Assembly: GCA_021827745.1 (NCBI GenBank)
Contig: JAKAUI010000033.1
Location: forward strand, 1-57,721
Direction of reading: 5' to 3'
Length of the DNA stretch: 57,721 bases
Source of the DNA: Bacillota bacterium
Lineage (GTDB): Bacteria > Bacillota > Sulfobacillia > JAJZYS01 > JAJZLH01
Made by a program: the position numbers and the translations under genes. Every line of letters starts with the position of its first letter. The first letter of the stretch is position 1. Under the pieces are notes generated by a model, which did no database searches, was not told the origin of the DNA, and saw only the letters and a program-made list of their open reading frames with translations. This document shows, piece after piece, positions 1-57,721 of the stretch.

Positions 1-137
1 TCGTCGTCGATCAGGTTGATCTTTCGATACGCCTCGTTGCGATCGTTCGGCTTCATCTCAACCGCCCGCCGGCGCAACGTCTCCTTGGTCCGCTCCAACT
101 CGGCCACCCGAGCCTTCAGATCCACGGGACCTTTCAT
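1..137 (-). CDS. Hypothetical protein, 3' end cut by window edge
   Basis: An ATG at 137 opens a frame that stays open to the window edge, giving 45 visible codons. A Shine-Dalgarno GGGAGG lies 7 bases upstream. The visible peptide is strongly charged and probably helical, rich in Lys, Arg and Glu between residues 8 and 28, and ends in an acidic NLIDDD-like run. It is the last visible member of the minus-strand gene string that includes the VirD4-like and replication-relaxation genes, 82 bases after the preceding stop. No family is recognised, and the short visible part limits any call. Confidence 0.5.
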   Translation of the reverse strand, partial: MKGPVDLKARVAELERTKETLRRRAVEMKPNDRNEAYRKINLIDD

Positions 138-219
138 CGCCCAGCCTCCCAGCCGCTCTCTGTCGCTGGCATCTTCCGTCTCTCCACCTTAATCCTGCCG
201 CACTGGCGGCGACAAGCCA

Positions 220-1053
220 TCACTTGCCCTGCTCAAGGGCCAGCGCCTTGGCCTCGGCTGTGCGGTCCAACTGCGGCGACACGATGCCGACTTGCTCAAG
301 AGACCAGTCCCGTGCCGCATCGGCTGGCACCACCAGCCACTGTGCCCCGCTGCTGAAATGGAGCGGAGCACCGGGCAGCACCTCGGCGACAAGGCTCGGG
401 CCCTCGCCCCAGACCCGCACCTCGGCAATCAAGGCGCTCCAGGGCAGGCTGCCGCTGGTGTTGGTCCATACCTCTTCTGCAAAGAGCGGCGCCTTCAGCC
501 ACTGACCGCCCTGCACCGCCTGGGCCAGGACCGCCACCGTATCGGCCACCGCCGTACTGCCGCTCGATCCGGCCGCGCTCCGCCAGGCGGCCACCACCTC
601 GGCGCCGCTCTGGGCGGTGGCGCCTGTGCGCACCCCGCCCAGCTGGTCGATCTCGGACGAAAGGGCGGGAAGCGGCATGACGGCGACCGGGAAGGGCGGC
701 ACGTGCAGCAGGCTCGCCACCGTCTGGCCAAGCAGGGAGCTTCCGCCAAAGGCGTAGGCCTGACCGATTTCCTGCGGGCCGTAGCCAGCCAAGCTGATCC
801 GGGTGTTGGGCGGGATGATCAGGACGCTGGTCCGACCGGCGTGGTGGTTGACCAAGAGCAGCACGGCAGCCACCGCAACGACGCCGCTTGGCCCAGCAGA
901 CGGCATGGTTCCGACTACCAGCACGGTGGACGGCAGCACCGCCTTGGGCATGGCCGCCAAGGCCATCAGGCCGCGGTGGATGCCAAAGCCTAAGATCAGC
1001 ATGATCAGCGTCCCGACCAGAAGAGCCCGGCCCTGCCGGCGCCTCGAGCTCAT
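220..1053 (-). CDS. LCP (LytR-CpsA-Psr)-like membrane protein, degenerate
   Basis: 277 aa with one N-terminal membrane helix (about residues 11-34) and an extracytoplasmic remainder. Residues about 75-130 follow the LCP pattern: a hydrophobic strand, then IIPPNTRI (79-86) where active members have IPRDTR, then YGPQEIGQAYAFGG (91-104) where the family has the K-I-N-x-A-Y-x-x-G-G stretch, then a late DQLGGV. LCP proteins transfer undecaprenyl-linked polymers onto peptidoglycan, using Arg and Asp residues that hold the pyrophosphate. Here the usual R-S-D and the Arg-Asp of IPRD are not conserved, so the protein is probably non-catalytic or altered in function. It overlaps the upstream gene by 4 bases (ATGA), so the two are likely translationally coupled. 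The LCP link rests on motif spacing and is moderate. Confidence 0.6.
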   Translation of the reverse strand: MSSRRRQGRALLVGTLIMLILGFGIHRGLMALAAMPKAVLPSTVLVVGTMPSAGPSGVVAVAAVLLLVNHHAGRTSVLIIPPNTRISLAGYGPQEIGQAYAFGGSSLLGQTVASLLHVPPFPVAVMPLPALSSEIDQLGGVRTGATAQSGAEVVAAWRSAAGSSGSTAVADTVAVLAQAVQGGQWLKAPLFAEEVWTNTSGSLPWSALIAEVRVWGEGPSLVAEVLPGAPLHFSSGAQWLVVPADAARDWSLEQVGIVSPQLDRTAEAKALALEQGK

Positions 1054-1598
1054 CGCTCGACGCCGTCCAGGGCGAGAAGGGCGCCTTCAAGATCTGCTCC
1101 CACTCCGACCAGGCAAAGACCGCAGGCGGCCAACGTGGTCGTGATCAGGTCCGTGCGGGAGGGAGGCGCCACCACCACGAGCGGCAGCGCAACCACCTCC
1201 TGGCCGTATTCCCGATACCGCCACCACTTGTGGCGGAGCACTGTCCCAGACTCGGTGCCGCGGTCTACCTCGACCGCCACCGGCAGGCCGCCCAGGTGCA
1301 AGAGGGCGTCCGGATCGAGGCTGCGCTGACCGCCGGCCGGCGACCGATAGCGAAGGTGCGGACTGACCGTGAGCGCCCCTGGCGGGTGGCCGAGCCCGAG
1401 AAGATCTACCAGCAGCTGGGCGACTGCCAACTGGTGGTCGACCAGCCGGGGCACGGGGCCCCGGCACCAAAGCCCAAGCGGGCGATGATAGGCGAAGCCG
1501 GCCGCCTTCAGGTCGCGGCAAGAAGGTCCCCATGGCCCAAGCCTGCGCCGCTGGCCGGCGCCGAGCAGGCCCAGCTCTGCCACTGCGTCAGGCACCAC
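1050..1598 (-). CDS. Replication-relaxation family protein
   Basis: 182 aa. The C-terminal half has the hallmark of the Replic_Relax family found on plasmids and integrative elements of Gram-positive bacteria: DPDALLHLGG (about 95-104), AVEVDRGTE (108-116) and a following Lys-Trp-Arg-Tyr region (123-131). The N-terminal half carries the VDHQLAVAQLLVDL helix (53-66) that usually precedes it. Family members are linked to replication or relaxation of mobile DNA; their biochemistry is poorly known. The GTG start at 1598 lies inside the 3' end of the VirD4-like gene (11-base overlap), and the stop overlaps the next gene by 4 bases. That packing implies one transcript with the coupling ATPase, supporting a role in element transfer or maintenance. 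Confidence 0.65.
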   Translation of the reverse strand: MVPDAVAELGLLGAGQRRRLGPWGPSCRDLKAAGFAYHRPLGLWCRGPVPRLVDHQLAVAQLLVDLLGLGHPPGALTVSPHLRYRSPAGGQRSLDPDALLHLGGLPVAVEVDRGTESGTVLRHKWWRYREYGQEVVALPLVVVAPPSRTDLITTTLAACGLCLVGVGADLEGALLALDGVER

Positions 1599-3081
1599 GG
1601 GGGGTGGGCAACCTCACCAGGCGGGGGTCGAGCAGACGGCCGGACAAGACCACCTGGACCAAAGCCAGCCCACGCGGCAGGCTGTGCACCAGTTCCGGGG
1701 CAAACTTGGTCTCCTTGACCAGGGTACGGCTCTTGATCAGTCCGCCGGCATCTTCGGTCACCCGCACACCGACCCTGGCGCCGAGCGTGTCCTTGAGCCG
1801 GGCCAGGTCCTGGCCGGACACCCCACCCAAGAGCACCCGATTTCGGCAGTTGGCCAAGACCGACTGGATCAGGGGCTCCGGCAGCTGACTGAGGTTCTGG
1901 TGGGCCAGCACGGCGCCGACCCGATCCTGGCGGGCGAGCTCGAGGAACTGGGCGAAGGAGCCTGTGGCAAAGGTCTGAAACTCGTCCACGTACAAGAAGT
2001 GCGGCGCACCCTCCATCCGACCGAGGGCGGCCTGCTGCAGCCTGCTCAGGAGATAGGCTCCGAACAGCCGGCCGGAGTCGCCTAGCTGACCGGCCGGCAG
2101 GGAGACGACCAGCACCTCGCCCTCTTTGAGGATGCGCTCAAGCGGCAAGGAGGCATCGCCGCTCATCATCCGACGCACCTCGGGATGGTCGGTCAAAGAC
2201 TGCAGGGCGTTTCTCAAGCCGAGCGTGTACTCGCGCTGCGCCTTTACCGTCCACTGGGCGTACTCGCGCCGAAAATAGGCGCGCACCTCCGGGTCGGTGC
2301 AGCGCACCAGCACGGCGCGGCGAACGTCCTCCTCTGCCAAAAACGCCTGCAGGTCGGCCAGCCCAGCCGTTTCGTCCGGCGTCGACTTCACGGCCAGGAC
2401 AGACTGGCGCAAGAGGGTGCGGCCCAGGGTGTGAAAAAAGCTGTCCGTGCTCGAAAACAGCTTGTCGAAGGCCTGGACCATGGACTCGGCCGCCTGGGCG
2501 CTCTCGCCGGCCAGCGGGTTGAAGGCGTCGGCAAGGCCCGGCCCCAGGGCGGTGACCGCCCGACCCAGTCGCTTCGCTTCTTGAACTACTGCCGCCGCCA
2601 GGTCGCCCTTGGGGTCGATCACGGTGATCCCGACCGGCCGTCTCAGGTCCTGGCGGATGAGCGGGGACAGCACGCTCGCAGTCTTGCCGGAGCCAGTTGG
2701 CCCCAGCACGTGCAGGTGCAGGTAGCGGTCGTCTTTTGAGATCAGGACCCGGCTGCGCATCCAGCCGCTGGTCCCGATCACCGCCGGGTAGTCCTGATCG
2801 GCCACAAAGCGGCCGCGCACCGCCTGCCAGATCCACAGGGCAACTGCCGCTTCGGCCAAGAAGGAGAACAAGAGCCACCAGCCACCGGCGGCCCGCAGGT
2901 CGGACAGCATAGGAAGCACGACGCCGCCGAACACGAACAAGATGCTGAGGCCGTAGCGCAGGTGAATCGGGCGGGCCAAGGGCGAGCGCCAGAACCCGAC
3001 CACGGCCAGGGCTCCAAAGATCAAGGCCAGCTCCCAGGGCCAGGGCTGGGTGTAGGCCAGAATCAAGTTGACAAAGCCCAC
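1588..3081 (-). CDS. VirD4/TraG-type coupling protein ATPase
   Basis: 497 aa. Two or three N-terminal membrane helices (about 14-90) precede a cytoplasmic P-loop domain. Walker A is GPTGSGKT (127-134) and Walker B FLYVDEF lies near residue 360, with a Gln-Thr-Phe after it as in TraG/VirD4/TraD proteins. These membrane-bound hexameric ATPases bring a DNA-relaxase complex to a secretion channel. No relaxase or other type IV secretion gene is visible, so this may be the edge of an element, a decayed one, or a coupling ATPase with another job. GTG 3081 is given as start, but it lacks a good ribosome site. The best one, GGGGGGAG at 3132-3139, sits 5 bases before an in-frame ATT codon at 3126-3124, so the true start may be there. 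Confidence 0.75.
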   Translation of the reverse strand: MGFVNLILAYTQPWPWELALIFGALAVVGFWRSPLARPIHLRYGLSILFVFGGVVLPMLSDLRAAGGWWLLFSFLAEAAVALWIWQAVRGRFVADQDYPAVIGTSGWMRSRVLISKDDRYLHLHVLGPTGSGKTASVLSPLIRQDLRRPVGITVIDPKGDLAAAVVQEAKRLGRAVTALGPGLADAFNPLAGESAQAAESMVQAFDKLFSSTDSFFHTLGRTLLRQSVLAVKSTPDETAGLADLQAFLAEEDVRRAVLVRCTDPEVRAYFRREYAQWTVKAQREYTLGLRNALQSLTDHPEVRRMMSGDASLPLERILKEGEVLVVSLPAGQLGDSGRLFGAYLLSRLQQAALGRMEGAPHFLYVDEFQTFATGSFAQFLELARQDRVGAVLAHQNLSQLPEPLIQSVLANCRNRVLLGGVSGQDLARLKDTLGARVGVRVTEDAGGLIKSRTLVKETKFAPELVHSLPRGLALVQVVLSGRLLDPRLVRLPTPRGA

Positions 3082-3138
3082 ACCGATCGCCCAGGGGCCG
3101 ATGAGGCGGGCCGTCAGGCTCTTAATGCAAGCTCCCCC

Positions 3139-5388
3139 CTAGCGCCGGATCTTGACCCGGGGATCTGTCGCCGGCTCCAGGATGTCCGCCCCGGCTGCCG
3201 CCAGGGCGTCGCGTTCCCAGGGATGGCAGGTCAGGACCACGACCTGGCGGTGGGCAGAGATCTCGGCCAGGGCGCTGACCAAGCGGCCATGCCGTCCGGG
3301 GTCGAGGTGGGCGGAGGGCTCGTCGACGATCAGCGGCATGGTCTCATCGGGAAACACAAGCTCGCACAGCGCCAGCCGCAGGCTGAGGTAGACCAGGTCC
3401 TGGGTGCCCTGAGACAGCTGACCAGGAGACCGCAGGTCGATCTCTCCCGGCCCCGTGATCCGGGGCGTGGCCGTGTCCTCTAGGGTGGCCTGATTGTACC
3501 GCCCGTCGCTCAGCCGCTCCAGCCAGCCGCCCATCCGCTTGGCCAGCTCCGGGCCCATCTCGCGGTGGAACTCGGCGCCGACCGCGCTCAGGATCTCATG
3601 GGCCAAGAGGAGGGCGCTGCGCTCACGCTGGCGGCGGACGACCTGGTCGTCTGCCCGCCGATAGGCTGCCTCCAGCTCCGGCAGGTCGCTGTTCTCTCCG
3701 AGCCGCCGGCTGAGCGCACGGGCCAGCGTCTGACTCGTGACCTGGCTGGCGTGAAGCGCCTCTTCCAGTCGCTTCACTTCAGCGTCCTTGGCCAGGAGAT
3801 CTCCGGGCACAGCCGTCTCGGATCCAGCCTGCCAGGCTGCAAGCGTCGACTCGGGCAGGTCCAGAAGCCGGCTCTGCGCCTCTCTCGCCGCCTTCAGCTC
3901 CTCTTGCAGTTCGGCCAGGTGCCTTAGCTTCTGCTCGATCTCAGCGCCGTCCGCCCCCTCGCCCAGGCCCCCGACCAAACGGGTGAGGTCCGCCTCGGTC
4001 CGCTGCGCCAGCTCAAGCCGGGCCTGAGCAGAGGCCTCGAGGCGCTCGGCATCCGCCATCCAGGTCTCCCGGGACTCCTGGTCCCGGCGCCAGGTCGCCC
4101 AGGCGGTCTCCACCCGGCGCACCAGATCGACGGTGAGCTCGGACGCCCCGGCCTCTGCCGCCAGGGCTGACTGCTGGCTGGAGCCAGATGTCGTACCGGG
4201 CCGGGCGAGCCGGCTCCAGGCAAGGAGCGCCACAGCCGCCACCAGCCCCGCTGCACCGCCTGCCGGCTGGCCACTGGCAAAGAGCGCTGCTGCCGCCACC
4301 ACCAGCACGATGCTGGCCAGCCACGGCCACCAGGCGCCACGAGGGGACGGGGCCAGCTTCGGGCGGTTCAGCTCCTGCCAGGCCCGATCCACCCACTCGG
4401 GCGAGGCAGGCGGCGGCTTTGGCTCCGCTGCCGCCTGCTGGCGCAGGGATTGGGCTCGCTCTTGTTCTTGGCTGGCGGCGGTCCGGGCGGCGGCGATGGT
4501 GGCCTTCAGGCCCTCTGCCGCCTTGGGATCGATCTGGGCGAGCGCCGCAAGCGGCTTCAGCTCCTGTTCGAGCTCCTCGATCCTGGCCCGATTCGCCGTG
4601 AGCGCGCCCAGGCGCTCGGTGGCCACCCAGCGCCTGATGGCGGCCTGCTGGCGTCTCGCCTCTTGCAGGGCCGCCTCTTGTTCTCTTGCCAACTGCGCTG
4701 CCGACTCCTGGGCTGCCTGGTCCTGCAGGGTGTCCTGGCGCTGTTTTGTGATGTCGGCGAGCTGCGCCGCGAGCTGGTTTCGGCTGGCGATGGCCAGGCC
4801 GATCTTGGTCTGCCCCGGCTGATCGCTCCTCCCGACCTCGCCGAGCTGCTTTTCGATCAGGGTCAGCGCCCGGCTGACCGAGACCGTCTCATCGCCGCTG
4901 GCGGTCAGGTTGGAGGAGCGCTCGTGCAGGGCCTGGGGGTCGATCGCCGCGATCGGCAGGTCGGAGATCAGGACGCTGGCCCGAAACAGATCGGCCGACA
5001 CGCCAGTGAGCAGGTCGAGGGCGACCGCCCCTCGCTCGCCCTTGCGAACCAGGTCTTCGCCGCTGGCTCGGTCGGTCACGGTCAGATCGTCCTTGCGATC
5101 TCCCAGGCGACGGACAACGGTCAGACGCTGGCCAGTGGCGAGCGCCACGTCCACCGCCACCGTGAAGTCTCCTCCGCCCCAGGGCTTGAGGCGGGCGACC
5201 TCGTGGCGTTCTTTGCGCCGGGAGCCATTCAGGTCACTTGCGCCGTACAGGGCGGCGAAGATGGCCTCGGCCAGCGTGGTCTTGCCTGTTTCGTTGGCGC
5301 CGTGCACGACACAAAGGTGCTGTGGCAGCTCCAGCTCGAGCGACTCGAACAGCCCAAAGCCGCGGGCCCGCACCCGTTCAATAATCAT
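3139..5388 (-). CDS. YhaN-like SMC/SbcC-type ATPase
   Basis: 749 aa, starting at ATG 5388 behind GGAGG (the frame is open further upstream, but MIIERVRARGFG is the natural family start). Walker A is GANETGKTTL near residues 30-40, the ABC-type signature is LSQGTQDL near 660, and Walker B is LIVDEPSAHLD near 695. Long Ala/Glu/Gln/Arg-rich coiled coils surround two short hydrophobic helices in the middle (about 360-400), as in Bacillus YhaN. With the metallophosphoesterase it overlaps by 11 bases it should form an SbcCD/Rad50-Mre11-like DNA-end processing complex, perhaps membrane-linked. The family assignment is firm; the substrate is inferred. Confidence 0.85.
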   Translation of the reverse strand: MIIERVRARGFGLFESLELELPQHLCVVHGANETGKTTLAEAIFAALYGASDLNGSRRKERHEVARLKPWGGGDFTVAVDVALATGQRLTVVRRLGDRKDDLTVTDRASGEDLVRKGERGAVALDLLTGVSADLFRASVLISDLPIAAIDPQALHERSSNLTASGDETVSVSRALTLIEKQLGEVGRSDQPGQTKIGLAIASRNQLAAQLADITKQRQDTLQDQAAQESAAQLAREQEAALQEARRQQAAIRRWVATERLGALTANRARIEELEQELKPLAALAQIDPKAAEGLKATIAAARTAASQEQERAQSLRQQAAAEPKPPPASPEWVDRAWQELNRPKLAPSPRGAWWPWLASIVLVVAAAALFASGQPAGGAAGLVAAVALLAWSRLARPGTTSGSSQQSALAAEAGASELTVDLVRRVETAWATWRRDQESRETWMADAERLEASAQARLELAQRTEADLTRLVGGLGEGADGAEIEQKLRHLAELQEELKAAREAQSRLLDLPESTLAAWQAGSETAVPGDLLAKDAEVKRLEEALHASQVTSQTLARALSRRLGENSDLPELEAAYRRADDQVVRRQRERSALLLAHEILSAVGAEFHREMGPELAKRMGGWLERLSDGRYNQATLEDTATPRITGPGEIDLRSPGQLSQGTQDLVYLSLRLALCELVFPDETMPLIVDEPSAHLDPGRHGRLVSALAEISAHRQVVVLTCHPWERDALAAAGADILEPATDPRVKIRR

Positions 5389-6460
5389 TGGCCCGCCTCC
5401 CCTCCAGCGCCGCCAGCCCGATGCGCAGGGCATCTGCCAGCGCTTCCCGACGCGCCTCGTCTGCCGTCTCCATCTCGGCCATCACCCGGCGGGCGAAGCG
5501 TCCCGGCACAGTGAAGGTGTCGGTGAGATCGACGGCTGGAAGACGCAGGTCCCGCACCTCGGACGCGACCCAGTCGCTTCCGATCTCTCCCTGCCAGCGA
5601 CCGACCGGCCATCCCTCTTCGGCGCCGGGGCCGACCAGCTCCACCCGGAGCAGGGTGGTCTCCCGCACCCACTGTCGGGTCTGGTCGTTGAACGACTCGA
5701 GCGCCTGCTGATCGGTCCGGGCGGTCAGGTCGACGCTGACCGTCTCGTATCGGCAGCGTGCCAGCGGCACAAGTCGCCACCTCTGCTCTCTCGCCTTCAG
5801 ATCCACCTCAACCAACAGCGCCCCATGCACCCCCGGCTCGTCGAAGCCAAGCGGCTCCAACGATCCGGCATAGGCCCCCAGCTCGCCGATCGGCATCGGC
5901 CGATGGATGTGTCCGACCGCCGCCCAGATCGCCTTCAGCTCAGCCAGATGGCTGCGAGAAAAAGGGGCGTAGTCGCTGTCTGAAGGCGTCTTGTCCACAT
6001 CGCCGTGAAAGATCAGGACATCCGGCCGCTCCCCGCTCGGGAAGTCGGCCAGGGGATCGGCCGGCTCGTGCTCTTCGAGAAAGCCGCGGCCCCAGATGGC
6101 GGCATCGGCCACCTCGTGGCGCTGCCAGGTGCCGCCGAAGACCACCACATTGTCCGGCCGCGTCAGGTTCCAAAAACCGGACCGCTCCAGGGGATCGTGG
6201 TTTCCGGGTGCGATCAGGACCGGCACCGGCGCGAGAGAGCCGATCAGGTCGAGCGCCCAGCGCACGGTGCCAAGGCGGGTGCTGCGCCGCTCGAACAGGT
6301 CTCCGGGGAGCAAGAGGGCATCGGCCTGTTCAGTGCGCACGAGGTCGATCAGCCGCTGAAACGTCTCCATCTGACCCTTGCGCCGACGTCTGCCGAGCTC
6401 ATCGTCCAGGGTGGCGAAGGGGCTGTCCAGATGCATGTCGGAGGCTTGAACCAGGCGCAT
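5378..6460 (-). CDS. YhaO/SbcD-like metallophosphoesterase (DNA repair exonuclease)
   Basis: 360 aa from ATG 6460, chosen because MRLVQASDMHLDSPF is the family start; the frame runs 38 codons further with no recognisable protein. Calcineurin-type metal motifs are clear: DMHLD (7-11), GDLFERR (about 50), GNHDP (about 83), then FHGDVD and GHIHRP further on. These bind two metal ions for phosphodiester cleavage. It matches YhaO/SbcD (Mre11-type) nucleases, and the YhaN-like ATPase gene starts inside its last codons (11-base overlap), as expected for the two-subunit nuclease. It is the first gene of the minus-strand string. Confidence 0.85.
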   Translation of the reverse strand: MRLVQASDMHLDSPFATLDDELGRRRRKGQMETFQRLIDLVRTEQADALLLPGDLFERRSTRLGTVRWALDLIGSLAPVPVLIAPGNHDPLERSGFWNLTRPDNVVVFGGTWQRHEVADAAIWGRGFLEEHEPADPLADFPSGERPDVLIFHGDVDKTPSDSDYAPFSRSHLAELKAIWAAVGHIHRPMPIGELGAYAGSLEPLGFDEPGVHGALLVEVDLKAREQRWRLVPLARCRYETVSVDLTARTDQQALESFNDQTRQWVRETTLLRVELVGPGAEEGWPVGRWQGEIGSDWVASEVRDLRLPAVDLTDTFTVPGRFARRVMAEMETADEARREALADALRIGLAALEGRRANDY

Positions 6461-6614
6461 CGAGCGGCCCCCCGTTTCCCTGAAGCTTCCGGCCGCTGAT
6501 CTTTCCGCAAGGCCAACAGCGCTACCTGCCGGACTTGACGCGACAGGGCGCCTGGCCCCACCCTGAAGGCGCACAAGAGCGGGGGCCTCGGGGCCCGAAG
6601 AGGAGGACCCGGCG

Positions 6615-7004
6615 TTGTTGATTCCGATGCTGAAGGCGAAGCTGCATAGGCTGACCGTGACCCAGGCCGAGCTGAACTATGTGGGCAGCATCACGCTCGA
6701 CCAGAAGCTCTTGGACGCTTCCGGGATCCGCCCCTACGAGCTGGTGACGATCACCAGCCTGCAAAACGGCACCTTCTGGCAGACGTACGTCATTGCCGCT
6801 GAGAGCGGATCGGGCACCGTCTGCCTGAACGGGTCGTCGGCCCGCTGGTTCGCCCCAGGCGACACCATCATCGTGATGGCCTACAACCAGTACGCAGAAG
6901 ACGACCTGAAGCACTACCAGCCAAAAGTCGTGTTCGTTGACGCAAAGAACCAGATCACCCGGATCAGCGTGGACGAGTCCCCGTTCACGGTCTTCCAGCC
7001 TTAG
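6615..7004 (+). CDS. panD: Aspartate 1-decarboxylase
   Basis: 129 aa, full length for the family. PanD converts L-aspartate to beta-alanine for pantothenate and CoA. It is made as an inactive proenzyme that self-cleaves between Gly and Ser to form a pyruvoyl cofactor; the site is seen in LNYVGSITLD (Gly24-Ser25). The MLKAKLHRLTVTQ N-terminus is typical. The start is TTG 6615, because AGGAGGA at 6601-6607 is 7 bases upstream; the first ATG (6627) is too far from that site and would remove conserved residues. TTG 6618 is an alternative. The gene stands alone, divergent from the YhaO/YhaN string; no other pantothenate gene is in the window. Confidence 0.93.
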   Translation: MLIPMLKAKLHRLTVTQAELNYVGSITLDQKLLDASGIRPYELVTITSLQNGTFWQTYVIAAESGSGTVCLNGSSARWFAPGDTIIVMAYNQYAEDDLKHYQPKVVFVDAKNQITRISVDESPFTVFQP

Positions 7005-7118
7005 GCCAAGCCGAGGACCGGGTCCCTCGGAACCTTTGGCCAGACTTTCGAATCTTAGTGATGGTGGCGGCATGCCGCCCTCTCTACTGATGCTTTCCAG
7101 AAAGGTCGACTGCGCACA

Positions 7119-9164
7119 ATGAGAGCCTGGCCGTGGCGGCACCTGGTGCGGTGGCCCCTTGTATTCGTGATCTCGATGACGGTCGCCGGCTGCGGCGCCT
7201 CAACCACCGTGGCGCCGACGGCGCCGGCGCGTCCGGCGCCGCTGATGGCCCAGTCGGCGAAGCCGCCGACCGTCACCGGCGCCTGGCTGAAGGTTCCGGC
7301 CGGCTCGGTCCGTCCCGGTCAGCGGGTCACAGTCAGCGGGTACCTGCCAGGAAGCGAGCCGACGTCCGCCTCAGCCGCCTCCTCGAGCTTCGCCACCTTG
7401 TGCTTCGGCGGCTGCACGAGCGGCCTTTCCGAGTCGGCAGTTTCCGTGCACTGGTCGTCTGGCAGCAAAGACCACTTCACCATGACGCTTTTTGTCCCGG
7501 CCACCGCCTGGATGACCCCCACCGGACCGCAGCCGCTTGAAAACGGCACCTACCGGGTGTCCCTGCAGTGCCTGATCATGAGCCCAGGCTGTGCGCTGGG
7601 CCCGAGTGAGGTCAGCACTGTGGTCCATATGGCCCATGTCAGCTATCACCCCTGCCCGAAGACCGCCTGCGGGTTCATCTCGCTATCTGCCAAGACGGGC
7701 GCCCCGGGAAGCCTGGTCCAGTTTCACGGCTGGGCCCCGCTGTCTGAGCTCATCGGCACGCCCTTTCCCTACACCCTGGTGATGGTCCCGGGCAATCTCA
7801 GCTCTTCCTTCGTCGTGACCATCCCCGCGAAGGGCGGCGGCACCCAAGTCCCGGGCAGCCAGGTGGCCTCCGTCCAGCAGGCGCTGAACGGCACCTTCTC
7901 CGGCTCGCTGCGCATCCCAGCCATGCTGTCGTCGGGCCCGACGTCTGTGTCGCCTGGCCGCTACACGCTGGCCCTGCAGGGTTCCTTCAACCAGCCGGTC
8001 TTCACAGACATCACCTTTGCGCCGACCGCCGTCTCGGTCAGCGCCAACCAGACCTGGGCCAGCCTCGGCCCCATCACGCCGATCGCCTCCACGTTGAGTG
8101 CGAGCCTCTATGCTCCGACCGTCCTGGCGTCTTCCAGCACACCGAGCCAGATCGCGGCCTGCGTCACCAGCCAGATCCGTCTTTCCACGAACGGCGGCCA
8201 GAGCTGGTCTGTGGTGCCGGATAGCGGCGTGATCCAGGCCGCCGCCAAAACCTCCTATCCGCTGGCCATCTCCTTCAATGGCACCCACGGAGCGCCGTGC
8301 ATCTCGGCCCTGGCCGACCCGGCGCACCCAAACACCATCTACGCCACCTTCGTGGCTGAGTTCGCCCCGTACCAGTCCATCCCGCCCACCTTCACCGTCG
8401 GCTACGTGACGACCAACCTTGGCCGCACCTGGTCCGCTGTGCCCGCACCCTCTGGCTACACCCTGGGCGACTTCGGCGGCTTCCAAGCAGACGGGGCGAC
8501 AACGCTCGCGCTCTTCGACCGCATGACGAGCGCAAACGGCCCATACCAGACCGCCCTGCCGGGCGCCGTGATAGAGACGGCGAACGGCGGCCTGACCTGG
8601 ACGTCTGGCCAGCTCGCCTGCCCGGCTCTGGGGCCGTGCCTGCGCTTTGGCGCCGCGCCTGCCCAGACCGGCGGCATGGGCGTCGGCTATGCCCAGTCTC
8701 TCGAACTCTCGGTCAACGGCGGAGGCAGCTGGAAGAGTCCGGCCTGGCCGTCTCAGGTCACGCTCAATCAGGGCCCGAGCCAGCTGGTGGCGCTCACCTC
8801 CAGCCGGGCGCTGCTGCTTTCCGGCTCCTCTCAATACCTGCTGCGCCTGACCAAGGACGGTGGGCAGACCTGGCAGAACATCGCCCTGCCGCCTGTTCCA
8901 GACGCCCAAAATGGCGCCTTCGGACTGAACGACGCCCTGATCCTGCCCTCTGGGGCCCTCTTGGCCAGAGACCCGAACGGCCAGTCCTGGATCCTGCTCG
9001 AGCCAGGCCAGAGCGCCTGGTGCACGCTCACCGGCCTGCCCTCTGGCTTCGTCTCGCAGCCGGTGGCGACCTCGGGCCGCCTGTGGTATGTGTCTGGCTC
9101 GGCGACCGGCAGCGGGGAGGCCGTGACCAGCACGCCGCTCAGCGCCATCCACTGCGGCGGCTAG
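7119..9164 (+). CDS. Secreted lipoprotein: Cys-rich N-terminal module plus Asp-box beta-propeller
   Basis: 681 aa. A lipoprotein signal peptide ends at VAGC (lipidated Cys25), followed by an Ala/Pro/Thr-rich linker. Residues about 50-300 form an Ig-like module with paired cysteines (LCFGGC, CLIMSPGC, CPKTAC). The C-terminal ~350 residues hold repeated Asp-box sequences of the sialidase/BNR type: STNGGQSW, TTNLGRTW, TANGGLTW, SVNGGGSW and TKDGGQTW, so a six- or seven-bladed propeller is likely. Catalytic sialidase arginines were not identified, so a binding or scaffold role is as likely as an enzyme. The Cys-rich module recurs in the lipoprotein at 18122-18934. The gene is monocistronic and convergent with fdhD. 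Confidence 0.75.
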   Translation: MRAWPWRHLVRWPLVFVISMTVAGCGASTTVAPTAPARPAPLMAQSAKPPTVTGAWLKVPAGSVRPGQRVTVSGYLPGSEPTSASAASSSFATLCFGGCTSGLSESAVSVHWSSGSKDHFTMTLFVPATAWMTPTGPQPLENGTYRVSLQCLIMSPGCALGPSEVSTVVHMAHVSYHPCPKTACGFISLSAKTGAPGSLVQFHGWAPLSELIGTPFPYTLVMVPGNLSSSFVVTIPAKGGGTQVPGSQVASVQQALNGTFSGSLRIPAMLSSGPTSVSPGRYTLALQGSFNQPVFTDITFAPTAVSVSANQTWASLGPITPIASTLSASLYAPTVLASSSTPSQIAACVTSQIRLSTNGGQSWSVVPDSGVIQAAAKTSYPLAISFNGTHGAPCISALADPAHPNTIYATFVAEFAPYQSIPPTFTVGYVTTNLGRTWSAVPAPSGYTLGDFGGFQADGATTLALFDRMTSANGPYQTALPGAVIETANGGLTWTSGQLACPALGPCLRFGAAPAQTGGMGVGYAQSLELSVNGGGSWKSPAWPSQVTLNQGPSQLVALTSSRALLLSGSSQYLLRLTKDGGQTWQNIALPPVPDAQNGAFGLNDALILPSGALLARDPNGQSWILLEPGQSAWCTLTGLPSGFVSQPVATSGRLWYVSGSATGSGEAVTSTPLSAIHCGG

Positions 9165-9982
9165 GTCTTTTGCAGCTCCACGCGCTGGGCGTGAGTGTAG
9201 ACGTTCAGCTGGTCGCCGCGGATGAAGCCCACCACCGTGATGCCGAGGTCATCGGCCATGGCCAGCGCCAGTTCGGTCGGCGCCGACTTCGACAACACGA
9301 TCGGAATCTGCATCTTCGACACCTTGAGCAAGATCTCAGACGACACCCTCCCGCTGAAGGCGACCACCGCCTGGGTGACGTTTCGGCCGTGGATCAGCGA
9401 CCAGCCGTAGAGCTTGTCGAGGGCGTTGTGCCGCCCGATGTCGCTCCTCGCCACCCAGATCCCCTCTTCGGGGCTGGCGAAGCAGGCGTTGTGCACGCCG
9501 CCGGTGGCCCGAAAGACGTCGCTTGACTCCTGCAGCTTGGCGATCAGGTCCTTGGCGTCGCCTGGTGTCACCGTCAGGTCGGACGTCACCGCCTTCGCCG
9601 TCCGGTAGTCGTTGTCGAAGTAGATGGCCGCCCGTCCCTTGCCGCAGCAGGACGTGATGTAGCGGCGGGCAAACAGCTTGTCTTTGAGGCCGGCCGTGTC
9701 CACGCTGAGCTTGGCTCTTGCGTCTCCGGTCTCTGGGTCGAAGGAGAGCTCTTCGATCTCGTCCAGGGACTCGATCACGCCCTCAGAGGCCAGAAAGCCG
9801 GTCACCAGCTCGTCCAGATGATCGGGGCTCGCCACCAGGGTGACGAACTCCTCGCCGTTCAGATAGAGCGTCAGCGGCCACTCCGTGACCACCTGGTCCC
9901 GGACCCAGGTGCCCTCGTTGCCGCTGAGGCGCAGCACCATGCGCTCGGTCGTGGTCGGCTGCTGGAAGGAAACCTCGGCCAT
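9161..9982 (-). CDS. fdhD: Formate dehydrogenase accessory sulfurtransferase
   Basis: 273 aa from ATG 9982, preceded by GGAGGTGA at 6 bases; an ATG 8 codons upstream has no ribosome site. FdhD moves sulfur from a cysteine desulfurase to the bis-MGD molybdenum cofactor of formate dehydrogenases. The sulfur-carrying cysteines are the pair in ITSCCGKG (about residues 138-145). The conserved FRATGGVHNACF, RSDIGRHNALDK and FSGRVSSEILLK stretches are all present. No formate dehydrogenase gene is in the window, so its client is elsewhere. The last 4 bases overlap the end of the convergent lipoprotein gene. Confidence 0.93.
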   Translation of the reverse strand: MAEVSFQQPTTTERMVLRLSGNEGTWVRDQVVTEWPLTLYLNGEEFVTLVASPDHLDELVTGFLASEGVIESLDEIEELSFDPETGDARAKLSVDTAGLKDKLFARRYITSCCGKGRAAIYFDNDYRTAKAVTSDLTVTPGDAKDLIAKLQESSDVFRATGGVHNACFASPEEGIWVARSDIGRHNALDKLYGWSLIHGRNVTQAVVAFSGRVSSEILLKVSKMQIPIVLSKSAPTELALAMADDLGITVVGFIRGDQLNVYTHAQRVELQKT

Positions 9983-10067
9983 CTCGCTCACCTCCGGTCG
10001 CGCCATTGTCGCGCATTTCCAAGAAGGTGCTCCGCACGGGGCGCCCTCGCTCTGCTAGAGTTCGGCC

Positions 10068-10496
10068 ATGACCACCAGACGGCGCCGTATGCTTTGGCTC
10101 TGGTCGCTTTTTGCCCTCGTCCTGACGCAGCTCAGCCTGGGCCTCGCCATGGCCGCCCATCTCCCGATCGTGGCCAATCACGGCATCGCCTTTGGCCTCT
10201 TGGCCAAGGCCGGCGTCCTGCCCCTTTTGCTGGAGGCCACAGGCGTGGTGCTCGTTCTCTTGGCGGCACGGCTCTGGCCGAGTCCATGGCTGTGGCCGGA
10301 AGCGATCACGATCGGCGGCGCCATCGGCAATCTCCTGGACCGGATCGTGCTCGGCGCCGTGCCGGACCCGCTGCACCTTTCGCCCTATCCGTACAGCTTC
10401 AATCTGGCCGACCTCTTGATCCGCCTCGGCCTGATCGTCTGGCTTGTCTCCCTGGCCGTGGCGGCCCTGCGGCGGCGCAACGCTCAGCGACGGTGA
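10068..10496 (+). CDS. lspA: Signal peptidase II (lipoprotein signal peptidase)
   Basis: 142 aa with four predicted membrane helices. LspA cleaves prolipoprotein signal peptides after diacylglycerol has been added to the lipobox Cys. The two catalytic aspartates are visible in GNLLDR (Asp91) and FNLADLLI (Asp115), and NHGIAFGLL (37-45) matches the conserved substrate loop. Met1 is used, although Met8 could also start translation. At least three lipoproteins (7119, 18122 and 39730 genes) are encoded in this window. The gene is convergent with the MFS gene, overlapping its end by 13 bases. Confidence 0.9.
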   Translation: MTTRRRRMLWLWSLFALVLTQLSLGLAMAAHLPIVANHGIAFGLLAKAGVLPLLLEATGVVLVLLAARLWPSPWLWPEAITIGGAIGNLLDRIVLGAVPDPLHLSPYPYSFNLADLLIRLGLIVWLVSLAVAALRRRNAQRR

Positions 10497-11761
10497 AAGT
10501 GGGCCAGGTCCGGCTGGTCGGGCAGCGGCGATCTGGCCAGACCGGAGGCGAGGAGGGCGAGGGCCACGGCGATGCCGCCGAGGGCTGCCACAAAGAACGT
10601 GCCCCTGACCCCGATCGAGGTGGCGAGAAGCCCGGCGCCGAGCGCTCCGAGGACGCCTAGGGTGCCCTGCACCCAGCTTGTGGCGCCGTTGATCCGGCCG
10701 AGGAAGCGGTCCGGCGTGATCGCCTGGCGCAGGCTGACCTCTGCGATGTCGTAGACCGTTCCGGTGAGGTCGCCCAGAAGCTGGGCAGCGGCCAGGGCCA
10801 AGACTGCGATCAGCCAGGGACCCCGGGCCAGCGGCACCAGCAACATGAACAGGGCCGAGCAGAGCAGGCCAAAGACCATGGCTCGACCCACGCCCAGTTT
10901 TTTGGCCAGCGGGTCAAAGACGCTCGCTCCGACCAGCGACCCCACGCCGCCAAGCGTGATCAGGACCCCCATGGTCAGGGGACTGATCGAAAGCACCCGC
11001 AGCACGTAGAGCTCATAGAGCGTGCCAAAGGCACCGCCCCAAAACAGGCTCATCCCGCCCGACGCGACGAGCAGCCAGCGCAGCACCGGATGGGCCAGAC
11101 TGGCCCTGAGCCCGGCGGTGGCCTCTTGGCTCACGGCCTGCTCGGCGGTTTTCTGGGGGTGCGGCTCAGAGCGGCGGATTGAGATCAGGGTCAGGGCTGA
11201 GAAGAGATAGGAGAAGGCGTCCGCCAAGAGGGTCAGGGGCGCACCCAGCACCTGCACCAGCGCTCCCATCAGGGTGGGGCCGGCGATCTCGCCGCTGGCG
11301 GCCGCCACATTCATCAGCGCGTTGCCTTCGGTCAGGCGGTCTCGCCCGACCAAGGACGGCAGGTAGGCCTGATCGGCGATGGCATAGACGACCGTGATGG
11401 CGCTCACCACAAGTGAGACCAAGAGCAGCTGCCAAAAGTCCAGGCTGTGCGTCAGCCACAGCACCGGAATCGCCAAGAGCGCGAGTGCTCGCAAGAGATC
11501 GCCAAAGATCATGATCGGCCGCCTGCGCCTTCGGTCGGCCAGGTTGCCGGCGATCGGGCTGAGCAAGAGACCTGGCAGCATGGTGACAGCCGCCAGCCAG
11601 GAGAGCTGAAGTGGCGTGGCCGAAAGCACCAGCACGGCGGCCACCGGCAGCCCTTCGCGGCTGATCCGGGACCCGACCTCCGACACCACCCGGCCGACCA
11701 GGTAGCGGCGGGTGGATGCGTCTTTCAAGAGCGGCGCTGGGCGATCTCGGCTGTCTCTCAC
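10484..11761 (-). CDS. MFS transporter (putative efflux type)
   Basis: 425 aa from GTG 11761, which overlaps the stop of the proline dehydrogenase gene as GTGA, so translation is probably coupled. The frame stays open upstream, but that part is antisense-like sequence inside the neighbour and is excluded. About 12 hydrophobic helices are present with the MFS loop 2-3 signature GNLADRRRRRP and a related motif in the second half. It resembles Bacillus/actinobacterial drug-efflux MFS proteins with an N-terminal LVGRVVSEVGSRI helix. The operon position after a proline dehydrogenase could mean amino-acid or metabolite transport, but the sequence itself looks like the multidrug type. Substrate unknown. 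Confidence 0.75.
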   Translation of the reverse strand: MRDSRDRPAPLLKDASTRRYLVGRVVSEVGSRISREGLPVAAVLVLSATPLQLSWLAAVTMLPGLLLSPIAGNLADRRRRRPIMIFGDLLRALALLAIPVLWLTHSLDFWQLLLVSLVVSAITVVYAIADQAYLPSLVGRDRLTEGNALMNVAAASGEIAGPTLMGALVQVLGAPLTLLADAFSYLFSALTLISIRRSEPHPQKTAEQAVSQEATAGLRASLAHPVLRWLLVASGGMSLFWGGAFGTLYELYVLRVLSISPLTMGVLITLGGVGSLVGASVFDPLAKKLGVGRAMVFGLLCSALFMLLVPLARGPWLIAVLALAAAQLLGDLTGTVYDIAEVSLRQAITPDRFLGRINGATSWVQGTLGVLGALGAGLLATSIGVRGTFFVAALGGIAVALALLASGLARSPLPDQPDLAHFHRR

Positions 11762-12678
11762 CGGGCCCAGAGATTCTTCAGAAAGAAGGCGAGGTTCGCC
11801 GGCCGCTCCGCCAGCCGGCGCATGAAGTACGGATACCAGTCCGGGCCAAAGGGCACGTAGACCCGCACCTGCCAGCCCTCCGCCACCAGCTGGCGCTGCA
11901 GGTCGGGCCGGATGCCAAACAGCATCTGGAACTCGAAGCGATCGCGGCCGATGCCGTGGCTTTTCACGTAGGCCACGGTGGAGTCGATCAGCGCCGGGTC
12001 GTGGGTGGCCACGGCGGTGAAGCAACCGGCGCCAAGGTGCATCTCGACCAGACGCTGGTAGTTGCGGTCCACCTCCGCCTTGTCTGCGAAGGCGATCGGC
12101 TCGGCCTCCAGGTAGGCTCCCTTCACCACCCGCACATTGGCCCCTAATTCGGCCATCTTTCTCATGTCCGCCTCAGAGCGCCTGAGGTAGGACTGGATCA
12201 CGATCCCGACCGCCGGGTGGGCGGGCCGCAGGTGCGAGAACAGCTCCACCGTGGCCTCGGTGTGCCGGCTGTCCTCCATGTCGATGCGCACGAAGCTGCC
12301 GGTGGCCTCGGCCCGGCCGACGATCTCGACCAAGCGCCCTTCAGCCGCCTTGGGGTCGAGATCCAAGCCCAGCTGGGTCAGCTTCAGGGACACATGGGAG
12401 GAAAGACCCGCCTCTTTGATCTTGTCCAAGATGGCGAGATAGGCGGCCTTGGCCCCATCGGCCGTGCTGTGGTCCACCTCGCCCTCGCCCAGGCGGTCGA
12501 GCGTCACCAGAAGCCCCTGGCGATTTAGGGCCAACACCACCGGCACCGTCTCCTCGAGCGTGGTGCCAGCGACAAAGCGAAAGGCTCCCAGCTTCGGCCC
12601 GTAGCGGTGCACCAGCCTGGCCACATCCTGACTGTCGGCAGCGGCCAGGATGACTCTGCGCAACAGGGGTTGACTCAT
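11758..12678 (-). CDS. Proline dehydrogenase (monofunctional, FAD-dependent)
   Basis: 306 aa, the usual length of the one-domain enzymes of Bacillota and Deinococcus-Thermus. It oxidises L-proline to 1-pyrroline-5-carboxylate and passes electrons from FAD to the quinone pool. TIM-barrel motifs are evident: VSLKLTQLGLD (about 96-106), RIDMEDSRHT (about 130), NVRVVKGAYLE (about 182), EFQMLFGIR (about 250) and the C-terminal PDWYPYFMRRLAERPANL-like substrate-binding helix with paired Arg residues. The ATG overlaps the stop of the gene before it by 4 bases, and the MFS gene overlaps its own stop, so all three form one operon. A divergent aldehyde dehydrogenase could take the next step. Confidence 0.92.
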   Translation of the reverse strand: MSQPLLRRVILAAADSQDVARLVHRYGPKLGAFRFVAGTTLEETVPVVLALNRQGLLVTLDRLGEGEVDHSTADGAKAAYLAILDKIKEAGLSSHVSLKLTQLGLDLDPKAAEGRLVEIVGRAEATGSFVRIDMEDSRHTEATVELFSHLRPAHPAVGIVIQSYLRRSEADMRKMAELGANVRVVKGAYLEAEPIAFADKAEVDRNYQRLVEMHLGAGCFTAVATHDPALIDSTVAYVKSHGIGRDRFEFQMLFGIRPDLQRQLVAEGWQVRVYVPFGPDWYPYFMRRLAERPANLAFFLKNLWAR

Positions 12679-13034
12679 GCCAGAGGCGGCTGCGTCGGCA
12701 CCGGGGTGGTTCCGAAGTGGTCCTCACTAGAGGCCGGCATCAAGATGCGCATCGAGACCACGGCGAAGGCGCCGCCGTCTTCCAAGTGCCCGAGTCCCCT
12801 TCCCCAGAGCAGCCGGCCGTTTCCGCCCTTGTCCACCATCTTCAAGGCGACGGACAGGCGGGCTGGCCGGTTCACGGGCTTGAGCAGGTCGCACTCGGCA
12901 GCCAGCACCTTCGTGTCCTGGCCAAAGAGCTCCGCCGCCAGCGGTGCGAACAGGGCCAGCACGTCCAGCCAGGAGGCCTCTCCTGTGCCGGTCAGCGAAA
13001 CCTCTTTTGTGATCTCGTCTCCGATCGCCACCAT
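12675..13034 (-). CDS. Hypothetical protein, possibly hotdog-fold thioesterase-like
   Basis: 119 aa when started at ATG 13034, which has GGGAGGGG 9 bases upstream; a GTG at 13076 would add 14 weakly protein-like residues. The sequence alternates strands and one long helix (ASWLDVLALFAPLAAELFG) and ends in strand-rich segments, a pattern compatible with a small hotdog fold, but no catalytic signature is seen. It is first in the proline dehydrogenase operon (4-base overlap with that gene). A link to proline metabolism is inferred only from this coupling. Confidence 0.6.
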   Translation of the reverse strand: MVAIGDEITKEVSLTGTGEASWLDVLALFAPLAAELFGQDTKVLAAECDLLKPVNRPARLSVALKMVDKGGNGRLLWGRGLGHLEDGGAFAVVSMRILMPASSEDHFGTTPVPTQPPLA

Positions 13035-13188
13035 CTGGGCCGCCCCTCCCGTCTCGTGCCTCTTGCCGGATACCACGTCCGGATGCGATTGCCTTTTTTC
13101 TTACATTACACTGTGGGCAGGAGCTCTGCCGCAAGTCGCACTCTGGGCGAGAAGTCTCAGCGCCCCGATCTGATAGGAGGCGAGCGCC

Positions 13189-14664
13189 ATGCCGATCTCC
13201 GCAGCCGACACCGCCCTGCCAAGGGATGTGCCCACCGACCTCTTGATCGGCGGCCGCTGGCGTCCGGCGAAGAGCGGACAACGGCTGACCGTTTCTGATC
13301 CGGCCACCGAGCAGGCTTTGGCCCAGGTGGCCGACGGCTCGGCCGAGGACGCGAAAGAGGCGCTTTCTGCCGCTGCTCGGGCCTTCTTTGCGTTCAGGAA
13401 GACGTCTGCCTACCAGCGCAGCGCCTGGCTTCGCACTTGGTTCGAGGCCATCCGCCGGGAGCGCCATAACCTGGCCCGGCTGATCACGCTCGAAAACGGC
13501 AAGCCCCTGACCGAGGCCCTGGCCGAGGTGGACTACGCGGCGAGCTTCGTGGAGTGGTTTTCGGAAGAAGGCAAGCGGGCCTATGGCCGTACCATCCCGG
13601 CCACCGGCACGAGCCGCCGCCTGCTGGCCATCCGCCAGCCGGTAGGGGTGGTGGCGGCGATCACGCCCTGGAACTTCCCGGCCGCCATGATCACGCGCAA
13701 GGTGGCGCCAGCTCTGGCCGCCGGCTGCACCGTGCTCTTGAAGCCGGCCTCCCTGACGCCGCTCACCGCCCTGGCCCTGGCCAGGCTGTGGCAGGAGGCG
13801 GGCGGACCGGACGGATCGTTGAACGTCGTCACCAGCACCAAGGCGGCCGCGATTGTCGACGCCTGGATGGCAGACTTTCGGGTGCGCAAGGTCACCTTCA
13901 CCGGATCGACGCCGATCGGCCAGGACCTGATCAAAAAGTCGGCCGCCCAGGTGCAGCGGCTGTCATTGGAACTGGGCGGGCAGGCGCCTTTTGTCGTCTT
14001 CGACGACGCCGACCTCGAGCGCACGATCGCCGCCCTCCTCGTCAGCAAGTTCCGAAACGGCGGCCAGTCCTGCGTCGCCTCAAACCGGATGCTGGTGCAG
14101 CGCACGATCCTGCCCGCCTTCATCTCCCGAGCCACGGCCGCTGTCTCGGCGCTCCGCATCGGGCACGGCCTTGAGCCAGGGGTGGAGCTTGGTCCGCTGA
14201 TCGACCAAGCCGGGCGAACGAAGGTGCTCAGCCACATCAAAGACGCCCTGGCCAAGGGCGCGCAGCTCAAGTCTGGCGGACAGGCGCTGGAAGGGGCCGG
14301 CTTCTTCGTTCAACCGACGGTGCTGACCGATGTTGGCCCCGGCATGCTGGTGATGGAAGAGGAAACCTTCGGCCCGGTGGTGGCGATCAGCGCCTTTGAC
14401 ACAGAAGAAGAGGGCGTGGCGCTGGCCAACGCCAGCCCGTTCGGGCTCGCTGCCTATGCCTTCACCGAATCTGCCAGCCGGGCCTGGCGGGTGGCGGAGG
14501 CCTTGGAGTACGGCATCGTCGGCCTGAACGAGGGCCTACCGTCCACCGCCCAGGCGCCGTTTGGCGGCTGGAAGCTCTCCGGGATCGGCCGCGAGGGAGC
14601 GAGCGAAGGGCTGGACGCCTTTTTGGAAGAGAAGTACATCGCCTGGGGCGGCATCGACGGCTGA
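13189..14664 (+). CDS. NAD(P)-dependent aldehyde dehydrogenase, succinate-semialdehyde type
   Basis: 491 aa, complete ALDH fold. Catalytic residues are visible: Asn162 in TPWNF, the general base Glu261 in LELGGQ and nucleophile Cys295 in GGQSCVASNR. The segment YGRTIPATGTSRRL (132-145) and KFRNGGQSC are typical of succinate-semialdehyde dehydrogenases (GabD) and related alpha-ketoglutarate-semialdehyde dehydrogenases. It diverges from the proline dehydrogenase operon across about 150 bases, so it may instead oxidise glutamate semialdehyde from proline; P5C dehydrogenases are usually longer (~515 aa) and differ in sequence. Substrate therefore open among these C4-C5 semialdehydes. ATG 13189 follows GATAGGAGGCGAGCG, a strong ribosome site. 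Confidence 0.85.
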   Translation: MPISAADTALPRDVPTDLLIGGRWRPAKSGQRLTVSDPATEQALAQVADGSAEDAKEALSAAARAFFAFRKTSAYQRSAWLRTWFEAIRRERHNLARLITLENGKPLTEALAEVDYAASFVEWFSEEGKRAYGRTIPATGTSRRLLAIRQPVGVVAAITPWNFPAAMITRKVAPALAAGCTVLLKPASLTPLTALALARLWQEAGGPDGSLNVVTSTKAAAIVDAWMADFRVRKVTFTGSTPIGQDLIKKSAAQVQRLSLELGGQAPFVVFDDADLERTIAALLVSKFRNGGQSCVASNRMLVQRTILPAFISRATAAVSALRIGHGLEPGVELGPLIDQAGRTKVLSHIKDALAKGAQLKSGGQALEGAGFFVQPTVLTDVGPGMLVMEEETFGPVVAISAFDTEEEGVALANASPFGLAAYAFTESASRAWRVAEALEYGIVGLNEGLPSTAQAPFGGWKLSGIGREGASEGLDAFLEEKYIAWGGIDG

Positions 14665-14697
14665 CGCTCCGACCCGGGTTGGTGCCCTCTGCTTGGA

Positions 14698-15312
14698 TCA
14701 GACGGCCGGCGGCTCTTCAACGGGTGCGCTTTTCGGCCGCGCCCGCTTGCGGCCGACAGTCAGGAGGAGAAAGTGGGAGAGCACGGAGCGCTCTTCGACG
14801 ACGCTGAGGCCGGCCGCTGTGAACACCTGGATGCGCTCTCGGGCGCTCGGGGCAGGGGCGGCGCCCACCCTGCGCACCCACCGCGCGGCGTGGTCTGCCA
14901 AAATGAACCGGCCGTCCGTCTTGAGAACCCTGGCCACGTCGCGGACCCCCGCTTCCTTGTCCGTCCAGTGGTGAAAGGACATCGTGCTGAGCGCCAGATC
15001 AACCGACTCTGACTCCAAGGGGAGATGTTCGGCGGGTCCGACAACGAACTGCCCGTAGGTCGCCCTCCGCCGCGCCTCGGCGATCATCCCGGGCGAGATG
15101 TCGACACCCACCACCGTCGCATCCGGCCAGCGGCGATGGGCCTCCCGCAGGAGCCGACCAGTGCCGCAGCCCACATCCAGCACTGCGGCCGGAACCATAG
15201 TGCTCCCAGCAGCTAAGAAGATCGCCGCATGCACGCGGTCGAACAGCAGGCGTTGAAGCACCGAACGCTCATAGGCAGGCGACCAGCGTTCGAATCTGTC
15301 TTCGCCGGACAT
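14698..15312 (-). CDS. Class I SAM-dependent methyltransferase
   Basis: 204 aa. The Rossmann-fold SAM motif I VLDVGCGTGRLL (about 44-55) and the post-I VVGVDISPGMI are clear, followed by LALSTMSFHHW (motif with His-His-Trp) typical of the UbiE/Methyltransf_11 group acting on small molecules or lipids. The substrate cannot be told. It probably ends an operon with DUF1028 and the OCD-family gene (47-base gap). It converges with the aldehyde dehydrogenase gene 33 bases away, with no obvious terminator between them. Confidence 0.8.
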   Translation of the reverse strand: MSGEDRFERWSPAYERSVLQRLLFDRVHAAIFLAAGSTMVPAAVLDVGCGTGRLLREAHRRWPDATVVGVDISPGMIAEARRRATYGQFVVGPAEHLPLESESVDLALSTMSFHHWTDKEAGVRDVARVLKTDGRFILADHAARWVRRVGAAPAPSARERIQVFTAAGLSVVEERSVLSHFLLLTVGRKRARPKSAPVEEPPAV

Positions 15313-15359
15313 CGACCATGCCTCCCAAACGGCTTGGTGCGGTCACCCGGGCCCTCTAT

Positions 15360-16310
15360 CTAGACCAGCTGTCCGATCGAGAGCCGCTCGGCTTCTTTGA
15401 GGGCGGCATCCAGCAGCCAGGGCTCCGTGCCGCTCAGTCCGTGCGACAAGAAGCAGGTGCGCTCCAAGGCGTGATGCCGCCCGCCGTCCAGATGGTCGGC
15501 CAGGTCACCCATCCTCTCACCCTCAGGGCGACTTGCCAGCATAAAGTGCGCCTCTGCCCGGAACTGCTCGGGAAAGTCTGACAAGATGACATCGGCCTGA
15601 CTGACCGCATCGAGCGGGACCTCCGCTCTCTTGTCCCACTTTGGGCCCAACACCGAAAGATGCGTCCCAGGTACGAGCCAGGACGCCTCCAGCACCGGGT
15701 GGATGGAGCTCGTGGCCGTGACCACGATGTCGGCTGTCCGCACCGCCTGCTCGGCGCTGGAACAAGCGACGACCTCGACACCCCAACGGGCGGCCAGCTG
15801 ATCGGCCTCGGCCGCCAGTTCGGCCTGGCTGCGGCGATAGAGGCGGACCTGCTCGATCGGCCGCACAACAAGGCAGGCCTCGACCTGGCGGCGAGCCTGG
15901 CTGCCAAGCCCGATCACGGCCAGCACCCGACTGTCTTTCCTGGCCAGAACGTCGATGGCCACACCGCCAATGGCCCCAGTACGGATCGCCCCGAAGGCCG
16001 CTCCCACGACCAGACCCTGCAGCTGGCCGCTCACCGTGTCCCACACTGCCACCACCTGATCGTCCTCCGGGACGTTCGTGAGGTAGAGGCGCAGGCCGAT
16101 GCGCTTGGTGGGCGCATGTCCGCCCGGCGTCCAGATCAGGCCGGTTGCGCCGACCTCGATTCCCGAGCGCTGCCCGCTGACCAGTTCGCCCTTTTTCCGC
16201 GCCACAAGCAGCTCCCGGGTGGCGGCGATCGCCAGATCCATGGGCAGGGCCCGCTCCACCTCGGTCGGGCGCAGCACCCGGATCCTGCCGGGTGTGGCCT
16301 TTTCGCTCAC
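15360..16310 (-). CDS. Ornithine cyclodeaminase/mu-crystallin family oxidoreductase
   Basis: 316 aa with the fold and motifs of the OCD family: the central GAIRTGAIGGVAID stretch, the NAD(P)-binding GLGSQARRQVEA (about 130-141) and the ADIVVTATSS strand. Family members include ornithine cyclodeaminase, alanine dehydrogenase and ketimine reductases such as 1-pyrroline-2-carboxylate reductase. The first ~70 residues are more divergent, so the substrate is unclear. It overlaps the DUF1028 gene by 4 bases (ATGA). Proline dehydrogenase, semialdehyde dehydrogenase and a DapA-family lyase nearby make an imino-acid substrate attractive, but this is inference. Confidence 0.8.
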   Translation of the reverse strand: MSEKATPGRIRVLRPTEVERALPMDLAIAATRELLVARKKGELVSGQRSGIEVGATGLIWTPGGHAPTKRIGLRLYLTNVPEDDQVVAVWDTVSGQLQGLVVGAAFGAIRTGAIGGVAIDVLARKDSRVLAVIGLGSQARRQVEACLVVRPIEQVRLYRRSQAELAAEADQLAARWGVEVVACSSAEQAVRTADIVVTATSSIHPVLEASWLVPGTHLSVLGPKWDKRAEVPLDAVSQADVILSDFPEQFRAEAHFMLASRPEGERMGDLADHLDGGRHHALERTCFLSHGLSGTEPWLLDAALKEAERLSIGQLV

Positions 16311-17155
16311 GATCCGAGCTGTTTTCTCAAGTACACGAGCACCCGGCGGTCGATCGCCGTCCCAGGGTGCTGCCGGTCTTCGAAGTTCTCGCGGCTATAG
16401 TAGGCGGCCAGGGCCTGTTCCAGAGAGCGGCCGGCGACGAGATCGCCGCTCTTGGCCAGGAGCTGGCGCAGTTCGTGATCCAGCGCGTCGTCGATCTCCA
16501 CCCGATCGGCTGGGTCCACTTCGGCGAAGTAGAGCTGGTGTAGGTCCAGGATGCGGCCAAGCTCTTTGATCGGGCTCGGATGGTCGTCCACCCTGAGATC
16601 GACCGCCCGGTCGTTGAAGCCGCTGTAGCCTCCGTCCTTTCGCACCACGAGCAAGGCTGCCGACTCCTGCCCGCGCCGATCTCCGCCCGCTGCCTGGCCG
16701 GCCTCCAAGGCGGCCACCAGTCGATAGGCAAAGGGCGCCGTGGACACAGAAAAGGCCTCCGCCATGGCAGCGACCACTCGCTCTCCGGCCAGGATGTTGC
16801 CCTGGCAGGAAAAGCCGTCTCCGACGATGTGACCCGCCCAATCCATGCACTCCTTGCCGGTATGGGCGCTGGCATGGCCCGTGAGGTCGACCACCCCCAG
16901 TTGGCGGTGGGCGCGCCCTGGATCGTCCGCGATCAGGTGGCGCACAACCTCAGACGCCTCCATGCCGGAGCGCAGCCACTCTAGACCTCGTGGGCCGTAG
17001 GTGGTGTTGGCCCAGGCCTGGGTGGCGATGGCGCCGGCGTCCCAGGCGGCGAAGGGAACGGCCGCTCCCACCGCCAAGAACTTCGACTGCACGGCCACGC
17101 CGAAGCTCCCACTGGCATGATCGTGGGCCACGATGGAGAACGTGCTCGGATGCAC
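16307..17155 (-). CDS. DUF1028 family protein (Ntn-hydrolase-like)
   Basis: 282 aa. The N-terminal ~200 residues are a typical DUF1028 domain: TFSIVAHDHASGSFGVAVQSK, then VGAAVPFAAWDAGAIATQAW, YGPRGLEWLRSG, QLGVVDLTG and CQGNILAG. The fold resembles proteasome-type N-terminal nucleophile hydrolases, but activity is unproven for the family. A ~70-residue acidic C-terminal extension (VDLRVDDHPSPIKEL onward) is also seen in longer family members. First gene of the operon DUF1028-OCD-methyltransferase; divergent from the DapA-like gene 107 bases away, so the intergenic region probably holds both promoters. Confidence 0.85.
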   Translation of the reverse strand: MHPSTFSIVAHDHASGSFGVAVQSKFLAVGAAVPFAAWDAGAIATQAWANTTYGPRGLEWLRSGMEASEVVRHLIADDPGRAHRQLGVVDLTGHASAHTGKECMDWAGHIVGDGFSCQGNILAGERVVAAMAEAFSVSTAPFAYRLVAALEAGQAAGGDRRGQESAALLVVRKDGGYSGFNDRAVDLRVDDHPSPIKELGRILDLHQLYFAEVDPADRVEIDDALDHELRQLLAKSGDLVAGRSLEQALAAYYSRENFEDRQHPGTAIDRRVLVYLRKQLGS

Positions 17156-17262
17156 CTAGGCTGCCTCCCCAGAAAAGACGTCGGTCGCCGACATGACTCC
17201 ACGGCTTCGCCTCGGGTGGGTGGCTCCCTGCCGGACCCAATCGTAAGGAGGTCTCGCCTGCC

Positions 17263-18150
17263 ATGACGCCAGAGATTCTGCTTCCGCTGGTCACCCCGTT
17301 TCGCGAAGACGGTGCGCTCGACATCGACGGCTATGTCACAAACGTGCACCGAGTTGCCGCCCAAGGTGTCGACGGGGTGGTGCTGATGGGCTCAAGCGGG
17401 GAGTTTCCGCACCTCACGCCGACTGAGCGCCGCCTCGTGATCAAAGAGGTGGCGGCCCAGCGGCCAGCGGGCCTTCAGGTCCTGGTCCACGCCGGCGGCG
17501 GCGCCATGGCCGACGTCGTCCAGCTGGTCGAGGACACCCAGGCCCAGGGCCTGGATGGGGCGATGGTGATCACCCCGTTCTACTTCCAGCCCCAGCTCGA
17601 CCACGCCGCCCTGGTCGCCTACTATCGCCGGCTCCTGCCCCTGGCGCCGATCTTCCTCTACCACTACCCGCGCTTCACCGGCGTGAACCTCACTGCCACC
17701 ACCGTCTGCGAACTGGCCGAGCTGGGGCTAGCCGGCATGAAGGACTCCTCCGGTCAGACCGCCCTCTTCTCCCAGGTGGCGAGCGCAACGCGAGCGCTGG
17801 ACTTTCGCCTGTACACCGGCAGCGGGTCGGCGTTTTTGGCGGCCATCGCCCAGGGAGCCGCCGGCGGCATCATGGCGCTTGCCCAGTTGGCCCCAGCCGA
17901 GATGGTCGAACTGCGCCAGCTGGCGCTTTTGGGCAACTGGACGGCCGCCCGTGCGCTGCAAGACCGGCTGGTCGCTCTCGATCAGGCCACCGGCGCCCGC
18001 TTCGGCATCGCCGGGCTGAAATGGGCGGCGGCAGAGCGCGGCCTCGTCTCGTCTGCGCCCCGCCCGCCGCTTCTGGACCTGGATGCGGGCCAGCGGCAGG
18101 CGCTGGCCAAGATCCTCGAATCTACGGCCCTGGGGCCGCCCTTGGCCTGA
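17263..18150 (+). CDS. Dihydrodipicolinate synthase/N-acetylneuraminate lyase family aldolase
   Basis: 295 aa TIM-barrel class I aldolase. The Schiff-base lysine lies in LAGMKDSSG (about 159-167), the catalytic tyrosine in FLYHYPRFTG (about 130) and the carboxylate-binding GSSGEFPHLT motif at 45-54 (typically GTTGE). The family covers DapA, sialic acid lyase, KDG aldolase and hydroxyproline-pathway deaminases. The altered GSSGE loop and the lack of lysine-synthesis genes argue for a catabolic role rather than true DapA. ATG 17263 follows TAAGGAGG. Its last 29 bases overlap the convergent lipoprotein gene. Confidence 0.8.
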   Translation: MTPEILLPLVTPFREDGALDIDGYVTNVHRVAAQGVDGVVLMGSSGEFPHLTPTERRLVIKEVAAQRPAGLQVLVHAGGGAMADVVQLVEDTQAQGLDGAMVITPFYFQPQLDHAALVAYYRRLLPLAPIFLYHYPRFTGVNLTATTVCELAELGLAGMKDSSGQTALFSQVASATRALDFRLYTGSGSAFLAAIAQGAAGGIMALAQLAPAEMVELRQLALLGNWTAARALQDRLVALDQATGARFGIAGLKWAAAERGLVSSAPRPPLLDLDAGQRQALAKILESTALGPPLA

Positions 18151-18934
18151 CCACGGCCACCGCCACCCAAAGCGTCTTGGCACCGGGAAAGGGCGGGCTG
18201 ACCAGCCAGACTGTGAAGGCACCATGAGAGGCCGCCTGTGGCCAGGTCAGCGCGCCGCTGATCTGGCCTTGCCAGTTCTGCGTCAGGTGGCCGAGCGCCG
18301 TCGCTGTCTGATTGGGAGCACTCGTCCACCGGCCATCCAGCGCCTGGGCGCCGGCCGTGGCGACCATCTGGTAGCCGCCAGGGCCGAAGGCTCCGCTGGT
18401 CAGCGGCGCGACGCCGTGCACCGCCATGGTGGCGCCTGGGGCGGGGTCGGCTGGCACGCTCAGGCTGGCGCAGGCGTGCCCTTTGGTGCAGGACGGATTG
18501 GACACCTTGATCAGGAGATTGAAGACGGCCCGGGCATAGCCGTGCGCCTCAGAACAGCCGCCGCCTGCGCCGAGGCAGGTGGCGCTCACGGCATAGGCGC
18601 CCGAGCTCACCGGGTGCGGCCCGCTCGCCTCCAGCCAGGGGACGGTCGGCACCGCAAAGGGGGCGGAGAAGGCGGCCTGGTTCGGCCCGCCCGCCCGAGC
18701 GCTCGTCACGATCCGAAGCCCGCGGCTGCAGCCGTTCCAGCACAGCACCAGGCGGTGGTCCGACGCGACCTTGACCTGGCCGCCGCTGACCGTGATCTGG
18801 GTGCCGGGCAGCCCGGTGCCGGGGTTGATCGCCAGCCACGGACCGGAGGTCGGCGGGATGGACACGCCGTAGACGCTGCAGCCGGCCAGAGCCAGCAGGA
18901 GCGGCAAGAGGGCGATGCGGGCGAGGCGCGCCAT
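18122..18934 (-). CDS. Lipoprotein with Cys-rich extracellular module (paralogue of the 7119 gene N-terminus)
   Basis: 270 aa from ATG 18934, preceded by GGGAGGGAAAGG; the frame is open 17 codons further but that part is not signal-like. The signal peptide ends in LALAGC (lipid Cys19). The mature part has paired cysteines LCWNGC, CLGAGGGC and CTKGHAC, in the same order and spacing style as LCFGGC, CLIMSPGC and CPKTAC in the lipoprotein at 7119. Both start with a proline/glycine strand PGTQITVSGG versus PGQRVTVSGY. No known domain is recognised. There is no propeller here, so this is the stand-alone version of the module. Confidence 0.7.
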   Translation of the reverse strand: MARLARIALLPLLLALAGCSVYGVSIPPTSGPWLAINPGTGLPGTQITVSGGQVKVASDHRLVLCWNGCSRGLRIVTSARAGGPNQAAFSAPFAVPTVPWLEASGPHPVSSGAYAVSATCLGAGGGCSEAHGYARAVFNLLIKVSNPSCTKGHACASLSVPADPAPGATMAVHGVAPLTSGAFGPGGYQMVATAGAQALDGRWTSAPNQTATALGHLTQNWQGQISGALTWPQAASHGAFTVWLVSPPFPGAKTLWVAVAVVRPRAAPGP

Positions 18935-19067
18935 TCCTTTCCCTCCCTTATGCCTGTGATTGTACCGAAGGCGGCGGCCGACCACAGCGCCGCTCTGTCT
19001 CGATCAGGGCGCAAACGGTGGTAAGATGGGCGTCGCTGGAAGCGTGCCGCAAAGAGGGAGATGTTCG

Positions 19068-19439
19068 ATGCGACTGTTGCACACGCGGCTTCGGGTGGCT
19101 GACCTGGAGCGATCGATCGCCTTTTACGCCCTGCTCGGCATGACTGTCAGGGGCCGCTCCCCCTCGCCGCGCGGCAATGAGCTGGTCTTTCTTGCCGCCC
19201 CGGAGGGCGGCTCTGAGATCGAACTGTGCCGCATCCCGAACGCCCCAGCGTTTTCGTTCCCAGAAGACCTGGTGCACATCGCATTTCAGTCGCCGGACCT
19301 CAGGGCCGACCTCTCCCGCCTCGCCGCCGCCGGCGTCAAGGTGACCGAGCCCTACACCCCGACAGCACACGGAGCGCTCGCCTTCATCGAAGACCCGGAC
19401 GGATACGAAGTCGAGCTCTTGGAGACCCATCCCCAGTGA
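19068..19439 (+). CDS. Glyoxalase I-like VOC protein
   Basis: 123 aa from ATG 19068 (GAGGGAGAT upstream; the frame is open further 5' without protein-like sequence). It has the betaalphabetabetabeta repeats of lactoylglutathione lyase: MRLLHTRLRVADLERSIAFY with metal-ligand His5, a mid-chain Glu in EIELC, His in LVHIAFQ and Glu in YEVELLE. These four positions match GloA ligands, so methylglyoxal detoxification with a thiol cofactor (bacillithiol or another, since glutathione is unlikely here) is plausible. Its stop overlaps the start of the MBL hydrolase gene as GTGA, giving a glyoxalase I/II-type gene pair. Confidence 0.8.
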   Translation: MRLLHTRLRVADLERSIAFYALLGMTVRGRSPSPRGNELVFLAAPEGGSEIELCRIPNAPAFSFPEDLVHIAFQSPDLRADLSRLAAAGVKVTEPYTPTAHGALAFIEDPDGYEVELLETHPQ

Positions 19440-20203
19440 GTCGCTTTGAGGACGAACCGGGAGACATCCTGCAGAAGGCACGCTTCGGCCGCGCCCTGAC
19501 GCCTGCCGAGGCGGCCAAACTGTCTGGTCTGCCTCCGGCCACGGTCGTCAACCTGGAGGCGCTGCAACTCACCTTCGGTCCAGACCACATGGCCCTGGCC
19601 AAGGCGCTCGGCCTGAATGGCGAGGCTCTTCTGATGCTGGCCGAAGACGAGGGATTGGACGTGCTCCTGCCGTCTGACGTGGCGGCGGTCCGTTCGCCGT
19701 GGAGCTCGTGGACCTACGTCTGGTTCGGCCCCGAGGGAGCAGTGGTGGTCGACCCGGCGGTGCCGTATCGGGCACTGGAGCGGCATCTCGGCGGCAATCC
19801 GCTGGTGGCCGTGTTCGTGACCCACAGCCACCAGGACCATCTGGCCACCTATGAGATGGTCGCCCCCCATGCCGGCGCCTGCTACGCCCATCCGGATCTG
19901 GCGGGAACGCTCGGCGCCACGCCGCTCGCCCCGGGCCAGGCGGCGGCAGGCCTTCGCTCTCTGCTCGCCCCCGGCCACGCCGAAGATGGACTGGTCCTCT
20001 ACGGAGAAGGTGTCGCCTTCACCGGCGATGCCCTGTTCGCCCGCTCTGCCGGTCGGGCCAGGACGGCCGCCGACTTTCGCGACGTGCTGGAGAGCGTGCG
20101 CCGGATCCTGGCCCTGCCCCCGGCCACCGTACTGCTGCCGGGCCACGGGCCACCGACCACCGTGGCCCTGGAGCGGCGGCTGAACCCCTTCTATCTGATC
20201 TGA
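19436..20203 (+). CDS. MBL-fold hydrolase with N-terminal HTH-like segment (glyoxalase II-like)
   Basis: 255 aa from GTG 19436, which overlaps the glyoxalase I stop. The first ~65 residues contain a helix-turn-helix-like stretch, ALTPAEAAKLSGLPPATVVN, followed by a second helix pair. The remaining ~190 residues are a metallo-beta-lactamase fold: THSHQDHLA (HxHxDH), a later PGHAEDG His, TGDALFA Asp and PGHGPPTT His, giving a complete two-metal site. Together with the upstream VOC gene it should hydrolyse the thioester made from methylglyoxal. The HTH-like N-terminus is unusual for a glyoxalase II and could bind DNA or simply form a helical cap. Confidence 0.78.
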   Translation: MSRFEDEPGDILQKARFGRALTPAEAAKLSGLPPATVVNLEALQLTFGPDHMALAKALGLNGEALLMLAEDEGLDVLLPSDVAAVRSPWSSWTYVWFGPEGAVVVDPAVPYRALERHLGGNPLVAVFVTHSHQDHLATYEMVAPHAGACYAHPDLAGTLGATPLAPGQAAAGLRSLLAPGHAEDGLVLYGEGVAFTGDALFARSAGRARTAADFRDVLESVRRILALPPATVLLPGHGPPTTVALERRLNPFYLI

Positions 20204-20223
20204 GAGCCCAAGGAGGCAAGACG

Positions 20224-21384
20224 GTGCCAACGGAGGCCAAGGAGTACTTTCGCACCCATCTGGACAGCTATCTCAAGCGGCTTGAGACGATCGTCAACCT
20301 GGATTCTGGCACCCGCCAGCCAGACGATGTGGCCGAGGTCTCCGCACACTTTCAACGATGGATCGCCGAGCTCTCGGGTGCGGTCGAGGTCCGGCGCCCG
20401 GATCTGTCCTATGGCCCCTTTTTGATCGGCCGCTGGCACGGCACAGGCCAGGGACGGGTGCTCTTGGTCGGACATCTCGACACGGTCTACGGACCAGGCG
20501 AGGCGGCGCAGCGGCCATTTTCCGTGACCGGCGGACGGGCGACCGGCTGCGGCGTGATCGACATGAAGTCGGGGTGCCTTCTGGCCCTGACCGCCATCGC
20601 CGCCATGCGGGATCTCGGCCGGCCGTTCGGCGAGCTGGTCTTGGCCCTCACACCGGACGAGGAGGTGGGCTCCCCTGTCTCCCGGCCGATCTTGGCCGAA
20701 CTGGCCGAAGGCCAAGACGCCATCTTGGTCCTGGAGCCAGGCCGGGTCGGCGGCGGGGTGGTGGTCGGACGCAAGGGAGTCGCCGACTATACGGTCAGCG
20801 CCGTGGGCCGGGCCGCACACGCCGGGGTGGCGCCAAGAGACGGCCTGAGCGCGGTGCTTGAGCTGTGCCACCAGGCGCTCGCCCTCTCCGACCTCAATGG
20901 CAAAGAAGGCGGCCTGCAGTTCAACGTCGGCCTCTTCTCGGGCGGAAGCCGGCCAAACGTGGTTCCGGGCGAGGCCGAGATGGTGGTGGACGTGCGCGCT
21001 GACTCGGATCAGGCGGTCCGGCGGGCCGAGCATCTCTTTTCGAGTCTGCGCCCCGTCACCCCCGGCGTTCGGCTCACGGTCGAAGGCGGTTTTGCCATGC
21101 CGCCGATGGAGACGACCGACCCGATCCGCGCCCTGTTCGCCCTGGCCGAAGACGTGGCCCGATCCTTCGGCGAACAGTTGAAGGCGGTCTCGACCGGCGG
21201 CGGCTCAGACGCCAACCACCTGGCCGTGTCCGGCAAGCCGGTGCTGGACGGATTGGGGCCTATCGGCGGCGGCGCGCACAGCGACGGCGAGTTCATGGAC
21301 GTGGAAAGCGTCGTCATCCGGGGAGCCCTGCTCACCGGCCTGCTCAGCCGGATCGGGGCCGCCGGCAGATCTGCCTTCTCCTGA
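20224..21384 (+). CDS. M20 family metallopeptidase (glutamate carboxypeptidase-like)
   Basis: 386 aa starting at GTG 20224 after AAGGAGG. M20/ArgE/CPG2 family motifs: GHLDTVYGPGE (zinc His and Asp, about 80-90), GCGVIDMKSG (bridging Asp), TPDEEVGS (catalytic Glu pair), LEPGRVGG and the C-terminal GGGAHSDGEF with the last zinc His. A dimerisation domain lies between about 185 and 300 (GVADYTVSAVGRAAHAG). The closest named group is carboxypeptidase G2-like enzymes, which release C-terminal glutamate from folates and peptides; the actual substrate is unknown. It lies 20 bases after the MBL gene and is probably cotranscribed. Confidence 0.88.
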   Translation: MPTEAKEYFRTHLDSYLKRLETIVNLDSGTRQPDDVAEVSAHFQRWIAELSGAVEVRRPDLSYGPFLIGRWHGTGQGRVLLVGHLDTVYGPGEAAQRPFSVTGGRATGCGVIDMKSGCLLALTAIAAMRDLGRPFGELVLALTPDEEVGSPVSRPILAELAEGQDAILVLEPGRVGGGVVVGRKGVADYTVSAVGRAAHAGVAPRDGLSAVLELCHQALALSDLNGKEGGLQFNVGLFSGGSRPNVVPGEAEMVVDVRADSDQAVRRAEHLFSSLRPVTPGVRLTVEGGFAMPPMETTDPIRALFALAEDVARSFGEQLKAVSTGGGSDANHLAVSGKPVLDGLGPIGGGAHSDGEFMDVESVVIRGALLTGLLSRIGAAGRSAFS

Positions 21385-21581
21385 TCTTTTCCGGTCCTTT
21401 CCCGAGGCTCGTCTGAGCCCCGGTCATGCCTGCTCGGTCCCGTTGACTCATCGGAAAAGGTACATGAACGAGTGATCGTCGGCTCAAGAAGAACGGTACT
21501 CAAGGAGTGATGCCGGCGGATGCGTCGGCATAGAGGTAGATCTTGAGAGGCAACCCCAACAAGGTATGCCCTGGGACGGAA

Positions 21582-22292
21582 CTATCGCTGAAGAGATGTC
21601 TCGAGGCGGGTGAGGAAGGCAATATGCTCCGTCGCCTCCAGCGGGGCCGAACTGTAGAAGTCATGGCCGTTCGCCACGGCCGATCCGGCGCGAAGTGACA
21701 GCACCCACACGTTCTTCACGCCGACTCCAGGACCCGGAAAGTCCCCTTCGTACTCGTCGTCAGCTCGATAGATGACACCGTGGATGGCGGGAACCCAAAC
21801 CTGGCCGCCATCTTGGACAAAGGGCGCAACCGACTCCATGACACCAGAGGCAACGAGTGCAGACGGCGGGATCTTCAGTTGGGCGCTCACTTCAGAGGCG
21901 TGTCGTATTGCGTGTGGATCACCCTGAATCGCGTCTTGATGCCCGATGTCCATCAGAAGGGAGCGAAGCCGCTCCCAGACGAAGTCAAGATTCCGGGCTT
22001 CACCGGCGACGCTGATGACTACTCGGCGAGGCTCCACATACAGCTCTCTCAGGTGGAACTCGGCACCATCGCCGTCCAGAAACGTTCCGAGTTGGCACAC
22101 CACCCCCGGGGGGGCTGTTGCAACCACGGGCCCAAACATCGCGGGGGGCACACCCGGCCTGGCGATGCCAAACCGAAAGGTCTCCTGCAGTCGCGCGATG
22201 ACCGATGGAAGTGACAGCACGGAGAGTCTCATGCGGTCGGGCAGAAACTCATAGGAGCGCGAGCTGCTGAGAATGCGAGCGTTGTTGGCCAT
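21582..22292 (-). CDS. Unrecognised protein encoded directly after hicB
   Basis: 236 aa, no family recognised. It is soluble-looking, mixed alpha/beta and mildly acidic, with a Tyr/Asp/Glu-rich loop YRADDEYEGDFPGPGVG near residue 175 and a C-terminal helix EHIAFLTRLETSLQR. Its ATG is separated from the hicB stop by only 2 bases, and all three genes read in the same direction, so it should be made together with HicA and HicB. Base composition looks less G+C-rich than the flanking housekeeping genes, consistent with horizontal transfer of the whole unit. It may be a third component or a co-transferred passenger. Confidence 0.65.
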   Translation of the reverse strand: MANNARILSSSRSYEFLPDRMRLSVLSLPSVIARLQETFRFGIARPGVPPAMFGPVVATAPPGVVCQLGTFLDGDGAEFHLRELYVEPRRVVISVAGEARNLDFVWERLRSLLMDIGHQDAIQGDPHAIRHASEVSAQLKIPPSALVASGVMESVAPFVQDGGQVWVPAIHGVIYRADDEYEGDFPGPGVGVKNVWVLSLRAGSAVANGHDFYSSAPLEATEHIAFLTRLETSLQR

Positions 22293-22294
22293 GG

Positions 22295-22834
22295 TCAGGC
22301 CGACGCCCTCTGCGACCCATCGTTCAGGCCAATCAGAGCGGCGACTCGATCGAGCTCCTGGCTTGCGAGCGGTGCGACCTGGAGCTTCTGACCGAGCGAA
22401 ACCTGGGCAACGGAGTCGAGAAGGTATTCCAAAGTGGCCTCGTTCGGAGCGCCCAGACGTGACCCGTACGGTGCAAAGCCCAGATCGTTGGTCCAGCGAC
22501 GTCCAACGAATTCGCCGAGAATCTCGGTCACGAGGTGGCTGAGACTGACTCCTTCAATGGCCGCGCGTTCGTCCAATGCCTGGTGGGTCGACTGGGACGT
22601 CCTCACCGTGAACCGGCCGCTATACGCCTTTCGGGCTTTCGGGGTGACGCCGATCAGGTCTGCCTCTTCAAGCCACTCTCTCATGAACGTGCCGATCTCG
22701 CTCAACGCTTCCTCGGGCGACTCCCCGGCCGCGACACATCCCGGAAGATCAGGCACAGTCACTTCGTACTGGACGCCTTCGCCGGTATCCACCTCTCGCA
22801 TCACGATCGGGTAAGGGAGTTCCGTCCTACTCAT
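22295..22834 (-). CDS. hicB: HicB-family antitoxin
   Basis: 179 aa from ATG 22834, preceded by GGGAGGTGG. Residues about 8-50 form the HicB partial RNase-H-like fold (YEVTVPDLPGCVAAGESPEEAL), which caps HicA. Residues about 72-105 (GRFTVRTSQSTHQALDERA, then EGVSLSHLVTEIL) are a ribbon-helix-helix DNA-binding unit. A further ~75 residues at the C-terminus are not part of normal HicB. The start lies inside the end of hicA (8-base overlap), the usual toxin-first order. It should bind its own promoter; a perfect 20-bp palindrome upstream of hicA is the candidate operator. Confidence 0.85.
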   Translation of the reverse strand: MSRTELPYPIVMREVDTGEGVQYEVTVPDLPGCVAAGESPEEALSEIGTFMREWLEEADLIGVTPKARKAYSGRFTVRTSQSTHQALDERAAIEGVSLSHLVTEILGEFVGRRWTNDLGFAPYGSRLGAPNEATLEYLLDSVAQVSLGQKLQVAPLASQELDRVAALIGLNDGSQRASA

Positions 22835-23066
22835 CGTTGCCACCTCCCAGAATGATTCCGTACGCCTCCCGTTGCGACAGAAGGGTCCGAATGTACACCG
22901 CCTTAACGTGTCCCCCGCTCTTGGGCCGGGCGACGGTCACAATGAGGCCGGAACCCGGCCAGGTAAAGATGTCGTGCGACCCCGCCGGATTGCGGCATGA
23001 GAGGCCGAGCCAACGAGTGACAGCCAAGACCTCCTCGAAGCGAATGTTTTGCGGCGTGGAGCGCAT
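22827..23066 (-). CDS. hicA: HicA-family mRNA interferase toxin
   Basis: 79 aa, normal HicA length, with the double-stranded-RNA-binding-like fold: a first helix EEVLAVTRWLGL, then PAGSHDIFTW containing the catalytic His of the G-S-H motif (residue 30), strands LIVTVARPKSG, and the last helix. HicA cleaves mRNA independently of the ribosome and is blocked by HicB. Its start ATG 23066 has GAGAGG directly adjacent, a suboptimal spacing that may keep toxin expression low. It is followed by hicB and then by the unrecognised 236-aa gene. Confidence 0.82.
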   Translation of the reverse strand: MRSTPQNIRFEEVLAVTRWLGLSCRNPAGSHDIFTWPGSGLIVTVARPKSGGHVKAVYIRTLLSQREAYGIILGGGNDE

Positions 23067-23127
23067 CCTCTCGATCAGCTTCTCATGCTTGCTGACTCAA
23101 AGCTGCCCCTCGCCTCCATCGTATGCC

Positions 23128-23147
23128 GTGCACCGCATGCGGTGCAC
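23128..23147. promoter_or_regulatory. Perfect 20-bp palindrome upstream of hicA (candidate HicB operator)
   Basis: GTGCACCGCATGCGGTGCAC is self-complementary over all 20 bases and lies 61 bases upstream of the hicA start. HicB proteins with ribbon-helix-helix domains repress their own operons by binding palindromes. The lack of any spacer and of a following T-run argues against a terminator. Confidence 0.6.
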
Positions 23148-23332
23148 ATTGTCACTCGACGAGCGGACCATCCAACTCCTCCCAGCCGCGGAAAATCGCT
23201 TCAATGCGTTCCTCCCGCTGAGTAGAAACAGCCGTCACTCCGGCGCACTGGCGGCGTCGCCGCGACCGAGCCTCGGGAGCGTCCGCCTAGACACTGGACG
23301 GCCGCCGCCCCCGCGTCTCTCAGAGTTCTGCG

Positions 23333-23455
23333 CTAGGCGAGCCAGTTGGTGAAAGGGCTCAGCCGCGCCGACACGATCTCTGCCACGAACGGCTCCAGAC
23401 GCTTTCCTGCCAGGAAGTCCAGCACCGCCCGGCGCTCCTTGAACGACAGCGGCAT
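23333..23455 (-). CDS. Possible 40-aa small protein
   Basis: An ATG at 23455 opens a 40-codon frame with a balanced, protein-like composition: MPLSFKERRAVLDFLAGKRL, then an amphipathic second helix and a short tail ending NWLA. AGGGGG lies about 11 bases upstream. No homologue is recognised and the gene is short, so this is tentative. It reads away from the FTR1 gene. Confidence 0.3.
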   Translation of the reverse strand: MPLSFKERRAVLDFLAGKRLEPFVAEIVSARLSPFTNWLA

Positions 23456-23523
23456 GGCGGACCAACCCCCTTCCGGGACCGATTTAATCCTCCGGTTCGT
23501 GCCATTCCGATCTCCCTCCCTTC

Positions 23524-23582
23524 GTGTACCTTTTTGTTCTGAGGCAACGATGCCGCCACGTGCACCCTTTTTGTGAGGCAAA
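23524..23582 (+). repeat. Imperfect direct repeats upstream of the FTR1 promoter
   Basis: Two copies of the pattern GTGYACC(C)TTTTTG...TGAGGCAA lie at 23524-23547 and 23560-23582, about 36 bases apart start to start, the second ending 8 bases before the -35 box. This placement fits a pair of sites for an activator or repressor of the iron permease. Confidence 0.5.
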
Positions 23583-23590
23583 TCGGCGAT

Positions 23591-23619
23591 TTGACAGCGG
23601 CAAGGCGTCCCCGTATACT
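23591..23619 (+). promoter_or_regulatory. Consensus sigma-70-type promoter for the FTR1 permease
   Basis: TTGACA (23591-23596), a 17-base spacer and TATACT (23614-23619) form a near-perfect housekeeping promoter, 80 bases upstream of the FTR1 start codon. Confidence 0.75.
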
Positions 23620-23699
23620 CGGCCCGCAATCCTGAGTCACTGAGTCGTCTTTATCCAGAGTCCCCATTCCCACAGACCGCCAGACGCCAGGAGGGCAGC

Positions 23700-24536
23700 A
23701 TGATCGCCGAGTTCTTGATCTTCTTGCGTGAGGGTCTTGAGGGCTCGATGATCATTTCCATTTTGCTGGCGTCATTGCGCCAGATCGGGCAGCCCGAGCG
23801 CACCCGCGAGGTCTGGTGGGGTGTGGCGGCGGCGCTGGTTGTGGCCTTTTCCGGCGGCGTCTTGGTCTATGTGGCGCTTCACGCCTACAGCGGCACGCCG
23901 CTCCAGACAGCGATCGAGGGCTGCACCTACCTCTTGGCTGCCGCCGCCCTCACCTATATGACCTTTTGGATGCGCCAAGAGAGCACCCACCTCCGGGGCG
24001 ACCTTAGCGCCCAGACCCGGCGGGCGGTGGAGAGCCATGGCCGGTGGGCGATCGTGGGCCTGGCCTTTGTCACAGTGGCCCGCGAGGGCCTGGAGACCGT
24101 GGTCTTCAGCCTGGCCATCGCCCTGGCAGCCGTTGCCTGGCAGGTGGTGGTCGGCGCCCTGGTCGGCCTCGTGGTCGCCCTTTCGATCAGCCGGGCCATC
24201 TATGGCCTTGGCGTCAAGGTCAACCTGCAGCGCTTCTTTGCGCTGATGGGCAGCCTGCTGATGGTGACCGGGGCAGGCCTCTTGGCAGACGCCGTCGAGG
24301 ACTACCAGCAGCTCGGCTGGCTGCCGGGCGGGCACAGCGTGCTCTGGAGCACCGCGCTCTTCCTTCCGGAGCAGAGCTTTTGGGGCGATCTGGCGCACAC
24401 CTTCGTCGGGTACGCCGCCGCCCCCACCGTCTTGCAGCTCGGAGTCTGGACCGTCTACCTCGTCTTCGTGCTGTCCTTCTGGCTCAAGCGCCGGCCGCGT
24501 CTTTCCGTCCCTGAGCTGAGCCGGGTCGAGCCCTAG
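23700..24536 (+). CDS. FTR1/EfeU-family iron permease
   Basis: 278 aa, about seven membrane helices. Two REGLE motifs, the iron-translocating glutamates of the FTR1 family, are at residues 10-14 and 128-132. No fused periplasmic EfeO-like domain is present, so this is the short, EfeU-like form that imports ferric iron. No efeO or efeB gene lies beside it; the next gene is a convergent MFS transporter whose end overlaps its stop by 4 bases. The start ATG follows CAGGAGGGCAGC. A strong consensus promoter with paired upstream repeats suggests regulated, potentially high expression. Confidence 0.9.
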   Translation: MIAEFLIFLREGLEGSMIISILLASLRQIGQPERTREVWWGVAAALVVAFSGGVLVYVALHAYSGTPLQTAIEGCTYLLAAAALTYMTFWMRQESTHLRGDLSAQTRRAVESHGRWAIVGLAFVTVAREGLETVVFSLAIALAAVAWQVVVGALVGLVVALSISRAIYGLGVKVNLQRFFALMGSLLMVTGAGLLADAVEDYQQLGWLPGGHSVLWSTALFLPEQSFWGDLAHTFVGYAAAPTVLQLGVWTVYLVFVLSFWLKRRPRLSVPELSRVEP

Positions 24537-25759
24537 CGGCCCGCGCCGGACTCTCCCTCGCCGGCCGGCCGCACATGGCGGAAGGCGAAGTAGTAGGTGA
24601 CCACATTCAGGCTCATGAAGAACACCGCCCCAAAGATCGGAATGTCAATCACCGAGTCGATCAAGGCGCCGCCGATCGCCGGCGAGATGATGGCCCCGGC
24701 CTGAGATGGCAGCGAGCTGTAGGCGGCGATCCGACTTCGGTAGCGCTCGGCCGCAACGCCCATGACGTAGGACTGGCGGGCCGGCATGCCCAGCGAGTTC
24801 AGCATCATGCGCACCGTGTAGGCAGCCCCTGCCCACCAGAAGCTCGGCATGAAGATCATGGTCGCCATGGCCAGAAGACCGGCCGCCCTGGTCAGGGTGA
24901 TGGTGCGCACCGCCGATCCGAGATAGGCGGTCAGCCGCGACGATCCGAGGTACGGAATGGCCGAGGCTAGGTTGATGATGGCGTAGAGGAGGCCGATCTC
25001 GGCCGGCCCCACCCCGTAGCGACGGTAGAACCAATAGGTCAGCATCGGCCCGAGAAAGCCAAATCCGAGCCCGTTCAGCCCGTTGGTCACGGCCAGCCGG
25101 CCCAGAAGCTGGCGAAAGCTCAGCGCCTGCGGCGGCTCTGCCGCCGCCTCGGCGGCGCTCGGCCGCTCCTCTTTCAGCCTCAGGGCGAACAGGACCATGC
25201 CCACCGCCAAGATGCCGCCAGCCCAGAACAGCACCCGGTAGGCGGGCAGCCAGCCCATTCCGCCCTGCACCAAGAGGGCGGGCACCGCGGCCACCACGGA
25301 GCCGGCGGCGCCGGCGATCACCCCGATGAAGGACAGGATGCCAAAGGCTCCGGTGCGGTCTTCGGGGCGCGTGGCCGCTGCGGTCAGCGGCTGCTCGGCC
25401 GGGAAGAGCGGTCCCCACGAGCCGCCGGATCCGGCGCCGCCGCCGCGGCCGACGCCGCCCAGCCCGCTCGCCAGCACCACCACCAAGAAGGTCGAGGAGG
25501 TGGCCATCGCCGCCCCACCGATCGCCGCCAGCACAGACAGCCAGACGATCACCCGTCGCCGGCCGAAGCGGTCGCCGATCGGGCCGACGGCCGCCACTAG
25601 GGCCAGCGTCAGGACACCCGAAAGGGCCAGCGCCAGTCCGATCTGGCTGGCTCCGTACCCCGATCGGGCGAGATAGAGTGGGAAAATGACCGTCAAAAAT
25701 GCGGTGACAAAACTTCTGAGTGCACGGCCCGCGTACAGCCAGCGCAGATTTTGGGCCAT
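24533..25759 (-). CDS. MFS transporter
   Basis: 408 aa with 12 predicted helices. The loop 2-3 motif GPIGDRFGRRRVI is a good match to the MFS signature. A Gly-rich stretch (GLGGVGRGGGAGSGG, near residue 100) lies where helix 4 begins. The central loop is charged (RLKEERPSAAEAAAEPP). The family is broad; no substrate-specific feature is seen. It converges with the FTR1 gene, and its 5' end is close to the FMN riboswitch on the other strand. Confidence 0.78.
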   Translation of the reverse strand: MAQNLRWLYAGRALRSFVTAFLTVIFPLYLARSGYGASQIGLALALSGVLTLALVAAVGPIGDRFGRRRVIVWLSVLAAIGGAAMATSSTFLVVVLASGLGGVGRGGGAGSGGSWGPLFPAEQPLTAAATRPEDRTGAFGILSFIGVIAGAAGSVVAAVPALLVQGGMGWLPAYRVLFWAGGILAVGMVLFALRLKEERPSAAEAAAEPPQALSFRQLLGRLAVTNGLNGLGFGFLGPMLTYWFYRRYGVGPAEIGLLYAIINLASAIPYLGSSRLTAYLGSAVRTITLTRAAGLLAMATMIFMPSFWWAGAAYTVRMMLNSLGMPARQSYVMGVAAERYRSRIAAYSSLPSQAGAIISPAIGGALIDSVIDIPIFGAVFFMSLNVVTYYFAFRHVRPAGEGESGAGR

Positions 25760-25823
25760 CCCCCGCCCCCTCAGATCCGAGCCCCCGGTTGCGCACTCCA
25801 GTGTAGCAGACGGCCCTCTCCTC

Positions 25824-25851
25824 TTGCGCGACTGAGGGCAGGTGCTACCAT
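25824..25851 (+). promoter_or_regulatory. Likely promoter of the riboflavin operon
   Basis: TTGCGC (25824-25829), a 16-base spacer and TACCAT (25846-25851) lie directly ahead of the FMN aptamer, so transcription would begin at or just before the riboswitch. Confidence 0.5.
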
Positions 25852-25860
25852 GAAGGCACC

Positions 25861-25995
25861 ACCTTCAGGGTACGGTGCGGGGTCCGGCGACCCCAACTCC
25901 GAATCGGCGGTAGCCCGCATAGGGAAGCCCGCGAGCCGTCAAGGCAGATCCGGTCAAACTCCGGAGCCGACCGTACAGTCGGGATGAAAGAAGGG
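25861..25995 (+). ncRNA. FMN riboswitch (RFN element)
   Basis: Conserved RFN blocks are present in order: CTTCAGGGTACGGTG, then ATCGGCGGTA, AGCCCGCGAGC, GATCCGGTCAAACTCCGG, AGCCGACCGTACAGT and GGATGAAAGAAGG. The closing P1 stem pairs CCTTC (25862-25866) with GAAGG (25990-25994). One departure from the usual consensus is GGTACGGTGC in place of GGGCGGGGTG. The element precedes ribD by about 90 bases and a terminator hairpin, which fits FMN-dependent premature termination of the rib operon. Confidence 0.93.
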
Positions 25996-26012
25996 GGCCT
26001 CGCTTGCCATTT

Positions 26013-26040
26013 GGCCGGCACCCCTGGGGTGCCGGTTTTG
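26013..26040 (+). terminator. Riboswitch-linked intrinsic terminator
   Basis: A strong GC hairpin with arms CCGGCACCCC (26015-26024) and GGGGTGCCGG (26026-26035) is followed by TTTTGTGTTG. Its position between the FMN aptamer and ribD indicates it is the expression platform. Confidence 0.82.
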
Positions 26041-26082
26041 TGTTGTCAGCCAGGGGCAGCGTCTTTTTGAGGAGGGAGCCGG

Positions 26083-27204
26083 TTGGACCAGTCCGTCTGG
26101 ATGGCCCGGGCGCTAGAACTGGCGGAGCAGGGCAGAGGCTACACATCGCCCAATCCGCTGGTCGGCTGCGTCGTGGTCAAGGACGGCGAGATCGTGGGCG
26201 AGGGCTGGCACCGCGGCGTCGGTCTGCCCCATGCCGAGGCCGAGGCCCTGGCTGCGGCCGGCGAGCGGGCCGAAGGCGCCGACCTCTACGTCACGCTTGA
26301 GCCTTGCTGCCACTTTGGGCGCACCCCGCCCTGCACGGCCGAGATCATCAGCCACCGGGTGGCCAAGGTGGTGGCTGCCATCGCCGATCCCAACCCCAGG
26401 GTGTCTCTGCGCTCCCGGGCTCAGCTGGAGGCAGCTGGCATCCCGGTCTCCTTCGGCCTTTACGCCGAGCAGGCCAAGAGCCAGAACGCCGCCTACCTGA
26501 AGTGGGTGGATAAAGGGCTGCCGCTCGTGTCCCTGAAGTGGGCGATGACCCTAGACGGAAAGGTGGCCTGCCACACCGGCGACTCCATGTATTTCACAGG
26601 CGAGGCGGCGCTGCGCCACGCCCATGAGCTGCGCCGGCAGGTCGATGCGGTGGCGGTGGGCATCGGCACCGTGCGACAGGACGACCCTGGGCTGACGGTG
26701 CGCCACGTAGCAGGCCACCAGCCAAGGCGGGTCGTCTTCGACACCCGCTTGCAGCTCTCGGCCAAAAGCCGCCTGCTTTCCGCCGGAGGTGCTCCGGTGA
26801 TCGTGGTCGGCTGCGAGAGTGCGCCCAAAGAGCGGCAGCAGGCGCTCGAAGAACTCGGCGCCACGGTGCTGCTCGTGCCCGGCTTCGAGGGCCGGGTCGA
26901 CCTGCTCTCCGCGCTGCGCCGGCTCGCCCAGCAGGACATCACGAGCCTCTTGGTCGAGGGCGGCCCGACCCTGCTGGGCAGCTTCGTCGACCAGAAGTTG
27001 GCCGATCGCTACTTCGTGTTCATGGCCCCATCTTTGTTCGGCAACCCGAAGGCGCCGTCCGCGGTTGGCGGGGTTGGTGTGGACCACCCAGGGGCGGCAC
27101 CCAGGCTAAAGATTGTGCAGGTGGAGCCGGTGGGAGACGACCTCTTGATCGAGGCCATTCCAGAAGGGGGCGCCTTGGCATGTTCAGCGGCATCATCCGA
27201 CTGA
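26083..27204 (+). CDS. ribD: Bifunctional riboflavin deaminase/reductase
   Basis: 373 aa. The N-terminal cytidine-deaminase-like domain (1-145) has the zinc site HAEAEA (His50, Glu52) and PCCHFGRTPPC (Cys75, Cys84). The C-terminal reductase domain begins about residue 150 (LVSLKWAMTLDGKVA) and has GIGTVRQDDP and VEGGPTLLGSF. It deaminates and then reduces the GTP-derived pyrimidine on the way to riboflavin. The start is TTG 26083, with GAGGAGGGAG just upstream; Met7 would cut into the deaminase fold. First gene of the rib operon under the FMN riboswitch; it overlaps ribE by 25 bases. Confidence 0.93.
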   Translation: MDQSVWMARALELAEQGRGYTSPNPLVGCVVVKDGEIVGEGWHRGVGLPHAEAEALAAAGERAEGADLYVTLEPCCHFGRTPPCTAEIISHRVAKVVAAIADPNPRVSLRSRAQLEAAGIPVSFGLYAEQAKSQNAAYLKWVDKGLPLVSLKWAMTLDGKVACHTGDSMYFTGEAALRHAHELRRQVDAVAVGIGTVRQDDPGLTVRHVAGHQPRRVVFDTRLQLSAKSRLLSAGGAPVIVVGCESAPKERQQALEELGATVLLVPGFEGRVDLLSALRRLAQQDITSLLVEGGPTLLGSFVDQKLADRYFVFMAPSLFGNPKAPSAVGGVGVDHPGAAPRLKIVQVEPVGDDLLIEAIPEGGALACSAASSD

Positions 27205-27785
27205 AGGGCGAGATTGTGGAGAAAAAGGCTTCTTTGGCCGGGGGTCACCTCGTGGTCCAGGCAGCCGCACTTTCGCCGAAGATCGGCGACTCGGTGGCGG
27301 TGTCTGGGGTCTGCCTCACGGTCACGGCCTCGGACGGGGCACGCCATCACTTTGATCTGGCGCCAGAGACGCTGTCTCGAACGACGCTCGGACGGCTGAA
27401 GACGGGCGACCTGGTGAATCTCGAGCCCAGCCTGCGCCTGGGCGACTCCCTGGACGGTCATCTGGTCTTCGGCCACGTCGACGCCACCGCCGAGGTGGTG
27501 TCCGTGCTGCCGGAGGGGGAGGGCGTCCGCCTCACCTTGAGCCTGCCAGAGGAGATCGCTGCCCTCAGTGCAGTGAAGGGGTCGTTGAGCGTGGACGGCG
27601 TGTCCCTGACCGTGACCGCGCTCGGTCCTGATGGCACGGTTTCGTTCGCCGTCTTGCCCTTCACCCTGGCCGAGACCACCCTCGGTCAACTGAAACCGAG
27701 GTCGGTCGTCAATGTCGAGGCCGACATGATCGCCCGCTACGTGGCACGGAGTCTGAGTCTGGCTGGAGGGGGCTTGCGGCAATGA
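27180..27785 (+). CDS. ribE: Riboflavin synthase (alpha subunit)
   Basis: 201 aa, two tandem lumazine-binding barrels. The first begins MFSGIIRLKGEI, with DSVAVSGVCLTVT near 35-48 and LSRTTLGRL near 70. The second repeats the pattern with HLVFGHVDATAE and SLSVDGVSLTVT. It dismutates two 6,7-dimethyl-8-ribityllumazine molecules to riboflavin and the pyrimidine precursor. Start ATG 27180 lies inside the end of ribD; its stop overlaps ribBA by 4 bases. Confidence 0.93.
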   Translation: MFSGIIRLKGEIVEKKASLAGGHLVVQAAALSPKIGDSVAVSGVCLTVTASDGARHHFDLAPETLSRTTLGRLKTGDLVNLEPSLRLGDSLDGHLVFGHVDATAEVVSVLPEGEGVRLTLSLPEEIAALSAVKGSLSVDGVSLTVTALGPDGTVSFAVLPFTLAETTLGQLKPRSVVNVEADMIARYVARSLSLAGGGLRQ

Positions 27786-28978
27786 TGGATGTCGAGCAGG
27801 CGATCGAGCGGATGCGGCGTGGCGAGATGCTGATCGTGGTCGACGATCAGGACCGCGAGAACGAGGGCGACCTGGTGATGGCGGCCGAGTGCGTGACGGC
27901 GGAGGCGATCAACTTCATGATCACCCACGGCCGCGGTCTGATCTGCATGCCGATGACCGCTGATCGGGCCCGGGCGCTTCAGCTGCCGCCGATGGTGGAG
28001 GAGAACCAGGAGCACTGGCGGACCGCCTTCACCGTGTCGATCGACGCCAAAGAGGGCATCTCGACCGGCATCTCGGCCCAGGACCGCTGCCGCACCATCC
28101 GGGCGGCAGCCCGCCCCAAGGCGAGACCAACGGACCTGGTCCGCCCCGGCCACGTGTTCCCACTGGAGGCGGTGGCCGGCGGCGTCCTGAAGCGGGCAGG
28201 CCACACCGAGGCGACCGTGGACCTGGCTCGTCTGGCTGGCCTGGAGCCGATGGCCGTGCTCTGCGAGATCATCAACGCCGACGGCACGATGGCCCGCATG
28301 CCCGACCTGGAGGCGTTCTCAGAGCTCCATCATCTGCCGATCGTGTCGATCGCCGATCTGATCGCCTATCGGCGCAAGAGTGAGCAGCTGGTCAGGCGGC
28401 TGGCCGAGACCACCCTGCCATCCCGCTACGGATCCTTCCGGGCTGTCGCCTATGAGGATCTGGTCAGCGGCGAGATCCACCTGGCCCTGGTCAAGGGAGA
28501 CGTCACGACGGCGGGGCCGGTCCTGACCCGCATGCACTCTGAGTGCCTGACCGGCGACGTGCTGGGGTCTTTGCGCTGCGACTGCGGCGAACAGCTGCAG
28601 TCGTCACTTAGGCGGATCGAACAGGAGGGGCGCGGCGTACTCGTGTACCTGCGTCAGGAGGGCCGCGGCATCGGTCTTGGCGCCAAGATCCAGGCCTACG
28701 CCCTGCAGGAGCAGGGGCTCGACACGGTGGAGGCCAACGAGCGGCTGGGCTTTCCGGCCGATCTGCGCGACTACGGCATCGGCGCCCAGATCCTGACAGA
28801 CCTTGGCATCAAGGAACTCGAGCTGATGACCAACAATCCGAAGAAGATCGCCGGTCTCGAAGGGCACGGGCTCAGCGTGCACAGCCGGGTGGCGATCGAG
28901 GTGGCGGCCGGTCCCGAAAACCGCCACTACCTGGAGACCAAGAAGACGAAACTCGGTCACATCTTCTCGCAGATCTGA
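27782..28978 (+). CDS. ribBA: 3,4-DHBP synthase / GTP cyclohydrolase II fusion
   Basis: 398 aa. Residues 1-200 are the DHBP synthase half: [18 protein letters not shown] (acidic metal loop) and [13 protein letters not shown] near 140. Residues about 207-398 are GTP cyclohydrolase II with the zinc motif [18 protein letters not shown] and [11 protein letters not shown]. The two halves supply both starting compounds of riboflavin synthesis, the four-carbon unit and the GTP-derived pyrimidine. Overlaps with both neighbours (4 bases and 1 base) indicate coupled translation in the rib operon. Confidence 0.95.
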
Positions 28979-29463
28979 TGCGCAAGGACAACGAGCCTTC
29001 ATCCGATCCGATCGCGGCGGTCACGGGCAAGGTGGCGGTGATCGCCTCTGCCTTCAACCGCCCGGTGGTCGACGCCCTGGTCCGGGGCGCCGTTTTGGCG
29101 ATCGAATCGAGCGGCGCTGAGCTGATCGGGCCGATCTGGGTTCCGGGCGCCCTCGAGCTGCCCCTCTTGTGTGAATGGGTGGCGGAATCGATGCAGCCAG
29201 TGGCGGTGATCGCCCTCGGCTGCGTCATTCGCGGCGAGACCCGTCACTTCGAGCTCGTGGCCGACAACGCCGTCTCTGGCCTACAGCAGGTCTCCCTCGC
29301 CCATGGCATTCCGATCGGTCAGGGAGTCCTGGCCTGCGAGAACCTGGACCAGGCGTTGGCCCGTTCGGCCGAAGGCACGTCCAACAGCGGCTTTCAGGCA
29401 GCGAGGGCGGCGCTCGCCATGGTCGCAGTGAGAGCGCAGCTGGGGCCAGATCGACCGCGCTGA
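28978..29463 (+). CDS. ribH: 6,7-dimethyl-8-ribityllumazine synthase
   Basis: 161 aa. Lumazine synthase motifs: VAVIASAFNRPVVDALVRGA, IWVPGALELPL, ALGCVIRGETRHFELVADNAVSG (catalytic His88-like position in RHFE) and the C-terminal helix NSGFQAARAALAM. The more usual GCVIRGxTxHFDY is changed to RHFEL. It condenses the pyrimidine intermediate with DHBP to form the lumazine substrate of RibE. Start ATG shares one base with the ribBA stop (TGATG). Last gene of the rib operon. Confidence 0.93.
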   Translation: MRKDNEPSSDPIAAVTGKVAVIASAFNRPVVDALVRGAVLAIESSGAELIGPIWVPGALELPLLCEWVAESMQPVAVIALGCVIRGETRHFELVADNAVSGLQQVSLAHGIPIGQGVLACENLDQALARSAEGTSNSGFQAARAALAMVAVRAQLGPDRPR

Positions 29464-29872
29464 CCCTCATCCCAAGAACCGGACCGCCCTCCCGACCTGG
29501 CCGGTCTCGACGGCGCGCCGCTTGACCTTGGCGGCCAGGCCAGCAGTCTAGGTCTGCCGCTTGGCCCAAAACGGGCCCGATCCCCTATAGATAGTGGTTA
29601 TGGAGTATAATAGTCACCACATCTCGTGGATTCGCCAGAAAAACCTCGCAGATTTCGGTAGGATTTTGGGACTTGGCGGTGAACCCTGAGCCCTACAGTT
29701 TTGGGATGGTCGTCGCAGGCCATCTGTCTCGATCTCGACCTGCATATCGAAGGGGGAAGGCTAGCACTGTCGGTCCGGCGCCCTCTAGGCGACCGGCCAG
29801 CAATCATCCGCCTTTTTGCAAGGCAAGCGGACCCGAACGATCCGTGCTCGATGAAAACAGGGGGACAAGGCG
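29464..29872 (+). other. 409-bp intergenic region between ribH and nrdJ
   Basis: It holds the nrdJ promoter (29582-29611) and a leader of about 250 bases. No classical terminator with a T-run is seen after ribH. I looked for the B12-box and core blocks of a cobalamin riboswitch, which would be natural before a B12-dependent reductase, and did not find them. A short hairpin CCGCCTTTTTGCAAGGCAAGCGG-like structure lies at about 29808-29831. Confidence 0.5.
29582..29611 (+). promoter_or_regulatory. nrdJ promoter with NrdR-box-like sequence
   Basis: CCCCTATAGATAGTGG (29582-29597) keeps the core CTATAnATAGTG of the NrdR box consensus acaCTATATATAGTGt. A perfect TATAAT -10 box follows at 29606-29611. 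NrdR represses ribonucleotide reductase genes when dATP is high. A second box one base short of consensus (GTATAATAGT) overlaps the -10 element. Confidence 0.5.
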
Positions 29873-32800
29873 TTGAAGACTGAGAAGGACACCACCCGCC
29901 ACGGCCTGCACATCGCTCGTCACTACACGCGGGCCGGCGAGGATCCGTACGAGTCGGTAACCTGGGACAAGCGTCACTCCCGGATTACCAACCCGGATGG
30001 CTCCGTGGTGTTCGAACTGCGCGACGTCGAGGTCCCGACCGACTGGTCGCAGATGGCAACCGACATCGTGGTCTCGAAGTACTTTCGCAAGGCTGGCGTC
30101 CCGCTCTACAGCGCGGACGGCACGCCTCTGCAGGACGAGGCCGGCAGGCCCGTCCTCGGCTCTGAGACCTCTGTCCGCCAGGTCGTGCACCGTCTGGCCG
30201 GCACCTGGCGGCACCACGGCGACCTAAACGGCTACTTCAAGACTGCCGACGACGCCCAGGCCTTCTATGACGAGATCGTGTACATGCTCCTGCACCAGAT
30301 GGCGGCTCCCAACTCGCCGCAGTGGTTCAACACCGGCCTGACCTGGGCCTATGGCATCACCGGGCCGGCCCAGGGCCACTGGCGGGTGCCGGCCGAAGGC
30401 GGCGAGCCGATCCGGTCGGAGGACGCCTACAGCCACCCGCAGACCTCCGCCTGCTTCATCCAGTCCGTGCGCGACGACTTGGTCGGCGAGGGCGGGATCA
30501 TGGATCTTTGGACCAGAGAAAGCCGCATCTTCAAGTACGGGTCCGGAACCGGCACCAACTTCTCGACCATCCGTGGCGAGGGTGAAACACTCTCCGGCGG
30601 CGGCACCAGCTCCGGACTGATGTCGTTTCTCAAGATCGGCGACCGTGCGGCCGGCGCCATCAAGTCCGGCGGCACCACCCGGCGGGCGGCCAAGATGGTG
30701 GTGGTGAACGCCGACCACCCGGACATCGAGAAGTTCATCGACTGGAAGGTGGAAGAAGAGCGCAAGGTGGGCGCCCTGCTCGCCGCCGGATACGATTCCG
30801 ACTTCAACGGCGAGGCCTACCAGACGGTCAGCGGCCAGAATTCGAACAACTCGGTGCGGGTCACCAATCAGTTCCTGGAGGCGGTGCTGCGCGATCAGGA
30901 CTGGAACCTGATCAACCGCACCGACGGACACGTCGCCAAGACCGTTCGGGCCCGCGAGCTTTGGCAGCGGATCGCGGCCGCCGCCTGGGCCTGTGCCGAT
31001 CCCGGCCTGCAGTACGACTCCACCACCAATGACTGGCACACCTCGCCGCAGAGCGGCCGGATCAACGCCTCCAATCCCTGCGTCACCGGCGACACCCTGA
31101 TCGCCACCTCCTTCGGCTGGCGGCGGATCGACGAGCTGGTCGGCGAGGGCGTCTTCCTGCAGGGCCACCTCGGCAAGGAGCGGCTGGCGCCTCAGGTGTT
31201 CCCGACCGGCACCAAGCCGGTGTTCACGCTCACCACCGCCAGCGGCTACCAGCTCAAGCTGACGGCCGACCACAAGGTGGCCACTCAGAACCGCTCGGAC
31301 GTCCCGGCCAGCGAGCTGCACCGCGGCGACCGTTTGATCCTGTCCGAGGCCGGCTTCGGCCGGACCACGCTCCCCGACCACGAGGCCGAGCTGCTCGGAC
31401 TGGTGGCCGGCGTCGGTCGCGTGTGGGGCGAGGACGGACAGCGCCAGATCTACCTGCACGTGGACGTCGACGACGAGTTTATGCGCTACGCCTACGCCGA
31501 CCTGATCCAGGACCCGCCGGAGGACACGGGGCGCATGAGTCGGCGCCTGACCAGCTCGCGGCTCACGCCGTCTCTTTCGCCGCTGCAGCAGACGGCAGCG
31601 GTGATGGCCAGATACGTGCACTTCGGACACGCGGAGCAGGACAAAGAGCTCACGCCAGAGGTGTATGGCCTGGATGCCCAGAGCCTCTCCACCTTCCTGC
31701 GCGGCCTCTTCACCGCCTCCTGCCGCGTGGAGCTGGACCGGTCCGGTCCGTCTGTCGTGCTGGAGCTCCCGTCGCGACGGCTTCTGTCTCAGGTGCAGCT
31801 CCTTTTGCTCAACTTCCGGATCAAGAGCAGCCTGGGCGAGGACAAAGGCGGCAATCCGTCTTTGACCGTCTCCGGCCCCTATGTCGCCAACTTCGTCAAG
31901 TTCATCGGTCTGGTCGAGCGCAGCACCCGGGCGTACGACCTGGCCGACGCCACCCGCAACATCGCGAACAACGTACCACCTGTGATCACCGACGCCTTCG
32001 CCTCGCTGAAGAGCCTGGGCACGGAGCCGGTCTTCGATCTGACCGAGCCGATCGACCACCACTTCTCGGCCAACGGCCTCTGGGTGCACAACTGCTCTGA
32101 GTATCTGTTCTTGGACAACAGCGCCTGCAACCTGGCGTCGGTCAACCTGCTCGCCTTTCGCGAGGCCAAGAGCGGCCGCTTCGACGTGGACGCCTACCGG
32201 CACGCCGTTCGCCTCTGGACGGTCGTCTTGGAGCTGTCCGTGCTGATGAGCCAGTTCCCGTCGCGCGAGATCGCCGAGATCAGTTACGACTTCCGCACCC
32301 TGGGACTCGGCTACGCCAACCTCGGCGCCCTGCTCATGGTCGACGGCCTGCCGTACGACTCCCCTGGGGCAAGAGCCGTGGCCGGTGCGCTGACCGCCAT
32401 CATGACCGGCGAGTCCTACGCCACGTCGGCCGAAATGGCCGAGCAGCTCGGCGCCTTCAAAAAGTTCGACGAAAACCGTGAGGACATGCTGCGCGTGATC
32501 AGAAACCACCGGCGGGCGGCCTACAACGCGCCCCCTGAGGAGTACGAGCAGCTGGGCGTGCTGCCCGTTCCGATCGACGCCGAGTTCTGCCCAGACGATC
32601 TCTTGGGCGCCGCCCGCGCCGCCTGGGACCGGGCGCTGACCCTGGGCGAGACCCACGGCTATAGAAACGCCCAGGTCACCCTGCTGGCGCCGACCGGCAC
32701 GATCGGACTCCTGATGGACTGCGACACGACCGGAGTGGAGCCCGACTTCTCGGTCGTCAAGTTCAAGAAGCTGGCCGGCGGCGGCTACTTCAAGATCGCC

Positions 32801-34081
32801 AACCAGTCGATCCGCCCGGCCCTCGCCCGCCTCGGCTACACCGAACGGCAGGTCGAGGACATCCTGCGCTATGTGATGGGCACCCTGAGTCTGAAGGACG
32901 CCCCGGTGATCAGCCGCGACAACCTGAAGACCCGCGGCCTGACCGAGGACGAGGTGCGCAAGATCGAAACCGCCCTGCCCAGCGTCTTCGAGTTCGACCA
33001 GGCGTTTGCCGGCTGGGTGCTTGGCCCAGAAAGCATGCAGCGTCTGAACCTCGCGGCGTCGGCCAGCGGCCGCGAGGTGCTTCTGGCACTCGGCTACCGA
33101 CCGGCCGAAATCGATCAGGCCGCGATCGTCGTCTGCGGTCAGATGACGCTGGAGGGCGCTCCCCACCTCAAGACCGAGGATCTGGCCGTCTTCGACTGCG
33201 CCAATCCCTGCGGCAAGATCGGCACCCGCTACATCGCCCCGATGGGCCATGTCCGGATGATGGCTGCCGTGCAGCCGTTCTTGTCCGGAGGCATCTCGAA
33301 GACCATCAACATGCCAAACGATGCCACGATCGAAGATGTACAGACCGCCTACCTCGAGAGTTGGAAGCTCGGATTGAAGGCGATCGCCATCTACCGCGAC
33401 GGATCGAAGCTGTCCCAGCCGCTGAACTCGAGGGGCACAGCCGGCGACGATGGCGACGAGGCGGCGGAGTTGGGCTCGCCCGCGCCGAGACGCCGGCCGC
33501 TTCCGGCCAAGCGCCACGGCTTCACCCAGGAGGCCCGGGTCGGCGGCCACAAGGTGTATCTGCGCACCGGGGAATACGAAGACGGCACCTTGGGCGAGAT
33601 CTTCATCGACATGCACAAGGAAGGGGCCGCCTTCCGCAGCCTGATCAACTGCTTCGCGATCGCCGTCTCGAAGGGGCTGCAGTACGGCGTGCCGCTGAGC
33701 GAGTTCGTCGACACCTTCATCTTCACCCGATTCGAGCCCCAGGGCATCGTCGAGGGCCACCCCAACGTCAAGATCTCGACGTCGGTCGTCGACTACATCT
33801 TCCGGGTGCTCGGCATGGAGTACCTGGGCCGCACCGACTTCGTCCAGGTCAAGCCGATCGACGACGAGGGCGTGGCGACAAGCCCGGCTCCTCCCACCCA
33901 GAGCGCCCCGGTCCAAAAGGCGCCGGCCCAGGGTGCGGCAACGCCGAAGAACGCCTTAGACGAGCAGCTCTCCCAGATGCTCGGCGATGCGCCGATCTGT
34001 GGAATCTGCGGGCACATCACCATCCGCAACGGCGCCTGCTACAAGTGCCTGAACTGCGGCAACACCCTGGGCTGCTCCTAA
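29873..34081 (+). CDS. nrdJ: Class II (adenosylcobalamin-dependent) ribonucleotide reductase with intein
   Basis: 1402 aa precursor; 1064 aa after removal of a 338-aa intein (residues 403-740). NrdJ reduces ribonucleotides using a B12-derived radical. Before the intein: the first substrate-loop Cys in SACFIQSV-type sequence (near 198), GSGTGTNFS and [15 protein letters not shown]. After it: the thiyl-radical motif N-P-C-S-E, whose Cys is +1 to the intein, [10 protein letters not shown]-like [28 protein letters not shown], a TSCPD domain (about 1210-1325) and a C-terminal zinc-ribbon or redox tail CGICG...[13 protein letters not shown]. Start is TTG 29873 after AGGGGGACAAGG. No class I or III reductase is seen in the window. 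Confidence 0.95.
31079..32092 (+). mobile_element. Intein inside NrdJ with degenerate LAGLIDADG endonuclease
   Basis: 338 codons, in frame. Splicing block A starts with Cys403 ([17 protein letters not shown]); block B has LTADHKV with the T-x-x-H residues; the C-terminal blocks read [21 protein letters not shown] followed by Cys741 as the +1 extein nucleophile. All splice residues are present, so it should still splice. The homing endonuclease motifs are decayed: LLGLVAGVG (507-515) has Val where the first catalytic Asp belongs, and LRGLFTASC (609-617) has Ser-Cys in place of Asp-Gly. It is therefore probably non-homing. Confidence 0.92.
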
Positions 34082-34172
34082 GCCGGCTGCCCAGGCGCCG
34101 ATCGCCCAACCTGCCGTTGAGCGCGAGACTCCGCTGCCGACGGTCCCTCCCCCTGGAGCAGGAGGCGAGCGC

Positions 34173-34325
34173 ATGCAGCGTCGGCCATCTTCCGGAAAGC
34201 GGACCAGCCGCCCGATCGCCGCACTGGCCCTAAAGCCGGGGCGCCCGGAGCACGCCTGGGGTGCGACCCGGCCCACCGCTGCCCAGGCGCCGAGCCAGCG
34301 GCCCAGACGCAAGAAGAAGAGGTAG
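34173..34325 (+). CDS. Possible 50-aa highly basic small protein
   Basis: ATG 34173 has a strong AGGAGG 7 bases upstream and opens 50 codons ending in RRKKKR before a TAG. The peptide is rich in Arg, Lys, Pro and Ala, like nucleic-acid- or ribosome-associated basic proteins. It occupies the gap between nrdJ and the ABC exporter, which otherwise shows no gene. No homologue is recognised. The strong ribosome site is the main support; expression is unproven. Confidence 0.45.
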   Translation: MQRRPSSGKRTSRPIAALALKPGRPEHAWGATRPTAAQAPSQRPRRKKKR

Positions 34326-34431
34326 CGAGGAGGGAAGGGCGCACCTTGGCGGCCCGCCCACGGCCTCAGGTCTGCCAAGGCTGCACTCTTTTTAGGCTGA
34401 CAAGAGAGAGCGGCATGTCCATACTCGGACC

Positions 34432-36159
34432 ATGATCAGGTTGCTCCGCTTTATGCGGCCATTTCGCGCACTGGTGGCGCTCGTGCTTACGCTCACCTTT
34501 GTCCAGACCACGGCCTCCTTGTACCTGCCCACCCTGACCTCGAACATCGTCGACTCAGGCGTGGTCAAAGGCAACGTGCCCTACATCATCCAGATCGGCG
34601 CCCTGATGCTTGGGATCACGCTGTTGGGAGCCGTGGCGGCGGGATTTTCCAGCCTGTTCGGCTCGCGGGCCACCGCCGGGTTTGGCCAGCGGCTGAGAAG
34701 CGCCATCTTCTCCCACGTCCAGCAGTTCACGCTGCAGGGCTTTGACCAGATCGGCACCTCGTCTCTGATCGTGCGCACCACGAACGACGTGATGCAGGTG
34801 CAGCAGCTTGTGAACATGATGCTGAGCATGATGGTGATGGCGCCTTTGACCGCCATCGGCGGCATCGTGCTGGCACTCTACACCGACGCCCAGCTGGCGG
34901 TGATCGCCTTTTGCGCCATCCCGGTGCTGGGCGTGGCCATCTTCCTCTTGATGCGATCGGGCATGGCGCTTTTTAGCACCATGCAGGTCAAGGTCGACCG
35001 CCTGAACCTGGTGCTGCGCGAGAACCTGACCGGAGTTCGGGTGATCCGCGCCTTCGATCGGGTCCCGTTCGAGGTCGACCGCTTCGATCAGGGAAACCGC
35101 TCTCTGACCGACACGTCCGTGTCTGTCTTTCGGCTGATGGCCCTGATGATGCCGACCGTGATGCTGGTGATGAACCTGGCGGTGGTGGCCGTCGTCTGGT
35201 TCGGCGGGGTCGAGATCAACGCCGGCACCCTGCAGATCGGCCAGCTGATGGCAGAAATCCAATACGTGATGCAGATCATGTTCGCCGTGATGATGGTCTC
35301 GATGATGGCCTTCATGATCCCAAGAGGGCAGGCCTCTGCGAAGCGGATCAACGAGGTCTTGGACATCGCTCCGGACATCACCGACCCGATCGCACCGAAC
35401 ATCCTTCCCGAGGCCGGCGGCCGACTTGAGTTCAGCCACGTCACCTTCGCCTATCCAGGTGCCGAGCAGCCTGCCCTGTCCGACATCTCGTTCGTGGCAA
35501 GCCCAGGCCAGACGGTGGCCATCGTCGGCGGCACGGGAGCCGGTAAGTCGACCCTCTTGAACCTGATCCCCCGCTTCTACGACGTGACATCGGGCACCAT
35601 CACCTTAGACGGCGTCGACGTGCGGACCATCACCCAGGCCGACCTTCGGGCGAAGCTCGGCTACGTGCCGGCCAAGGCCGTCTTGTTCTCGGGATCGGTT
35701 TTGGACAACCTGCGCTACGGAGATCTGACGGCGGACCGACCAGGCGTTCAACAAGCCGTCCAGACGGCCCAGGCCGATGAGTTCGTGACCGAGATGGAGG
35801 GCGGATTGGACGCCGAGCTGACCCAGGGCGGCGCCAACTTGTCCGGCGGCCAGCGTCAGCGGCTCTCGATCGCCCGAGCACTCGTCCGTCGAGCCGCGCT
35901 CTACCTCTTCGACGACTGCTTTTCAGCGCTCGACTACCGCACCGATGCGGCGCTCCGCCAGGCCCTGCGCGAGCGAGTGCAGGGCGCCACCGTACTGATC
36001 GTCGCCCAGCGCGTCAGCACGGTGATGGACGCCGACCAGATCTTGGTGATCGACGACGGCAGGCTGGTCGGGGCCGGCACCCACCGCCAGCTGATGGTCA
36101 GCTCGGCCGTCTACCGCGAGATCGTCAACTCGCAGATGCTCCCGGAGGAGATCGCATGA
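34432..36159 (+). CDS. ABC exporter half-transporter, degenerate-site subunit (TM287-like)
   Basis: 575 aa. Six membrane helices (1-310) are followed by an ATPase domain: Walker A GGTGAGKST (about 364-372), signature NLSGGQRQR, Walker B LYLFDDCFSALD (about 491-502), H-loop replaced by Gln in VAQRVS. The catalytic Glu after Walker B is Asp-Cys here and the switch His is Gln, the marks of the inactive site of heterodimeric exporters such as TM287/288 or BmrCD. The partner gene overlaps it by 4 bases and has a normal site. Probable export of lipid or drug-like molecules; substrate unknown. Confidence 0.87.
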   Translation: MIRLLRFMRPFRALVALVLTLTFVQTTASLYLPTLTSNIVDSGVVKGNVPYIIQIGALMLGITLLGAVAAGFSSLFGSRATAGFGQRLRSAIFSHVQQFTLQGFDQIGTSSLIVRTTNDVMQVQQLVNMMLSMMVMAPLTAIGGIVLALYTDAQLAVIAFCAIPVLGVAIFLLMRSGMALFSTMQVKVDRLNLVLRENLTGVRVIRAFDRVPFEVDRFDQGNRSLTDTSVSVFRLMALMMPTVMLVMNLAVVAVVWFGGVEINAGTLQIGQLMAEIQYVMQIMFAVMMVSMMAFMIPRGQASAKRINEVLDIAPDITDPIAPNILPEAGGRLEFSHVTFAYPGAEQPALSDISFVASPGQTVAIVGGTGAGKSTLLNLIPRFYDVTSGTITLDGVDVRTITQADLRAKLGYVPAKAVLFSGSVLDNLRYGDLTADRPGVQQAVQTAQADEFVTEMEGGLDAELTQGGANLSGGQRQRLSIARALVRRAALYLFDDCFSALDYRTDAALRQALRERVQGATVLIVAQRVSTVMDADQILVIDDGRLVGAGTHRQLMVSSAVYREIVNSQMLPEEIA

Positions 36160-38045
36160 GTCAGAACCGCCCGCTGCCCCAGCAGCGCCGGGGCATGATG
36201 GGCGGCGGACCGATGGGCATGGGCATGCCGGTGGAGCGGCCGAAGAACGCCAGGGCCACGCTGTTTCGACTGCTCGGCTATTTGAAGCCGCACCGCTGGG
36301 CCCTCGGTGCCGTGGCCGTGACGGCGATCGCCAGCACCGTCTTCAGCATCCTGGCCCCCAGGCTGCTCGGCAACATCACGACCGATCTCTTCTCCGGGGT
36401 GGTGCGCCGCCTGCGCGGCCTGCCCGGCGGCGGCGTCAACTTCAGTCAGGTCTGGCACCTTCTGGCGCTCTTGATCGGCCTCTACATCTTCTCTGCCGCC
36501 TTCAGCTGGCTGATGCAGTACGTCATGGCCGGCGTCGCCCAGCGCACCGTGTACGGCATCCGCAAGCTGGTGATGGGCAAGCTCGGCCGCCTGCCGGTCA
36601 ACTTCTTCGACACCCACCCGCACGGCGAGATCCTGAGCCGCTTTGTGAACGACTTCGACAACATCAGCACCACGCTGCAACAAAGCCTGACCCAGGCGAC
36701 GACCGCGGCCGTCACCTTTGTCGGTGTGGTGGTGATGATGCTCACCATCAATTGGGTGATGACCTTGGTGGTGGCGGCCACCTTGCCGCTCAGCTTCCTT
36801 GTGACCCGGGCCATCGCCCTGCGCTCGCAGGGCTACTTCCTCTCTCGCCAGCGGCGGCTTGGAGAGCTGAACGGCCATGTCGAGGAGATGTACACCGGCC
36901 ATCTGGTGGTCAAGGCCTACGGCCACGAGCAGCGGGCGCTCGACACCTTCGAGTCGATCAACGCCAAGCTCTACGAGTCAACCTGGCGGGCTCAGTTCAT
37001 CACAGGCATCATCATGCCGGCGATGGGCGCCATCGCAAACCTGGGCTATGTGCTGGTCAGCGTGGTCGGCGGCATCCTGGTCACCCAGGGCACCTTGCAG
37101 ATCGGCGACATCCTGGCCTTCATCCAGTACGCCCGCCTCTTCTCGCAGCCGATCAACCAGCTGTCCAGCATCTCAAACGTGATCCAATCCACCCTGGCGT
37201 CTGCGGAGCGGGTGTTTGAGATCTTAGACCAGCCGGAGGAGCCGGAGATCGAGAAGGGGGCGAGCCCGCCCCTGACTGCCCATGGCGCAGTCGGCTTTTC
37301 AGGTGTCGCCTTCTCCTATCAGGCGAACCGTCCTCTGATCGCCAATCTCACGATCGATGTGCAAAGCGGCCAGAAGGTGGCGATCGTCGGACCGACCGGC
37401 GCCGGCAAGACCACCCTGGTCAACCTTCTGATGCGTTTTTACGACGTGGAGCAGGGCAAGATCACAGTCGACGGCCAAGACATCGCCGCCCTCGACCGCA
37501 GCCAGCTGCGCCGTCAGTTTGGCATGGTGCTGCAAGACACCTGGCTGTTCAACGGCACCATCCGCCAGAACATCGGCTACGGCCGCCCTGGCGCCACGGA
37601 CGCCGAAGTCGAGTCCGCCGCCCAGGCGGCCCACGCCGACCACTTCATCCGCACCCTGCCCCTTGGTTACGACACGGTGCTGAACGAGGAGGCCTCGAAC
37701 ATCTCCCAGGGCCAGCGCCAACTTCTGACCATCGCTCGGGCCTTTGTCGCCGACCCGCCGATGCTGATCCTGGACGAGGCCACCAGCAGCGTCGACACCC
37801 GGACCGAGATCGCCATCCAGCGCGCCATGCTCAATCTGATGCGCGGCCGCACCAGCTTCGTGATCGCCCACCGCCTGTCGACGATCCGAAACGCCGATCT
37901 GATCCTGGTCATGGACCACGGCCAAGTGGTGGAACAAGGACATCACGATGACCTTTTGCTGCGGGGCGGGCTCTACGCAGAGCTCTACCACAGCCAGTTC
38001 GCCGTTCAGCAGACTGACTCCGACCTAGGCGTGTCCCTGCCCTAG
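36156..38045 (+). CDS. ABC exporter half-transporter, catalytic subunit (TM288-like)
   Basis: 629 aa. A Met/Gly/Pro-rich N-terminal tail (1-30) precedes six membrane helices (about 40-340) and an ATPase domain with Walker A GPTGAGKT (about 412-419), signature NISQGQRQL, Walker B LILDEATSSVD (537-547) with catalytic Glu, and the switch His in IAHRLST. This is the ATP-hydrolysing half of the heterodimer with the preceding gene (ATGA overlap). The pair is followed by a sedolisin gene with its own promoter-like sequence. Confidence 0.9.
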   Translation: MSQNRPLPQQRRGMMGGGPMGMGMPVERPKNARATLFRLLGYLKPHRWALGAVAVTAIASTVFSILAPRLLGNITTDLFSGVVRRLRGLPGGGVNFSQVWHLLALLIGLYIFSAAFSWLMQYVMAGVAQRTVYGIRKLVMGKLGRLPVNFFDTHPHGEILSRFVNDFDNISTTLQQSLTQATTAAVTFVGVVVMMLTINWVMTLVVAATLPLSFLVTRAIALRSQGYFLSRQRRLGELNGHVEEMYTGHLVVKAYGHEQRALDTFESINAKLYESTWRAQFITGIIMPAMGAIANLGYVLVSVVGGILVTQGTLQIGDILAFIQYARLFSQPINQLSSISNVIQSTLASAERVFEILDQPEEPEIEKGASPPLTAHGAVGFSGVAFSYQANRPLIANLTIDVQSGQKVAIVGPTGAGKTTLVNLLMRFYDVEQGKITVDGQDIAALDRSQLRRQFGMVLQDTWLFNGTIRQNIGYGRPGATDAEVESAAQAAHADHFIRTLPLGYDTVLNEEASNISQGQRQLLTIARAFVADPPMLILDEATSSVDTRTEIAIQRAMLNLMRGRTSFVIAHRLSTIRNADLILVMDHGQVVEQGHHDDLLLRGGLYAELYHSQFAVQQTDSDLGVSLP

Positions 38046-38057
38046 ACACCCGTTCAG

Positions 38058-38088
38058 TTGCGCGGGGTGCGACACGAGCGCCTACAAT
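38058..38088 (+). promoter_or_regulatory. Putative promoter of the sedolisin gene
   Basis: TTGCGC (38058-38063), a 19-base spacer and TACAAT (38083-38088). The -10 box overlaps the first in-frame ATG (38087), so the true start codon should lie downstream. Confidence 0.4.
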
Positions 38089-38107
38089 GGGTCGGGGGAT
38101 GGTTTGG

Positions 38108-39700
38108 ATGATCCATGACATCATGCACGGTCATCTGCTGTCGGACGTCGGCGAAGGGTGGCATCAGGCTCGCCCACAGCGGGTGATCCGCGGCACGATC
38201 GTGTTCTTGCCGGCGGCTCCCTCTGCCGTGGAGGCAGCCATGGCGCGCCATGCTGCCGGCGGACCTCCTCTGGCCAAGGCCGAAGTCGACCGGCTGATGG
38301 CGCCGGCGCACTCAGCCGTGCAGCGCACACTCGCCTATCTGGAGCGGTCGGGGCTGAAGGTCTCGAACTGGGCGTTTCCTGGCCTGACGGCGGACTTTGT
38401 CGGCCCGGTGCGGGCGGTTGAGCGGACCTTTTCCTGCGGCATGCTGGAGGCGACCCGCGAGGGTCTGACCTACTATCGAAACCGCGGCGAGCCGCAACTG
38501 CCGCCCACACTGGCCCCGGCCGTCTTGGCCGTGATCGGACTCGAGTCCCTGACCCGGGCCAAGCCGGCCTTTCGCTGGCCGTTTCAGCACCCATTTCCGG
38601 CCAACGCCGGCCGCGGGCTCTATCCGGCCGACATCCTCAGTGCCTACAACCTGCCAGACACCCTGTCTGGAGAGGGCCAGCGCATCGCGCTCTTGGAGTT
38701 TTCCTCCGGCTTCAACCAGGGCGATTTGAACGCCTTTTGGGACCAGCACCAGATCATGCGCCCAGCCGTTCAGGTGATCTCGGTGGATGGCACGCCAAAC
38801 GACGGCGGTGTGATGCCCCAAGACGCCGAGTGCACGCTGGACGCCGAGTGGGCCGGGGCGATCGCTCCCGGCGCCGAGCTGATCGTGATCCAGTCTTCGG
38901 CTGGCACGTCCGACCTCTCGTTCGCCCGCTCGATCTTGATGGCGCTGGACCAGGTCTGGGGGCTTGACCCGCTGCCGTCTGCCGTGTCCATCTCCTACGG
39001 GGACGCCGAGAGCCACTTTCCGAAGCGGGCACTTCTGGCCTGGGACCTTCTGGCAAGCCGCCTGGCGCTCGGCGGCTGCACCGTGCTCGCCGCCTCCGGC
39101 GACCGCGGCGCCTACGGGGAGGCCGGCCCGGGCCGACCCTATCCGCACGTCGACGCCCCGGCCAGCCTGCCGCACGTCTTGGCGGTGGGCGGCACCACCC
39201 TGACCATCACCGCCGATCTTGAGCGCAAGACCGAGACCGGCTGGTCGGACACCAACAACAACGGCGCCTCCGGCGGGGGTGTCAGCCTGGTCTTCGGCCG
39301 CCCCGCCTGGCAGGAGAAGATCAACGTTCCGCTCAACCCGGTCGGGCGCTTTGGCCGGGGCGTGCCGGACATGGCGCTGAACGCCGACCCGGATACCGGC
39401 TACGCCATCGTCTTCCAGGGCCAGCGCACGGTGATCGGCGGCACCTCTGCCAGCACGCCGATCACAGCCGCCCTGCTCACCCTGATCAACGAGCAGCGGG
39501 CCGCAAACGGCCGGGGACCACTTGGCTTTGTCACGCCGCGCCTCTACCAGCTGGGACCCACCGCGGCCTTTCACGACATCTTAGAAGGGAACAACTCGAT
39601 CCCGGGCGTCAGCGGATACCGTTGCGGGCCGGGCTGGGATGCGGTCACCGGTTGGGGTTCGGTGGACGGGGGGCGGCTGCTGGCCGGACTGCTGAACTGA
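38108..39700 (+). CDS. Sedolisin (S53, kumamolisin-like) serine-carboxyl protease
   Basis: 530 aa from ATG 38108, with GGGGGATGG 6 bases upstream; ATGs at 38087 and 38099 are in frame, but the first overlaps a -10-like box. Residues about 20-175 are the S53 inhibitory prodomain (VIRGTIVFLP, QRTLAYLERSGLKVSNW, SCGMLEAT). The mature enzyme has the Glu and Asp of ECTLDAEWAGAIAPGA, the oxyanion-region SISYGDAES, catalytic Ser in GGTSASTP (about 447) and the C-terminal calcium site DILEG...GWDAVTGWGS. These proteases act outside the cell at low pH, so it hints at an acidic habitat. No signal peptide is obvious, as in other bacterial kumamolisins. Confidence 0.9.
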   Translation: MIHDIMHGHLLSDVGEGWHQARPQRVIRGTIVFLPAAPSAVEAAMARHAAGGPPLAKAEVDRLMAPAHSAVQRTLAYLERSGLKVSNWAFPGLTADFVGPVRAVERTFSCGMLEATREGLTYYRNRGEPQLPPTLAPAVLAVIGLESLTRAKPAFRWPFQHPFPANAGRGLYPADILSAYNLPDTLSGEGQRIALLEFSSGFNQGDLNAFWDQHQIMRPAVQVISVDGTPNDGGVMPQDAECTLDAEWAGAIAPGAELIVIQSSAGTSDLSFARSILMALDQVWGLDPLPSAVSISYGDAESHFPKRALLAWDLLASRLALGGCTVLAASGDRGAYGEAGPGRPYPHVDAPASLPHVLAVGGTTLTITADLERKTETGWSDTNNNGASGGGVSLVFGRPAWQEKINVPLNPVGRFGRGVPDMALNADPDTGYAIVFQGQRTVIGGTSASTPITAALLTLINEQRAANGRGPLGFVTPRLYQLGPTAAFHDILEGNNSIPGVSGYRCGPGWDAVTGWGSVDGGRLLAGLLN

Positions 39701-39729
39701 TCGCCAGAAGTGTTCGGCAAGGAGGCAAC

Positions 39730-40737
39730 ATGAACCGTCTTTCTCGCTTCATACGGGCAGGCGCTCTCGTGGCCCTCTTCGCCCTCGCCGGCTGCGGCGC
39801 ACCACCAGCCACCCAGGCCAAGAGCCCTATCAAGCACCATGTGGTTGCGCCGGAAAAGCAGCCCTCGAGCGTATCTTCCGCCAACTTGGCCGGCACCCCG
39901 ACCTATGTCGGGGGAAAGGGCGGCGTCTACTACCAGAACATGGTGGTGGTGCTCACCTGGCACGCCATCGCCCAGACCGGCGTCTACGACACGATCTCTG
40001 TCTCAGCGTTTCAAGCGCAGATGGCGGCATTGGCCACGGACGGCTTTCACCCGATCTCGGCCGCCCAGTTCAGCGCCTTTGTGCTGCACAAGGAGGCCGT
40101 GCCGCAAAATGCTGTCCTGCTCACCTTCGACAACGGCGTGGAAAGCGTCTACACCCTGGGCTGGCCGATCCTTCAGCACTACCGCTTCCCGTCTGTGATG
40201 TTCCCGGTGCTCGGCCGCACCAACGTCCTCGGCGGCTACTTCACCTCGGCTCAGATCACGGCACTGGCCAAGAGCGGCCTGGTCACGATCGGCTCGCACA
40301 CCTACGCCCAGCACATCGGCGTTGCAGTTGGGCCGCACCAGGCGGCACCGGCGGACGTGATGCCCTCCTACAGCGGCGGCACGATCGAGAGCACAAGCCA
40401 GTTCCAGGCCTCGATCGCCAACGACGCCAAGCTGGCGCAGGCAGCGATCGTGAAGTGGACGGGTGCCCCAGAACCGTTCTTCTCGGACCCCTTCGGCCAG
40501 TACACCCCGACCCTGATCGCCGCCCTGGCCAAGGCCGGCTTCATAGAGGACTTCACCACACTGGGCTGGGCGGTGGTGCCAGGCGCACCCGCCGACCGCC
40601 TCCCGCGCATCAATGTCGGCACCGGCTCGTCCACTGCCAGCTCAATGGTCGGCGCCATCTTGGAAGTCGCCCGCCTGACGGCGGCCGACCCGACGTGGCA
40701 TCCGCCGCTCAGTCACGTCATCGTCTGGCATACCTAG
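39730..40737 (+). CDS. Polysaccharide deacetylase (NodB-like) lipoprotein
   Basis: 335 aa from ATG 39730 after AAGGAGGC; the frame is open upstream but not protein-like. A lipoprotein signal peptide ends at ALAGC (Cys22). The NodB/CE4 fold follows: VVLTWHAI, LLTFDNGVESVY (about 130-142) and the metal motif GSHTYAQH. In CE4 enzymes the first motif is TFDDG, and the second Asp binds metal; here it is Asn (DN), so activity may be altered. The probable role is de-N-acetylation of peptidoglycan or an extracellular polysaccharide. It lies 29 bases after the sedolisin gene. Confidence 0.8.
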   Translation: MNRLSRFIRAGALVALFALAGCGAPPATQAKSPIKHHVVAPEKQPSSVSSANLAGTPTYVGGKGGVYYQNMVVVLTWHAIAQTGVYDTISVSAFQAQMAALATDGFHPISAAQFSAFVLHKEAVPQNAVLLTFDNGVESVYTLGWPILQHYRFPSVMFPVLGRTNVLGGYFTSAQITALAKSGLVTIGSHTYAQHIGVAVGPHQAAPADVMPSYSGGTIESTSQFQASIANDAKLAQAAIVKWTGAPEPFFSDPFGQYTPTLIAALAKAGFIEDFTTLGWAVVPGAPADRLPRINVGTGSSTASSMVGAILEVARLTAADPTWHPPLSHVIVWHT

Positions 40738-40814
40738 GAGGCCGCTGTCTGGTGGCAGATCCGCCTGCGTCTGACTGGCGGCGCCCATGGTGCGAGAGCT
40801 GGTCCATGACTGGC

Positions 40815-41072
40815 CTAGCGGTAAACGTCTCGCCGATGCCCCAGCTTCACAACCACCACGATCAGTGTTCGGTCCCGAATCTCGTAGACGATCCGGTACG
40901 GGCCATGGCGCACCCGATAGCGGTCAAGCCCTGAGAGCTTTTCTAAGTCTACTGGACGCGGGTCGTCGGCTAGAGCGGAGATCCGTTCGAAAAGTGCTGC
41001 GAGATGCACCCGGTCGATGCCCTTGAGATCTTTCGCCACCGTCTGCTTGAAGCGAAGTTCATAGGGCGCCAT
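40815..41072 (-). CDS. RelE/ParE-family toxin
   Basis: 85 aa, typical RelE size and order: YELRFKQTVAKDLKGI, then a helix pair, DPRPVDLEKLSGLDRYRVRHGPYRIVYEI and the terminal strand with KLGHRRDVYR. Conserved basic residues (Arg in the RYRVR and HRRDVYR segments) fit ribosome-dependent mRNA cleavage. It starts 14 bases inside the antitoxin gene, antitoxin first. The convergent deacetylase gene ends 77 bases away. Confidence 0.88.
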   Translation of the reverse strand: MAPYELRFKQTVAKDLKGIDRVHLAALFERISALADDPRPVDLEKLSGLDRYRVRHGPYRIVYEIRDRTLIVVVVKLGHRRDVYR

Positions 41073-41292
41073 TGGCCCTCAGTTCTGCGAGCAGTTCCTC
41101 ATAGCTGAGCTCGACGTCTTGCCTGCGCTGGTCAAAGGCCGCCAAATCCTCGCTGTCCTCCTGCAGCAACGCCCGGACAGCCTGGTTGACAAGGACCGAG
41201 ACCGGCCGTCTGGTGACAGCGGCCCGTACGCGTAGCGCCTTGTGGAGCTCTGTGTCCAGGTACACTGTAGTTCGTTCCGTAGACTTCGCCAC
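41059..41292 (-). CDS. Ribbon-helix-helix antitoxin partner of RelE
   Basis: 77 aa from GTG 41292, preceded by GGGGGTGG; the ATG 8 codons upstream has no site. Residues 5-45 (ERTTVYLDTELHKALRVRAA, SVLVNQAVRALL) are a ribbon-helix-helix DNA-binding unit; the acidic C-terminal tail (EDSEDLAAFDQRRQDVELSYEEL in part) should wrap the toxin. It overlaps the toxin gene by 14 bases. It likely represses its own promoter through the TGACG/CGTCA repeat just upstream. Confidence 0.85.
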   Translation of the reverse strand: MAKSTERTTVYLDTELHKALRVRAAVTRRPVSVLVNQAVRALLQEDSEDLAAFDQRRQDVELSYEELLAELRANGAL

Positions 41293-41311
41293 TGGACCAC
41301 CCCCGTTTCGA

Positions 41312-41340
41312 ACCATAACAACATGACGTTATAGCGTCAA
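41312..41340 (-). promoter_or_regulatory. Promoter and operator of the RHH/RelE operon
   Basis: Reading on the minus strand: TTGACG (41340-41335), 17-base spacer, TATGGT (41317-41312). The inverted repeat TGACG-N6-CGTCA (41324-41339) covers the -35 box and spacer, the right place for antitoxin repression. Confidence 0.65.
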
Positions 41341-41579
41341 TATTGGCACCGGCCGATCGACCGGCGTCCACGCCTTGAAGACCGGGGACGGCTGTCGCAC
41401 TCTCGCACATCCTTATATTGGCGGGGATCCACCCCGGCCGCGCCCAACGGCTACTCAATCGGCTGCCCCCACTCCGTCGCCAGGAAGCGGACAGTCTGAT
41501 CCAGCCAGTTGTCGCGATGCGAAAGTCCATAAAGTCGCTCTTCCGCACAGTCTCAAGCGTGTTGTCGAGAAACCACCCG

Positions 41580-42089
41580 TCAAGGTTCGAGGACGCGCTT
41601 TTCGAGACGGCCGATCCGTTCGTCGTGGTCATCCAGGCGGTCCGCGTGCATCTTCAGGGCATCGCTGACTGCCCCTCGAACGTCATGGCTCAGCTGTTCA
41701 AAGCGCAGTTCGAGGCGGCGGCCGAAGTGCTCAAAGCGGCTCTCCAGAGTGGACAACCGTCCGTTCGTCTGGATCAGCTGATCGCCCATCCGGCCCAGTT
41801 GATCGTCCATCTGCGCCAAGCGATCGTCGACACCGGCCAGCCGTTCGTCGACACCGGCCAGCCGTTCGTCGACACCGGCCAGCCGTTCGTCGACACGGCT
41901 CAGTCGTTCGTCGACACCGGCCAGCCGATCTTCGACACCGGCGAGCCGATCTTCGACACGGCTCAGTCGTTCGTCCGCCCGGGCCATTTGCTGGTCGGTG
42001 TGCACGATCACTTCGTCTAACCGCGCCTCGGTATGGGTCTCCAGGCGTCGCTCCATCGCTTCAAGGTACGACTCTAGATGCTGATCCAT
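41580..42089 (-). CDS. Coiled-coil protein with perfect heptad repeats
   Basis: 169 aa starting ATG 42089 after AGGAGG. Almost the whole chain is predicted coiled coil. Residues about 38-92 consist of seven-residue repeats of the form D-E/D-R-L-A/S-G/R-V, with Leu and Val at a/d positions; the pattern continues less perfectly to the C-terminus. No catalytic domain, signal peptide or membrane helix is seen. The DNA repeats (21 bp) encode the heptads, so length can vary by slippage. It lies between the RelE pair and a secreted protein gene; function unknown, with a scaffold or bacteriophage-tail-like rod as possibilities. Confidence 0.7.
   Translation of the reverse strand: MDQHLESYLEAMERRLETHTEARLDEVIVHTDQQMARADERLSRVEDRLAGVEDRLAGVDERLSRVDERLAGVDERLAGVDERLAGVDDRLAQMDDQLGRMGDQLIQTNGRLSTLESRFEHFGRRLELRFEQLSHDVRGAVSDALKMHADRLDDHDERIGRLEKRVLEP
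41825..41971. repeat. Seven tandem 21-bp units coding heptads
   Basis: Units begin at 41825, 41846, 41867, 41888, 41909, 41930 and 41951. The first three are identical (GTCGACACCGGCCAGCCGTT plus C), the rest differ at 2-5 bases. One unit encodes one heptad, so gain or loss of units keeps the reading frame. Confidence 0.9.
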
Positions 42090-42830
42090 CCGAAGGCCTC
42101 CTGCTTTCTTTCAAGTTCGCCGGGCGCAGACCCGGCCCTTCTGATCTGACCCAAGACTCCGACTGTCGGCTCCCACTGGGAGAGCAGGGCGCAGAGGCGA
42201 AGGTGGCATGATCGAGAGCCACCCCCATCTGGTCTTGGTAAGATGCCCGCTCAGGGCACCGGCACAAACGTCCCGATGCCTGCGTGACCACCTCGCCCCG
42301 GAGCTAGTGGCCCGTTCACCTCGGACGCGAACGTGATGCGCAGTCCCTTCGGGTGCCCCGATGTTCCCCGTTTGTGGGTGGTGACAAATCACAGCCGTTC
42401 ACCGGGCATGACCTCTAGTGAGGCTGTCGGTGGCAGGTGGCGCTGCTCAGTCTCACGCTGCACCTGCTCCTCAAGCGTGTCGCGCCGGACGGGCCCCTCA
42501 AGAAACTCTGCGACGGCGAGATGGACAGGCTCCATGCCGAGATCAGTCGGCAGATGAAGGGTGGTACCCAGTTCCGGCTTGAAACCCGGCGCCAAAGGGC
42601 TCCCTGTGCTCCACATCCTCCCCCAGGGGTAATCCTGCTCTTTCCATTAACAGGAATCTCACCCATAAAGTCAATCGGAGGGAGTCTCGTGTCACGACTG
42701 CAGGGCGGGGTGCGGACGAGCCACATCCTCCGGCGATGGCGCCCTCTATAGCTGGGCGATATGGTCAGCTCACGTGCGGTGTGGACACCTTCGATCAAAC
42801 CGTCTCTGGGCCCTGGTGGGGTGTTCCAGT
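42090..42830. other. Gene-poor 741-bp stretch
   Basis: Between the coiled-coil gene and the promoter of the secreted protein at 42919, no confident gene is seen. Short frames exist on both strands; only the one at 42389-42616 has protein-like composition. The sequence is less G+C-rich and less constrained at third positions than its neighbours. Confidence 0.45.
42389..42616 (-). CDS. Possible 75-aa hypothetical protein
   Basis: Acidic frame with believable composition (TTLHLPTDLGMEPVHLAVAE, then EEQVQRETEQRHL). GGGGGAGG lies directly against the ATG, which is too close for efficient initiation. No family recognised. Tentative; could be a remnant. Confidence 0.3.
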   Translation of the reverse strand: MWSTGSPLAPGFKPELGTTLHLPTDLGMEPVHLAVAEFLEGPVRRDTLEEQVQRETEQRHLPPTASLEVMPGERL

Positions 42831-42860
42831 TTGACAGTGCAGGACCAAAGACGGTAAGAA
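42831..42860 (+). promoter_or_regulatory. Putative promoter of the secreted protein at 42919
   Basis: A perfect TTGACA (42831-42836), an 18-base spacer and TAAGAA (42855-42860), 58 bases before the ATG. Confidence 0.5.
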
Positions 42861-42918
42861 CATAGGGTCCTGTTGGACGGTTCCTGCTCTCCCCAACCAG
42901 ATCAGGAGGCTTTGTCTG

Positions 42919-43596
42919 ATGTCAAAAACGATCAAGCTGGTGATGGCTGGCCTGGCGGCCATCGTGGTGGTGACTGTGATCGCTGTCACGGCCCTGCCCC
43001 ACGGCAGCACGAACACCCCCAGCACCGGCACCACCAATCCCAGTACGCCGACGACAGCGTCCGGTCCGAGCCAGCAGGCCTTCACCGCCAAGATGGAAAC
43101 CTTGTCTAAGACCGACAACAAGCTCAGTGCCGAGCTGACCGCCCAGGGGTTCACGAACGGGACCACGATCCCGATCTACGCCCCGACCGCCAAGACAGCC
43201 TCCGCCTACAGCGCCGTCGCCCCGAAAATGCTGCAGGGCGAGTATTTGGCAGCACCCCTGATGACGGAGTCGTTGGCCGCCTCCCTGCTGGTGCCCTCGG
43301 CCTATATCGCCAAGATGCAGCAGGTCCCGCTGACCCTGGTCCCGGTCAACGCCGCCATCCCGTGGCAGGCGGTCCAGGTCACCTACAGCTCGGGCAACAC
43401 CGCCGCCACGGTGGTCACCATGATGGAGGCCTCTGAGTACCACAGCGGCACCCTGGTCGGAAAGGGCCTCTATGCCGCCGTCAAGGTCTCTCTGGTCAAC
43501 GGGTCGACCGGCTGGAAGGTGTCCGCAGTCAGCGCCTATACCGCGACTCAAGCCCAGAGTCTCTACCAGCAGTACGGTCAGAACTACAAGCCCTAG
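42919..43596 (+). CDS. Membrane-anchored or secreted protein with Thr/Ser/Pro linker
   Basis: 225 aa. One N-terminal hydrophobic segment (about 7-26) is followed by a Thr/Ser/Pro/Asn-rich linker (28-50) and a soluble C-terminal domain of ~170 residues rich in Ala, Thr, Ser, Val and Tyr, with few charges. No Cys residue and no catalytic motif is seen. The linker resembles cell-wall-spanning stalks. ATG follows ATCAGGAGGC. Likely extracytoplasmic; function unknown. Confidence 0.7.
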   Translation: MSKTIKLVMAGLAAIVVVTVIAVTALPHGSTNTPSTGTTNPSTPTTASGPSQQAFTAKMETLSKTDNKLSAELTAQGFTNGTTIPIYAPTAKTASAYSAVAPKMLQGEYLAAPLMTESLAASLLVPSAYIAKMQQVPLTLVPVNAAIPWQAVQVTYSSGNTAATVVTMMEASEYHSGTLVGKGLYAAVKVSLVNGSTGWKVSAVSAYTATQAQSLYQQYGQNYKP

Positions 43597-43611
43597 GAGA
43601 CGGCCCCTTCC

Positions 43612-44172
43612 TTACGCCCGCTCCTGCAGCCACGCCAGCACCTCTGCGGCGTGGCTGTCTGGCGGAAAGACCGGATAGAAGACGTGCTCGATGACGCCAT
43701 CTTTGAGCACGAGCGTCAGCCGCCGGATCAAGGTCATGCCGTCCACTGCAAACAGCGGCAGGCTCAAGGCGTGCGAAAAACGCAGCTCATGGTCGCTGAG
43801 CAGCAAAAAGGGCAGCTTGAGCCGGAGCGCCGCCTCCGTCTGATACGGGCGGTCCTGGCTGCTGAGCCCAAACAGGCCGACATTCGCCTCCTGGAACTGC
43901 TGCGCAGCCGCGGCAAAGCCCAACGACTCCGGCGTGCAGCCGCGGGCGCCGGCAATGGCGTCCCAGCCGGTCGGTAGCGGCTGGCCTGGCTGCCCGATGC
44001 GCGGGTAGACATAGACGACGGTGCGGCCCCTTTGGTCCGCCAGGTCGACCGCGCCCCCTCCGCTGGAGTCGAGGGCGATCTTCGGCACCTTTCGCCCGAC
44101 GAGGTGGGCGCAGGCGCCGTCGTCTTGCGGCACCGGCAGTCCCTCTGGCAGGCGGGTCCAGTCCTGGCTCAC
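43612..44172 (-). CDS. Peroxiredoxin-like (AhpC/TSA) protein, single-Cys
   Basis: 186 aa thioredoxin-fold protein. RTVVYVYPRIG and GARGCTPESLGF place the peroxidatic Cys at residue 79 in the GCTPES motif. BCP/PrxQ-type enzymes often have a resolving Cys five residues later; here it is Leu, so this is a 1-Cys form unless Cys21 takes part. The extended loop IGQPGQPLPTGWDAIAGARG is typical of a redoxin subgroup found in proteobacteria and Gram-positive bacteria. It would reduce peroxides. The antiporter gene starts upstream on the same strand, its stop 3 bases before this ATG, so they form an operon. Confidence 0.82.
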   Translation of the reverse strand: MSQDWTRLPEGLPVPQDDGACAHLVGRKVPKIALDSSGGGAVDLADQRGRTVVYVYPRIGQPGQPLPTGWDAIAGARGCTPESLGFAAAAQQFQEANVGLFGLSSQDRPYQTEAALRLKLPFLLLSDHELRFSHALSLPLFAVDGMTLIRRLTLVLKDGVIEHVFYPVFPPDSHAAEVLAWLQERA

Positions 44173-44175
44173 GCT

Positions 44176-45435
44176 CTAGCCCCCGATTCCGATCTTGGCA
44201 GACGGCTTGGGACCAGAGGAGACTAGTCCCAGGCGCATGGCCAGCCATCCGGTGGTTGGCACCTGCACCAGCATGGTGGCGACCAGCACCACCGTAGTCA
44301 AGGCACCCACCTCGATGGCGCCGGGCACTCGGTCCACGATCAGAAGGCTGGACAGGGCGGCTGCCATCACGCCGGTCTCCCGCACCCAGGAGGCAAACCA
44401 CAGCTCTGCCGGCCGCCACCTGGCCCGCCGGTCTGGCCACACGGTGAGCCACACCACAAGCGGCCTGAGTAGGAAGATCATCCCGCCGGCCACCGCGATC
44501 CCCACCCATCCAGCCTGGGCAACGGCAGCAGGCACCACCTCGGCGCCGAGCAGACCAAAGAGCAGGATGCGCACCACCGTGCCCAGATGCCAGAGAAAGG
44601 TCTGGTGCTCGGCCTGATGCGTCTGTCTGGGCGCGAGACCGAGCAGGTGGGCGTTTCCGCTGACCATGCCGGCGGCAAAGGCGGCGAGGAAGCCGCTGCC
44701 GCCCACCGCCGTCGCCACAAGGTAGGCGAGCGCCATGGTGGGCAGGGCAGACACCACCATCTCCTCGCGTTCGTTCCAGACTGCAAGCCGCCTGCCCTCG
44801 GCCACCCCCCACTGCACCAGGCCACCGATGCCGAGGCCGGCTACCGCGCCGAAGACGAGCAGCCGGACGGCCTCCAGTCCGGCAGACGCCCAGTTGACGG
44901 CCGCCCCGGCTCCGCTCGCCACCACCAGCACCACCAAGAGGGCGCTCATGGCGTCGTTGAGGGCCGCCTCGCCGATCAGGAGCTGAGCGAGGCGAGGGGG
45001 CAGCTTGAGACGGGCGAACAGCGGCACGATCGTGGCGGGGTCGGTCGAGGCGACCACCGCCCCGAGCAACAGCGCCACCAGCCAGGGCAGACCGAGCAAC
45101 GAGACAGCGAGTGCGGCCACGCCGAGAGCGGTGAGCAGCGTGCCGACCATGGCCAGGCCGGCCACGCTCCGCCAGATCCGCTGCAGGACGCGCCAGTCCA
45201 CCGCCCGTCCGCCTTCATACAGCATGAAGACGGCGCCGCCGGTGACGATCAAGGACGTCACGCCAGCGTTGTGGAAAATCTGCACCAGCCCAGCCACTCT
45301 GGGGCCGAGCAGGAAGCCGGCCGCCATGAACCAGATCAGGTCCGGCACGCCGCTGGCACGGGCCAGCGGCAGGGCGATCAGCCCGGCGGCGAGCAGCAGG
45401 GCAAGACTCTGAAAGACGAGAAGATGCTGGCCCAC
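44176..45435 (-). CDS. CPA1-family cation:proton antiporter
   Basis: 419 aa from GTG 45435, with AAAGGAGG 6 bases upstream (a Met 12 codons earlier is not supported). About 12 membrane helices. Transport-core motifs are ASTDPATIVPLF (near residue 145) and GEAALNDAMS (near 170), equivalent to STDP and the ND pair of NhaP-type Na+/H+ exchangers. It would exchange Na+ or K+ for protons and support pH homeostasis. The peroxiredoxin gene follows 3 bases after its stop. Confidence 0.85.
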   Translation of the reverse strand: MGQHLLVFQSLALLLAAGLIALPLARASGVPDLIWFMAAGFLLGPRVAGLVQIFHNAGVTSLIVTGGAVFMLYEGGRAVDWRVLQRIWRSVAGLAMVGTLLTALGVAALAVSLLGLPWLVALLLGAVVASTDPATIVPLFARLKLPPRLAQLLIGEAALNDAMSALLVVLVVASGAGAAVNWASAGLEAVRLLVFGAVAGLGIGGLVQWGVAEGRRLAVWNEREEMVVSALPTMALAYLVATAVGGSGFLAAFAAGMVSGNAHLLGLAPRQTHQAEHQTFLWHLGTVVRILLFGLLGAEVVPAAVAQAGWVGIAVAGGMIFLLRPLVVWLTVWPDRRARWRPAELWFASWVRETGVMAAALSSLLIVDRVPGAIEVGALTTVVLVATMLVQVPTTGWLAMRLGLVSSGPKPSAKIGIGG

Positions 45436-45508
45436 GCCGACCCTCCTTTGCGTCCAAGATTCCGGCTTCACGCCGTCCGCCCTGCTCGACCCGCACTGGG
45501 AGGCTCAG

Positions 45509-46189
45509 ATGGCCATCTGGTTCGACCTCGCCCCCAGACCGTCTTTGGCCGAGTCGTTCATCGTCGAAGACCAGCTGGCCAGCCAGGGCTCGCCCGAGCT
45601 GCGGCTTTGGACCCATGGGCCGGCTGTGGTGGCCGGGGCGAGAGACGCTCGCCTGCCGTCTTTTGCTCAGGCCGCCGCCGCCTTTTCTGACCGCGGCCTT
45701 GAGGTGCACCTGCGCAGTTCCGGCGGCGGCCTTGTCGTCTTGGACGAAGCGGTCTTGAACGTCTCGATCGCCTGGCGCAACGAACCGCTACCGTCGATGG
45801 AAGCGGCGTACGCCGCCATGCACCAGGTGCTGCGCCAGGCCTGTCGGCAGAGCGGGGTGTCGCCGCTTGTCTCGGGCGAGGTGCCAGGCAGCCTGTGTCC
45901 AGGCCGCAGCGACCTGGCGGCAGGCGGGCGCAAGCTGGCCGGCGTCTCCCAGCGCCGGCGGCAGAGGTTCGCCCTGGTCCACGCCTTCTTCTTGGTCGGA
46001 GGGTGCGCCGACGATCGGATCGAACTGGGCCAGGAGTTCTATCGCCTGGCCGGCGGCCCGCAGGACAGCGTGGTCAGCGGCACCATGTGCACGCTCTCCG
46101 AACTGTGCGGGCAGCCGCTGACGGCGTCCTCCTTCGCGTCAGAGGTGGCATCGGCCGCCAGGTCTTGTCTTCCCGGCCTTGTCCGATAA
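45509..46189 (+). CDS. LipL-like octanoyl/lipoyl transferase
   Basis: 226 aa of the biotin/lipoate ligase fold. Motifs: HLRSSGGGLVVLDEAVLNVSIAW (68-90, substrate loop; shown in part), GSLCPGRSDLAAGG (127-140) with the likely nucleophile Cys130, and RKLAGVSQRR (141-150) with the catalytic Lys region. This Cys position fits LipM/LipL enzymes of Bacillota, which move octanoyl groups between GcvH and E2 proteins by a thioester, rather than ATP-using LplA (no adenylate domain extension). No gcvH or E2 gene is in the window. ATG 45509 follows GGGAGG. Confidence 0.8.
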   Translation: MAIWFDLAPRPSLAESFIVEDQLASQGSPELRLWTHGPAVVAGARDARLPSFAQAAAAFSDRGLEVHLRSSGGGLVVLDEAVLNVSIAWRNEPLPSMEAAYAAMHQVLRQACRQSGVSPLVSGEVPGSLCPGRSDLAAGGRKLAGVSQRRRQRFALVHAFFLVGGCADDRIELGQEFYRLAGGPQDSVVSGTMCTLSELCGQPLTASSFASEVASAARSCLPGLVR

Positions 46190-46256
46190 GACCCAGGCCT
46201 GACGCCCCTGTCAGTAGGAGACCCACGGCCAGCAGCGAAGCCCGTTCGCTACGGCA

Positions 46257-47519
46257 ATGCAAACTCTGAAACGAACTGTGGGCGTTCCGGCCGGCGTGGC
46301 GATCACGGTGGGGGCTGTGCTGGGCACCGGCGTGCTGGTGCTGCCTGCTCTCACCGCCGACCAGGCGGGCCCGGCCGCGCTGGTTGCCTGGGCGCTGATG
46401 GGTCTGATGTCGCTTGTCTTCGCCGTCACCTTCGCCCGCCTGGCGGTGGCCGTCCCGGATGCGGGCGGCATCGCCGCCTATGTGCGCACTGCCTTCGGCC
46501 GGCCCCTTGGCTTCGCCTCCGGCAACCTGCTGATCGCCACGGTGCCCCTGGGCGGACCGGTGGCGGCCATGATCGGCGCCCTTTACGCCGTGGAACTGTT
46601 CGCCCTGCCGGCGGCGGTGGCGCCATTGATCGCAGCTGTGCTCCTCTTTGCCTCGCTCGCCTTGAACTACCGGGGCATCACGCTGAGCGCCCGCACCCAG
46701 ATGATCGCCATCTTCTCGATCGGAGCCCTGATCCTGGTCGCCTTGGTGGCAGCCTCGCCCCATGTTGACCTGGCCCGGCTCGCCCCCTTCGCCCCCCACG
46801 GCTGGGCCGCGGTCGGCGTCGACTTCGTGCTCCTGTTCTGGGCCTTTGTCGGTTGGGAGATGACGGTGCACCTGGTCGAGGAGTTCACCGACCCCGAGCG
46901 CGACATGGTCCGGGTGATGGCTTGGTCCGTTCTGGTGGTGGACCTCGTCTACCTGGCGCTGGCCTGGGTCACGGTCGGCACTGGCGCCTACCTCGGCCGC
47001 GGGCACACGGTGGCCCTGGCCGTGCTGATGGGCATCGGCCTTGGTCGCCTTGGCTTCGACCTGGCCGGGGTGCTGGCCGTCTTGCTCAGCTTTGCCACCA
47101 CCCACGCCTACATCACCGGCTTCTCCCGCCTCGTCTACGCCCAGGCCAGACGCGGCGAGATGCCGGCCTATCTGGCTGCCCTCCACCCGCGCTTTTCGAC
47201 ACCGGCAGCCGTCCTGCTCAGCCTGGGCGGCTCCTTCGCCGTCTTTCTGGCCCTGATCGTCCTCTGGCACCTCTCGCTTGAGACCCTGATCCTGATCCCG
47301 TCCAGCGTCTTCGTCCTGCTCTATGTCGGAGCGATGGCGGCAGCCCTGCGCCTGCTCCGGCGGTCCGTAGACCGGGTGCTGGCCGCCGTCGGGTGCCTGG
47401 TCGCCTTGAGCGCGCTCTTTTTCACCGGATTCGCCATCCTCTATCCGGCGGTCGTTGTCGTCGTTTCGCTCGGTCTCTATCGCACCGTGGCCAAGGCACA
47501 GCCAGAAGGAGGCCTCTAG
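46257..47519 (+). CDS. APC-superfamily amino acid permease/exporter (YjeH-like)
   Basis: 420 aa with 12 helices. It starts with the APC signature GVAITVGAVLGTGVLVLPAL (11-30), the glycine-rich discontinuous helix 1 that binds substrate, and has GWEMTVHLVEEF in helix 6. The short loops and the helix-1 sequence resemble YjeH-type exporters of methionine and branched-chain amino acids. No clear ribosome site precedes the ATG. Its stop abuts the start of the class-V aminotransferase gene. Confidence 0.82.
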   Translation: MQTLKRTVGVPAGVAITVGAVLGTGVLVLPALTADQAGPAALVAWALMGLMSLVFAVTFARLAVAVPDAGGIAAYVRTAFGRPLGFASGNLLIATVPLGGPVAAMIGALYAVELFALPAAVAPLIAAVLLFASLALNYRGITLSARTQMIAIFSIGALILVALVAASPHVDLARLAPFAPHGWAAVGVDFVLLFWAFVGWEMTVHLVEEFTDPERDMVRVMAWSVLVVDLVYLALAWVTVGTGAYLGRGHTVALAVLMGIGLGRLGFDLAGVLAVLLSFATTHAYITGFSRLVYAQARRGEMPAYLAALHPRFSTPAAVLLSLGGSFAVFLALIVLWHLSLETLILIPSSVFVLLYVGAMAAALRLLRRSVDRVLAAVGCLVALSALFFTGFAILYPAVVVVVSLGLYRTVAKAQPEGGL

Positions 47520-48698
47520 ATGCATCCGGCGCTCGAGCTCCGATCGGACATCCCGGCGCTTTTACATCAGACCTATCTGAACTGGGGCACGCTCGGCGCC
47601 TCGCCCAACCGGGTCACAGACGCCTTCACCGACGCCTACCGGGCCTGGCAGGCAGCAGGACCGGGCCGTCCTGCCGTCTATCTGGCCCAGAGGGACCACC
47701 TGAACGCCCTGCGGGTCGACCTGGCCAAGCTGATCGGTGCCAAGCCAGAGCAGCTGGCGATCGTCCGAAACGTGACCGAGGCGATCGCCCTGATCGCCGT
47801 CTCCTTCCCGTTTGCCCCAGACGACGTGGTGCTGCTCTCCGACCAGGAGCACCCGGCCAATCTGTTCGTCTGGCGAGGACTGGAGCAGGCCGGCCGGATC
47901 CGGGTCCGCCTGATGGATCCCGGGCGGAGCAGCCAGGAGACGATCGCCTCCCTGCGATCGGCGCTAGAGGAGGGACCGGTCCGGCTGCTTGCGATCAGCC
48001 ACGTGCTGGCCGCCACCGGCCGGGTGCTGCCAGTTTCCGAGCTTTCCGCCCTGGCGCACAAGGCCGGAGCGGCCGTCTTGCTGGATGGGGCGCAGGCGCC
48101 CGGTGCCATCCCGATCGACGTGGCTGAGACCGGTGCTGACTTCTACGCCCTAAACGGCCACAAGTGGATGCTGGCACCGGTGGGATGCGGCGGGCTCGTC
48201 ATCTCGGACGCATGGCGGCCCCGGCTCCTTCCCATCCCGATGGGGGCGGGGTCGTCCGCCTCAGACGAAGACGGGCGCTTCACGCCGATCACCTTCCTCT
48301 CGACTGCCAGCCGTTATGAGACCGGCACCCACAACGGGTCTTTGGCGGTGGGCTTCAAAGAAGCCGTCCGGCTGCAGCAGGAGCTTGGGCCTAAGGCTCT
48401 GTTCGCCCGCTCCGCGCTGCTGCGCGACCGCTTTCTCGAAGGCATCCGCCGGCTGGACACCGTCCAGGAGGTGGCGGGGGAGCAAAACGGGACCATGGTC
48501 TCGGTCCGCCTTGGCCGCTGGCCGGTCGACCAGGTGGTGACGACGCTGTGGGAGCAGCACCGGGTGACCGTGCGCATGGTCCATGAGCTGCGTCCCTTCG
48601 CCGTCCGCTTTTCGTTCGCCGCCTTCAACTCCGAGCAGGAGGTCGATCTGGCCGTCTTTGCCCTCTCCGAGCTGGGGGAGGGGCCGGGTCGACCCTGA
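47520..48698 (+). CDS. Class-V PLP-dependent aminotransferase family protein
   Basis: 392 aa of the cysteine desulfurase/isopenicillin epimerase group. LNWGTLGASPN (20-30) is the substrate-binding N-terminus; SDQEHPANLFVW (about 107), VLLDGAQAPGA (PLP Asp and Gln, near 190) and NGHKWMLAPVGCG (Schiff-base Lys near 213) define the active site. There is no desulfurase catalytic-Cys loop, so a lyase, epimerase or transaminase is more likely. AAGGAGG lies in the end of the permease gene and the ATG follows its stop without a gap, so the two are coupled. Substrate unknown, probably an amino acid moved by the permease. Confidence 0.82.
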   Translation: MHPALELRSDIPALLHQTYLNWGTLGASPNRVTDAFTDAYRAWQAAGPGRPAVYLAQRDHLNALRVDLAKLIGAKPEQLAIVRNVTEAIALIAVSFPFAPDDVVLLSDQEHPANLFVWRGLEQAGRIRVRLMDPGRSSQETIASLRSALEEGPVRLLAISHVLAATGRVLPVSELSALAHKAGAAVLLDGAQAPGAIPIDVAETGADFYALNGHKWMLAPVGCGGLVISDAWRPRLLPIPMGAGSSASDEDGRFTPITFLSTASRYETGTHNGSLAVGFKEAVRLQQELGPKALFARSALLRDRFLEGIRRLDTVQEVAGEQNGTMVSVRLGRWPVDQVVTTLWEQHRVTVRMVHELRPFAVRFSFAAFNSEQEVDLAVFALSELGEGPGRP

Positions 48699-48764
48699 GC
48701 GCTCGAATGTGCCAAGATAGGGCGCCAAAGATCTGACCATCACGCTGACGGGGGAGGGAGCGCC

Positions 48765-49334
48765 ATGATTCGCGATGTGCTGACCATCCCGGGCCAGCGT
48801 TCCATCCTCCGCTCCCGCTCGGTCAAGGTGCGACCGGGCGATGTGGCCCTTGGCCAGTTGATCCAGGACCTGATCGACACCTGGACCGACGCCCACGCCT
48901 ACGGCCTTTCCGCACCGCAGCTCGGTGTGCTGCAGCGGGTCTTGCTCTACCGCCAGGAAGACGGCACCGCGGCCGTGGTGGTGAACCCCAAGGTGATCGC
49001 CGTGCGCGGCGAAGAGAAGGGCTATGACGGCTGTCTCAGCATCCCTGGCATCTACGGCCGGACCAGGCGGCCGGAGGAGGTCGAGTTCACCGGAGAAGAC
49101 GAGACGGGACGGCGGATCCGGCGCCGGCTGAAGGCCTTCACCGCCCGCATCTTCCTGCATGAGCTGGACCACCTGGAGGGTGTCTTGTTCATCGATCGGC
49201 TGGACAGCCTGGACGATCTCTACACCCTGGAGCGAAACGACGAGGACGACAACGAGGAGGTTGCGCTCAGCGCTGCCGATCGCCGCTTTGTGGCGAGAGA
49301 GCAGCGGCCCCTGCCCACCTTTTTGACCGTCTGA
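48765..49334 (+). CDS. Peptide deformylase, divergent
   Basis: 189 aa. The three PDF motifs are recognisable: AYGLSAPQLG (45-54; usually GxGLAAPQ), DGCLSIPG (88-95; usually EGCLS, metal Cys90) and LHELDHLEG (131-139; usually QHExDHLxG, metal His132 and His136 with catalytic Glu133). All metal and catalytic residues are kept; several flanking ones are changed. A 40-residue acidic then basic C-terminal tail follows. It would remove the formyl group from new proteins; no fmt or housekeeping def partner is nearby, so it may be a secondary copy. Confidence 0.85.
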   Translation: MIRDVLTIPGQRSILRSRSVKVRPGDVALGQLIQDLIDTWTDAHAYGLSAPQLGVLQRVLLYRQEDGTAAVVVNPKVIAVRGEEKGYDGCLSIPGIYGRTRRPEEVEFTGEDETGRRIRRRLKAFTARIFLHELDHLEGVLFIDRLDSLDDLYTLERNDEDDNEEVALSAADRRFVAREQRPLPTFLTV

Positions 49335-49457
49335 GCAGGCTCGTTGCCGGCTCAGCCAACAAAGGAGCGCGCCGGGCGGACTGCGATCCATCGGGCGGCG
49401 GGGGCGTCGATTTGGCCTGTGCTACACTGCAGCCGACACGAGAAAGGAGCGTGCGCC

Positions 49458-49868
49458 ATGGCAGCGCCGACGCCGTACGTTCTCTTCCCCGGCACCGCTC
49501 GAGAGGCCTTGACCTTCTATGGCGAGGTATTTGGGTGTCCGGTTCAGCTGCACACCTTCTCAGAGTTCCACCGCAGCGATGGACCAGAAGACGCCATCGC
49601 ACACGGCTACCTAAAGGCGGGGCCGGTTCAGCTCTTCGGCGCCGACGCGGCTGGCGAGGAGCCTTCGATCCGAGTTGAGGGCATGATGATGGCCCTGCTC
49701 GGCACCGCTCCGCCGGCCACACTCCGGGAGTGGTTCTCCAAGCTGGCTGAGGGTGGCCAGGTCGTGGACGCCCTGCAGGCACGGCCGTGGGGCGACTCCG
49801 ATGGCCAGGTGATCGATCGCTACGGCATCCACTGGCTGATCGGGTTCGAAGGCGGCGACAACGCCTGA
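49458..49868 (+). CDS. VOC-family protein (PhnB/YdcJ-type)
   Basis: 136 aa from ATG 49458 after AAAGGAGC; the open frame upstream is not protein-like. It has the PhnB-like pattern TPYVLFPGTAREALTFYGEVFG (about 4-25), HGYLKAGPVQLFGAD, and a C-terminal YGIHWLIGF. Such proteins bind small molecules or metals; PhnB-like members are often annotated as 3-demethylubiquinone methyltransferase-like without support. No clear metal-ligand set is visible. Function unassigned. Confidence 0.75.
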   Translation: MAAPTPYVLFPGTAREALTFYGEVFGCPVQLHTFSEFHRSDGPEDAIAHGYLKAGPVQLFGADAAGEEPSIRVEGMMMALLGTAPPATLREWFSKLAEGGQVVDALQARPWGDSDGQVIDRYGIHWLIGFEGGDNA

Positions 49869-49934
49869 GCGCACGGCCGTCTTTGCCCGTGGGTCCTGGC
49901 CTTTTCGGCGCCCGCAGCCGCCTGACGTAACGGC

Positions 49935-50765
49935 ATGAGCACGCCGTCCAAGGGGCAGGTTCCCGGCGCCGGCGAGCCGCCGCTTGGCCCGGGCGACCTG
50001 ACGGCGGCGCTAGGTCGGCTGGGCGTTGGCTCGAAGTCTGTGCTTCTGGTGCACGCCTCAGTCCGCTCTCTTGGCCGCTGGCTGATCGGCGGCCCCCCCG
50101 CCGTGGTGCTGGCATTGGAAGAATGCCTGGGCCAAGACGGCACCCTGGTCATGCCGACGCACAGCGCAGACTTGAGCGAGCCGGCGACTTGGGAAAACCC
50201 GCCCGTGCCCGTAAGCTGGTGGCAGCGGATCAGGGACGAGATGCCCGCCTTCCGGCCGGACCTGACGCCGAGCTTTTACATGGGTCAGGTGGCGGAGTGC
50301 TTTCGCCATCAAGAGGGCGTGCTGCGCAGCAGCCACCCGCAGGTCTCCTTCGCCGCCCGTGGTCCACTAGCCGAGCAGATCGTCGGGGAGCATCCCCTGG
50401 CCTACGGCCTAGGCGATGACTCGCCGCTAGGCCGCATCTACGATGCCGCCGGCTGGGTGCTCTTGATCGGCGTCGACCATGGCGTGAACACATCATTGCA
50501 CCTGGCCGAATACCGCTGCAGCTTCCCAGGCAAGCGGGAGTTGACTCAGGCTGCCCCGATCTTGGTCGCAGGCGAGCGGCGCTGGGTCAGTTTCCCAGAC
50601 GTCGCCATCGACTCGGACGACTTCGGCCGACTGGGCGAGGCCTTTGACGCCGCCACCGGTCTGGTACGGAAGACAACGGTCGGAGACGCCCTCTGGCGGC
50701 TGATGCCGCAGAGAGAGTTGGTCGACTTCGCCGTCTCGTGGCTGCCAGTGCATCGCTTGGGCTGA
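49935..50765 (+). CDS. AAC(3)-family aminoglycoside N3-acetyltransferase-like protein
   Basis: 276 aa. Family motifs: LLVHASVRSLG (37-47), GTLVMPTHSADLS, RSSHPQVSFAARGPLAEQI, GDDSPLGRIYD and VLLIGVDHGVNTSLHLAEY, the last two near the catalytic His and acetyl-CoA site. Family members include true aminoglycoside acetyltransferases and proteins of unknown role such as YokD, so resistance is not proven. Its last 64 bases (from 50694) recur at 54177-54239, bounding the island that follows. There is no clear ribosome site before the ATG. Confidence 0.85.
   Translation: MSTPSKGQVPGAGEPPLGPGDLTAALGRLGVGSKSVLLVHASVRSLGRWLIGGPPAVVLALEECLGQDGTLVMPTHSADLSEPATWENPPVPVSWWQRIRDEMPAFRPDLTPSFYMGQVAECFRHQEGVLRSSHPQVSFAARGPLAEQIVGEHPLAYGLGDDSPLGRIYDAAGWVLLIGVDHGVNTSLHLAEYRCSFPGKRELTQAAPILVAGERRWVSFPDVAIDSDDFGRLGEAFDAATGLVRKTTVGDALWRLMPQRELVDFAVSWLPVHRLG
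50694..50757 (+). repeat. Direct repeat, left copy (3' end of the AAC(3)-like gene)
   Basis: The core 50718-50757 (40 bp, beginning TTGGTCGACTTCGCCGTCTC) is identical to 54200-54239, and the preceding TGGCGGCTGATGCC also matches; 9-10 bases between these blocks differ and include a 1-base indel. A candidate attachment-site duplication. Confidence 0.85.
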
Positions 50766-50808
50766 CCTTGACTCGCCTCTCGGACTCCTCGTCGACTGTC
50801 GTCAATGG

Positions 50809-51351
50809 TTACGGCAGAACGAATGACCCCCGGTAAGCGAGGGCGGCAAACGCCTGCGAGAGCGGCGCCAGTTCTGCCGTTGTGTACATCAAGTGGTTGC
50901 TGTGCGGAAGAAGCTCTGCGGCGAGAGCCACAAATCTCCTCGCCTTGGCAAAGTTGGCCGCGTCGATGGGGGAACCAGCGTACGGAATCTCATCAGCCAC
51001 CACGTCGTACTCCTGAACCACAGTGCTCACATCCGGAACGCCCAGTGCCGTCAGTGCCGGAGCACTCGCCTCAAGAGCGCCGGCGGCTTGGTTCCAAATA
51101 ACAGCCGCCCCTGTGCTGTCTGTCGAAATTGTCTGGGACGGTGTGGCGGCAAGCGATGAGGCCGCCATGTCGGTGAAGCCGATGACCTTCGGAACCGTTG
51201 TGTTCACCACCTGAAAGAAGACGGTGCGCGGCGGGGTGGCGGCTGCCTGGACTCCGTTCGCCGCCAGTGACAGGACGGCTACAACAGTGGCTATCCAGGC
51301 CCACCTCAGGGTGTTCGTCCGCATCCCTGGCCGTACAGGTACTGCACTCAC
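50809..51351 (-). CDS. Secreted hypothetical protein in island
   Basis: 180 aa from GTG 51351, with AGAGGAGG about 10 bases upstream. An N-terminal signal-like segment (about 16-36, ending VQAAAT) suggests export. The mature part is Ala/Thr/Val-rich and includes VFFQVVNTTVPKVIGF and a C-terminal helix with AELAPLSQAFAAL. No family is recognised. The GTG overlaps the stop of a possible 50-aa frame as GTGA. It lies between the direct repeats and reads towards the AAC(3)-like gene. Confidence 0.55.
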   Translation of the reverse strand: MSAVPVRPGMRTNTLRWAWIATVVAVLSLAANGVQAAATPPRTVFFQVVNTTVPKVIGFTDMAASSLAATPSQTISTDSTGAAVIWNQAAGALEASAPALTALGVPDVSTVVQEYDVVADEIPYAGSPIDAANFAKARRFVALAAELLPHSNHLMYTTAELAPLSQAFAALAYRGSFVLP

Positions 51352-51500
51352 GACCCGCCTGCCTCCTCTAAGTTTGAGCATCCGCTTGCGGGTGAGGAAC
51401 CAAGCCCGCGGCGGGAGTCCTCCCCGTCGTCTTGGATGCGAGACCTCTTAGCCGACTGGTATGGTTCGATTTTCCCGGTCGATGCAGCCTCCTTGGTCAT
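51348..51500 (-). CDS. Possible 50-aa peptide upstream of and coupled to the secreted protein
   Basis: ATG 51500 follows GAAGGAAC by about 8 bases. The 50-codon frame is Ser/Arg/Glu/Gly-rich (AKRSRIQDDGEDSRRGLGSS in the middle) with one Cys. Its TGA overlaps the GTG start of the next gene, which also has AGAGGAGG inside this frame. That arrangement supports translation of this frame, but composition alone is not convincing. Confidence 0.35.
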   Translation of the reverse strand: MTKEAASTGKIEPYQSAKRSRIQDDGEDSRRGLGSSPASGCSNLEEAGGS

Positions 51501-51719
51501 GGCAGTTTGTTCCTTCTCTAGCATCCATTCGCAACCGCCGCGTCCTTTGTGGCGGTCGCGTCTGCCAACCCGTCGGATCTCGGCCGCAGTGATCGTGCCG
51601 GACAGGGAGACGAATCGGGCATCAAGGCGGATATGAATGAAACGGACCTGCCGGAGGCGGTTGGGGACCGGCCCCCCTTGGTCGCTCTCAGCAGATTTGG
51701 GGTCCGCTGGCAGCACCTC

Positions 51720-51840
51720 CTAGGAAGGAAGCAGTCCTAGAAGGGGCCTGCACTCCTTTCTCTTGCCGCGGCGATACGACTCGTCGCAGATGCTCGGAAC
51801 GTGACCTTGGTGGACGAGACGGTTCAGGATCGGTGGTGCT
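51720..51840 (-). pseudogene. Remnant of IstB (IS21-family helper ATPase), C-terminal end
   Basis: A minus-strand frame ending in TAG at 51720 contains ILNRLVHQGHVPSICDESYRRG, which lines up with the C-terminal end of IstB proteins (ILDRLLHHSHV..I.G.SYR). An in-frame stop lies ~20 codons upstream, and no Walker motif or IstA is present. It is therefore a decayed insertion-sequence fragment inside the island. Confidence 0.55.
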
Positions 51841-52063
51841 CGGAGCCCAGACCCCGACCTGCCGTGCTGACGCATCGCCTAGGGCGTCGGAAGCCGTCCC
51901 CGTTGACCCATGCTCGACGCGGACGAACAGCGGCAGCTCTTCGGACTCGATTTGTCGTAGCGGGCCGTTGTGCACCTGGTACTCGCGGGCTGGCGGCGTT
52001 CGATCTGCGAGGAGACTGAACGAAGGTAGTGATATCTGAAGTCCATCACCTGACTCTCAGCGT
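51841..52063. other. Non-coding stretch before the AbiE promoter
   Basis: No convincing gene in either direction. Short frames on both strands lack ribosome sites. Probably decayed insertion-sequence DNA continuing from the IstB remnant. Confidence 0.35.
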
Positions 52064-52133
52064 GAAGTTCTGGTGTCTAGATATTTATGCTATCATGGAG
52101 CCAGTAGTTCCAATTTGACGAGAAGTTCTGGTG
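52064..52133 (+). promoter_or_regulatory. AbiE promoter region with 12-bp direct repeats
   Basis: GAAGTTCTGGTG occurs at 52064-52075 and again at 52122-52133. The first copy overlaps a weak -35 (TTCTGG, 52068) placed 17 bases from a TATCAT -10 (52091-52096); the second abuts the abiEi start codon. AbiEi antitoxins repress their operon by binding repeats here. Confidence 0.5.
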
Positions 52134-52138
52134 ACACG

Positions 52139-52951
52139 ATGTTGCATCCAGCAGGGATCAGCGGCAGGGGAAGGGCTGAACTCGCGCGCGTTTTCGCCTC
52201 GGGCGCGACGTTTGTCACCCCGGGCGACGTCGTGGCCGCTCTCAATGTGGATGCTGAAACTGCGGCCAAGAAGCTTTCGCGATGGGCCGAAGACGGATGG
52301 GTCCGCAGAGTTCAGCGGGGCCTATACATCGGCGTGCCGGTTGACGCGGCGAATCCCGGCTCCTGGTCGGAGGACGCTCTGCTCGTTGCCTCGGCGGTAT
52401 GGTCGCCCTGCTACTTCACCGGCTGGACTGCTGCCGATCACTGGGCACTGACCGAACAGGTCTTTCGGACCACCGTGCTCAGGACGACACAAAGGGTTCG
52501 CAGTTCGTTCGTACGGCTGCTCGATCATGACTATCTCGTGATGCACGTCAAAGACGACGCTCTTGCGTGGGGTCTAAAGAGCGAATGGCGAGGAGGGACG
52601 AGGCTGCGCTTTGCTGACCCGTCCCGTATGATCGTGGACATCCTCGACACCCCGAAACTCGGTGGGGGTATCCGACACGGAGCCGAGGTGCTTGCCGCCT
52701 ACCTCGACGAACATGATCCGGCGGCTCTGATCGACTATGGCGATCGGCTTGGGAACCGTGCGGTCTTCAAGCGGCTTGGGTATCTGATCGAAGCGCTCGA
52801 CCGAAACCTCCCAGACCTTGTCGGTGCGTGCCACGAGCGGGTGTCCACTGGCATCTCGGCTCTTGACCCAGACGGACCGAAGGGCGGGCACCGCGTCATG
52901 CGGTGGGGTCTTCGCTTGAACGTGACGGTCGTTCGAGACGGAACATCATGA
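52139..52951 (+). CDS. AbiEi-type antitoxin/regulator (type IV toxin-antitoxin)
   Basis: 270 aa from ATG 52139. Residues about 15-65 are a winged helix-turn-helix (VTPGDVVAALNVDAETAAKKL, with LSRWAEDGWVRRVQRGLY as recognition helix and wing), matching the AbiEi_4-type N-terminus. The C-terminal ~200 residues (DALLVASAVWSPCYFTGWTAA, RFADPSRMIVDILDTPKLGG) are the antitoxin domain that neutralises the nucleotidyltransferase without lasting contact. The toxin gene begins inside its stop (ATGA). The frame is also open from GTG 52073, but that would start inside the promoter. Confidence 0.85.
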   Translation: MLHPAGISGRGRAELARVFASGATFVTPGDVVAALNVDAETAAKKLSRWAEDGWVRRVQRGLYIGVPVDAANPGSWSEDALLVASAVWSPCYFTGWTAADHWALTEQVFRTTVLRTTQRVRSSFVRLLDHDYLVMHVKDDALAWGLKSEWRGGTRLRFADPSRMIVDILDTPKLGGGIRHGAEVLAAYLDEHDPAALIDYGDRLGNRAVFKRLGYLIEALDRNLPDLVGACHERVSTGISALDPDGPKGGHRVMRWGLRLNVTVVRDGTS

Positions 52952-54123
52952 TTTCGCAACAGGAGCTAGCGGCCCTCAGGGCAGAGTGGGTGCTCGACCA
53001 AAGCGTCATCGAAAAGGATTACCTGCTCGGCTGGCTTCTGGCGGGAATCGCAAGCCACGACGCTCTGTCCCGGACATGGGTGTTTAAGGGCGGCACCTGC
53101 CTACGCAAGTGCTACTACGAGACCTTCCGCTTCTCGGAGGACCTCGACTTCACCATCATCGATGGAGGCCCGGAGCAGCCACAGGACCTGATGAGGATCT
53201 TCGGCGAAATCGCCGAGTGGGTCCGTGAGGAGTCGGGCATCGAGCTGGTGCTCGATGCCCAGGCCTTTCAGCTGAAGAAGAACAAGCGGGACAACCCGAC
53301 GACGCTGGGGCGGATCGCGTACAGGGGGCCCAACGCGTACCCGCGGATGCCCAAGGTGAAGCTTGACCTCACCTCGGACGAGGTCCTCGTGGACCGGCCA
53401 GAGCTTCGAACCATAGGACATCCATACAGCGACACGCTCCCTGCACCTGGAGTGCTGAGCTACTCCATTGCAGAGCTCCTCGGGGAGAAACTGCGCGCGC
53501 TCTCCGAGCGGTGCCGCCCGCGCGATCTCTACGACGTCGTCCACATGCATCGCCATCCGGACCTCGTTGCGCTGGCAGGCGCAGTGCGCAGCGTACTCGA
53601 AGCGAAGTGCGTTCATGCCGAACTCAAGGTCCCCACTGTGGAAACGATCCGCTCCTCGCCCTTCAGAGCGGAGGTCGAGAACGAGTGGGAGAACATGCTC
53701 GGCCATCAGCTCCCCAGCCCGCTGCCGCCCTTCAAAGACTTTTGGTCAGCGCTCGATGATCTCTCCTCCTGGCTTGGAGGTACACTCCGGACCCCGCAGC
53801 TGGCGCGGGCAGAACTGGGCAAACTCGATGCGGCGTGGCAGGCGCCGAAGGCGATCACCTCGTGGCGACGTGGCGTGCCGTTGGAACGCCTTCGGTACGC
53901 CGGAACAAACCGGCTCAAGGTGCGCATCGACTACCGGGCGGCAGAGGGCCGCCAAGGCCCGCGCCTGGTTGAGCCCTACGCACTCCGGCATACCCAGGAT
54001 GGAAACCTCGTGCTGTTCGCTGTCAACGATCACGACGCCTTAAGGAGCTACCGCGTTGATCGGATCGCGGCCATCCAGCCGACGGCGACGACCTTCGAGC
54101 CTCGCTACCTCGTCGAGTTCTAA
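52948..54123 (+). CDS. AbiEii-type nucleotidyltransferase toxin with C-terminal WYL-like domain
   Basis: 391 aa from ATG 52948. The nucleotidyltransferase part has FKGGTCLRKCYY (motif I, 47-58), FSEDLDFTI (acidic motif II, 62-70), GEKLRAL (about 179) and RDLYDVVHM (about 193), so the toxin's active site looks intact. AbiEii proteins are normally near 300 aa. Here residues about 320-391 add a WYL-like domain: RLKVRIDYRAAEG, RLVEPYALRH, LVLFAVN, LRSYRVDRI and the FEPRYLVEF end. WYL domains sense ligands or nucleic acids in phage-defence regulators. This fusion, coupled to AbiEi, suggests signal-controlled abortive infection; that last point is inference. Confidence 0.87.
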   Translation: MISQQELAALRAEWVLDQSVIEKDYLLGWLLAGIASHDALSRTWVFKGGTCLRKCYYETFRFSEDLDFTIIDGGPEQPQDLMRIFGEIAEWVREESGIELVLDAQAFQLKKNKRDNPTTLGRIAYRGPNAYPRMPKVKLDLTSDEVLVDRPELRTIGHPYSDTLPAPGVLSYSIAELLGEKLRALSERCRPRDLYDVVHMHRHPDLVALAGAVRSVLEAKCVHAELKVPTVETIRSSPFRAEVENEWENMLGHQLPSPLPPFKDFWSALDDLSSWLGGTLRTPQLARAELGKLDAAWQAPKAITSWRRGVPLERLRYAGTNRLKVRIDYRAAEGRQGPRLVEPYALRHTQDGNLVLFAVNDHDALRSYRVDRIAAIQPTATTFEPRYLVEF

Positions 54124-54176
54124 CAATGAGTCAGTCGGCGCCTCGGCGCCATTCCCGGAACGCCTCACTCGTACTG

Positions 54177-54239
54177 TGGCGGCTGATGCCTCAGAGGCAT
54201 TGGTCGACTTCGCCGTCTCGTGGCTGCCAGTGCATCGCT
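54177..54239 (+). repeat. Direct repeat, right copy (AAC(3) 3'-end fragment)
   Basis: It matches 50694-50757, with 40 identical bases at 54200-54239. In frame it still encodes LVDFAVSWLPVHR, now closed by TGA instead of continuing L-G-stop, so it is a cut-off gene end. It marks the right border of the island. Confidence 0.85.
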
Positions 54240-54353
54240 GAGATGTCGCCGGCTTCCTTGTGATCCATCGGAGAGGTAGTTCGACCGGGCCGCTGCTGGC
54301 CTCTGCGGCTTGGCAGGTGCCTGCCTTTGGACCTTGGACTGGTTGCAGGCTGA

Positions 54354-54773
54354 TCAGGGGAGTGACAAGCCCTCACCAACGGCAGCTTCGGCGAGTGCCT
54401 CGTCGAACGTCACCAGGCCGAGTTCGGGAAGGTCCGCCTGTAGCGTCTTCGCCAGCGCCAAGTGCCAGAGATCCGCTCCCCGCAACGGCCACCTTCGGGC
54501 GAGGGATCTGGTCCACTCGGCTCTGGGAGCCGCGTTGACATGTCTCCACGGCCCGCCCTGTACGGCCGCCTCGGTCGCGTCGATGAGGACGGCGGGCAGG
54601 CGCTGCTCTTGGAGCGCCCGGGCAAGAGCGGAGTGGAACTCCGACCAGGCGAGGCTCGACAGCAACTGCAGGTGAGGCGAGGCGGCGAGCCGCCTCGCCT
54701 CCTCGGAGTGCTCCTCGTTGAAGAGTGCCGACAACAGGGCCGACGTGTCCCAGTATACTGCCCTAACTGTCAC
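54354..54773 (-). CDS. PIN-domain toxin (VapC-like)
   Basis: 139 aa. PIN-domain acidic residues: Asp9 in VYWDTSAL, Glu45 in WSEFHSAL, Asp101 in GADLWHLA and Asp121 in LVTFDEAL. It should be a metal-dependent RNase. The start overlaps the end of the Phd-type antitoxin by 11 bases. It lies just to the right of the island's right repeat. Phd and PIN combinations are known hybrid toxin-antitoxin pairs. Confidence 0.87.
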   Translation of the reverse strand: MTVRAVYWDTSALLSALFNEEHSEEARRLAASPHLQLLSSLAWSEFHSALARALQEQRLPAVLIDATEAAVQGGPWRHVNAAPRAEWTRSLARRWPLRGADLWHLALAKTLQADLPELGLVTFDEALAEAAVGEGLSLP

Positions 54774-55050
54774 GATCCCTGTCCTCCCGCAACCACCGCA
54801 GCGTCAGTCCCTTCTCGAGCGGCAAGGGTGGCGGCAACGGCATGGGGTCGTGATCCAGCGGTTCAAGCCATCCTTTGTCCTCAAGACGTCGAACTCTCTC
54901 TTCAAGTGGCAGCAGGTCCGGGATCGGCCGCGTCAGCCTGGCGACCGGTCGACCGTGATCTGTGATCAGCCACTCACCACCACGCTGGACATCTCTGAGG
55001 ATGCGGCTGAGCCGGGCCTTTGCGTCGCGCACGCCCACTTTTCGGTCCAT
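54763..55050 (-). CDS. Phd/YefM-family antitoxin partner of PIN toxin
   Basis: 95 aa from ATG 55050, with AGAGGTGA 6 bases upstream. The N-terminal DNA-binding part KVGVRDAKARLSRILRDVQR, GEWLITDHGRPVARLTR matches Phd antitoxins; the C-terminal half is Pro/Leu/Asp-rich and should wrap the toxin. It overlaps the toxin gene. A promoter and a pair of TGACCACA repeats lie just upstream. Confidence 0.85.
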   Translation of the reverse strand: MDRKVGVRDAKARLSRILRDVQRGGEWLITDHGRPVARLTRPIPDLLPLEERVRRLEDKGWLEPLDHDPMPLPPPLPLEKGLTLRWLREDRDRDS

Positions 55051-55102
55051 TGTGGTCACCTCTTTCTGTGGTCATTGTAGTTCGCATGTGCGGTCTACTC
55101 AA
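55051..55102 (-). promoter_or_regulatory. Promoter and repeats of the Phd/PIN operon
   Basis: On the minus strand: TTGAGT (55102-55097), 17-base spacer, TACAAT (55079-55074). TGACCACA occurs twice (55074-55067 and 55058-55051), between the -10 box and the start codon, where a Phd-type repressor could bind. Confidence 0.6.
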
Positions 55103-55270
55103 GTCAGCCGCCGACGAGGCTCCCATCAGCTCCGATCTGCTCCGCATGGGTCGCCCAGGCGCACGGCAGATGGTCTGCAGCCGCCGAATTAGCCTCAAGG
55201 GGCCCGCAGCGCAACCAGGGCCAGAGAGCGCCCAACCTCACGCGACAGACATGGGGCGTTGGAGACCGTC

Positions 55271-55299
55271 GTGACGTCATGACGTCCTTATGGTAGACT
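55271..55299 (+). promoter_or_regulatory. Promoter/operator of the CopG/PIN operon, probably leaderless
   Basis: GTGACG (55271-55276), 17-base spacer, TAGACT (55294-55299); the ATG at 55306 would lie at the transcription start. Overlapping TGACGTCA (55272-55279) and TGACGTC (55280-55286) are candidate antitoxin sites. Confidence 0.5.
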
Positions 55300-55305
55300 G
55301 CCTAC

Positions 55306-55590
55306 ATGATCCGGAAGAAGACGACCGTGTACCTGGACTCCGACGTCCTGACGGCGACGAAGGCTGCAGCCCTCACGTCCAGGCGGTCCGAGAGCGCGGT
55401 GGTCGAGGAGGCGCTGCGATCGTACCTTCGAAGCGGGTACGGTGACGCCGTGCGGAGCGAACTGCAAGAACTGCTGGAGCGGGTGGTCTCGGAAAGCGGC
55501 CCTGACGAGGACGCGGCGCTGGCAGAAGCGGTGAGAGAGGTGCGCGCGGTCCGTCAGGGTCGGCGGCCGCGATCGGCGCGTAGTGGATGA
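55306..55590 (+). CDS. CopG-family ribbon-helix-helix antitoxin
   Basis: 94 aa. KKTTVYLDSDVLTATKAAA (4-22) and ESAVVEEALRSYL form a ribbon-helix-helix unit very like that of the RelE-linked antitoxin at 41059. A Ser/Glu/Asp-rich tail ends RQGRRPRSARSG. No ribosome site precedes the ATG, in agreement with a leaderless transcript. It overlaps the PIN gene by 8 bases. Confidence 0.82.
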   Translation: MIRKKTTVYLDSDVLTATKAAALTSRRSESAVVEEALRSYLRSGYGDAVRSELQELLERVVSESGPDEDAALAEAVREVRAVRQGRRPRSARSG

Positions 55591-56032
55591 GCTACGTCGT
55601 CTTGTCCTCGACACGAATGTGTTCGTGGCGGCAGTCACCTCCCGAGAAGGCGTGTGCGCTCGACTCCTGCTTGCAGCGGCAACGGGTCGGTATCATCTCG
55701 TTGTCTCGCCGATGCTGCTCGACGAACTGTCGGCCGTGCTCGACCGCCCGAGGTTCCGAAAACACCTGAGCGAACAAGATGCGCATCGCTTCGTGGAAAT
55801 GATTCGGGAACTGGCAGAGGTGGTGGATGATCCCCTAGAGGGTGGTGATCCCATCACCTCTGATCCCGATGACGACTTTGTGGTCGCACTTGCCGAGGCG
55901 GTCGGTGCCGACGGTCTCATCTCGGGCGATCTGCACCTCACGACCCTGCGGCGCCGGGGACTCACGGTGATGACTCCTCGGGACCTTCTCAATGCCTTGA
56001 CTCATGACGGAACACGACCCAAGCGAGGTTGA
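55583..56032 (+). CDS. PIN-domain toxin (COG1569-type)
   Basis: 149 aa starting GTG 55583. LVLDTNVFVAAV (7-18) carries the first PIN Asp; LLDELSAVL holds the Glu; DPDDDFVVALAEAVGADGLISGDLHL supplies the last acidic cluster (shown in part). This matches the COG1569 PIN subfamily usually paired with RHH antitoxins, as here. It should be a metal-dependent RNase. Codon use and base composition look less biased than in the rib or nrdJ genes. Confidence 0.85.
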   Translation: MDELRRLVLDTNVFVAAVTSREGVCARLLLAAATGRYHLVVSPMLLDELSAVLDRPRFRKHLSEQDAHRFVEMIRELAEVVDDPLEGGDPITSDPDDDFVVALAEAVGADGLISGDLHLTTLRRRGLTVMTPRDLLNALTHDGTRPKRG

Positions 56033-56108
56033 CGCGAACTGCTACCGACGCGCAGTTCCTCGGCCGCGGTCGCTAGAGAGTTGTGCCCAGACTTGAGGTC
56101 CGGATCGG

Positions 56109-56909
56109 TCAGGCCAGGGTGATGACCACGGCGCCCAGCACGATCAGGCCGGCGGCCACCACCCGCCGCCCTCCGACGCCCTCGTTTCGCCGCCATGCCC
56201 AGATCAGGGCCATCGGGATCGCCATCTGGCGAAGGGCCAGGGCCGAGGCCACGGGCATCAGCTGGTAGGCGGTGAGCATCAGCACGTAGCCGATCAACGA
56301 CAGGGCGCCAATCAGGCTGCCGGCCGCCAGCTGGCTGCGCTCCCAGGCCCGCTGACCCTGGGTCGCCAAGAGGGCGAGACCTGTGATGATCGAGGCAATC
56401 GACATGTAAAAGAGGGGTGCGGTCAGGCGCACGCCCTGGCTGTCGACGAGCGAGTAGGCAGCGATCACGGCACCGAGCGCCAGCGCCGGCCAGATGGCCG
56501 CCAGCCGCTCGCCTCTGGCGGCCAGCACAGAGCCGGCGGCCACCACCAAGATGCCGAGCCAGGCCGCAAGCGGCGTTTGGGTGCCGAGCAGCAGCCCAAC
56601 GGCCACCGGCATCGCCGCCACGCCCAGGCCGCGGGCCAGCGGGTACACGGCGCTGAGGTCCGCCAGCTGGTAGCCTCGATTTAGGAGCAGGTAATAAAAG
56701 ATGTGGATGACGGCGCTGGCCGAGAGGAAGATCCAGCCGCCGGGACCAACCCGCTCGCCAAGCGCCAGACCGACGCCAGCGCCGACGATGCCCACCGCCA
56801 CCATGCCCTGGCCGAGTGCGGTCAGGCTGGGTCGGATCTTGAGCAGGGCGTTCCACGACACGTGCAGGCCGCTCGAGGCCAGGACCAGGAAGATCCCCGC
56901 CCAGGGCAC
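56109..56909 (-). CDS. EamA/DMT-family transporter
   Basis: 266 aa, ten short membrane helices in two five-helix halves (VYPLARGLG in the first half and ASALALRQMAIPMALIWAW in the second are typical EamA boundaries). Family members export amino acids or other metabolites. It follows a Leu/Phe/Val dehydrogenase-type gene by 10 bases on the same strand, so amino-acid metabolism or export is a reasonable guess. Confidence 0.82.
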   Translation of the reverse strand: MPWAGIFLVLASSGLHVSWNALLKIRPSLTALGQGMVAVGIVGAGVGLALGERVGPGGWIFLSASAVIHIFYYLLLNRGYQLADLSAVYPLARGLGVAAMPVAVGLLLGTQTPLAAWLGILVVAAGSVLAARGERLAAIWPALALGAVIAAYSLVDSQGVRLTAPLFYMSIASIITGLALLATQGQRAWERSQLAAGSLIGALSLIGYVLMLTAYQLMPVASALALRQMAIPMALIWAWRRNEGVGGRRVVAAGLIVLGAVVITLA

Positions 56910-56919
56910 GGTCTGGCCT

Positions 56920-57721
56920 CTAGGACGGAGGCGTGGTCAGATGCGGTCCCGCCTTCTTCGCCGCGATGCGGCGCCAGGCCAGGCGCTCAGCCGCCTCTTC
57001 GGTGGTGATGTCCTCGCTCTTGGCGACCTTGAACACCTCGAGCAGCCGCTCGTAGATGCGACCCACTGCCGCCATCGCCCGATCCGGCTGGTAGCCGCCG
57101 GGCAGGAACTCGTCGCTGATGTTGATCACACCGCCGCCGTTCACGATGAAGTCCGGGGCGTACAAGATGCCCCGATCCTTCAGGATCTCTGCCACCTCGG
57201 GGCTGGCCAGCTGGTTGTTCGCAGATCCGGCGATCGCCCGCACCTTCAGGCCCGCGCAGCGCTCGGCCGTCAGGACGAGCCCGAGGGCGCACGGCGAGAG
57301 CACATCGGCCGCCTCTTCGAAGATGGCGTCGCCGGAGACGACCCGTGCCCCATAGAGGCGCGCCGCCTGGGCCGAGCGCTCTTCCACAATGTCGGTCACG
57401 ACCAGCTCGGCGCCCTCTTCGGAGAGCAGCCGGCACAGCTCCAGCCCGACGTTGCCCACACCCTGGATCAGGATCGTTCGTCCCTTGGCCGACTGGCTTC
57501 CCGTCGCCTCCATCAGCACGGCCTGAATCGCCCGGTAGGTGCCGAAGGCAGCCGCCTTGGACGGATCACCGCTGGTGGCCTTCTTGCCCACGATGTACGG
57601 AGAGGTCTCGCCCATCTGCTCCACGTCCTTGGGCGTGATGCCGACGTCTTCGCCGGTGAACACCCGCCCGCCCATGGCCGTGATGCAGCGCCCCATGGCG
57701 TGGAAGAGCTCGGGGCTCTTG
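56920..57721 (-). CDS. Glu/Leu/Phe/Val dehydrogenase family enzyme, 5' end beyond window
   Basis: At least 266 aa are visible; the N-terminus lies outside. SPELFHAMGRCI and GGRVFTGEDVGITPKDVEQM match leucine dehydrogenases near the substrate-domain end. The Rossmann segment ILIQGVGNVGLELCRLL, the VVTDI acidic turn, ALGLVLTAERCAGLKVRAIAGSANNQLA (in part) and IVNGGGVINISDEF also fit Leu/Phe/Val dehydrogenases rather than glutamate dehydrogenase. It oxidatively deaminates branched-chain or aromatic amino acids with NAD+. The catalytic Lys/Asp pair is upstream of the visible part and cannot be checked. Confidence 0.85.
   Translation of the reverse strand, partial: KSPELFHAMGRCITAMGGRVFTGEDVGITPKDVEQMGETSPYIVGKKATSGDPSKAAAFGTYRAIQAVLMEATGSQSAKGRTILIQGVGNVGLELCRLLSEEGAELVVTDIVEERSAQAARLYGARVVSGDAIFEEAADVLSPCALGLVLTAERCAGLKVRAIAGSANNQLASPEVAEILKDRGILYAPDFIVNGGGVINISDEFLPGGYQPDRAMAAVGRIYERLLEVFKVAKSEDITTEEAAERLAWRRIAAKKAGPHLTTPPS

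Follow-up and report, generated by a model that had tools for sequence, protein, structure and literature searches.

A gene for a VirD4-type coupling ATPase followed by one for a MOBC-type relaxase homologue appears, from sequence comparison, to be a conserved core that is vertically inherited in several families of the class Sulfobacillia. We give an even chance to the explanation that this pair is the DNA-processing half of a domesticated, chromosome-fixed conjugation system for DNA exchange, with a T4SS-like core elsewhere in the genome as the other half. The evidence comes from protein families, gene order, conservation, a predicted fold and co-occurrence across genomes, supplemented by published work (PMC5357655, PMC12479173, PMC11104534, PMC11577871, PMC6499999, PMC12857230, PMC9905601, PMC9040811).

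Gene organization of the window

The window, i.e., the whole stretch of 57,721 bp analyzed here, represents one entire contig, and no sequence exists left of position 1. Its beginning carries a string of five genes, followed by the start part of a sixth ORF:

5378..6460, minus strand: YhaO-like phosphoesterase of the Mre11/SbcD type, 360 aa, metal-binding motifs present
3139..5388, minus strand: YhaN-like ATPase of the Rad50/SbcC type, 749 aa, AAA_23 and AAA_27
1588..3081, minus strand: VirD4-type coupling ATPase, 497 aa, T4SS-DNA_transf
1050..1598, minus strand: MOBC-type relaxase homologue (Replic_Relax), 182 aa, PF13814
220..1053, minus strand: LCP-like membrane protein, 277 aa, LytR_cpsA_psr below cut-off
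3..152, minus strand: small conserved ORF, start part, truncated at the contig end, found by tblastn against G002 and G001

The coordinates agreed with the layout given in a preliminary description, namely one common direction with overlaps of 11 bases (YhaO/YhaN), 11 bases (VirD4-like/Replic_Relax) and 4 bases (Replic_Relax/LCP-like) and a single 57-base gap between the YhaN and VirD4-like genes, whereby the start codons were our choice and YhaO and YhaN also have longer frames. Within window positions 1–7000, no sigma-70-like promoter was found, and six terminator-like sites were counted against a shuffle mean of 2.5; half of the six lie within the VirD4 gene. Judged by sequence, the five genes may be co-transcribed.

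The truncated ORF revealed 66% and 82% identity (tblastn) to the ORF following the LCP-like gene in the relatives G002 and G001, respectively. A Pfam scan of ten ORFs of G002 detected, past the LCP-like gene and apart from the small ORF, genes for a MazE-like protein, a PIN domain protein, MurJ, transaldolase, GlpX, a peptide release factor and Sua5, and the continuation in G001 displayed identical gene clusters. An integrase and VirB4, for which it had been proposed to look beyond the left end, were not among the ten ORFs of G002.

As described before, the string has an LCP-like gene at its end, but the LytR_cpsA_psr score of its product (22.6 bits) is below the cut-off of 24.6 and canonical letters are lost. 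The relative G003 encodes a full LCP protein (142 bits) after the relaxase; its VPRDTR, presumably the canonical LCP motif, is aligned with IPPNTR in the window, and the subsequent block is absent from the window's protein. Thus, it is probably a degenerate LytR-CpsA-Psr protein, and its gene is a neighbor rather than a component of a transfer unit.

Chromosomal fixation of the VirD4-relaxase pair

Among 154 genomes of the class, VirD4 was detected in 56 and the relaxase in 52, with both in 50 genomes from nine families. VirD4 occupies a single position in all matching genomes but one, G002 (55 of 56), where it is split across two contigs, and in 26 of the best 30 loci the relaxase gene is located immediately downstream on the same strand. 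Two types of site were recognized by their conserved neighbors, one with genes for PGM/PMM, MinC_C, DUF2103 and ThrE, the other with SIMPL, MinC_C and Mntp, and the conserved neighborhood is present in finished genomes as well. The relaxase match was weak and apart from VirD4 in three families (f3, f25 and f26). The VirD4 tree needs 13 changes for 14 groups, which is the minimum, with family f38 nested within f10. In addition, dN/dS values of 0.13 and 0.22, the lowest among the genes of the string, indicate purifying selection on VirD4. Concerning the conservation of gene order, which had been suggested as a check, the pair is kept across families, whereas the larger string is not kept outside the genus.

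VirD4 together with PF13814 is also the known make-up of streptococcal IMEs, thought to hitch-hike on conjugative elements (PMC12479173). Bacillales megaplasmids furthermore carry VirD4 relatives, and two of three examined have a Replic_Relax gene in the vicinity; pGspE55-1 and pSC2 carry both genes, and pGspE55-1 a DUF87 ATPase gene beside those for PrgI, T2SSE, T2SSF and CpaB. In contrast to the pair described here, these copies are plasmid-borne on replicons typed as non-mobilizable, the relaxase gene is not directly downstream of VirD4, and the VirD4 proteins, with about 720 aa, fall outside the 37-row class clade of the tree. On account of the housekeeping neighbors, a single VirD4 per genome and the family-following tree, we reject the reading as a mobile element (ICE/IME). 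Together with purifying selection, these points also speak against an IME, or the remnant of one, that serves for mobilization and does no more than ride along with conjugative elements, which we regard as quite improbable. It follows as a caution that PF13814 and VirD4 on one contig do not prove a mobile element. A search of 398 genomes of the phylum with VirD4, at E ≤ 1e-60, yielded matches in 13, six of them from the same class; the seven outside it have longer open frames (613–845 aa), and no relaxase match was found in the short flanks of six such loci examined.

Coupling ATPase and relaxase homologue

The VirD4-like protein matched T4SS-DNA_transf with 31.0 bits (cut-off 20.1). Its structure model (pLDDT 82, low confidence at the N-terminal part) had TrwB as the top match (Z 30.6, rmsd 2.9, 356 aligned, model residues 96–497), followed by Z scores of 26.6 for VirB4, 23.2 for HerA and 18.1 for FtsK. 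About three N-terminal membrane segments (18–36, 44–62 and 70–88) were predicted from hydropathy only. By analogy, the protein would couple a relaxosome to a T4SS.

The preliminary description saw no relaxase in the string. This was wrong, as the Replic_Relax protein matched PF13814 with 45.5 bits (cut-off 25.3), a family listed under the MobC relaxase superfamily in Table 1 of PMC5357655, and the usual partner of MOBC relaxases is a VirD4 coupling protein. The model (pLDDT 91) displays a PD-(D/E)XK-like nuclease domain, probably preceded by a small winged helix, as residues 4–45 are predicted as H-E-H-H-E-E from the model. Structure matches (VIA rows) were mostly to restriction and repair nucleases, all with Z < 8; the Foldseek search against the PDB gave nothing at E ≤ 0.001, no named relaxase was among the viral Foldseek matches listed, and NCBIfam, PADLOC and PHROGs returned zero matches. 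The residues H55, D97, E110, D112, K124 and Y128 are invariant in 18 of 18 sequences from six families (that of the window and 17 homologues) and are also kept in two plasmid PF13814 proteins. Three homologues (L060, L108 and L114) score under the Pfam cut-off. The protein is thus a putative MOBC-type relaxase, linked to this group via Pfam and published descriptions.

A separate T4SS-like core

Genes for a VirB2-type pilin, a TrbL-type, VirB6-like channel protein and a VirB4-like ATPase were clustered in 14 of 15 fetched genomes, including that of the window, all from the set already known to carry the pair, in which alone the core was sought. In the window's own genome, the cluster is located on another contig (G000:C12); the two loci are far apart. 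A T2SSE ATPase gene was present in 10 of 16 fetched loci, and the core lies beside metG in G001 and near gatB and an amino-acid permease gene in G112.

Pilin and TrbL of the window's genome exceed the Pfam cut-offs; in G102 the pilin passes as well and VirB4 passes AAA_10 and P-loop_TraG, and the pilin of G005 is narrowly under its cut-off. Of three TrbL-type proteins scanned, TrbL was matched only by that of the window's genome; the other two (G005 and G112) were assigned via blastp clustering, and the remaining core assignments across genomes were likewise made by clustering, not Pfam. The own VirB4-like protein reached 20.8 for DUF87 (cut-off 23.2) and 2.5e-5 for TIGR00929, the VirB4 cut-off of which was reached in none of 23 genomes. 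The PF19044 scan was empty for the genomes G015–G019, but also for G000, G001, G005, G006, G010, G013 and G014. The empty scan of G000 had pointed to a missing mating pore, which was overturned by the weak TIGR00929 place on G000:C12 that led to the core. The grouping of families f10, f37 and f38 among VirB4-like proteins is the same as for VirD4, and the core proteins resemble those of Geobacillus plasmid pGspE55-1 (VirB4-like, E 1e-12 to 1e-48; T2SSE, 1e-16 to 1e-33; d10 proteins, 1e-13 to 1e-17).

Since this chromosomal core was found in the same genome, a role in DNA transfer or uptake is the best supported reading of the VirD4-relaxase pair. The earlier suggestion of an unusual DNA-transfer or DNA-uptake unit therefore holds for the pair, but not for the five-gene string as a unit.

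Some T4SSs secrete proteins. A protein-secretion T4SS with the relaxase homologue as a vestige would be in line with the odd Walker motifs of VirB4-like proteins (Walker A pattern missing in 4 of 16, atypical Walker B in the own genus) and with genome G109, where the relaxase match is divided between two frames. Against a vestige, none of the residues proposed for the active site of this homologue varies among the 18 sequences, and we consider this explanation highly improbable.

YhaO, YhaN and DNA-end processing

The YhaO protein matched Pfam Metallophos (1.3e-13) and, under the cut-off of 77.65, SbcD (TIGR00619, 40.4 bits); it carries D.H, GD, GNHD, HG and GHIH, which we take to be the metal-binding phosphoesterase motifs. 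YhaN matched AAA_23 (1.7e-14) and AAA_27 and displays a Walker A motif at 30, LSQG at 658, a Walker B-like PLIVDE at 685 and a hydrophobic segment in mid-protein (355–373), while a C..C motif is absent from its sequence. Both genes adjoin the pair in all three genomes of the own genus, and this linkage was seen only there; in 13 of 13 matching genomes from other families the YhaO-like match is on another contig or at a distant site.

A membrane-bound machine in which YhaO-YhaN, the VirD4-like pump and the PD-(D/E)XK nuclease act jointly on DNA breaks would resemble the archaeal Mre11-Rad50-HerA-NurA operon, which likewise unites a phosphoesterase, an SMC-like ATPase, a hexameric ATPase and a nuclease in one string (PMC9905601). 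The presence of the YhaO/YhaN motifs, the retention of the set in the genus and the structural relation of HerA proteins to the VirD4 model (Z 23.2 and below) fit such a role. In other families, however, the pair occurs without YhaO/YhaN, and the string was seen in one genus only. Furthermore, its ATPase looks like VirD4 instead of HerA, being nearer to TrwB (30.6) in structure and carrying predicted membrane segments, its nuclease appears to have a PD-(D/E)XK-like domain whereas NurA has the RNase H fold (PMC9905601), and the T4SS core would be left unexplained. Joint end processing is thus unlikely in our view.

The PADLOC profiles mad8 (2.1e-20 on VirD4) and mad3 (3e-20 on YhaN) could be taken as a hint of defense against phages or plasmids, similar to HerA-nuclease systems or MADS. 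Since mad8 also matches YhaN (1.6e-7), these profiles are generic; further Mad proteins were not found among the five window proteins scanned, and vertical inheritance next to housekeeping genes is unlike defense islands, so that a defense function seems very unlikely.

MinC2, FtsK and ComEC

A second MinC (MinC2) is encoded beside or near the pair in families f2, f4, f10, f37 and f38. It tracks the pair: of 154 genomes, 46 have both MinC2 and VirD4, three have only MinC2 and ten only VirD4. This would suit a DNA pump with a nuclease for the septum or chromosome segregation, positioned by the MinC paralog. Yet the own genus, without a MinC_C match, keeps the pair (f3 also lacks MinC2), FtsK/SpoIIIE was matched in 20 of 21 genomes (19 above the cut-off), and such a pump gives no account of the T4SS core; we assign it a low probability. 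The same FtsK matches ruled out the VirD4-like ATPase as an FtsK replacement. ComEC (PF03772) was detected in none of 11 genomes with the pair, the own genome included, versus three of three without it, a contrast of 14 genomes that follows family lines.

Relation to known systems

Chromosomal bacterial T4SSs for DNA release or uptake, as in our proposal, are the T4SS of the gonococcal genetic island and Helicobacter ComB. They differ in being island-borne with another relaxase type, or relaxase-free and working with ComEC, and to our knowledge neither is a class-wide MOBC pair. With pAD1 TraX, CloDF13 MobC and streptococcal PF13814 IMEs, the pair shares PF13814, a restriction-endonuclease-type nuclease and a VirD4 partner; the winged helix reported for TraX is only predicted in the window's homologue. 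Here, in contrast, the site is chromosomal and conserved, inheritance vertical, the protein short (182 aa), and no surrounding mobile element was seen. The archaeal Ced/Ted systems likewise consist of chromosomal, domesticated VirB2/VirB6/VirB4-type machinery, and Ted loci in some genera carry rad50 and herA (PMC9905601). The putative system described here differs in being bacterial and in having retained a relaxase homologue along with its VirD4 coupling protein. Our literature search found no paper combining Sulfobacillus with VirD4 or with ComEC and none joining three of YhaN, YhaO, Rad50 and Mre11.

Proposed function and meaning

For the domesticated conjugation system, we infer nicking, transfer, its direction and the cooperation of the two loci as follows. 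The relaxase homologue would nick chromosomal DNA, a membrane-anchored VirD4 hexamer would receive the strand and then pump it, and the T4SS core would take it across the envelope, resulting in DNA exchange between cells without detected ComEC. Where present nearby, the MinC paralog may position the unit. In the own genus, where the pair follows YhaO-YhaN, these two proteins may process the DNA ends that transfer uses or generates.

A broader version, which we put forward only tentatively and rate as rather doubtful, is that several families of the class swapped ComEC-type transformation for a fully domesticated conjugation machine exchanging their own chromosomal DNA, with two fixed loci, relaxase and coupling protein kept, steered by MinC2 in five families and with the Mre11/Rad50-like nuclease wired in within the window's genus. 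Our confidence in both versions is lowered by the own VirB4-like and several TrbL-type proteins, which have no Pfam match over the cut-off.

Mobile elements are the normal home of conjugation machines. If true, our explanation would add a further case of domesticated conjugation, this one bacterial and vertically inherited, with coupling protein and relaxase retained; it would help in the interpretation of the relaxase-free archaeal systems and would reveal a way in which gene exchange may proceed in lineages that lack ComEC.

Gene string and its surroundings

The five minus-strand genes of the preliminary description (YhaO 6460-5378, YhaN 5388-3139, VirD4-like 3081-1588, Replic_Relax 1598-1050, LCP-like 1053-220) and their spacings were borne out by the reading frames, and Pfam agreed with the gene names except for the LCP assignment, which lay under the Pfam cut-off. 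The window is contig C55 of its genome (1.62 Mb in 64 contigs) in its entirety. Comparison of this genome (G000) with the two others of its genus (G001 and G002) indicated purifying selection on all five genes, strongest for VirD4 (dN/dS 0.13 and 0.22) and weakest for YhaN and the LCP-like gene (0.24-0.47). The LCP-like protein was changed at positions where the LCP protein of family f2 keeps its letters.

Past the window's end, a scan of ten ORFs in G002 revealed a small ORF, whose start still lies inside the window, followed by genes for a MazE-like protein, PIN, MurJ, transaldolase, GlpX, a peptide release factor, and Sua5; G001 displayed the same gene clusters. The MazE-like antitoxin and PIN-domain gene pair is found downstream of the LCP-like gene at positions 2294-2960 of locus L047 in a relative, in a stretch absent from the window. 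On the other side, PanD (aspartate decarboxylase, 6615-7004) is divergent from the string. Since members of its gene cluster also occur about 8 kb from the VirD4 and Replic_Relax pair in family f4, this hints at an old shared neighbourhood.

Distribution and chromosomal fixation of the pair

A VirD4 protein profile (E <= 1e-40) matched 56 of 154 class genomes, at one place per genome except in G002, where the gene is split across two contigs. The relaxase profile matched 52 of the 154, and in five of these it had more than one place. Both genes were present in 50 genomes, VirD4 alone in six and the relaxase alone in two, the 50 belonging to nine of 48 families (f1, f2, f3, f4, f10, f25, f26, f37, and f38). 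Among the best 30 of 57 VirD4 places, the relaxase directly followed VirD4 on the same strand in 26, the exceptions being two loci at a contig edge (L084, L088) and two where it was not there (L087, L093). Weak relaxase matches away from VirD4 were detected in f3 (22.7 kb along the VirD4 contig) and in f25 and f26 (other contigs). VirD4 relatives without an adjoining relaxase were also seen at loci L116 (genome G059), L117, L118, L119, and L120.

The neighbours of the pair are conserved, ordinary genes. In f10, f37, and f38 they are genes for PGM/PMM, MinC_C, DUF2103, FUR, ThrE, and glycosyltransferases, with some loci lacking part of the set, and they occur in single-contig chromosomes as well; in f4 they are SIMPL, MinC_C, and Mntp, and in f2 a thymidine kinase lies upstream. 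The VirD4 tree needed 13 changes for 14 groups, which is the minimum, with f38 nested within f10; the branching order of f1-f4 was ambiguous and several branches were long. A clade of class proteins (37 rows, SH-aLRT 93) left outside Bacillales plasmids, f25, f26, and the f19 and f48 relatives, the latter two grouping with the Bacillales plasmid proteins.

Coupling protein and relaxase homologue

The VirD4 model (pLDDT 82, poorly predicted over most of the first 100 residues) matched TrwB best (Z 30.6, rmsd 2.9, 356 aligned), followed by the L. pneumophila coupling complex (Z 28.7), VirB4 (26.6), HerA (23.2), and FtsK (18.1); three hydrophobic segments were found at its N-terminus.

PMC12857230 describes MOBC relaxases as kin of PD-(D/E)XK restriction endonucleases and TraX as bearing an N-terminal winged helix. 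In the model of the window's relaxase homologue (pLDDT 91), helices and strands are ordered in residues 4-45 as in a winged helix, and a nuclease-like domain comes next, so that the protein as predicted fits this MOBC description. Restriction and repair nucleases dominated the VIA-align rows (XPB-Bax1 complex chain, Z 7.4; PspGI, 7.2; BstEII, 7.1; EcoO109I, 7.1), the top row being a protein of unknown function (Z 7.6). Because every Z was under 8, the fold by itself is modest evidence for a relaxase homologue; Foldseek against the PDB gave no match at E <= 0.001. H55, D97, E110, D112, K124, and Y128 were invariant in 18 relaxase sequences (the window's and 17 others) from six families, and also kept in two aligned Bacillales plasmid PF13814 proteins. 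This invariance is stronger support than the fold match. At L104 in genome G109, the relaxase match was broken across two frames near 7754-8500; this copy may be frameshifted.

T4SS-like core at a separate site

A PF19044 search of the window's own genome found no VirB4. With TIGR00929, each of the 23 genomes searched, which had been picked for having VirD4, showed a match below the cut-off, and the weak place on contig C12 of G000 led to a T4SS-like gene cluster (locus L148, G000:C12:20000-37900, minus strand; positions within L148):

17184-17513, minus, T4SS_pilin/TrbC protein (34.8 and 33.5 bits, over cut-off)
16435-17187, minus, TrbL protein (38.0 bits, over cut-off)
14210-16087, minus, VirB4-like ATPase (HerA/DUF87, 20.8 bits, sub-cut-off)
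11747-12748, minus, T2SSE ATPase (95.7 bits)
10444-11100, minus, T2SSF protein (23.0 bits, sub-cut-off)

At equivalent places, 14 of 15 pair-carrying genomes had the pilin, TrbL-type, and VirB4-like genes together and G004 the VirB4-like gene only, with uneven support for these assignments. T2SSE was present at 10 of 16 core loci. VirB4-like proteins formed one cluster, with the G102 member passing AAA_10 and P-loop_TraG; TrbL-type proteins formed one blastp cluster (G005 and G112 members without TrbL match), and pilins two, G102 being over and G005 just under the cut-off (26.3 vs 26.6). The core adjoins metG in G001, with a matching neighbour cluster in G002, G005, and G007, and in G112 lies near gatB and an amino-acid permease gene. 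In the VirB4-like tree (17 rows), f10, f37, and f38 grouped together, as they do in the VirD4 tree; f1 and f4 grouped with one f2 protein.

A simple pattern found no Walker A in four of 16 VirB4-like proteins, namely those of G004 (L162), G020 (L153), G085 (L158), and G111 (L156), which may be inactive or divergent; Walker B is atypical in the window's genus. In G102, a SAF domain is weakly matched after VirB4, which is reminiscent of CpaB. The Geobacillus plasmid pGspE55-1, typed as non-mobilizable, encodes relatives of the core's VirB4-like, T2SSE, and d10 proteins and also carries VirD4, Replic_Relax, PrgI, T2SSF, and CpaB genes.

Associated genes and function

In f4, f10, f37, and f38, the pair has a MinC_C protein next to it or close by, and in f2 one is encoded about 2 kb from VirD4; in f25 and f26, this second MinC (MinC2) is on a different contig. 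At a threshold of 160 bits, our own choice, the MinC2 profile matched 49 of 154 genomes, counts that are not independent of phylogeny; 46 also had VirD4 and three did not. VirD4 without MinC2 occurred in ten genomes (G000-G002, G004, G010, and five without relaxase match). Most other searched genomes had one or two MinC_C matches; whole-genome searches of G000, G001, and G002 (1.5-1.6 Mb) revealed none, with FtsK present. ComEC (PF03772) was matched in three of three genomes without the pair and none of 11 carrying it, in a small sample divided by family in which the control set was found in 10 of 14 genomes.

YhaO and YhaN retain their motifs and adjoin VirD4 in all three genomes of the genus. 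YhaO was matched in 16 of 18 searched genomes, the 13 matches outside the genus (23-35% identity) never lying at the VirD4 locus. PMC9905601 describes how mre11, rad50, herA, and nurA are joined in an archaeal operon, and reports Ted loci with rad50 and herA in some archaea. The Mre11-like, Rad50-like, hexameric ATPase, and nuclease set resembles this operon, but since the ATPase here looks like VirD4 and the nuclease like PD-(D/E)XK, instead of herA and nurA, the likeness is an analogy, not membership.

Altogether, the pair is a coupling protein and a MOBC-type relaxase homologue fixed in the chromosome, and a T4SS-like core is located elsewhere in the same chromosome. A repair-only role, a septal pump, or a defence function is possible, and the most economical reading of their function is DNA exchange via a domesticated conjugation machine.
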